A DNA stretch of 27,388 nucleotides, from positions 1 to 27,388 of IMG/VR virus record IMGVR_UViG_3300043427_001701; one strand, given 5' to 3'. Positions 1-27,388 of this stretch are shown here, piece after piece. Positions within the stretch are counted from its first letter, which is position 1; the number at the start of each line of letters is the position of its first letter. The notes beneath the pieces are model-generated. The model worked only from the letters and a program-made list of their open reading frames with translations, ran no database searches and was not told the origin of the DNA. The DNA comes from a virus. Both the position numbers and the translations under genes were made by a program.

Positions 1-167
1 ACAATTTTGTTTTTATAATAAAGTAAAAATAATTTTGCATCATCTTCAGTATCTAAAAAATTTAACAACATTTCAGAATTGCTATTGTTATAATATTTTT
101 TATTGTTTGCAGCAATATACCAATCTGATAAATCTTGGGTACCGTTATATGATTCTATTTTCCACAT
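1..167 (-). CDS. Small unknown phage protein, 3' end cut by window edge
   Basis: An open frame on the minus strand starts with ATG at 167 and stays open for 55 codons to the left edge, so its C-terminus is missing. The product begins MWKIESYNGTQDL and is rich in Asn, Tyr, Lys and acidic residues, with no signal peptide or membrane segment. The start lies two bases after the TAA of the radical SAM gene, so it is probably the next gene of the same operon and translated by coupling. No clear Shine-Dalgarno sequence precedes it. I do not recognise the family. It is supported as a gene by the tight spacing, same strand and similar base composition to its neighbours. Confidence 0.6.
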   Translation of the reverse strand, partial: MWKIESYNGTQDLSDWYIAANNKKYYNNSNSEMLLNFLDTEDDAKLFLLYYKNKI

Positions 168-169
168 GA

Positions 170-1540
170 TTAGATTGTTTTACACAGTTCAACAAAGTCT
201 GCCATTTCGGGAAATGTTTTTTGAAAGTCGTTTCCTCTACGACGGTCTTGTTCTGTAAAGAAGTTATAAAAATCTTTACGTCCTTGAATGACTTTTTCTA
301 GAGGATATTCTGTAGTATCCATGTAATCGACCACACGACGAAACTTCTCGTACTCAATTGTACTAAACGCATCTTTGCGATTGTCATCTACGTTTTCTTT
401 GATAAACTGCAAATGATCACGCATATAGCTCACGTAGTGTTTGGGCAGTATATTAATATCATATTGCAATGGTTCTTTGAGATAAGGAGTATCAAATCCT
501 AGTCGTTGCCAACGATATGTTTCTACATCGTTGTACTTGGCCCGCCATTCGAGAATTTTTTCCAACAAGCTGCGGAATGTTGTTACACTAAAGATATTGA
601 ATGTAATCATCAATGTCATAGGTGCAGAGGTATTTCGCATCCAGTAGTCTAAGTTGCGTTCAAACACTTCAATATCAAGTCCATCTCGAATATATTCGGC
701 ACGAGTGCCCCAGGTATCAATACTACTAAACAATTTAAAGCGTCTAATTTTGTTGTTTGTTAATAAATCATTTACACGGTTTGTAAACTTTTCTAACTGA
801 CGAGGTTTGCCACCTAGGTTACTATTACAGTTAAGCTCAAGTTCAGGCTTTGGATCTGCGTCCAGCATGTCAAACAAACGATAGGTGCTCTGTTGGATTG
901 TAGGTTCGCCGCCGGTGATACGCAAAATATGTAACTCTTTACTGAGCTCTGGCCACCACTGCCAAAATGCATCAAGATATGGATTGTTTTCCTCTTCAAA
1001 GATTTTAAACCAATCAATGTCGCAACGATGATTCTTTACATTAGTGTAAGGCCCGTGCTGTGCAATTTCTTGGTAATATCTACTGCTGGCTTTTGGATGA
1101 CAATATCCGCAACGAAAGTTACATTCATTGCCAAAGCTAACTTCTAGATATTCTGGGTTTACGTTGAAAGCAGCGCCGCCTTCTTGTACTGCTTTTAGTC
1201 TATGTTTGAAGAAAATAGTTTGATTGCGCTGCTTACGATCGCTGATATAGTCCGAGCCCATATTTTCAATGTTCCAGCAATATTGACAACCTTTGGGTTG
1301 TTCTCCGCGTAGCATAGCGGCACGTTCTTCAATTTTTTGTGCTGTATTATGTATTGCACTTGGGTTGTCTTTTAGTGCATCAACATCAATTTTGTGTGGT
1401 GCAGGATGATAACAACTGTGTGTTTCTCCTGTTTGAAAATATATGTTAGCGTGGTACCATTTAGCAAAACAAAACGTAGGCGAAATAGTTTTTGTTATTT
1501 CGTCTATGCGTTTGATTTCTTCGCTTTCGCTACGCTCCAT
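170..1540 (-). CDS. Radical SAM protein with N-terminal twitch-like auxiliary cluster
   Basis: A 456-residue radical SAM enzyme. The core motif CNFRCGYC (Cys140, Cys144, Cys147) would hold the 4Fe-4S cluster that cleaves S-adenosylmethionine. ITGGEPT near residue 207 is the SAM-binding GGE motif, and FSSIDTWG lies further on in the barrel. Ahead of the core are further cysteines (Cys24, Cys43, and the Cys85-x2-Cys88 pair in GCQYCWNIE). These resemble half of a SPASM/twitch auxiliary-cluster domain, which in most peptide-modifying enzymes lies after the barrel; here it lies before it, as in the phage 'N-terminal twitch' group. The substrate is unknown. The ATG shares one base with the stop of the upstream glycosyltransferase-like gene (TAATG), so the two are translationally coupled. 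The context suggests surface or glycan-related chemistry, which is inference. Enzyme class is confident; reaction is not. Confidence 0.9.
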   Translation of the reverse strand: MERSESEEIKRIDEITKTISPTFCFAKWYHANIYFQTGETHSCYHPAPHKIDVDALKDNPSAIHNTAQKIEERAAMLRGEQPKGCQYCWNIENMGSDYISDRKQRNQTIFFKHRLKAVQEGGAAFNVNPEYLEVSFGNECNFRCGYCHPKASSRYYQEIAQHGPYTNVKNHRCDIDWFKIFEEENNPYLDAFWQWWPELSKELHILRITGGEPTIQQSTYRLFDMLDADPKPELELNCNSNLGGKPRQLEKFTNRVNDLLTNNKIRRFKLFSSIDTWGTRAEYIRDGLDIEVFERNLDYWMRNTSAPMTLMITFNIFSVTTFRSLLEKILEWRAKYNDVETYRWQRLGFDTPYLKEPLQYDINILPKHYVSYMRDHLQFIKENVDDNRKDAFSTIEYEKFRRVVDYMDTTEYPLEKVIQGRKDFYNFFTEQDRRRGNDFQKTFPEMADFVELCKTI

Positions 1541-2469
1541 TATTGCTCTCTATCTAAAAATTGTTTGCTGTTGTCTCTAGCAGGGTTTTGATATACTGTT
1601 TTAAAAAATCTGCTGCCGCCCGCATCTAATGCTGTTTCTGCAATAGGAATTTCCAGTTCATTGATAAGCAATGCACCCATATCTTCAATTCTTTCAGGCA
1701 GTTCTTCTTCTGTTATAGGTGCGATTTCTGTATCGTAAAACGCATTTAAATAATCAAAATCACGCACATTTACAAAGTCCCAATCTGTACACATTGTACG
1801 CCATAGTCCTTCTCTTGCTCCGTAAATTGCCCACATGCCGTTTTCAACATCGGCACCTACCATCAACCAAATGTAAAGACGGTGTAAATTTTTCCAGTGA
1901 TTTTTATGAAAATCTTCTATGCTTACACGCAGGCCTCTATCCAGTGCCATTTTAACACCTTCACGAAACCCAGCACGCCATGCTTGTTTAGGAGTAGCAT
2001 TGTTGTAGATGTCACTAAATGTACCGTTCATTTGTACATATTCAGTATCCCAACAAAAATCAACCTGTGCGTGTGGATTATCTGGATCGGCATTTTCATG
2101 TGTCCTCATGTTTAACACATGTTGCTTGGGCCAGCATTTAAGACCGCCGTTGCCGTATTTTAAACCGTTGATTGTATTTTGGGCTGTCCAACTAATCACT
2201 TTATTAGTTAGGTCTACGTTTGCATCAAAGTCAATTGACTGGCTGAGAAAGTCGTCACGTATTCTATTGTCGCCGTCGACTGTAATGAATCTATCCGATT
2301 CGCTAAGATTTGCTGCGGCTTTGTGTGCGCTGTCGCTGCCTTTCACACCATGAACACGTTTAGCCCACGGAACTTTTTTACACAAGTCGGCATAGTTTTG
2401 TTCAGCGTTAGGTTCGTCATAACTTAAATAAATTATGTCACAATCAATAACCCTAAATGTTTTATTCAT
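1540..2469 (-). CDS. Glycosyltransferase-like protein (GT-A type fold likely)
   Basis: A 309-residue protein starting MNKTFRVIDCDIIYLSYDEP. The opening beta strand, the KGSDSAHKAA stretch, and FITVDGDN (Asp65 and Asp67 as a DxD-type metal and nucleotide-sugar motif) fit a family 2-like GT-A glycosyltransferase. A later NGLKYGNGGLKCW segment (residues 101-113) looks like an acceptor or catalytic loop. The open frame could reach back to 2553, but I chose the ATG at 2469. A GAGG Shine-Dalgarno sequence lies six bases before it, the upstream gene ends within it (8-base overlap ATGAATAA), and the 28 extra residues are encoded entirely inside the upstream gene. It ends in a one-base overlap with the radical SAM gene. 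The sugar donor and acceptor cannot be told. An alternative is a related nucleotide-diphospho-sugar-binding protein without transfer activity. Confidence 0.7.
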   Translation of the reverse strand: MNKTFRVIDCDIIYLSYDEPNAEQNYADLCKKVPWAKRVHGVKGSDSAHKAAANLSESDRFITVDGDNRIRDDFLSQSIDFDANVDLTNKVISWTAQNTINGLKYGNGGLKCWPKQHVLNMRTHENADPDNPHAQVDFCWDTEYVQMNGTFSDIYNNATPKQAWRAGFREGVKMALDRGLRVSIEDFHKNHWKNLHRLYIWLMVGADVENGMWAIYGAREGLWRTMCTDWDFVNVRDFDYLNAFYDTEIAPITEEELPERIEDMGALLINELEIPIAETALDAGGSRFFKTVYQNPARDNSKQFLDREQ

Positions 2470-3025
2470 CAACAACCTCATAAGAATACGTAGAAAACTT
2501 ACGAACAGTATATATTGACAAGGACACCGTGTCAACTTCAAAGTCGTAATCAAACGGCACTGTGTAGTCGTCTCCGTTTTTAGTAAATTTTAAAAGTCTA
2601 TATAGTACATTAGGATCGTATTTTTTTGTAACGCTGTAATATTGCGCAGTAAGATCAACTGTTAGATCTTGTTCTTTAACGGACTTTAGGAAATCCTCAC
2701 TTAGTTTCAATCTCCAAACTTTTTGCTTTTTATCTTGTACAATTGTAACATCAGCATTGTGGTCACTGGCAACTTCCAACATAAAGGCATCTTTGAGCTG
2801 ATCTTGTTTCCATGTATTGATGTGTTTTAAAACATATTGCTTGTCTAAAAAGTCATACTCAACTTTATAATCAACCAACGACTCTCTACCTTCTAACATG
2901 CCCTTAACTTTGTCAAATGCTATTTTGATAGATTCTTCTTGATTGTCAGGATTTCTAGCAATTTTAGTTATATTGCCGTTGCTATCAAAATGCACATATC
3001 TATCAGTGATTACTTTTACCTGCAT
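2462..3025 (-). CDS. Unknown phage protein, 187 aa
   Basis: A 187-residue soluble protein starting MQVKVITDRYVHFDSNGNI, with alternating charged and hydrophobic residues and no signal peptide, membrane segment or cysteine. The C-terminal third is rich in Tyr and in short beta-strand-like stretches (for example DDYTVPFDYDFEVD). An AGGA Shine-Dalgarno sequence lies seven bases ahead of the ATG. It is one base from the stop of the preceding glycosyltransferase-like gene and overlaps the start of the next by eight bases, so it sits in the middle of a cassette of three glycosyltransferase-like genes. I do not recognise the family and assign no function. Its place suggests it is expressed with, and possibly acts with, those enzymes. 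Confidence 0.75.
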   Translation of the reverse strand: MQVKVITDRYVHFDSNGNITKIARNPDNQEESIKIAFDKVKGMLEGRESLVDYKVEYDFLDKQYVLKHINTWKQDQLKDAFMLEVASDHNADVTIVQDKKQKVWRLKLSEDFLKSVKEQDLTVDLTAQYYSVTKKYDPNVLYRLLKFTKNGDDYTVPFDYDFEVDTVSLSIYTVRKFSTYSYEVVDE

Positions 3026-3026
3026 G

Positions 3027-3872
3027 TTAGATTCCTAAATGTTTTTCATAGATTTGTATAATACGGTTATTTAAAAAATCTTTTTCGGTATAATGAAAAA
3101 TTCCACTTTGGGCGTAGTTTCCTATTTTAAGGGTCAAATCCTCGCTAAAATAAACTCCAACCCTGTCTTGCCATCTGTCAACAAAATTTTGATTCCAATT
3201 TTGTATTTTTGGTTTCATATGTACAAAGCTAGGATACTTGACTAGAGGATTAGTAATTGCAGTTTCTATATTCATAATTTTTGCAGCAATAGCAGCACTT
3301 AAATCCATACTACAGGTTTTTTGAAATATTTTTCCTCCGGCATGTACTTTATAAAATTGCTGCCAGTTATTGGTAATCATTTCCAACCATGCATAAAATT
3401 CGTGCGGTAGATCCGACTTTTTAAACCAATGCAATCCACTGTATAAATTAGGAAGATTGAATTTGGTAAATGCTTTGCGATAGTAATCGCTGGAAACGAT
3501 TTCGCCACGATAAGTGTATACGTTACTGGTATAAAAAAGATTGTAGTTTCTTAAAAAATCAAACCAGCTACTGATATCTTGTAATACCAACATGTCTGTG
3601 TCTATCACAACTGTTTCATCATAGGGTACAGCATGATATATTTTCCATCTATTACTGATTTTCCAGTCTTCGTCAACCGCATGATCGCCCCAAGGTATTT
3701 CTACAATGTGATCAAACAACGGTTTGTATCTACTAGGAACAGGGTCATTTGTAATAAGGCATATACTAGCATTGCTGTTGGTAGCACGTATACTCATTGC
3801 AGCCAGACATGCTTGGCGCACGTAATCAAAATCGCTGTTTTGTGCTAGCATGGTAAAGTTATTGGTTGTCAA
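3027..3872 (-). CDS. Glycosyltransferase-like protein with DTD motif (TTG start)
   Basis: A 281-residue GT-A-like glycosyltransferase. The first strand (FTMLAQNSDFDYVRQA) is the usual nucleotide-binding opening, and YDETVVIDTDMLV (DTD at residues 91-93) is the metal and sugar-nucleotide site, in the style of family 8-like enzymes that store or attach simple sugars. The start is TTG at 3872: GGAGAG lies five bases before it, while the nearest in-frame ATG (3851) has no Shine-Dalgarno sequence and would cut off the first beta strand. The gene overlaps the end of its upstream paralogue by 14 bases. Length, strand order and the position of the acidic motif resemble that neighbour, suggesting an old duplication. 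Donor and acceptor are unknown. Confidence 0.75.
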   Translation of the reverse strand: MTTNNFTMLAQNSDFDYVRQACLAAMSIRATNSNASICLITNDPVPSRYKPLFDHIVEIPWGDHAVDEDWKISNRWKIYHAVPYDETVVIDTDMLVLQDISSWFDFLRNYNLFYTSNVYTYRGEIVSSDYYRKAFTKFNLPNLYSGLHWFKKSDLPHEFYAWLEMITNNWQQFYKVHAGGKIFQKTCSMDLSAAIAAKIMNIETAITNPLVKYPSFVHMKPKIQNWNQNFVDRWQDRVGVYFSEDLTLKIGNYAQSGIFHYTEKDFLNNRIIQIYEKHLGI

Positions 3873-4701
3873 TACATCTCTCCAAACTAAATTTATTCAT
3901 GACATGTAAGTTACTGCCTTTAATTCTAGTTAAAGTATATTCACCGAGTCTATTTGTTTTTTCTACCATTACTATAAATTCGTCATCTTTTATACTGTGC
4001 AACACATCTTTGTCTATACAATAAAAATGTTTTCCGGGTAGCTTTCCAGCAAAACTTCCCTGTTGATAACCATTCATAATATGAATTGCTATACTAAATG
4101 CAAAGTCATTTCTATAGATATTGCTTTTAAATTGATACACACTTCTATAGTGCAGATAATTGTCTTGAATATGTTTGATTAAATCAAAAAATATTTTATT
4201 AGCCGAGGATTTTCTAAAAAAGAAAACTGTAGCCCAATAAAATTTTATACTGGTATCGCTAATAGTTTTAAATTCAGACGAATCTGTATAGGTACCCAAA
4301 TGCGTAGCAGTATCATATATTAGAAAATCCAAAGACTGATCAAAGCATTTGTTCAATAGATCATTGCTGATTACAAAATCAGTATCCATTACTATGGTTT
4401 CTTCGTAAGGTGTTAGATCATAAGCAATTGCTCTATTACCATTGTTAAAGGGTAAAATTCTATTTGCAATACTACCGTCATGATATCTGCGATTAGCATA
4501 TACAGATTTTAAATTATCTACACGAATAATTTTATCAAAACTATCAACATATTCTGGAAATTTATTTGCAACATCGTCATCTGTGATCAATGTAGTGGGC
4601 AAGTTTAAATACTTGCTTATACGTTTAGCAAGCCAATCGGCTTGCTTTAAATAATTGGTCATACTATTGTTGCTAGCAAATAATACTACGCCTCTGCTCA
4701 T
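3859..4701 (-). CDS. Glycosyltransferase-like protein with DTD motif, paralogue of the next gene
   Basis: A 280-residue protein starting MSRGVVLFASNNSMTNYLKQ. It opens with a beta strand and helix like the neighbour at 3027-3872, has LPTTLITDDD as a second strand, and carries YEETIVMDTDFV with DTD at residues 106-108, the likely metal and sugar-nucleotide binding site. Near residue 90 the phrase AIAYDLTPYEE matches the neighbour's IYHAVPYDE in position. Its ATG overlaps the stop of the upstream 115-residue gene as ATGA, a sign of coupled translation, and its own end overlaps the TTG start of its paralogue. It is probably a cytoplasmic sugar transferase that works with the other enzymes of the cassette; the substrate is unknown. 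Confidence 0.7.
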   Translation of the reverse strand: MSRGVVLFASNNSMTNYLKQADWLAKRISKYLNLPTTLITDDDVANKFPEYVDSFDKIIRVDNLKSVYANRRYHDGSIANRILPFNNGNRAIAYDLTPYEETIVMDTDFVISNDLLNKCFDQSLDFLIYDTATHLGTYTDSSEFKTISDTSIKFYWATVFFFRKSSANKIFFDLIKHIQDNYLHYRSVYQFKSNIYRNDFAFSIAIHIMNGYQQGSFAGKLPGKHFYCIDKDVLHSIKDDEFIVMVEKTNRLGEYTLTRIKGSNLHVMNKFSLERCIDNQ

Positions 4702-5045
4702 AAGTTTACAATACTTTCAACAGATCGGTTTGTTTTTAATTTGTTATATTCTGTTAGATATCTGTTAGCTGATTCAAAATATTTACTGTAAAGTTCTTGT
4801 GTAAATTGCTCTAAGTTTTCTATGTCAATTGGTGTTTGATTGTCGTCAACTAAAATAGTAGAAGTTTGATGCATTGCAAGAAGACTTTGACAAAAACTAA
4901 TCAGTTGTTGTGTAATAGTAAATTGACCGCCTCCAAAATAATACACTAGATTTTCTTGATATTGTTCTTGTAGTAGTCTTTTTTGATTGCTTAATGTAAC
5001 CATATAGTTACTGATATCCAACGCTTTTTCTAAACGTTCGTCCAT
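4698..5045 (-). CDS. Small conserved-looking phage protein, 115 aa
   Basis: A 115-residue, mostly helical protein (MDERLEKALDISNYMVTLSN...), with a Gly-rich turn FGGGQFTI in the middle and long amphipathic stretches on both sides that could form coiled coils. It resembles a small hypothetical protein found in T4-like marine phages near tail genes; this is from memory of the family and is not a functional assignment. It is the first gene after a sigma70-like promoter and has a good GGAGA Shine-Dalgarno sequence seven bases before its ATG, so it heads the glycosyltransferase and radical SAM operon. It ends in an ATGA overlap with the next gene. It could be a chaperone or partner of the enzymes, but nothing in the sequence proves this. 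Confidence 0.8.
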   Translation of the reverse strand: MDERLEKALDISNYMVTLSNQKRLLQEQYQENLVYYFGGGQFTITQQLISFCQSLLAMHQTSTILVDDNQTPIDIENLEQFTQELYSKYFESANRYLTEYNKLKTNRSVESIVNL

Positions 5046-5052
5046 ATTAAAT

Positions 5053-5057
5053 TCTCC
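5053..5057 (-). promoter_or_regulatory. Ribosome binding site of the 115-aa gene
   Basis: GGAGA reads on the minus strand seven bases ahead of the ATG at 5045. It is a strong site at the head of the enzyme operon. Confidence 0.7.
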
Positions 5058-5068
5058 AATAGAACTAT

Positions 5069-5097
5069 AATATATAATGATTAAAAGAAAAAGTCAA
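5069..5097 (-). promoter_or_regulatory. Sigma70-like promoter of the glycosyltransferase / radical SAM operon
   Basis: In the 63-base gap before the 115-aa gene the minus strand reads TTGACT (5092-5097), a 17-base spacer, then TATATT (5069-5074). Each box matches the sigma70 consensus in five of six positions and the spacing is ideal. Transcription would begin around 5060 and run through the genes ending near 170. A host-type promoter here suggests that the cassette can be expressed early, apart from the late structural genes upstream. Confidence 0.65.
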
Positions 5098-5108
5098 GCC
5101 AAAGGTGG

Positions 5109-6200
5109 TTATAGTGCAGAATTTATAGTGCCAGTAGGAGCAGAACGTTGAATTGCTGCATAAGTAGTTCCGCTTATTACAAAATCGCTGCTAGGAGTAT
5201 AGGTGTAAACATTGCTAGTGGTTATACCTCCTACCGTTTCGTCAATAGGAGTACCTACTTGACCAGGTTCAAATTGGCCTCCAGAACCTGCATCAGCATC
5301 GTCAAACTCGATTTGGAATATTAATTGTGTTGCACTTGCAAATGCGTTATTGGTGCTTGCAAGAATTCTATATTGGTTATTGTCGTAGACTGCGGTTCCA
5401 GTTGGTGATGCTGCTGTACTAACACCACCTTGTTTGGTAAAAATTACTGTGGACGGAGTTGTTCCGGTGCTAATAGTGGCCAACAAACTGCCAGTTCCGG
5501 TGCCTGGACTGATTGCTTGAGTTCTCCAGTTGGTTCCTACTCGACCAAAACGTATGGTTCCCATAGCACTAAGAACTTGCGCCCAATCCCAGTCCTTGGT
5601 ATTTGCAGTGCTGCTGGTCCCACCAACAAGACTAGCATCAAATCTTATTTCACCGCCCGCACTTAGAAAGTACAAGAATGCGTTGTGTGTTCCAAAGTCT
5701 ACTGTAACTCTATGTCGAATAACGGCGGTAGCACCAGTTCCCCACGGAGTACTTCTACTGCTACTACAACTTACTCCGAGACCAGTTCTCAATAGATTAG
5801 TTGTAAAACTACTGCTATCAAAATCAGTGCTCAAATGATTGAAGGCTGTTACAGCATTTGCTATAGTGGTAAAATCTGTAATATCTTGAAATTCAACTGA
5901 TGTACCTAGTGCAAACCCCGCAGGCAGTATAGTAGAATTTTGAGATCCAAATTGATGAACGTACCCAGCTTGTAAATCCAAATATAAATTAAACATTTGT
6001 TGCTGTGTAACTTTGTCACTGACTCCAACTGTGCTGCCGCCGGTAACAATACTGCTTACAAAATCTCTGCCATAACCGCTGGTAGTAGTACTAGTTGCAA
6101 TACCATGCTCTGTCCATGTTCCAAAATCTCCAACGCGAGTTGCGATGGACTGTCGTATATTATTGTATTCTAACGCTGTGATTGGATCTAATGCAGCCAT
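5109..6200 (-). CDS. Virion structural protein (paralogue of the 321-aa neighbour)
   Basis: A 363-residue protein, rich in Thr, Ser and Gly, poor in Lys, with the look of a phage tail or fibre-associated beta protein. After an N-terminal helix (ITALEYNNIRQSIA) come VTQQQMFNLYLDLQ and YVHQFGS (residues 64-86), a central AGGEIRFDASL (181-191) and, near the C-terminus, IEFDDADAGSGG. The same motifs occur in the same order in the 321-residue gene upstream, so the two are a tandem pair. It lies between the fibre genes and the enzyme operon, with its own AGGA Shine-Dalgarno sequence and a perfect sigma70-like promoter. Related proteins occur in marine T4-like phages as virion proteins of unknown role; a baseplate, collar or fibre position cannot be decided here. 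Confidence 0.75.
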   Translation of the reverse strand: MAALDPITALEYNNIRQSIATRVGDFGTWTEHGIATSTTTSGYGRDFVSSIVTGGSTVGVSDKVTQQQMFNLYLDLQAGYVHQFGSQNSTILPAGFALGTSVEFQDITDFTTIANAVTAFNHLSTDFDSSSFTTNLLRTGLGVSCSSSRSTPWGTGATAVIRHRVTVDFGTHNAFLYFLSAGGEIRFDASLVGGTSSTANTKDWDWAQVLSAMGTIRFGRVGTNWRTQAISPGTGTGSLLATISTGTTPSTVIFTKQGGVSTAASPTGTAVYDNNQYRILASTNNAFASATQLIFQIEFDDADAGSGGQFEPGQVGTPIDETVGGITTSNVYTYTPSSDFVISGTTYAAIQRSAPTGTINSAL

Positions 6201-6226
6201 TTATTTTCCTATTAACTAGAGTATTT

Positions 6227-6255
6227 ATTATAATATACTAGTAAATTATTGTCAA
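6227..6255 (-). promoter_or_regulatory. Perfect-consensus sigma70 promoter, overlapping a late-like box
   Basis: The minus strand reads TTGACA (6250-6255), a 17-base spacer, then TATAAT (6227-6232): both hexamers match the consensus fully. The -35 box directly follows the TGA of the upstream gene. The bases after the -10 box continue as AATAAATA, which matches the T4 late box TATAAATA at seven of eight positions, so the site might serve two polymerase forms. It would drive the 363-aa structural gene and possibly read on into the enzyme operon. Confidence 0.7.
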
Positions 6256-7221
6256 TCAAAGACCGCTAATTAAACTGTATGCAGGAGCAGGATTATTAAC
6301 ATAAGTCTCGCTGTCAGCTCTTAGATGGGAAACGCTGCTGGTCAACGTACCGTTTACACGTTCATCAGCACCACCTGCGCCTACGTCGCCATCATTGAAA
6401 GTAATTAAAAATCTTATGGTAGAATCGTTATCTAGCTTGGCCTGTATAGTATAAACATTATCACTGTATACTCCGCTGCCGGTTTTGGTATATACTGTTT
6501 GATAACTAGAAGTAAGATCAAGGTTACCTATCGCTGTACCGGTACCTGCACCAGAAACAGTGTCGTCTGTCACGTCGTCGGCTGTGCCATTTAAGTCATA
6601 ACTATCAGTTGATGTGTATCCAAATTTTACAGTTCTTATTGCTGTAAGCATAGCTGCCCAGTCTACGGTTTTTAGATAATCTGGATCTGTTGGGCCTAAA
6701 CTGTGAACTAAATTTGCACTAAAACGTATTTCTCCGCCGGCGTTAAAAAACCCTCTTCGTGCATTAGGAGTACTAAATGTTACCGTAAATACATGTGTTA
6801 CACTTTGAGGTAACGCAGTTCCGCCCCATACTGTCGATCTAGTACTGTTTATTGAACTGCTTTCTACTGCGGCGTAATCTGCATCAATTAAAAATCTATT
6901 GTTTTCTAGTGTGACAATATTTGTTTCATATTCGGCGTATAGGTCATCCCATATCAATCCAGTTTCACCAGTTTTAACACGAGTTGAAACATCTTCGCTT
7001 ATTAATCCGCCAGGTAAAGATCCAAACAAATGCACATAAATTTTTGTATAATCTGTTTTAAGATTATTCATTTGTTGAATAGTAACATCCCCAACCGTAA
7101 CCGGACCGCTTGCTACACTATTATTGTATCCTCTATCGCCACTACCTGGTCCTAACAAGGCAGCTATTCTGCCTTGTATTGTGTTATACCTTGCGGCCGA
7201 TACTATATCTCCAACACCCAT
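6256..7221 (-). CDS. Virion structural protein (paralogue of the 363-aa neighbour)
   Basis: A 321-residue structural-type protein. It opens with a short helix (AARYNTIQGRIAALLG), then GSGDRGYN, VTIQQMNNLKTDY and YVHLFGS (residues 46-68), a central FFNAGGEIRFSANL (158-171) and a C-terminal ITFNDGDVGAGG, each with a counterpart in the 363-residue gene downstream. There is no signal peptide, membrane segment or catalytic motif. Two aspartate-rich stretches (DLNGTADDVTDD and NDGDVGAGG) could bind calcium; this is speculation. An AAGGA Shine-Dalgarno sequence lies six bases before the ATG, and a T4 late promoter box lies in the short gap ahead. Expected to be part of the tail or fibre apparatus; exact place unknown. 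Confidence 0.75.
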   Translation of the reverse strand: MGVGDIVSAARYNTIQGRIAALLGPGSGDRGYNNSVASGPVTVGDVTIQQMNNLKTDYTKIYVHLFGSLPGGLISEDVSTRVKTGETGLIWDDLYAEYETNIVTLENNRFLIDADYAAVESSSINSTRSTVWGGTALPQSVTHVFTVTFSTPNARRGFFNAGGEIRFSANLVHSLGPTDPDYLKTVDWAAMLTAIRTVKFGYTSTDSYDLNGTADDVTDDTVSGAGTGTAIGNLDLTSSYQTVYTKTGSGVYSDNVYTIQAKLDNDSTIRFLITFNDGDVGAGGADERVNGTLTSSVSHLRADSETYVNNPAPAYSLISGL

Positions 7222-7245
7222 GCTTTATCCTTAATTAACTATGTA

Positions 7246-7253
7246 TATTTATA
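7246..7253 (-). promoter_or_regulatory. T4-type late promoter box TATAAATA
   Basis: The minus strand reads TATAAATA, an exact match to the T4 late promoter consensus recognised by the phage sigma gp55. It overlaps the TAA stop of the 503-aa fibre gene and lies about 25 bases ahead of the ATG of the 321-aa structural gene. Confidence 0.65.
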
Positions 7254-8760
7254 CTTTGAGAATACACTCTACTAATTTTTCTTCAGCACTGGTATTGGTT
7301 TCTAGTGCTATTCCGACTAATGCTCTGGTAGCAGTGGTAGTAGCAACTCCGTCGTCCATTGCATAAACTGCCTGTCCTTTTGAAACAGGTTCCTTTATTC
7401 TTACCGGTACACGACCTGCAAGTGCAATGGCTTGACCGTTTGGCAATTCTGAGTTCATTAAATAAGCTGGCTTTTCGCTGATTACACCTATGGCCAAATC
7501 AGAGCTCTTTGCAGCTCTTGCTTCAGCTGCAACGCTTGCACTTGCGATTGCCATTACTGTTCCTACAGGATAAACTTGATCAGTTGTGTATTTTTCTGCA
7601 AGGTCGGCATAACGTGCCTTTGTAGCAGTACCATTAAAAATAACTGCACTTAAATTGCCACTGCTGTCTCTTGCTGCAATAGTATTAGCAGTAGCAGTTG
7701 TGCTTGCATTTCTTCCTGTTCCGCCAACATCTAGTGTTGTTGCTTTGGTAGCAGTTCCTTGGAAACTGTCAGCATAGATGTTTGCCCATTTTAAACTAGC
7801 ACTACCGATGTTATATGTTGCATCCACTTCAGGAAAAATACCAGTTTCAGTTGAACTAGTATTTCTTACACTAAAAATATTCGATGCTCCTACTCCGCTT
7901 CGTGTTGCACCAAACAGGATTCTATCGCCCACATTATTAACAATACTACCGTTTGTGCCACTTACAATAGTAACTGCCAAATCATTACTGTTACCTACAG
8001 TAAATCCGCTGTCGGCAAAACGAGCAATAGATGTAAAGTTTGCGGTTGTAGCAGTTAAAAAGTCGCTGGCCGGTTGACCGCCTAATCTTAGAGCATTACT
8101 TGCTGTACCCCAAACTACTGGTCCTCCTACTGTGCCAGCACCTGTGGTTACACCAGTAGTACTATCAGTATTGATTAAGGTGATACCACGTCTTATTAGT
8201 GTAAATCCAGTTAGGTCAGGAACGCTAGCAGGCTGAGTAGCATTTAATGTAAATTCGTTTGAACTGATTGTGTATACAGGAGTGTCGTTGATTAGTGCAA
8301 TAATTATCGATTTATTTGCGCTTAAACTGTCAACAACATTAACGCTGAGCATTTGAGTAGTGCCATCACCTGCTGCTTGAGGACCAACTAAAATAAATTC
8401 ACCAGTATCGGTTTTTGCATACAATTGATTGCTGGTTGTACTATACCACAAGTCACCTTCGTTTAGACCTGCTGGCTCTGTAGCAGCAACTTCGGCGCCG
8501 CCGGCATTTTTCCAAGTGCCACCTGTGTAAAATTTTAATTTAGCTGTACCGGAATCATACCATACCTGGCCAGTTATTGCTTTTGTTGGAGGAGTTGTAT
8601 TAGAAAAGCTTTCTAGCAAATGAACAAAGTTTTCATTTTGTGCTTCGCCGTATCCGCTGAAATTTTTACCTACTAATTTTAGGTCAGTGCTTTGATCAAC
8701 GGTACCATCTTCAACTACAACAAGTTGATTACCGTTATAACTGTTAATAATGTATGCCAT
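7249..8760 (-). CDS. Tail fibre protein with shared N-terminal anchor and ADLAEK-type C-terminal domain
   Basis: A 503-residue fibre. The first 130 residues form a domain shared with the two fibres upstream: ENFVHLLESF (43-52), GQVWYD (64-69), GDLWYS (102-107) and LVGP (124-127), probably the part that attaches to the particle. The middle is a Thr/Ser/Gly/Ala-rich beta shaft with the typical fibre phrase YNIGSASLKWANIYA. The last 120 residues (from YADLAEKY, 384-503) form a compact domain known from fibres of marine T4-like phages. It is distantly reminiscent of C-terminal trimerisation or self-cleaving fibre domains, but I see no proof of cleavage. A strong GAGGAG Shine-Dalgarno sequence and a late-like box precede it. 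Likely role: receptor contact or a fibre segment at the tail tip. Confidence 0.85.
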   Translation of the reverse strand: MAYIINSYNGNQLVVVEDGTVDQSTDLKLVGKNFSGYGEAQNENFVHLLESFSNTTPPTKAITGQVWYDSGTAKLKFYTGGTWKNAGGAEVAATEPAGLNEGDLWYSTTSNQLYAKTDTGEFILVGPQAAGDGTTQMLSVNVVDSLSANKSIIIALINDTPVYTISSNEFTLNATQPASVPDLTGFTLIRRGITLINTDSTTGVTTGAGTVGGPVVWGTASNALRLGGQPASDFLTATTANFTSIARFADSGFTVGNSNDLAVTIVSGTNGSIVNNVGDRILFGATRSGVGASNIFSVRNTSSTETGIFPEVDATYNIGSASLKWANIYADSFQGTATKATTLDVGGTGRNASTTATANTIAARDSSGNLSAVIFNGTATKARYADLAEKYTTDQVYPVGTVMAIASASVAAEARAAKSSDLAIGVISEKPAYLMNSELPNGQAIALAGRVPVRIKEPVSKGQAVYAMDDGVATTTATRALVGIALETNTSAEEKLVECILKV

Positions 8761-8782
8761 TTTTGCTCCTCGTGCTTACAGT

Positions 8783-8790
8783 TATTTATC
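8783..8790 (-). promoter_or_regulatory. Late-like promoter box GATAAATA
   Basis: The minus strand reads CGATAAATA in the 35-base gap between two fibre genes, one base from the T4 late consensus and identical to the box at 13434-13441. It would start the 503-aa fibre transcript, with the ATG 23 bases downstream. Confidence 0.5.
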
Positions 8791-8795
8791 GCATT

Positions 8796-10697
8796 TTACG
8801 GATATGCTACTGTTGACTGCCATTGCCAGTCGCTAGATACATGCGCAAATTCGATGATGTATTTTGTAACTGTAAATGTTACGGTTGTAGTAGGATCAGG
8901 ACTGACTGTAATATCCTGTAGAACGTTAACGTTTTGAACACCAGCACTGTCAACTGCAATTGTACTCTTGTTAATGTTGCTATTAACATCAATAGGATCA
9001 GTTGCAGCCGTTATTTGCGAAGCTAGAATTCTTACAATCGATCCTTGAACTTTTGACGCAGGCAATGGCATAAAAACTAATAGAAAACCTCTTAGGTTAT
9101 TCTCGAGAGCACCTGGAGAAGTACTGCCGTCATATTCGCCTATTTGTGCTGCACCCATACCTGTAACATCCATGGTAAGATAGGTTGTTGCTGCCAAGAC
9201 TTCTCGATCCACATACCCCTTTGTAGCTACATGATTGTCATTAGATTCGGTTAATAATGGATTTTGTATTACGTCAAATTCACTTACAGGTTTTTTTACG
9301 TTTGTAATAAACTGTTGATTAACTAAGTCTATGTCGCCTGTTGCTGAAATTTCAAAATTAGAACTTACACTGATTCTGTTTCCATTTAAATTAATGTTAT
9401 CTATGGTTAATTCTGTAAGTGTACCTAAAGTTTGAAGGTTACTGTTTACAACTGTGCTGCCTAGTGTTGTTTTACTTAAAACATTTAGGCTATCAATTTT
9501 ATAAGTTTCAGCACTGTTACTAATGTCAATACCCTGATTGCTGGTCCAAGATTTTGTTGCATTTTTCCAAGTCCATGTTTTGTTTTCACCGGTATGTAAA
9601 ACTGGACCACTTCTAACTACTATGCCCGAATCGTCTAAATCTATGTCAGACAACACAGTACTGCCATCTTGTATAGACAGTTCTATTTGCTTGTCTTCGA
9701 CTAACAGAGTTTGTGTTGAAATAGTTGTTGTAGCACCTTCGATTATTAAATCTCCAGTAACTCTAACATCACCATTAACATCAAGTGTGTAAGCCGGAGC
9801 AGTTTCTTTGAACAATCCTAATCGTTGATTGGTAGCATCAAATCTAGCAGCCATAAATTCGCCGCTGCCATTACGCATCTTTAAATATAAATCTTTGTTT
9901 GTTCCGTTGTTTCTTAAAACAGTTATTGTACTTTCTTTGGTGATAGTAAACGGTTCGTCAGCAAAAATTTCAATACCGGAATTATTTGATATTGTAAGTT
10001 TACCAGTGGTGGTATCGTTTTCAGTTGCACTTAAAAAATTATCCTTGGTATAAGTATTACCTAAGTTGTCTATTAGGCTTTCTGCAGACAATGCTTTGCC
10101 ATACCATGTAAAATCATTAAAGCTAGAGCTAATATTAAATCCAACTTTTAAGTCAAGAAATCCGCTGATTAACGGAAATGGTGTAAACGCTACTCTTGAA
10201 TAAATTCCTACTAAGCTGCCTCCAACGTAAAACTTTACAATTATTCTATTTTGACCAGTGGAATCTTTGACTGTAGATACTTCATTTCCTGATCTAGCTT
10301 GAGTTTTAGAATAATCAGGGCCTACTAGAACCAGTTGAGTTCCGTCCCAAAAATACATTTGGTTGTTGGTTCCATCTATCCAGATATCGCCTTGTGTTAA
10401 ATTTGTTGGCTGTGTACTAGAAAATATAGTGCTGTCTGTGCTTTTAAAAGTAGCACCGTCATAGACTTTTAACCTACCTTCAGCAGTGTCATACCAAACT
10501 TGCCCTCTAATTGGTTTTGCAGGCGGAGCAGTGTTAGCAAAACTTTCTAAAAGTTTAATAAAATTTTCATTTAAAACTTCGCCAAAGCCTTGGTAATTTT
10601 TTCCTATTAATGCTAGATTTGTAGTACTTGTATCTAATCTACCATCTACTAGTTCAACTAATAAGCTTCCATCAGTTTTATTTAAATTATAACTCAT
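8796..10697 (-). CDS. Tail fibre protein, 633 aa, member of the fibre paralogue family
   Basis: A 633-residue fibre with the shared N-terminal domain: ENFIKLLESF (44-53), GQVWYD (65-70), GDIWID (103-108) and LVGPDYS (124-130). The middle contains a phage-fibre beta shaft with the phrases LDVNGDVRVTGDLIIEG and LLVEDKQIELS, often seen in marine T4-like fibre proteins. It then has HVATKGYVDRE, a common fibre helix leading into the tip, and a C-terminal domain of about 140 residues ending WQWQSTVAYP that I do not recognise. It starts in a TAATG overlap with the upstream collar-domain fibre, with GGGG six bases ahead, so the two are coupled. No enzymatic motif is visible. Likely a fibre or baseplate-attached spike segment. 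Confidence 0.85.
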   Translation of the reverse strand: MSYNLNKTDGSLLVELVDGRLDTSTTNLALIGKNYQGFGEVLNENFIKLLESFANTAPPAKPIRGQVWYDTAEGRLKVYDGATFKSTDSTIFSSTQPTNLTQGDIWIDGTNNQMYFWDGTQLVLVGPDYSKTQARSGNEVSTVKDSTGQNRIIVKFYVGGSLVGIYSRVAFTPFPLISGFLDLKVGFNISSSFNDFTWYGKALSAESLIDNLGNTYTKDNFLSATENDTTTGKLTISNNSGIEIFADEPFTITKESTITVLRNNGTNKDLYLKMRNGSGEFMAARFDATNQRLGLFKETAPAYTLDVNGDVRVTGDLIIEGATTTISTQTLLVEDKQIELSIQDGSTVLSDIDLDDSGIVVRSGPVLHTGENKTWTWKNATKSWTSNQGIDISNSAETYKIDSLNVLSKTTLGSTVVNSNLQTLGTLTELTIDNINLNGNRISVSSNFEISATGDIDLVNQQFITNVKKPVSEFDVIQNPLLTESNDNHVATKGYVDREVLAATTYLTMDVTGMGAAQIGEYDGSTSPGALENNLRGFLLVFMPLPASKVQGSIVRILASQITAATDPIDVNSNINKSTIAVDSAGVQNVNVLQDITVSPDPTTTVTFTVTKYIIEFAHVSSDWQWQSTVAYP

Positions 10698-12805
10698 TAT
10701 ATTACCCCGTGATAGATGATAAAGTTAATAGTAGCAAACGGATTGGTAACATTAACAGGTGTGTTGGTTGTACCGTCAAAGATTCCACCACTTAGTCCAA
10801 GTCTGCTGCCGAGACCGCCATCAATTCCGCCGCCAATTAATGTCTCAGGAGCAGTAGTAGTTGCGTTCGTTACTGCATAAAACTGTTCGCCGGTGCTGCT
10901 TTGTAAATCATGTTGGTGTTCAGGAAGATTATTTATATCAAGTGTAACAGTTTCGTTTCCGGCTACTCCGCCCATTGTACCTGCTGCACTGTTGCTTATT
11001 CTGTTAGCGCCGCCAGGTAAACCTAAGCCAACCGGTATACGCCCTCTATAATCAGGCAATCTAAATAAATTGCTTGGATCGCTTGGATTACCAAAATACC
11101 ATGTAGTGGAATCTACAGCACTGTACCCTAGTGCTGTTGCCAAAGCACCGTATGTGGTTAGTGACACTTCGTCATTGTCACAGAAAAACCAACCAGTTGG
11201 TGCTATCAAGCCGCCGTACATGATTACGCTTCCAACCGGAATAGTTGAAACGCTGCTTATGACTTGTGCTTGAGTAGCTTTGTACAGTGTGCCGGATCTA
11301 TTGATTAGCAATTCATCTGTGCTTTGTATACTGCCGGGTGATGCAGTTGTAATACTTGGCTTTGTATCAACAAAACTTGCTGCTAACGAAGTACTAAAGG
11401 TTTTTGTACTTCCGCCTGTTTGTCCGTCAAATGTAAATCCACTACTAGTAACATCACCGGTCATATTAAATGTTGTAGCACTGTTTAATTTACTAGCACT
11501 TCCTGTTATATTGCCTGTTACATTGCCTTGTAGATCTCCTACAAATGTACCACCAAAAAAGGTTGTTGCATATACGCCTGCAAATTTATTGGAACTTGTT
11601 CCCAAAGTACTGATGTTTGATGCAGATGGAGGAACAATTGCGCCTGCTGTGTTGCCTACAGTGAGCGTTCCTTCTATGGTTGTATTACTGCCAACCCTCA
11701 GTTGTTTTGCAATACCTACCCCGCCTTTGACTGTTAGTGCGCCAGTGGCTGCACTTATGCTATCAAATTCGCTTCTAACAGTAAGTTTACCGCTGGTGTC
11801 TAATGCAGCATCGTCGCCGTCTTCGACACCAATGTTAACATTGCCTTTGATGTCTAGTTTTTCTTCTGGACCTAGGTTGTTAATACCTAGATTTCCATTA
11901 TTAGCAATACGCACTACAGGATTTCTAGTTACTGGAGTTCTAATATCAATTGTGCCTGCACCGCTCAACTCTAGTATACCGCTTGATCCTTCGACTAGCA
12001 TACTAAAAGTTTTTATTGTTCCTACATCTAGACCGTTGTTTGGAAGTTTGATAGAGTTATTAAAAATCTGTGTACCAGCTGCTGAATCTTTTCTTGCCAA
12101 ATCATTGACTAAAATTGTTCCGGCTATGTTTGACGTGTCATCTGGGTTAAGATTAAGTCTTTCGGCTGTCTTGGCTTCGCCTGCTATTTTGGCTTTTTGA
12201 CCGCTGATGTTAGGACTTAGATTTACCCCAACTGAAATAGTGTTACCACTGTTCCATCCTCCTAAAGCAGATTTTAATCTAAATTGTACTGCACTTAGTA
12301 TACTAACTGGAATATTATTAACATAATTGACAATTACGTCTCTATTAATGTTAGCAGTATCAACAACAATTTCTGGAATAGCACCTGTTTTGTTTCCGGT
12401 GGTAAAACTAGGACCTACTAGAATCCAGCCAGAACCTGTATACAAATACAGTTGGCTAGTACTAGTGTTAACCCAGAGGTCTCCTACTACACTGTTAACA
12501 GCTTCAGGTTCACTTGATGCTTTTTTTAATCCGCCTGCTGCAACCCAATTGGTGCCATCATATATTTTTAATTGATCAACGCCGTTGGTAGTGTCATACC
12601 ACAATTGTCCTTCTACTGGACTAGTAGGTGGATTTACATCTGCAAAGTTTTCCATGAGATGTAAAAAGTTTGTTAACACACTAGAACCGTAGTCTTTTAA
12701 ATTTCTACCAGGTAAAAGTAGGCTGGTTTCTGTATTAATACTATTATCATCTACAGTTATTGTACCCTTGTTAGCAACATCGGTAAATGGAATATTATAT
12801 GCCAT
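10697..12805 (-). CDS. Tail fibre protein with C-terminal phage tail collar domain
   Basis: A 702-residue fibre. The N-terminal domain is the divergent third copy of the shared anchor: LTNFLHLMENF (44-54), GQLWYD (66-71), GDLWVN (108-113) and ILVGP (128-132). The shaft has repeated beta phrases (for example LTVKGGVGIAKQLRVGS, and a Gly/Asn run FVGDLQGNVTGNITGS). Residues 522-702 are a phage tail collar domain: IPVGSVIMYGG, APTGWFFCDN, FRLPDYRGR and LPEHQHD. The collar fold is that of the T4 short tail fibre gp12, and the HxH pair is of the kind that binds metal in fibre tips. Start and stop codons both overlap neighbours as TAATG, so it is co-translated with genes on both sides. A GGAGGA Shine-Dalgarno sequence supports the start. 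Probable receptor-binding fibre. Confidence 0.9.
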   Translation of the reverse strand: MAYNIPFTDVANKGTITVDDNSINTETSLLLPGRNLKDYGSSVLTNFLHLMENFADVNPPTSPVEGQLWYDTTNGVDQLKIYDGTNWVAAGGLKKASSEPEAVNSVVGDLWVNTSTSQLYLYTGSGWILVGPSFTTGNKTGAIPEIVVDTANINRDVIVNYVNNIPVSILSAVQFRLKSALGGWNSGNTISVGVNLSPNISGQKAKIAGEAKTAERLNLNPDDTSNIAGTILVNDLARKDSAAGTQIFNNSIKLPNNGLDVGTIKTFSMLVEGSSGILELSGAGTIDIRTPVTRNPVVRIANNGNLGINNLGPEEKLDIKGNVNIGVEDGDDAALDTSGKLTVRSEFDSISAATGALTVKGGVGIAKQLRVGSNTTIEGTLTVGNTAGAIVPPSASNISTLGTSSNKFAGVYATTFFGGTFVGDLQGNVTGNITGSASKLNSATTFNMTGDVTSSGFTFDGQTGGSTKTFSTSLAASFVDTKPSITTASPGSIQSTDELLINRSGTLYKATQAQVISSVSTIPVGSVIMYGGLIAPTGWFFCDNDEVSLTTYGALATALGYSAVDSTTWYFGNPSDPSNLFRLPDYRGRIPVGLGLPGGANRISNSAAGTMGGVAGNETVTLDINNLPEHQHDLQSSTGEQFYAVTNATTTAPETLIGGGIDGGLGSRLGLSGGIFDGTTNTPVNVTNPFATINFIIYHGVI

Positions 12806-13413
12806 TAGCTATTTCCTCCGCTCAAGCTTTGTACTCTAACTGTGTAGTCGATTTGTATCAATCTGTTTAAACTTTTTTGCACAGGATGGAATATCACGTG
12901 AGTTAGTAATCTACCACTGCCTGTAGGAGAATAACTTTTCAATCCAAGTTCGTCAAACACAAACTGGTCTTCTGCATTAGCAGCGGTATCAAATGCTGCT
13001 TGACCATTGGGCTCACCGTAATCTAATAAACAAGTAACAAAAATATCAGTATAATTTGTGCCGCTAACGTGTCTAGTTTCAATCTTGTTTCTTGTTGGAT
13101 CGAGATTGTTTACACTGCGATCGTCAACAACCTTACTATAAGTTTTGTTATACAAGCTTGCATTAGTGCCGACACTGTTAGGAGTGAGGTAAGTAATAAT
13201 TCCGGTAGGGTCGACACTGGTTCCGCCATTGCCAAAGTCCATTTCGTAAATAAAACCTTGACCGATGTTGGCTAGACTTTCTGCTAATGCAATACTCATA
13301 TTTTCATAATGAATAGCGTTACGCTTGTTAATAAAAATTTCACCAGAATCTGGATTATGAATTTTTATGTGTCCTTCGACGTGAACACCGCTATAATCTG
13401 TTTTTTGTTCCAT
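12805..13413 (-). CDS. Virion structural protein, 202 aa, head of the fibre operon
   Basis: A 202-residue protein starting MEQKTDYSGVHVEGHIKIHNP, of a type found next to fibre genes in marine T4-like phages. It has an N-terminal beta part (HIKIHNPDSGEIFINKRNAIHYENM), a Gly-rich middle (MDFGNGGTSVDPTG), and a C-terminal part (FVFDELGLKSY, then LLTHVIFHPVQ and IDYTVRVQS). No signal peptide, membrane segment or catalytic motif is seen. It starts 23 bases after the giant gene, behind a late-like box and a GAGGT ribosome site, and ends in a TAATG overlap with the collar-domain fibre. That coupling suggests its product assembles with the fibre, perhaps as an adaptor or chaperone. The exact role is not known to me. 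Confidence 0.8.
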   Translation of the reverse strand: MEQKTDYSGVHVEGHIKIHNPDSGEIFINKRNAIHYENMSIALAESLANIGQGFIYEMDFGNGGTSVDPTGIITYLTPNSVGTNASLYNKTYSKVVDDRSVNNLDPTRNKIETRHVSGTNYTDIFVTCLLDYGEPNGQAAFDTAANAEDQFVFDELGLKSYSPTGSGRLLTHVIFHPVQKSLNRLIQIDYTVRVQSLSGGNS

Positions 13414-13433
13414 GTTACCTCACCTGTGTAGTG

Positions 13434-13441
13434 TATTTATC
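13434..13441 (-). promoter_or_regulatory. Late-like promoter box GATAAATA overlapping the giant gene's stop
   Basis: The minus strand reads CGATAAATAC, one base from the T4 late consensus. The TAA inside it is the stop codon of the giant gene. It would launch the operon of the 202-aa protein and two coupled fibre genes. Confidence 0.5.
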
Positions 13442-16400
13442 GTGGTAGCGATATTGTTTTCTCTCTTATAAATCTTGCAATTTTATTGTTGCTATCAGTC
13501 AATGAAAGACTTGTATTTTCATCAATGATGTCATTCCACACATTGCCCGATCTTGTTACAACCTGTAGTTTTTCTCCATTCAACGGAATGTTATCAGGAT
13601 GCAAGTTATCTTGTATGTTTAATACTAGCAGTGTTCTTGACTGACTTTCTATGAGAACATTTTCTACAGTGTACTCTGCCGGTACGATTACATCGCCTTC
13701 TGCACTGTCTTGTGCAATAGTAGCATCAAAACTATAGAAATTTCTGTCCTTCAACTTGTTGTTGATTTCCAACGGCAGTGTTTTTCTTAGGCGCTTGCCG
13801 CCTACAAAGACGTCAATCATACTAGCTGCAACAGTATTAACAAATGTTTCATATTCAGTATTGTTAAGAACTGATATGTTTAGTTTTTCAGCATAAGCAT
13901 ATGCAGTTGCAAACACGTCAAAATCAAGAAGAATTTCTCTTGTACTACCATCAGAGAAACTGGTTAAATCTGTAACAGTGGTATTTTCTTTATATGGAAT
14001 AGTTTCTTCAGGACCCTGACCTTGTATAAGAGTTCCGATTGGATATTCTAATTTTACACCAGTTCCTAGCGTACCGCGTCTTAACTGACGCAACAGATTT
14101 CCGTCTCTAACATAGTATTCGATACGTTCGCCGTCGATCCAAATAATACCCGGTTGTCCGGTATTTCTATTTGGTTCTGTAATACCAGTGGCATCGTCAA
14201 GAACTATGTTTGTATCATAATATCTCAACGGTTGATTTAGTGTATATTCGTTTTGATTGTTCAGTCTCTTGAAGTGATAGCGATTGAGCATGTCTTTGAA
14301 TATTCTAAATCCATACTTGGGTTTACTAATTGGTGCAGTGAATTCTAGAACTTCTATTTTACTAGACTTTGCAGGCTTCTTAGCAAGTTGTACACTGTCT
14401 TTGTTGCTGTTTAACACATAATCAACTTGTGGTGATAGCAATTTGCCGTTTTTGATTACCCAAACATAATTTGCACTAACTGCTGGTTCGCTGAGTTTGA
14501 TTACGCCTTTGGTTAACAGATTTCTATCAACATAAAATTCGCTGTCTTCTGGAGCATAACTTGTAGCATATACAACATTGTAACTTGCTCTTTCAAACTC
14601 GTTTATATCGTGATTAGAAAACTTGTATATTTTTACAACATGTCCAGCTTTTGGTGCAAAACTAAATGCTAACGTATTGTTTTCTACATAATCAACATTG
14701 GTTACTGTAACGTCTATATAAGTGCTGTCATTGCCGTATGAAGCAATTGCTCTTGCTTCGTTTGGTTCTGTAGAATCAGAAACTATCAAATCGGCTGCAT
14801 CTCTAATATAACCATATAGAGTTAATGTTTTTCCATCTGATGATTTAGATTTAACATAGCCGCTGATTGTTAGACTGTTATCATCTAGCGACAGTGTTAT
14901 TTGATCTTCTAGAGGAATATTGTTTGTCCAAGCTGTTGAAGTAAATTCGATTACTGTATCCACAAAATAGTATTCTGCATCACGGATAATGTACACTTCC
15001 ATAGTGTCTCCGATTTTGCCAACTGCGGTTGTTAATAATTGAATACGTCCGTTAATAGAATCGTATCTCCAAAAATCGTTGGCTATTTTTTCTCCGTTGA
15101 TGTATACAAATATGTCTCTTTGATATATTTGTGTTATATCAGCAAACTGCCATCTATTAATATCATATGCACGTTCAGCTGTAAGAACGAATTTTTTTCT
15201 ATAGCCTGGATTTAATATTTTATTATTTGATTCAACAATAATATTGTTTGCCAATGGTGTTTTATTAAATGGCAGTGGATTGGTATCATTGTTAAACTTA
15301 TGCCAGAACTTTATTCCATCTGCAACAAAAGTTTGATCAATTACAATTTGACTGAGATTTGCTTCGGGAGAATTAAAGACTGTATAATCATATATTTCTC
15401 CGACTACGGTTTTTACAGTTAGTTCTATACCTACAAATCCGTTGTTGTCTACAATAAATCCGTTGGTTGCTACACCGTTCTTGGTTACAAAAACGCTGAG
15501 ACCAGCAGCATATTTTATAGATGTTTCAAGTACGGTGCTTGCAACTGTAACTGTAATTCTATCATTGTCTAATATATCAAGACCACTGTTGTCAATTAGT
15601 ATTATGCACAAGTTACGACCAGGAGTTAGAAGACTGCTGTCGGTTAATGCAAAAGTTTGAGTCTGCCAATCAATGGTGTATTGATCTGCATCAAGAATTA
15701 CATTATCAACCTTTGCTATTACATTGGTTTGTGATTGCGGTAAAGCGTTAATTGACCATTCAATTGTGCTGTTGTCAGTGACAAAGTTATGAACAGTTAT
15801 TATGCCCTGACCACTTGATACACGATTGTATACTCTAATATCCACTGCATCTGCTATTTGTCCTGGTACTTGCTCTTCAGGACCTTTACTGGTAGTAGGA
15901 GTTACAAAGCCGTCACCGTCAACTACAATGTCACCACTTTCAATACCCTTGGCTGTGGTATACTCAAAGTTACCGCCTGTTAGTTCAAGGTCAAATGTAG
16001 TATAATCAGGAGAAGTACTACCGTCGCTAGTTGACTTTCTAATGATAATAGTATCGCCACTTTGATTAGCAACATAAGGTTTGTCTGCTAGCACATTGTA
16101 TTTTTCGAGAATGTCACTTAGAACAATTGTAGATGTTATTCCGTCGCCAGTGATCGGTGCTATTACTGCGTAAGGAATATTAGCATTGCTGGTTGGGAAG
16201 CTTTCGCTATCCAATCTAATAGCGTTTTCATTAGCTGGAGCAGCAATTGATTTCCAATACACATTATAAACCACGCTTGCTTGCAATGGTTCAGCTAATT
16301 CTAAAATATTAGTGCTTCCATCTAGTATAAAGATTTCATCATCAAACGCTGCGTCAAATGTATCAAACGCTTCGGTACCAAACGCTCCAGTATCAAAACC

Positions 16401-19400
16401 TCTATTGGTTCCAAAATTGATAGTGTCTATTTGCACACCACCGTAGTCAACTCCATCCATTACCTGCGATAGATCTTTGTTACCATCAGGCTTAGTAGGT
16501 ATACCTGGCATACCACTAGTAGGATTATAGAAGTAACTTACTCTATCTGCTGCACTTAGCATACTTGCGTTTCTATAATAATCTACAGAAATTGCACTGT
16601 CAGTAGCAGGAGCAACTGCAAATTCAACTACTCCGAGATATCTTGTGTATCCTTTGGCGGTATCTTTTACATTCTTTACTGTATACTCACTGCTCAACAT
16701 TTCTATGTCGTCAACATAGACTTTAACTTTACTAACTCTTGTATCAATTGGCCATTTTAGAACAAATTCTGTTGTGCCTGCATTGCCTGTAAAAGTTTCT
16801 GCTGGAGCAACTTTAAGATCTGTGAATACAGTATTTCCCGAAAGTCTATCAAATTTCATCAATAGATGAGTGCTGCGTACTTTGCTGTTACCGAGTATTG
16901 CTACTGCAACTGCTGGTGTAGCTGATTCGGTTTGTGTTCCGTCAAATGTTATCTGAGGAGCACTGATATATTTTGCTCCACGAACATCAACATCTACAAA
17001 ATTTACTACACCGTTTGCTATAGTAGCACGGCCTCTAATTGTAGGACCGCCGCCGCCAGAAATAATAACATTAGGACCATCTGTCCATCCTGTTCCGCCA
17101 TTGTGTATTACAATGTCAGCAATTCCATAACCTAAATTGTCTAACCAATGTTTTTGAGGATATGTGTTGACAAATTCACTGTAAGTGTTTACAATATTGT
17201 TAGTTACATCTGTGCGTTCTGCTACAATTTGTCCACGTGTAACATCATAGCGAGGTGGTAAATCAAAATCAGTTACACTGGTTTGTGTTGGTTCTAATTT
17301 TTCATATGCACTTACATATTCTCTAACTTTGGTTTTGTATGGTTTTACTTCGTCTACATAATCTTGATAGTTTGTTAGATTATCATTTTTAAATGTAATT
17401 TTTTGTGCAAGCTCACCTACATTGTGTTTAGCAGTTACAAAGCTGGATTTAAATATCCAATCTACATTTACTTGTTCGCTGATTGCATATCTTATGCTAG
17501 AGAAGAACAAACGATTCCACTCAACTTCCAGTTGATCGACAAAGATATCGTTCTGCAAGGCAAGCATGATATTTCTAATTTCATCTACTGGTTCTCTGTC
17601 ATAGAGATAGCTATCGTAAACTTGGTTATCAAAACCTCTGGCTGAATTTTTAAACAACAGGGTAGAAAGTTGTATTGTGCCATCTTGTCTGCCTACTGTT
17701 TTATAGTTAACAGTATAGTCTACTTCGGATAGGTTGTTGATTTTTTCTAATAGCAACCAACCCCCTGCTCCAACGTTTTCTATTTTAACTACGTCGCCGA
17801 TGTTATCTTCTAAACTTTCTAACGCATAACTACCGGGTATTAACCAGTTGATTGCAGTGGTATCGTCGTATCCATCAGCATACCAATTGACATAATTCCA
17901 ATACAATGTGGTATCATATTTTTGTATGCTGCCTCTGGCCCATTCACGTGTAACAGGGTTATATTCATATAATGCCCAGAATCCACCGGCAGTACTGTCA
18001 TTTTCTACCAACGCTGTAAATTTGCGCACAACAACAGTTGTATTATTGCCGTAATTTTTTCCTTGCTTTACAACATTTGCTTCAACCACTTGACCTATAT
18101 TGTTGATAAACAATTGTATTTTTGCACCAGATCCGCTGCCTCTTATCTCAACGCTAGGACCTTTTCTGATAGAACCCGATACATAAGTAGGATCTATGTA
18201 TCCACGTCCCGGATTGGTTATTGTTACACTAACAATTCTTCCGTCAATTATTGTAGGTTGTAATGTAGCAGTTTGTATTCTTGCAACTGGCACAAATCTC
18301 AACAGATTTTCGCTGGCAATTTTTGTATCGTATACAAAATCAAATTTGCTAGGTTGTGGATCTATTTTTTGCAAAGTACTTAAATTAAAGTCATCTACAA
18401 TTAGATTTTTAGCTAATACACTGTTTGCTCTTTCGATTATTTGTTTTAGAGCTTCAATTTTGTTAACAAACATACTTTGATTTGGTGTATTTAATATGCC
18501 ATATCTTCTAGGTATGCTGATGCCGATATCTGGCAACGTATTGCTGTTTTTATCGTACCCAACCAAACTGTCAACCCATTTGTTAACTATGTCTTGATTT
18601 GGCTTACTACTAGCAACGCCTTCAGTTAACAATTGATATTCACTGTGTATGTTGTTGTCTGTTTCCAGTAAATTCCATTCCACATGTAAGACAATAGTTT
18701 TATCTTTTATTAGATTTCTAACGTTATACATACCAAACTTATTGTTTTCATAAAACGCAATAAATCTATAACCTTGGCCGGCAGGATCTTGTATTAATTG
18801 AGCAACATCAAACGCACTAAGTTTTCTGTTATCAGATGCTGGTATAATTTTTTTGTTTTTTACCCAGTAATAGTATTTGGTATTAAATCTTCCGCTTACA
18901 GGATCGTATATCTGCGCTGAAACATATGAGTTATCGCTGTACTTGCTTTGCCCGCTGGCGCCTTCTGCAAGTCCTTCTACTGTATCAGTAATGTCGTCCC
19001 ACTCACTTGGTAGCAGATTGCTTTCAACCCATTCGTATACATCTACAACAAACGAAGGAATTAATGTATTCCAGTTGTTTGTTTTATATTCAAGGCCGCG
19101 CTGACGAGTGTTGAACCATTTGGCTGTGCTTAGATCCCACCAAAGTTTGCCCACATATGAACTATCCCAAGGAGTTTTATTGCCAGTATTGGTAACGCCA
19201 ATATTGTACACTGCCGGATCATAGTATAGTTTGTAGCTCAATTCTTGTTCGGCAGGTGCTGCAATTTTACCTTGTACAGGATCAATATAATCTAAATAAG
19301 TTACAAGATCACCGTTGGTGGTATCATACAAGAAAGCAGTTCTAATTTTGCTTAAATCAACGCGGTCTTGTACAAGACTATTGGTGTTCCAGCTGCTAGC

Positions 19401-22400
19401 ATTTCTCTGTGATCTAAAATCTACTATAAATCCAACGTTAGTAACAACACCAAGTGCATTTGCAAAGTTTGCACTAGGCATGCCTACAATAATATGATTG
19501 TCATTTAACAACAGTGTTGGATTAATGGCCTTGTTAGTTTCTCTAAAATAGCGCATCTTTTCGGCATACACCCAAACTCCATTGATGTTTTGATAAACAT
19601 AAACTTGGCCGTTATCTTTGATTACATCCTTGATAGCAGTTGCTTGATTATCAAATACAGTTGTATCATTATCAAAAGTACTGTAAGCTTCGTTGTCGCC
19701 GTTAATACTCAATACTGCTAGTTTGTTTTTTGAAAAATCAATGTGCCATCCAAACAGTTCATTCTTTTGTCCAGCTGGCGAAAACACAGTTTGACTTTGC
19801 ACAAACAGTGGATTTACACTATCAAAGTTATAATCGTAAATGTATACTTTTCCATTGTCTATACCAGTATCGTCTGCGGTAATTGCAGAAACAGCAATTG
19901 TGTTGCCGTTGTCACTTACTGCAATACTGTAACCAAAATCTTCACCTGATATCACAGCATCGATATTTGATTCATAAACATATCTATTGTTGTTGTCTAA
20001 TCTGTAAACAGTTACACGATTTTCGCCAGTACTGTTTAGTACACCAGTTAACGCAATAACATTTCCAGTGCTGCTGATATCAAAGCTACGAGCAATGTTA
20101 GCAGCGTTTCCTAATCCAACACTATCGCTGTCTACTGCAATTACATCTCCTAGGTTTGGTACAAATCCAACATAGTCAATGTATTGATCTAACTCTTCCC
20201 ATTCTGTGTTAACACCAGGAATTACACCGCTACCAGCAAAAATATTTGTAGTTGCTCTATATAAGATAAATCCTGCAAAAACTATTTCGTCTTGGTAATA
20301 GGTTTTTAGAGGATCAAATGTACCTTTGTATCTTCTGTCTCTGCTGTAAACAAATCTATCTGTATCAGCTAAGTTGCTGTTAACAAAATATATTCTTCCA
20401 TTATCTGCAACGCTTCTAATAAACAACCTGTAATTGTTTTGGGTATCAAATGCAGTTTTTACAGCAATACCAAACTGTTCATTGTTTTGCGGAACAGGTG
20501 AAATTATTGTAGTTAGAAGACGGAAGGAATTAACTGCTTTCTTATAAACATGCACAACACCTTGATTTGAAAGTCTACTGATTGTTCCTGTTTCGTCTGC
20601 GGCCAATATGTCAACCGGTTCCCAATCTTGTGCAAGAGTGCTGATAGTGCTATCGGCTATACCAGCTGTTATATTTCTAATAGCTCTCCAAAGTGTTCCT
20701 CTGTCGCTTACTATATCATCTTGGTTGTAAGCACTGGTACCGTCAAATTCGCCGGCATACTTGCTTTTTACATTGCTTGCATTAGGAGCACCTATTAGTA
20801 AATATTGTCCGTTTTCTGTTAGGTTAACACTGGTTCCAAACCCTGCACCATCACTGTACAATATGCCTGCGGCAATCAATCCTGTGCCAGCACTGTGCGT
20901 TCCAACAGTTGCACCGTTAACAGGTAATGTCAAGTCTCGATCTGTGTATAAGTTAACACTAGTATCGCTGGTAACTTCAACAAAGTAGTAGTTGTTGTTT
21001 AATTCAACTGATCCTGTGGTTCCTGAAATTTTTATACGTTCGCCAGTTTGTAATTGGTGATCAGCTGTTGTTACAACTTCTATAGGATTAGCATTGTTTA
21101 TACTTTGTATAGTTTGCAATGCAGCATCTTCTGGAGAAATTGTTTGCAACAGTGTATAATTTTGCGATTCGCTGATTCTGTTGTAGATTGCAACTGAGCC
21201 GTTAGCACCGCTGCCCGGCAACCCGACTGCTAAAATTTGGTTAGATCCGTTGGCAGCAAATGCTGTGGCAAATCCTTGATCTATTAAGCCTGCTTCGTTT
21301 GGAATTTCTTGCTGTAGATTGAATATACGAGAATTGTCTAGCACTTCATTTTTATCGTTGCCGTTGTTGTCTACCCAAATTCTTTCATTTTCCAAAATGT
21401 CATAGGTTTGGAAAATGTTATTAGCATCTGAAATGTTAGAAATTTTTCTGCTGTTTAGTTGTGAAATAATTCCAAGTGTGCTGTCACGCAAATCAATAGT
21501 ATCGTCGTTGATTGGAGTGTTTGAATAAAATTCCACAGTGTCGATACTTACTTTTCTTGCAACCCAAAAACCATTTACATCTTCGTTTACGTTGTTGATG
21601 CCGATTATTTCGCCGGCATTAAACGGCACAGAAGTGTTAAATGTAGCAACAAATCCTCTGTCAGTTTTGTCAATTTGTACTATTCTCACAGGAGAAAGAA
21701 TATGCTTAAACACATTCCAAGTTTGCAAATATTCAGGGACCCATATATACGAATCAATACTTACTGTGTTAATATTTAACGCTAAAACGTCAGTGGCATT
21801 TCTAGCCAGGAAATTAACTTGGTCAATTGCAACATAGCCGCCAGTTTTAGAAAATTCAGTGGTATCATTGGTAGTAGGAAACGGACTATGGTTATAACTT
21901 TGGTTAGATAGATATACGTCTTTCAATGGATATTGATATACCAAATCTGTTCTGGTAATATCAACTGCGTTGACCAATTCAACTGTTTGTGGTTCTATTC
22001 TAAATTTGGTTTCATCTAACAAATATTCCACTTCGTCAAAACTGTCTAAGGCACCGTATTGACCGGTACGAATAGCCCACTCTTCAAAAAATTGAAGACT
22101 GTCTTGATTAGCACTGCCGAGTTTATCAAACAATTTTATTAATGCATTGTTTGTTCCTTTGTCTTGAATAAACCCTTGATAGAATTTGTACTGACTTACA
22201 TCATCATTTATAATGTTTTCTAAATATTGACGTTTTTGATAGCCAATCAAGTGCTGCGCTAGACGCTGTTGCTCTGTATCAAAGTTGTCGGTGTCAAGAT
22301 CATAAAAATCTGTAAATTGATTTGCTCTATAATCCCAGTTGGGTTTCAATTCACTTACTGGGCGCTCAGGCAGAACATTCCAGTTAGAGTAAACAAACTC

Positions 22401-25400
22401 TTCAGTGCCGCTGTGAGTAAATGCAGAACTATAATAGAACTCTTTAAACTTTACAATTTCGCCTATGTAATAATCTTTATAAGATTCCCATTCAGTTATT
22501 TTGGCTTCATCGTAAATGAAACCTGGAATATTTAAACTACCGGTCCAGTTGTCAGTTCTATATCCTACAACTTTGATACGCTCTTGTCTGTAGCCAGTCA
22601 TTGGAGAATATATTGTGTCGTTGAACACTGTTTCGTTATCTATAATAACAACATGCTCTTTTTGTACCAACGGAAGTTTTGCAAAATATATACCTTCTGT
22701 GGTTGCTTTTGGCTGTAAGCTAAAGTCGTTGCTGTTATCTCTAATTACGTTGGTATATGAATTTTTTAGTTTTGTAGTATCTGCTTGTAAGATATCAAAT
22801 CCGTAAAAGTTATCGTACACATTATCTACTACATAAAATTCTCTGTTAAATTTTAATAGATTTGCGCCAGGACTTACTACAATTACACTGCTGGTTGCCC
22901 AGTTTTGAGTAGTCCAGAACAAGAACTCTTTTACAAGCAAGGTAAAGTTTTCTATTGTACCAGTTGCTCTGTTAAAATATTCAAATTCAAACCCTTTGCC
23001 AATTAGGTAATTTTCATATCCTAATAAGAAGTCAACAACTTCTTGTGCAGTTTTTAAAATAGTTCCGTAGTTTAAAACACTAACAGTGCTAAAAAATCCA
23101 GTTCTTAAAATTGCACTGGTGCCGCCAATAATAGGCAACGATTTTAATATTGAATAAAATTGATTGTCAAACTCAACGCCGGTTACATGATTTTGATTAA
23201 CTCTATAAAATTGATTTTCATATCTTACAATTTTACCAGCTACAAGAGTTTGTCCAGCAGTCCATTCTAAGAAACTTTCACTTATACCGCCAACATTTGT
23301 AGCAGTATCGCTGTTTGTAATTCTATGAGCGTTGTATTCAAAGAATGGATCTTCTTGATTGTAACCAGAAATTTTATAACCAGCGCCGGTTTTTTCTATA
23401 ATTACACCACTGTAATTTACAACTTCTTGCGGACTACTGGTATTTAAAACAATTTGATAATTTTCGTAAGGGATAAACACGTTGCCTTGATTCAACGGTG
23501 TTCTGCTATCCAATACCAGTCTCAGTTTGTTTTTGTCTGCAAATCCTCCGAGTTTGAATCCAATTTGATTTTTTAGAGATTTTACAGTATCAATATAGTT
23601 GGTATATTTTTTAGATAGATTTCCACTCATATAATCAGAAATGTAATTTACAAGACCCAGTGTTTGGTTTGTTATATCGTTGGTTTTGGTTTTAGGAAAT
23701 ATTAAATCTTCAAGTTTAATTCTTTTGCTGTTGTTGTAAACTAGATTTCCAGCCAAGTCTCGGCTGATTCTAGCTCGGTCAAATCCTTTGCCAAGCAGTT
23801 CTGCAGGACGATTTAATAAAATTGCAACTAGCAAACTAAACACATAATCACTGCTGCGTCTCCATGCAGTTTCCACAGGTGCTTCATCACCAAATGCAAA
23901 ATTTACGTCTTTGCTAACATTAAAACTAAATTCTTTTGCATAACCACTTTTTAACGGATCAACTAATTGTCCAAATTCGTTAACTGGCAAATGCTGCAAT
24001 AGTTGAGGACGGACAAATTTTTTGTTTCTAGTTATAGGCTTTCCTGGTTCTTTTATAGTTCCAGTTTCTAGGTCTCTCCATAGTATTAGATTATCACTGG
24101 TATAAGGAGCCGGACCATACACACTTTCCCACCATGTAGGTTTATTTGTAAACCCTAGCATTTCCCAAGGATGTGTATGTGGACGATCTGTATCGTATGC
24201 TTTTTTGTAAACTGCTCTCCAATAACCAGGAAGAGTTTTACTAGTATGATTACTGCTACGACTGTAGTTGTAGGTAAATGGTGATCCTAGTGTTACAAAA
24301 TCTGTAGTTGTATAATCTGCATTTCCTACAAGTTTTAACCAATTAACAAAATCAGTAATAAGTATTTTGTTTAGATCAGTAGATGACACTTTAGTATTTC
24401 TATAAAATCCTTCAATAAAATCATAGATATCAAAAATTTGAGTATCATAATTGATTTTGATATTGTTGTAAATTCTTAGTTCTAATTCCAATAATAGATC
24501 ATCGCGATAGTCGTTGTATGCAACACTTAGACTACCGTCGTGTCCTCGAATTACAGTTTGAGGCTGACTATAGGTATTATCTACAAATATTTCAGGTTCA
24601 AACTTAGGATATAATCCTAGTTTAGTTGGAGTTTGTGGTATAAAACTACCTTCTGTATTGTCATATTCAAATATTTCAATTATATCGCCGTTGTTCATTG
24701 TAGCAGAAATTTCTACAAATCCGTTGACTGTAAAGGTGTAATCTTTTTTATATGTAAGTTGTAAATTGTTTATATAAACATAGACTGCTTTGTTGTCTAA
24801 TGTTTCGTTATTATAGGTTCTTGATAGTGCGTAAAACTTGTTTCTACTATCTAACACACGATATTGAAGTTTTTTATCGCCGCCATATGCTAGCATATCT
24901 GTGCTGTAAAATGGCATATTTTTATTTTTGTCTTTGTTAACTTCATTGAGAATTAAATCAACGTGATCCTTAACGTTTCCTACAAAAGAACTTGATTTTG
25001 CCACTGATAAAAATTCACGCTTGAATTTTCCATATTCATTTTTTGCAAATCTAATAGCGTTTACTACGTTAGAATCTCTGTCAGTTAAATGATACAATGG
25101 TAAGTTAATCGGTCCTGTATGTTGTACAAACTTTTTACCGTATTGATTAATTTTTCCTAGATCTCGTAAATTACCTACACCAGGATGCTGTCCAATAAAT
25201 GCAGGTACTTCGGTTACCAATCCTTCTACATGGTCGTTTACTTGACCTAATGTAAATTCTGTTATGTTGTTGTTTAGAGGATTACGCTCTAGGTTATGAG
25301 GTATTTCGTAATAACCTAAATTGTTTTTACTTTTATCGCTCAAACACTTTAAAACAACAATATCAGTTTGTTGAATATTGTTTGTTAATTGTACATGTCT

Positions 25401-27388
25401 AACATCATTGATGTTTACATAATTCCAATCAGTTCCTTGAATTAAAAATTTATTGTTTACAAATACTTTAACAATCAAATCATTTAAATTTGCACTGGAA
25501 TCAAACACATCAATTGGGAATAAATTCAAGCTATCTTCGCCGGTAAACTTTCTTACAACATATTGTTTGCTGCGTTCGCTTGCTTTGGTCCAACTGTTGA
25601 CATATTCAAATGTGCTGTCTTTGTATTTTTTAAGATATGTTTGATCACTGTTTATAGTTAACACAACATTGTTTCGTTCATACTCATAACTTTTTGATAG
25701 CAAATCAAAATCAAACACAATATCGCCAACGTTATTGATATTTTTATAACTTAATGGAAATCCCAATTCAGCGTCGTTGTTTCCAGATCCTACTCTATAA
25801 GCAAATACTCTATTGCCGTTGAAATTTGTAGAAGGATAAAAATCGGTATCACTTAAAGAGTAACCGTTGTTGTCATACAATTCGAAACCAGGTGCTTGAT
25901 TAAGTCCAGACTTGTCTTGGGCCAATTTCCATTCTGTTCCGTTGTACCAGAACATACGTCCGGCATAGCGGTCGCCACGTTTTACCAACACTGTTTGATC
26001 TTCTATTGGATCTGTATCTGTGGTTTCTACAAGACTGATTTGATAATTGTTGTTGTGTGTAATGAATCGTACTTCGTATATTTTACCGTTAACAAGAGTA
26101 TCGGGGTCAGCAGTAAATAAAACTCTCATTCCTTCTACTAGATTTATTCCATCAACGTTGTATCCACTGCTGCCTTCAATTGTACTGAAGACGTCTCTAG
26201 TGAATACATCAACAAGGTCAACATTGACCTTTGCTGTAGTACCATGATTATACAAACGCAAGCCTGCTTCAAATTCAATAATTGGACGCTTTGCTCTAGC
26301 ACTCTCGTCTATTTCGACAGGCTGATTATTGATAGTGGCACTTTGTTCGATAATATTTCTATGGAACCAACGATTGTATCTAGCCCATCCATTTCTACTA
26401 GCGTCACTTCTATTAACACAAATATAATCTTTAGATCCAGCAAAGCTCAAAGCATCGCCAAACGGCACACGGTCAAATCCGTAACGATCAAACGGTACTT
26501 GACTGTCTTGAGTAAAGATTGCAGGAACTTCTAAATCACTTACTGGTACCAGTTTGATTCCTTCGCCAACTCCTTCAACATAATACAATCCAGTGGCATA
26601 TTTTTCAGGAGTTACAAATCCCTGAAAGTATACTTTCATTCCGTTGGAAAAATTCCAACCAGCACTGGTGGTGTAGGTCTTTTTACCGATGATTTCTGCT
26701 TCAACGTCAATTTCGCTAGCTGCTTCAATGTCGTAAACGTTGAAAACTCCACTGGTATTAATATCATACTGACTGATATAATACAATGTGTCGGGTGCGT
26801 TCATAGGAACAGTAAATTCTAAAACTCCATTTTCAACAAATCCGGCAGAAATAAAGTCACTGCGATCTACAAGTGAATCTGTGTCGTTGGCAGTAATATC
26901 AATTCCGTCTGGATATAAAGTAGTAACAAGACTACTATCCACTACATCAACTGCTGGCTGAAATGCTCTACTTACAGCAATACTAATCGGCTGTCCGGGT
27001 GTGTTGATCTCGAAACGATAGGTTTGTCCTCTATATAGTTTAAGTGATGGATTTCTTGTTCTGCCATTTGGTGTAAATAGATACGCAAAATTGTCGTCGT
27101 CTTCTACTAATGTAACTTGATATGTGCTTACAATGTTAACGCTTTGTCCTCTAACAGGTACTTCTTGCGGGCCGTTTGGCAACCAATAATACTCGCGGAA
27201 GTTGGTAAATTTGTCAAAGCTGATGTGCGGATCCCATGAATAAAATTCTTGACTGTTTAACAAACTGTGGTTAGAAGTGTTGGCTCTAAATGCATGTAAT
27301 TGTCCAATGTAGTCATTGTAATCTTTGTAATATACTACGTCATCTATGTTGTTTTTGCTTATAAGTGCAGGCTCTAATTGATAGTTTT
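13437..27388 (-). CDS. Giant modular virion structural protein, 5' end beyond window
   Basis: One uninterrupted frame of about 4,650 codons, open at the right edge, so its true start is not in the window. A TTG at 27263 is not the start: the 41 codons before it also code without a stop (for example DDVVYYKDYNDYIGQL) in the style of the rest. In order from the N-terminal side come a cupredoxin-like domain (26724-27125), a conserved-looking DRPHTHPWEMLGF segment near 24160-24210, four carbohydrate-binding-like modules, a seven-blade FG-GAP-type propeller (about 19420-21290), two glycine-rich GxGY-type segments (18019-18243 and 16930-17134), and repeated small beta modules with a VYVDDIE or VYINGEK core. 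The C-terminal end has IWIDGERIEYY and LRRGTLGTG. Giant proteins of this kind belong to marine T4-like virions, near the tail fibres or baseplate; the precise role is unknown. Confidence 0.9.
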   Translation of the reverse strand, partial: NYQLEPALISKNNIDDVVYYKDYNDYIGQLHAFRANTSNHSLLNSQEFYSWDPHISFDKFTNFREYYWLPNGPQEVPVRGQSVNIVSTYQVTLVEDDDNFAYLFTPNGRTRNPSLKLYRGQTYRFEINTPGQPISIAVSRAFQPAVDVVDSSLVTTLYPDGIDITANDTDSLVDRSDFISAGFVENGVLEFTVPMNAPDTLYYISQYDINTSGVFNVYDIEAASEIDVEAEIIGKKTYTTSAGWNFSNGMKVYFQGFVTPEKYATGLYYVEGVGEGIKLVPVSDLEVPAIFTQDSQVPFDRYGFDRVPFGDALSFAGSKDYICVNRSDASRNGWARYNRWFHRNIIEQSATINNQPVEIDESARAKRPIIEFEAGLRLYNHGTTAKVNVDLVDVFTRDVFSTIEGSSGYNVDGINLVEGMRVLFTADPDTLVNGKIYEVRFITHNNNYQISLVETTDTDPIEDQTVLVKRGDRYAGRMFWYNGTEWKLAQDKSGLNQAPGFELYDNNGYSLSDTDFYPSTNFNGNRVFAYRVGSGNNDAELGFPLSYKNINNVGDIVFDFDLLSKSYEYERNNVVLTINSDQTYLKKYKDSTFEYVNSWTKASERSKQYVVRKFTGEDSLNLFPIDVFDSSANLNDLIVKVFVNNKFLIQGTDWNYVNINDVRHVQLTNNIQQTDIVVLKCLSDKSKNNLGYYEIPHNLERNPLNNNITEFTLGQVNDHVEGLVTEVPAFIGQHPGVGNLRDLGKINQYGKKFVQHTGPINLPLYHLTDRDSNVVNAIRFAKNEYGKFKREFLSVAKSSSFVGNVKDHVDLILNEVNKDKNKNMPFYSTDMLAYGGDKKLQYRVLDSRNKFYALSRTYNNETLDNKAVYVYINNLQLTYKKDYTFTVNGFVEISATMNNGDIIEIFEYDNTEGSFIPQTPTKLGLYPKFEPEIFVDNTYSQPQTVIRGHDGSLSVAYNDYRDDLLLELELRIYNNIKINYDTQIFDIYDFIEGFYRNTKVSSTDLNKILITDFVNWLKLVGNADYTTTDFVTLGSPFTYNYSRSSNHTSKTLPGYWRAVYKKAYDTDRPHTHPWEMLGFTNKPTWWESVYGPAPYTSDNLILWRDLETGTIKEPGKPITRNKKFVRPQLLQHLPVNEFGQLVDPLKSGYAKEFSFNVSKDVNFAFGDEAPVETAWRRSSDYVFSLLVAILLNRPAELLGKGFDRARISRDLAGNLVYNNSKRIKLEDLIFPKTKTNDITNQTLGLVNYISDYMSGNLSKKYTNYIDTVKSLKNQIGFKLGGFADKNKLRLVLDSRTPLNQGNVFIPYENYQIVLNTSSPQEVVNYSGVIIEKTGAGYKISGYNQEDPFFEYNAHRITNSDTATNVGGISESFLEWTAGQTLVAGKIVRYENQFYRVNQNHVTGVEFDNQFYSILKSLPIIGGTSAILRTGFFSTVSVLNYGTILKTAQEVVDFLLGYENYLIGKGFEFEYFNRATGTIENFTLLVKEFLFWTTQNWATSSVIVVSPGANLLKFNREFYVVDNVYDNFYGFDILQADTTKLKNSYTNVIRDNSNDFSLQPKATTEGIYFAKLPLVQKEHVVIIDNETVFNDTIYSPMTGYRQERIKVVGYRTDNWTGSLNIPGFIYDEAKITEWESYKDYYIGEIVKFKEFYYSSAFTHSGTEEFVYSNWNVLPERPVSELKPNWDYRANQFTDFYDLDTDNFDTEQQRLAQHLIGYQKRQYLENIINDDVSQYKFYQGFIQDKGTNNALIKLFDKLGSANQDSLQFFEEWAIRTGQYGALDSFDEVEYLLDETKFRIEPQTVELVNAVDITRTDLVYQYPLKDVYLSNQSYNHSPFPTTNDTTEFSKTGGYVAIDQVNFLARNATDVLALNINTVSIDSYIWVPEYLQTWNVFKHILSPVRIVQIDKTDRGFVATFNTSVPFNAGEIIGINNVNEDVNGFWVARKVSIDTVEFYSNTPINDDTIDLRDSTLGIISQLNSRKISNISDANNIFQTYDILENERIWVDNNGNDKNEVLDNSRIFNLQQEIPNEAGLIDQGFATAFAANGSNQILAVGLPGSGANGSVAIYNRISESQNYTLLQTISPEDAALQTIQSINNANPIEVVTTADHQLQTGERIKISGTTGSVELNNNYYFVEVTSDTSVNLYTDRDLTLPVNGATVGTHSAGTGLIAAGILYSDGAGFGTSVNLTENGQYLLIGAPNASNVKSKYAGEFDGTSAYNQDDIVSDRGTLWRAIRNITAGIADSTISTLAQDWEPVDILAADETGTISRLSNQGVVHVYKKAVNSFRLLTTIISPVPQNNEQFGIAVKTAFDTQNNYRLFIRSVADNGRIYFVNSNLADTDRFVYSRDRRYKGTFDPLKTYYQDEIVFAGFILYRATTNIFAGSGVIPGVNTEWEELDQYIDYVGFVPNLGDVIAVDSDSVGLGNAANIARSFDISSTGNVIALTGVLNSTGENRVTVYRLDNNNRYVYESNIDAVISGEDFGYSIAVSDNGNTIAVSAITADDTGIDNGKVYIYDYNFDSVNPLFVQSQTVFSPAGQKNELFGWHIDFSKNKLAVLSINGDNEAYSTFDNDTTVFDNQATAIKDVIKDNGQVYVYQNINGVWVYAEKMRYFRETNKAINPTLLLNDNHIIVGMPSANFANALGVVTNVGFIVDFRSQRNASSWNTNSLVQDRVDLSKIRTAFLYDTTNGDLVTYLDYIDPVQGKIAAPAEQELSYKLYYDPAVYNIGVTNTGNKTPWDSSYVGKLWWDLSTAKWFNTRQRGLEYKTNNWNTLIPSFVVDVYEWVESNLLPSEWDDITDTVEGLAEGASGQSKYSDNSYVSAQIYDPVSGRFNTKYYYWVKNKKIIPASDNRKLSAFDVAQLIQDPAGQGYRFIAFYENNKFGMYNVRNLIKDKTIVLHVEWNLLETDNNIHSEYQLLTEGVASSKPNQDIVNKWVDSLVGYDKNSNTLPDIGISIPRRYGILNTPNQSMFVNKIEALKQIIERANSVLAKNLIVDDFNLSTLQKIDPQPSKFDFVYDTKIASENLLRFVPVARIQTATLQPTIIDGRIVSVTITNPGRGYIDPTYVSGSIRKGPSVEIRGSGSGAKIQLFINNIGQVVEANVVKQGKNYGNNTTVVVRKFTALVENDSTAGGFWALYEYNPVTREWARGSIQKYDTTLYWNYVNWYADGYDDTTAINWLIPGSYALESLEDNIGDVVKIENVGAGGWLLLEKINNLSEVDYTVNYKTVGRQDGTIQLSTLLFKNSARGFDNQVYDSYLYDREPVDEIRNIMLALQNDIFVDQLEVEWNRLFFSSIRYAISEQVNVDWIFKSSFVTAKHNVGELAQKITFKNDNLTNYQDYVDEVKPYKTKVREYVSAYEKLEPTQTSVTDFDLPPRYDVTRGQIVAERTDVTNNIVNTYSEFVNTYPQKHWLDNLGYGIADIVIHNGGTGWTDGPNVIISGGGGPTIRGRATIANGVVNFVDVDVRGAKYISAPQITFDGTQTESATPAVAVAILGNSKVRSTHLLMKFDRLSGNTVFTDLKVAPAETFTGNAGTTEFVLKWPIDTRVSKVKVYVDDIEMLSSEYTVKNVKDTAKGYTRYLGVVEFAVAPATDSAISVDYYRNASMLSAADRVSYFYNPTSGMPGIPTKPDGNKDLSQVMDGVDYGGVQIDTINFGTNRGFDTGAFGTEAFDTFDAAFDDEIFILDGSTNILELAEPLQASVVYNVYWKSIAAPANENAIRLDSESFPTSNANIPYAVIAPITGDGITSTIVLSDILEKYNVLADKPYVANQSGDTIIIRKSTSDGSTSPDYTTFDLELTGGNFEYTTAKGIESGDIVVDGDGFVTPTTSKGPEEQVPGQIADAVDIRVYNRVSSGQGIITVHNFVTDNSTIEWSINALPQSQTNVIAKVDNVILDADQYTIDWQTQTFALTDSSLLTPGRNLCIILIDNSGLDILDNDRITVTVASTVLETSIKYAAGLSVFVTKNGVATNGFIVDNNGFVGIELTVKTVVGEIYDYTVFNSPEANLSQIVIDQTFVADGIKFWHKFNNDTNPLPFNKTPLANNIIVESNNKILNPGYRKKFVLTAERAYDINRWQFADITQIYQRDIFVYINGEKIANDFWRYDSINGRIQLLTTAVGKIGDTMEVYIIRDAEYYFVDTVIEFTSTAWTNNIPLEDQITLSLDDNSLTISGYVKSKSSDGKTLTLYGYIRDAADLIVSDSTEPNEARAIASYGNDSTYIDVTVTNVDYVENNTLAFSFAPKAGHVVKIYKFSNHDINEFERASYNVVYATSYAPEDSEFYVDRNLLTKGVIKLSEPAVSANYVWVIKNGKLLSPQVDYVLNSNKDSVQLAKKPAKSSKIEVLEFTAPISKPKYGFRIFKDMLNRYHFKRLNNQNEYTLNQPLRYYDTNIVLDDATGITEPNRNTGQPGIIWIDGERIEYYVRDGNLLRQLRRGTLGTGVKLEYPIGTLIQGQGPEETIPYKENTTVTDLTSFSDGSTREILLDFDVFATAYAYAEKLNISVLNNTEYETFVNTVAASMIDVFVGGKRLRKTLPLEINNKLKDRNFYSFDATIAQDSAEGDVIVPAEYTVENVLIESQSRTLLVLNIQDNLHPDNIPLNGEKLQVVTRSGNVWNDIIDENTSLSLTDSNNKIARFIREKTISLPR
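19420..21290 (-). repeat. Seven FG-GAP-like propeller blades within the giant protein
   Basis: About seven diverged repeats follow the pattern F-G-x-S/T-[VI], a short turn with N/G, L/I-A-V-G-x-P, then V-x-[VI]-Y. Examples are FGTSVNLTENGQYLLIGAP, FGYSIAVSDNGNTIAVS and DNHIIVGMPSAN. Seven blades would close an integrin-alpha-type beta-propeller, usually a binding platform. Two carbohydrate-binding-like modules are inserted between strands or blades (20608-20763 and 20188-20333). The number of blades is counted by eye. Confidence 0.6.
26724..27125 (-). other. Cupredoxin-like domain lacking copper ligands, in the giant protein
   Basis: NPSLKLYRGQTYRFEINT, then, after an insertion, GVLEFTVPMNAPDTLYY and SGVFNVYDI, follow the strand pattern of cupredoxin-like domains of marine phage proteins. 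In copper-binding members I would expect His in the first phrase and Cys, His and Met after the tyrosines. Here those places hold Gln, Ser, Asp and Thr, so it is probably a structural or binding fold only. Confidence 0.5.

Follow-up and report, generated by a model that had tools for sequence, protein, structure and literature searches.

Why would a marine phage keep a radical SAM (rSAM) enzyme and three glycosyltransferase-like proteins in one operon beside its fibre genes? This question is raised by the window, the whole stretch of 27,388 nucleotides analysed here (virus record IMGVR_UViG_3300043427_001701, positions 1-27,388), in which the genes hel115-DTD1-DTD2-unk187-DGD-rSAM1 form an operon at 170-5045 on the minus strand (Table 1). 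Radical SAM enzymes carry out chemistry within reach of few other enzymes, and to our knowledge rSAM arrays in phages have no known function. Virus-encoded glycosylation of virions is familiar from mycobacteriophages and PBCV-1, where glycosyltransferase genes lie near structural genes, and we know of no rSAM tailoring in phage-encoded virion glycosylation.

Operon layout, promoters and conservation

A sequence-only reading of this DNA had described six genes in one run, and all six were found where it placed them; it had missed the seventh gene, an internal promoter and the far bigger island behind the operon. The junctions, from hel115 to rSAM1, measure -4, -14, +1, -8 and -1 nt, and identical or similar junctions are seen again in relatives.

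Table 1. Features of the window (all on the minus strand)
Feature	Position	Strand	Remark
Seventh gene, cut by contig end	3..167	-	ATG at 167, 2 nt past rSAM1 stop
rSAM1, twitch-domain radical SAM enzyme	170..1540	-	NF033640 match
DGD, GT-A-fold glycosyltransferase-like	1540..2469	-	ATG start; TTG-started ORF longer
unk187, fast-evolving beta-rich protein	2462..3025	-	72 orthologues, median identity 41%
Promoter P2, TTGACA-N17-TATACT	2507..2535	-	Inside unk187, for DGD-rSAM1
DTD2, GT8/glycogenin-like glycosyltransferase-like	3027..3872	-	Profile match to glycogenin
DTD1, GT-A/GT8-like glycosyltransferase-like	3859..4701	-	Profile homology to DTD2
hel115, small conserved protein, first gene	4698..5045	-	70 orthologues
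Promoter P1, TTGACT-N17-TATATT	5069..5097	-	Operon promoter; conserved in 36/36 distinct upstream regions
Two related fibre-tip-like genes	5109..7221	-	f363 (363 aa) 5109-6200, f321 (321 aa) 6256-7221; adjoin operon
Promoter TTGACA-N17-TATAAT (consensus)	6227..6255	-	Belongs to neighbouring fibre gene f363
Tail fibre/collar-like genes	7249..12805	-	503, 633, 702 aa; order conserved
g202 (phrog_11259, tail-region protein of 202 aa) plus giant virion protein of 4,608 aa or more	12805..27386	-	

Conservation was followed in two samples of related loci. Among 57 loci picked by hel115 alone, with sufficient sequence required, the order hel115-DTD1-DTD2-unk187-DGD is intact throughout, the same rSAM gene closes the operon in 53, and the operon stands after the fibre genes in every locus. 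The other sample comprises 45 loci found through the tail gene g202 and followed by 9 kb or more of downstream sequence; the operon lies beyond the fibres in 40 of them, and the remaining five stop before the fibre block is over. The dN/dS values of the operon genes are about 0.02-0.25 (closest pairs, with dS near saturation); purifying selection is greatest on rSAM1, DTD2 and DGD, which are better conserved than the fibres. Since order and content are kept in all hel115-selected loci and dN/dS is low, the operon is more than chance. The claim of one dedicated gene unit, co-occurring in other marine phages, is well supported: the genes are not scattered in relatives.

The sigma70-like promoter proposed ahead of the operon is real. 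All distinct upstream regions of P1 score at least 10/12 with a spacer of exactly 17 nt, against about 5% of shuffles, and P2, placed almost always at -66/-67 relative to the start of DGD, was found in 38 of 40 distinct upstreams, compared with about 6% of shuffled controls. Host sigma70 RNA polymerase would transcribe the operon during infection, P1 serving all genes and P2 DGD and rSAM1. T4-type late promoters were considered as drivers of the operon and rejected, TATAAATA being rare and sigma70-like sites predominating.

Predicted enzymes of the operon

The enzyme classes proposed earlier hold to different degrees, most clearly for rSAM1. This protein reaches 306.6 bits against the N_Twi_rSAM family (NF033640), whose cut-off is 170, over profile positions 1-397 of 398. 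Both C140xxxC144xxC147 and G210-G211-E212 are invariant in 12 diverse orthologues; so are the N-terminal C24, C43, C85 and C88, which align with paralogues too and fit a putative auxiliary cluster of the twitch kind. The family name denotes the fold only, whereas rSAM1 is a conserved part of a fibre-side phage operon, with 72-92% identity in relatives. No close bacterial homologues were found by peptide scan, distant ones were retrieved with a paralogue alignment, and the rSAM1 profile gave no match in the PDB.

DTD1 and DTD2 are predicted glycosyltransferase-like proteins of GT8-like type and DGD is one of GT-A type, and all three may have the corresponding enzymatic activity. The DTD2 profile matches glycogenin-1 chains (GT8) at E ~1e-3 over residues 6-105, and D91 and D93 are invariant in its orthologue alignment. 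DTD1 gave no direct match in Pfam or the PDB, and its GT8 similarity runs only through DTD2, to which it is homologous by profile-profile comparison (hhalign probability 98%, E 8e-14); D106-T-D108 is invariant among its orthologues. Because neither protein matches a curated GT8 family in Pfam or NCBIfam at E 1, both are termed GT8-like only. The class of DGD is weakly indicated: its model (pLDDT 75.6) has top PDB fold matches that are nearly all GT-A glycosyltransferases or nucleotidyltransferases, at a best E of 8e-4 and TM ~0.3. Mean column identity in the DGD orthologue alignment is about 81%, and a DGD homologue adjoins a twitch rSAM gene in Bdellovibrionota. A kinship of DGD with DTD2 was unsupported (hhalign 0.5%), and searches gave no confirmation of a supposed cyanophage homologue of DGD and hel115. 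In cultured phages, tblastn revealed no homologues of DGD, DTD1 or hel115 and a single 27% match of DTD2; hel115 and DTD2 had no match in Phosso, Atu_ph07, K566 and KVP40, records without a positive control.

The hel115 protein shows 48-76% identity within the aligned set and no family match in Pfam, NCBIfam or PHROGs. The AlphaFold model of unk187 has a mean pLDDT of 85, and its matches are uncharacterised phage proteins only. The seventh gene may encode the N-terminus of a FeeM/acyltransferase-like protein of about 200 aa, as weakly suggested by a homologue (G002_040, 204 aa) that is FeeM-like at E 0.04.

The fibre-side island and its cultured relatives

The genes upstream of the operon place the phage. 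The 702 aa protein matches tail and tail-fibre families (PHROGs), and f363 and f321 are variable, with 25-77% identity in relatives. The gene order giant protein-g202-fibre is common to the marine group, Phosso and Atu_ph07, so that g202 and the giant virion protein anchor the locus to these phages; g202 is 56% identical to its Phosso homologue, and the major capsid protein is 69% identical to that of Phosso and 66% to that of GAP32. Judging by these comparisons, the source is a T4-superfamily jumbo phage, kin of Phosso and Atu_ph07 (Atu_ph07/Rak2-like). Its marine giant-phage group is uncultured, widespread and abundant; the g202 scan gave at least 599 matched stretches.

In related contigs the operon is the mere front of an island of 30-40 kb, with about 20 rSAM genes in one contig. 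A set of 111 island proteins, drawn from three phages, contains 44 matches to Radical_SAM and 42 to the twitch family, an rSAM share of about 40%. The other enzymes include five Asp/Asn hydroxylases, a SET domain, methyltransferases (FkbM among them), a UDP-sugar dehydrogenase, SGNH-like genes, an AMP-ligase, an amidotransferase/Asn-synthase, a nitroreductase and an aminotransferase-like protein. The hydroxylases and SET are of protein-modification types and speak for fibres as the target, whereas the UDP-sugar dehydrogenase and SGNH-like genes, which equally suit polysaccharide work, speak against it. The operon is best read as the invariant, promoter-proximal head of this fibre-side island in marine Atu_ph07/Phosso-type jumbo relatives.

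The same slot is used in cultured phages. Phosso and Atu_ph07 (genomes of 470-490 kb) each have four Radical_SAM-family matches, all just past the giant virion protein, the g202 homologue and the fibre. Their rSAMs are of the C-terminal SPASM kind and window rSAM1 of the N-terminal twitch kind, so the common slot is not common enzyme ancestry. The rSAM genes there flank a protein ending in a conserved CHxSCHASCHxSRSRR tail; in Phosso, whose laboratory host is Sinorhizobium meliloti, its gene is number 289 and the fibre gene number 292. Between the two phages this protein is 42% identical, its tail nearly identical and the adjacent rSAM 81% identical; a divergent body with a fixed tail and a conserved rSAM resembles an enzyme-substrate pattern. 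In L338, a 250 kb phage contig, the layout is the same and the tail has grown into a CHxS repeat array. Phosso rSAM 290 is closest to the peptide maturases PapB and DynA, with sub-cut-off scores. The gene numbering of Atu_ph07 was fixed on capsid and portal (gp215 = AUZ94997, major capsid; gpN = AUZ(94782+N)), which makes the CHxS-tailed AUZ94952 gp170. A virion-protein cluster 'CDS 170-215' was reported from mass spectrometry (PMC6102473), and gp170, as the first gene of that cluster, may accordingly be present in virions, judging from the cluster boundary.

Candidate targets of the modification

Chemical decoration is the probable role of the island enzymes, with either the fibres of the phage itself or the surface of its host as target. 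The first variant is the preferred reading and quite possible, in our opinion, if short of probable: a fibre-linked modification by glycosyltransferases and rSAM, whose candidate substrate is the phage's own fibre/tip proteins. The three GT-A-type proteins would transfer sugars, and rSAM1 would reductively cleave SAM at its [4Fe-4S] cluster to give a 5'-deoxyadenosyl radical, which would remodel an unactivated position on a shared substrate or its attached sugar. The likeliest substrate would be the receptor-binding fibre/tip proteins encoded immediately upstream, and the other island enzymes (rSAMs, Asp/Asn hydroxylases, methyltransferases) would add lineage-specific tailoring. In favour of fibres are the strict linkage to the fibre block, the purifying selection on rSAM1, DTD2 and DGD, the slot common to Phosso and Atu_ph07, the CHxS-tailed protein there with its layout in L338, the likeness of rSAM 290 to peptide maturases, the position of gp170 in the virion-protein cluster, and the rSAM-glycosyltransferase alternation in phage K566; the difference between twitch and SPASM enzymes counts against them. 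We consider it rather unlikely that jumbo phages diversify their receptor-binding fibres chemically, through a fibre-side assembly line in which as many as about 20 rSAMs, together with glycosyltransferases and Asp/Asn hydroxylases, modify tail proteins; the CHxS-tailed proteins of Phosso and Atu_ph07 would then be the candidate substrate, open to direct testing.

Remodelling of the host surface, in which the operon enzymes would build or alter O-antigen or capsule sugars and block adsorption of rival phages or lysis debris, has a smaller but appreciable likelihood. It has to be taken seriously as a rival, since O-antigen-type loci of bacteria can contain twitch-rSAM genes too, which indicates glycans rather than proteins: in a zetaproteobacterial MAG, twitch rSAM arrays stand with RmlC, RmlD, Wzt and WbsX, one rSAM is fused to Wzt, and carbamoyltransferases lie near others. 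The UDP-sugar dehydrogenase, the glycogenin/GT8 resemblance of DTD2 and the operon's own sigma70 promoters, which permit early expression, agree with this explanation. It was proposed in print for pelagimyophages, whose GT8-rich host recognition cluster includes rSAM cassettes near tail fibres (PMC7029224). These phages are T4-like and marine, and Asp/Asn hydroxylase is a core gene of theirs (PMC7029224), but they have 132-164 kb genomes and a hypervariable cluster, whereas the window group is jumbo, its six-gene head is invariant, and its rSAM genes can number about 20. Against the host surface, linkage to the fibre genes is much tighter than a free-acting pathway would require, the Asp/Asn hydroxylases and SET are out of place for a polysaccharide, and neither the window nor the 111 island proteins gave a Pfam match to a gtr-type cassette (GtrA flippase, GtrB) or to a flippase/polymerase.

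Two further explanations depart from both surfaces. The island might make a soluble or secreted RiPP-like peptide, natural product or cofactor, with the operon as its regulatory, glycosylating head; the mix of rSAM, AMP-ligase, amidotransferase/Asn-synthase, nitroreductase, FkbM methyltransferase, aminotransferase-like protein and hydroxylase would suit this, as would a 64 aa protein at the island start, 73-89% conserved across eight related contigs. This protein is, however, conserved along its whole length, without a variable core, neither leader/core architecture nor an exporter was recognised, and the location beside fibre genes is left unexplained, which makes such a product improbable. 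A CHxS-type tail, present in Phosso, Atu_ph07 and L338, or another recognisable substrate motif was not found in the marine relatives of the window, which counts against the fibre reading as well; other precursor types are possible. A role in general Fe-S or auxiliary metabolism, or in the modification of nucleic acids, with the fibre linkage due to chance or late-operon packing, is disfavoured and very improbable. By eye, some PP-loop proteins of the island resemble QueC, and 12 rSAM genes of the T4-like virus TARA_ERS488813_N000010 were filed under Fe-S metabolism (PMC5332604). That virus, too, is marine and carries several rSAM genes, but the passages of the source on these genes describe no fibre linkage, glycosyltransferases or operon for them. 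Here the rSAMs occupy one fibre-side slot in three sampled lineages, not replication or nucleotide modules, and their invariant companions are glycosyltransferase-like genes with DxD-type motifs.

The sequence-only reading was correct that no function has been described for the set, yet rSAM cassettes near the fibres of marine T4-like viruses had been noticed earlier and left unexplained (PMC7029224, PMC5332604). Among cultured phages, Vibrio phage K566 has twitch rSAM genes alternating with DxD glycosyltransferase-like genes, and KVP40.0272/0274 likewise place a twitch rSAM beside a glycosyltransferase-like gene, but both differ from the window in an unrelated arrangement, few copies and ~25% identity.

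As two cultured relatives share the slot, the question is testable now. Chemical diversification of fibres, if true, would give the maturation of peptides by rSAM enzymes a counterpart among viruses, with virion proteins as its targets. If the fibre is the target, host recognition would have a chemical layer invisible to sequence-based prediction; if the host surface is the target, infected marine cells would be recoated with unusual glycans.

Operon beside the fibre genes

The window, a virus record of 27,388 bases, is occupied on its minus strand, read towards lower coordinates, first by the gene of a giant virion protein of at least 4,608 aa. The 202 aa tail-region protein g202, five fibre genes and the six-gene operon (hel115, DTD1, DTD2, unk187, DGD and rSAM) come next, followed by a seventh gene, whose first 55 codons are present and whose remainder is cut by the contig end. 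The operon genes overlap or abut, with junctions of -4, -14, +1, -8 and -1 nt, identical or similar in relatives. The IMG/VR search with the rSAM protein gave 238 matching stretches, and in the 80 kept for gene-order comparison the order fibres-hel115-DTD1-DTD2-unk187-DGD-rSAM was found wherever the contig was long enough. DTD1, DTD2, unk187 and DGD were present in all 57 loci selected by hel115 with at least 6.5 kb downstream, and the same rSAM in 53 of them, the remaining four having other twitch rSAMs nearby. The operon was also found in 40 out of 45 loci selected by g202, the five exceptions being contigs ending within an enlarged fibre block. The genes, for which the sequence-only reading suggested a dedicated pathway, thus travel together; scattering in related phages, which would have counted against that reading, is not observed. 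Median identities to the window are 86% for rSAM, 77% for DGD, 72% for DTD2 and hel115, 61% for DTD1 and 41% for unk187.

The site TTGAC(A/T)-N17-TATA(A/C/T)T precedes hel115 in 36/36 distinct relatives, most neighbouring bases being variable, and a second such site lies within unk187 in 38/40 relatives, 66-67 nt ahead of DGD in most of these. Promoter-like sites before the other four operon genes occurred in the same comparison at background level only, so that the operon has a main promoter and, for DGD-rSAM, a second one inside it. The motifs suggest that transcription would be performed by the host sigma70 polymerase.

The major capsid protein is of the T4 type (phrog_138), with 69% identity to Sinorhizobium phage Phosso and 66% to GAP32, and g202 is 56% identical to its homologue in Phosso and 53% in Atu_ph07; therefore, the group is a marine relative of Atu_ph07/Rak2-like jumbo phages. 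The bin label 'Rickettsiales MED657' of one contig of the group gives only a hint of the host. L129 and L132, contigs from MAGs assigned to Rickettsiales MED657 and Neisseriaceae, have phage-group genes of 50-76% identity and are probably mis-binned phage.

Enzymes of the operon and the rSAM island

The window rSAM clearly belongs to NCBIfam NF033640 (306.6 bits vs a cut-off of 170), and 12 diverse orthologues all retain its radical SAM cysteines, its GGE motif and the four twitch cysteines of the N-terminal part. DTD1 and DTD2 are homologous (probability 98%), and DTD2 resembles glycogenin at E about 1e-3. Sequence searches with DGD gave no match; the best PDB matches of its predicted structure (mean pLDDT 75.6) are almost exclusively GT-A glycosyltransferases, but weak.

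The window takes in only the front of the rSAM island and ends before its main part. The twitch-rSAM model gave 8-21 matches, packed beside the operon, in each of 12/12 related contigs, and a stricter gene count in nine sequences gave 8-20 in the eight related contigs; a wider sample of 14 contigs contained 0-8 strong rSAM matches apiece (13 positive). Because all contigs are fragments, these counts are lower bounds. Three phages supplied 111 island proteins for family searches: 44 matched Pfam Radical_SAM (E <=1e-3), 42 the twitch family (E <=1e-4) and 17 SPASM; Asp/Asn hydroxylase (5), nitroreductase (3), FkbM (2) and B12-binding (2) families were also found, together with single AMP-ligase, UDP-sugar dehydrogenase, SET, desaturase and amidotransferase proteins. 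One island rSAM gene (G012_032/G012_033) is apparently split, its auxiliary-cluster domain forming a separate small ORF, and a similar ORF occurs in Bdellovibrionota (L137_09, L138_07).

Features of the window, related contigs and compared loci
Feature	Location	Remarks
f363 (363 aa, fibre-tip-like) promoter	window 6255-6227	own perfect consensus
rSAM - CHxS-tailed protein - phrog_20767 - more rSAMs, Phosso	L173:23272-30396
Same operon, Atu_ph07	L174:19025-26097
Same operon	L338:1564-9734	long tail of CHxS repeats
Same operon	L337
Tryptophan halogenase-like protein, same phage group	L089:13972-15615 (minus)	phrog_2928, E 6e-90
Four or more Asp/Asn hydroxylase-like proteins in a row; SET-domain protein and fatty acid desaturase	G001 contig, oriented 95-106 kb (L083, L084)	same phage
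64 aa protein G001_045 and homologues	contig of L058, 76736-76930 (oriented)	near island start; 73-89% conserved in eight related contigs
Second DGD-family protein, island start	L059:4107-4778, L077:5631-6278, G002_043, G001_043	extra or duplicated domain; own consensus promoter
O-antigen-type locus, Zetaproteobacteria MAG	L145:5187-18211	four twitch rSAMs inside, with RmlC, RmlD, Wzt, WbsX

Tailed protein in cultured relatives

Phosso and Atu_ph07 have the same slot as the window group (giant virion protein, g202 homologue, fibre). It leads into a cupin-like gene and then an rSAM, a tailed protein, a phrog_20767 protein and additional rSAMs; neither genome has a Radical_SAM match elsewhere. 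The tailed protein ends C-terminally in CHTSCHASCHSSRSRR or CHSSCHASCHNSRSRR. Between the two phages it is 42% identical, the tail being almost identical and the adjoining rSAM 81% identical. This arrangement recurs in a 250 kb phage contig, located by a motif scan, in which the tail is enlarged to a long CHxS array. In the conserved operon tabulated above, the C-terminal tail has the form CHxSCHxSCHxSR(S/G)RR, apart from the enlarged array of L338. The CHxS-tailed proteins look like a family of rSAM-modified virion proteins. With capsid gp215 (AUZ94997) and portal gp198 as anchors, the tailed protein of Atu_ph07 is gp170, the first gene of 'CDS 170-215', a cluster of virion proteins delimited by mass spectrometry; gp170 itself was presumably detected in virions.

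Fibre or host surface as the possible target

Sugar-linked chemistry is supported by gene contexts in Vibrio phages and bacteria. Phage K566 has four twitch rSAMs alternating with two DxD glycosyltransferase-like proteins (recognised by eye) plus a GT4-like gene, and in KVP40 one small gene separates an rSAM from a PF00534 glycosyltransferase. In the Zetaproteobacteria locus one twitch rSAM is fused to the Wzt ABC-transporter ATPase. Bacterial twitch-rSAM arrays belong mostly to Bdellovibrionota, some sharing DGD, Asp/Asn hydroxylase and aminotransferase-like homologues with the phage island; carbamoyltransferases lie near other bacterial arrays. Bdellovibrionota MAGs (L115, L116, L121, L125, L137, L138, L140 and others) contain 3-10 tandem twitch rSAM genes, accompanied by Asp/Asn hydroxylase, aminotransferase-like, amidinotransferase-like and DGD genes.

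These gene contexts are the main evidence that the operon and island might remodel the host surface, a reading favoured by the bacterial loci and by published opinion; we regard such remodelling as a serious, if less likely, alternative. Radical SAM cassettes and GT8 genes were reported in the pelagimyophage host-recognition cluster (PMC7029224), and 12 rSAM genes in one marine T4-like genome (PMC5332604). The open-access literature, to which the search was confined, yielded no article that describes rSAM arrays beside the fibre genes of jumbo phages. In our opinion, modification of the fibres may be tentatively preferred, because of the tight fibre linkage, the tailed candidate substrate in the relatives' slot and the protein-type tailoring enzymes. 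Fibre modification and host-surface remodelling are not exclusive.

Follow-up and report, generated by a model that had tools for sequence, protein, structure and literature searches.

The window (i.e., the whole stretch of DNA analyzed here) is the 27,388-base IMG/VR virus record IMGVR_UViG_3300043427_001701, and it carries a giant virion-protein gene followed by tail-fiber-type genes. The features of the locus outside the propeller itself are as follows:

13437-27263, minus strand: giant virion (baseplate-locus) protein, 4608 aa counted from the first TTG
23151-23279, minus strand: CBM5/12-like copy at aa 1329-1371, beyond the propeller in the conserved scaffold (27.5 bits with Pfam CBM_5_12, over the cutoff)
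22365-22505, minus strand: another CBM5/12-like copy of the conserved scaffold, at aa 1587-1633
19404-21974, minus strand: variable slot between two conserved blocks (aa ~1764-2620), delimited by blastp of the window against six giant homologs
21333-21392, minus strand: WVDNNGND.. hairpin motif at the propeller entry (WVDNNGN invariant in 19 sequences)
12805-13413, minus strand: next gene, 202 aa, PHROG 11259
10697-12805, minus strand: tail-fiber-type protein with a phage Collar domain (short tail fiber/gp10-like)

The frame of the giant open reading frame (ORF) is still open at the contig end, so the true N terminus is missing and the protein has 4608 aa or more; amino acid positions in the window are given in this ORF (13437-27263, minus strand) from its first TTG. 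The ORF matches PHROG 10938 ("virion structural protein"; E = 0, 1080 bits), and its homology to proteins of this family covers the conserved blocks. Giant virion proteins matching the conserved part were found in 60 phage records. The homologs in six isolated jumbo phages (i.e., PA5oct, Atu_ph07, Phosso, SCTP-2, CBB, and Vibrio 2.275.O) have lengths of 3340 to 4555 aa.

In PA5oct, Atu_ph07, CBB, and Phosso, the homologous giant gene directly follows annotated baseplate wedge genes, and in Vibrio 2.275.O this preceding position is taken by a gene annotated as CBM5/12. The location after the gp25-gp6 wedge genes was seen in the isolates; the window stops short of this region. Among eight contigs of relatives tested, seven have a gp25 gene near the propeller, and two of these contigs exceed 300 kb. 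The PA5oct protein gp355 is annotated as ESI-MS/MS (i.e., seen by mass spectrometry). T4 has gp7 after gp6, which is the matching position; membership of the giant protein in the T4 gp7 family was rejected by sequence, as phmmer and hhalign gave nothing meaningful and only the position after gp6 is common. A gene of ~200 aa close after the giant gene is also present in PA5oct, SCTP-2, Vibrio 2.275.O, and Phosso.

Three fiber-type genes in the window (7249-12805) have a similar N-terminal region (GKNxxGxGExxxENFxxLLESFxN..PPxxPIxGQVWYD), apparently a common attachment domain. In one of these tail-fiber-like proteins (7249-8760), the score of the C terminus against Peptidase_G2 (IMC autoproteolytic domain) equals the cutoff, which suggests a self-cleaving fiber chaperone. 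Further along, a radical SAM-like protein (170-1540, on the same strand as the giant gene) scored 25.4 bits, below the cutoff, and the giant gene of Atu_ph07 and Phosso is also followed, within a few genes, by a radical SAM gene.

Window residues 1-1763 and 2613-3376 align piecewise with the giant proteins of the six isolates (blastp E values down to 1e-163), and the propeller is left out of the alignment in all six. The slot between the conserved blocks is occupied in the isolates by unrelated sequence or by almost nothing, its length being 115 aa in CBB, 257 aa in Vibrio 2.275.O, 327 aa in PA5oct, 504 aa in SCTP-2, and ~1520 aa in Atu_ph07 and Phosso, compared with 869 aa in the window. None of the six slots contains an FG-GAP propeller, and the blade HMM described below finds nothing above chance in the six isolates. 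Searches of the isolated phages with the propeller (tblastn) gave no matches with the window or L003 as the query and, with an insert-free relative (L009), only two weak matches, both to other proteins. In PA5oct, the WIDSINSDNDWAV hairpin runs straight into sequence that lies after the propeller in the window, and this junction marks the insertion point. Among the viral contigs, the propeller region ranges from 478 aa (insert free) to 1101 aa between invariant flanks; in distant relatives, its identity to the window is 28%, compared with 41 to 42% for the scaffold. The slots of Atu_ph07 (aa 1640-3190; L028:17938-22590) and Phosso hold multiple beta repeats of the GxGY...GGxGxGA type; in them, a CBM5/12-like module directly follows the WLDD motif.

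The propeller occupies residues ~1982-2631 of the giant ORF and is of the FG-GAP_2 type. Its parts, together with the modules that interrupt it, are the following:

21300-21320, minus strand: strand FNLQQEI before blade 1 (DSSP of the model, E32-38), candidate closing (velcro) strand of blade 7
21138-21266, minus strand: blade 1 (blade HMM and model)
20871-21119 (approximate), minus strand: third insert, a weakly E1_FCCH-like beta module in the loop from blade 1 to blade 2 (4-1 loop; E1_FCCH, 20.9 bits, below the cutoff of 29.5)
20787-20840, minus strand: blade 2, strands A and B (blade HMM and model)
20607-20768, minus strand: CBM5/12-like module A, interrupting blade 2 in its 2-3 loop (strands B-C)
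20502-20558, minus strand: blade 2, strands C and D (model)
20346-20480, minus strand: blade 3 (model)
20181-20339, minus strand: CBM5/12-like module B, in the loop from blade 3 to blade 4 (4-1 loop)
19959-20096, minus strand: blade 4 (blade HMM and model)
19782-19940, minus strand: blade 5 (best Pfam FG-GAP_2 stretch, blade HMM, and model)
19554-19757, minus strand: blade 6 (model), holding a conserved TFDxxTTxFD loop (19608-19706)
19371-19526, minus strand: blade 7 (model)

A preliminary description made from the DNA letters had counted seven FG-GAP-like repeats at 19420-21290 and likened them to an integrin alpha propeller. The count agrees with a match to FG-GAP_2 (PF14312; E = 6e-10, 39.5 bits, cutoff of 23, two stretches) and with the seven blades of an AlphaFold2 model; the propeller does lie in the proposed interval, but its last blade reaches ~19371. 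The propellers of relatives score 45 to 79 bits with FG-GAP_2, which is the model that matches; a profile search of the window gave no match to FG-GAP (PF01839). Pfam lines such as FimH mannose-binding, DUF2326, and AnfO were weak and below threshold and were taken as chance.

The AlphaFold2 input was an alignment of 19 sequences (the window protein and its viral-contig homologs). The model of the propeller region (mean pLDDT, 68; pTM, 0.70) contains seven four-strand blades in a regular run, with pLDDT values below 50 in the third insert and part of module B. Using VIA-align, WDR61 and Ciao1 were matched at Z scores of 25.5 to 26.8 over ~290 to 315 residues, G-beta and WDR5 were similar, and integrin alpha-M was matched at a Z score of 25.4 over 355 to 360 residues (rmsd, 3.4 to 3.6). 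The recognizable best structural matches (Z scores of 25 to 27) are WD40 propellers and integrin alpha-M, all of which we take to have seven blades and which are aligned nearly whole; the presence of integrin alpha-M supports the likeness proposed earlier. The structure prediction yielded neither a fold other than a propeller nor a blade count that does not close, the two outcomes named beforehand as contrary to the proposal.

A blade HMM built from six units of L009 and from window blades 4 and 5 recovers four units in the window, giving strong scores for blades 4 and 5 and weak ones (7 and 12 bits) for blades 1 and 2. It does not detect blades 3, 6, and 7 of the window, which are too degenerate for standalone HMM detection and rest on the AlphaFold2 model and homologs. 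Seven FG-GAP units can be read by eye in the 478 aa of L009, and the blade HMM scores six of the seven strongly, all six being its own training sequences. The L009 model (pLDDT, 60) is poorer than the window model; six-blade propellers ranked at the top for it (240 residues), and ~300 to 327 residues were matched to integrin alpha at 18 to 22% identity. Calcium-type DxDxDG motifs number none in the window propeller region and zero to two in relatives. Many other FG-GAP_2 members also lack DxDxDG calcium loops, so the absence is compatible with the fold. On the model and the profile matches, a closed, integrin-alpha-like, seven-blade FG-GAP propeller is well supported as a prediction, and the FNLQQEI strand may close blade 7. 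The TFDxxTTxFD loop of blade 6 ranks among the best-conserved parts of the propeller across relatives and is possibly an internal docking site.

FG-GAP sequences were also seen elsewhere. Phage C48C1 (Kyanoviridae) encodes a 1480-aa hypothetical protein with eight FG-GAP_2 stretches (L048:1859-6301; E = 9e-57), so other phage proteins have FG-GAP propellers as well. A weak FG-GAP-like match lies in another giant gene, gene 108 of Sinorhizobium phage Phosso (L049:1303-6666; record positions 57900-68978).

Three modules break up the propeller disc. Two had been noted before, at 20608-20763 and 20188-20333, and were recovered at nearly the same positions as modules A and B, but the third (FCCH-like) insert had been overlooked. 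In comparison with L033, the nearest relative, identity is only 36% for the third insert, versus 76% for module A, 79% for module B, 71% for the scaffold, and 69 to 79% for the sequence around the third insert; the fast-changing part is therefore the third insert and not the CBM-like modules. The third insert is absent from the next relative, L034 (52 to 54% identical), and is thus a removable cassette. The propeller loops of other relatives hold other modules or none. By strand order, the inserts of the window and its group all lie in 4-1 or 2-3 loops, on one face of the disc; in integrins these loops open on the ligand face. One-sided insertion as a rule for the whole family was rejected, as marine relatives have C-D inserts (read by eye).

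Sequence comparison places modules A and B in the CBM5/12 superfamily. Modules A and B score 72 and 70 bits with a profile trained on both of them and on their homologs; this profile also matches chitin-binding domains of chitinases (2rts, E = 1.4e-6; 1ed7, E = 9e-4), phage tail fibers, an F2-pyocin fiber, and All3316 (PDB 7b5h), which we take to be part of a contractile injection system. The comparison with CBM5/12 profiles suggested in the preliminary description thus gave homology through the module profile, but with Pfam CBM_5_12 itself module A remained below threshold (19.2 bits; cutoff of 26.2) and module B had no match. In a relative with modules in the same two loops (L001), CBM_5_12 scored 42 bits, above the cutoff. 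Chitin binding in CBM5 depends on two adjacent aromatic residues (Y-W or W-W), and the hydrophobic core is made up of another Y and another W (PMC8449059). The pattern by which the modules had first been recognized (Y-x-x-x-D-x-[IV]-V ... LYRA or LWRA ... W-E) appears to consist of the core residues, and the core aromatics are kept in both modules. The binding pair is absent from both window modules, where the LxRA motif is followed by I-R-N or T-T-N. Any aromatic residue occurs at the pair position in 2 of 23 related phage modules, a descriptive count in which several of the modules had served to train the profile and some copies appear twice (window region and whole protein).

We consider it probable (roughly 0.6) that the propeller is a cassette in a giant baseplate-locus protein of a jumbo myophage and serves on the baseplate as an exchangeable platform for display or docking. 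The cassette would have been inserted at the small WVDNNGND... hairpin between scaffold blocks. As a rigid closed disc, the propeller would tolerate small beta modules in its loops (one FCCH-like and two CBM5/12-like modules here), and the platform may contact the host surface or a tail fiber during adsorption. Baseplate location, exposure, and a role in adsorption are inferred. Fast evolution and loop growth can also arise without receptor binding, and the CBM5/12-like modules in the conserved scaffold fit a plain structural role.

The propeller may dock to a host glycan, as first proposed, but the version in which the CBM5/12 modules are working lectins that hold a host-surface glycan appears improbable to us. 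Its appeal lies in the homology of the modules to chitinase chitin-binding domains, the score of 42 bits in L001, and the precedent of the phi11 receptor-binding protein (RBP), a phage propeller with a GlcNAc-sized cavity (PMC4901313). Against this, both modules and 21 of the 23 related phage modules lack the Y-W/W-W pair (PMC8449059), the two modules are conserved like the scaffold in the nearest relative rather than diversifying, and several jumbo phages have copies of such modules in the conserved scaffold. Sugar binding by modules A and B is, judged from their residues, unlikely. A plainly structural function, in which the propeller would fix tail fibers or adjoining baseplate proteins by analogy with the SU10 nozzle propeller (PMC9509320), deserves more weight but is less likely than not. 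The giant gene lies close before the fiber genes, the conserved TFDxxTTxFD loop resembles an internal contact site, and the modules retain core rather than binding residues; however, CBB and Vibrio 2.275.O have no propeller in the slot, so within this protein family baseplates can assemble without it. The wide variation in slot size and content would also be expected if the slot took up inserts without selected function. We regard such neutral elaboration as very improbable, given that the frame and fold are intact in many relatives, the entry and exit motifs are invariant, and modules A and B are 76 to 79% identical in the nearest relative.

The preferred reading, a replaceable platform, bears on a poorly known subject, namely host recognition by jumbo phages with T4-like baseplate genes; most giant virion proteins of these phages have no annotated function. 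The hypervariable slot, flanked by conserved blocks, indicates which part of the baseplate differs from phage to phage, and cultured relatives offer a way of testing it. More tentatively, and with the odds against it, the giant baseplate protein of jumbo phages may have a dedicated cassette slot that in one lineage took up an integrin-like propeller with module-swapping loops, giving two nested levels of exchange and a means of host recognition apart from tail fibers. CBM5/12 matches in phage tails call for caution before they are read as sugar binding, because the binding residues are mostly gone in this giant-protein family. A search of our literature library combining FG-GAP, phage, propeller, and baseplate found no paper.

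Among the closest known systems are the giant virion proteins of PA5oct, Atu_ph07, SCTP-2, and CBB (PHROG 10938), which are homologous to the window protein on either side of the slot and whose gene order agrees with that of the window's relatives; the six isolates differ in having no FG-GAP propeller in the slot. The integrin alpha head has seven FG-GAP blades, and alpha-M aligns over 355 to 360 residues. Some integrins (alpha-I type) carry a ligand-binding domain within one of the disc's loops. The window propeller differs in having no DxDxDG motifs and in its unrelated inserts, and any receptor role for it would be hypothetical. The C-terminal domain of phiKZ gp131 (PDB 4GBF, as cited in PMC4901313) is a precedent for a propeller platform, but it is not an FG-GAP insert in a giant protein of the wedge locus; it appeared neither in the PDB profile search nor among the structural matches listed, which excludes nothing. 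In the SU10 nozzle protein, a seven-blade propeller docks the short tail fibers and Ig-like domains are inserted between blades 2 and 3, and the SU10 and T7 nozzles resemble the window protein in being built on a tail propeller core (seven blades in SU10) with inserted beta domains; in the nozzles, a loop docks the fibers. They are podovirus tail nozzles that line the DNA channel, and the available part of that account reports no FG-GAP motifs (PMC9509320). The phi11 RBP is likewise a baseplate propeller and a probable sugar-recognition device, but it has five blades and is a separate homotrimeric RBP of a siphophage (PMC4901313). Compared with the chitin-binding modules of CBM5/12, the window modules are homologous by profile and keep the core aromatics but lack the Y-W/W-W binding pair (PMC8449059). 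Propellers in phage tails are already known, and the proposed nested exchange of modules is the most unusual aspect here.
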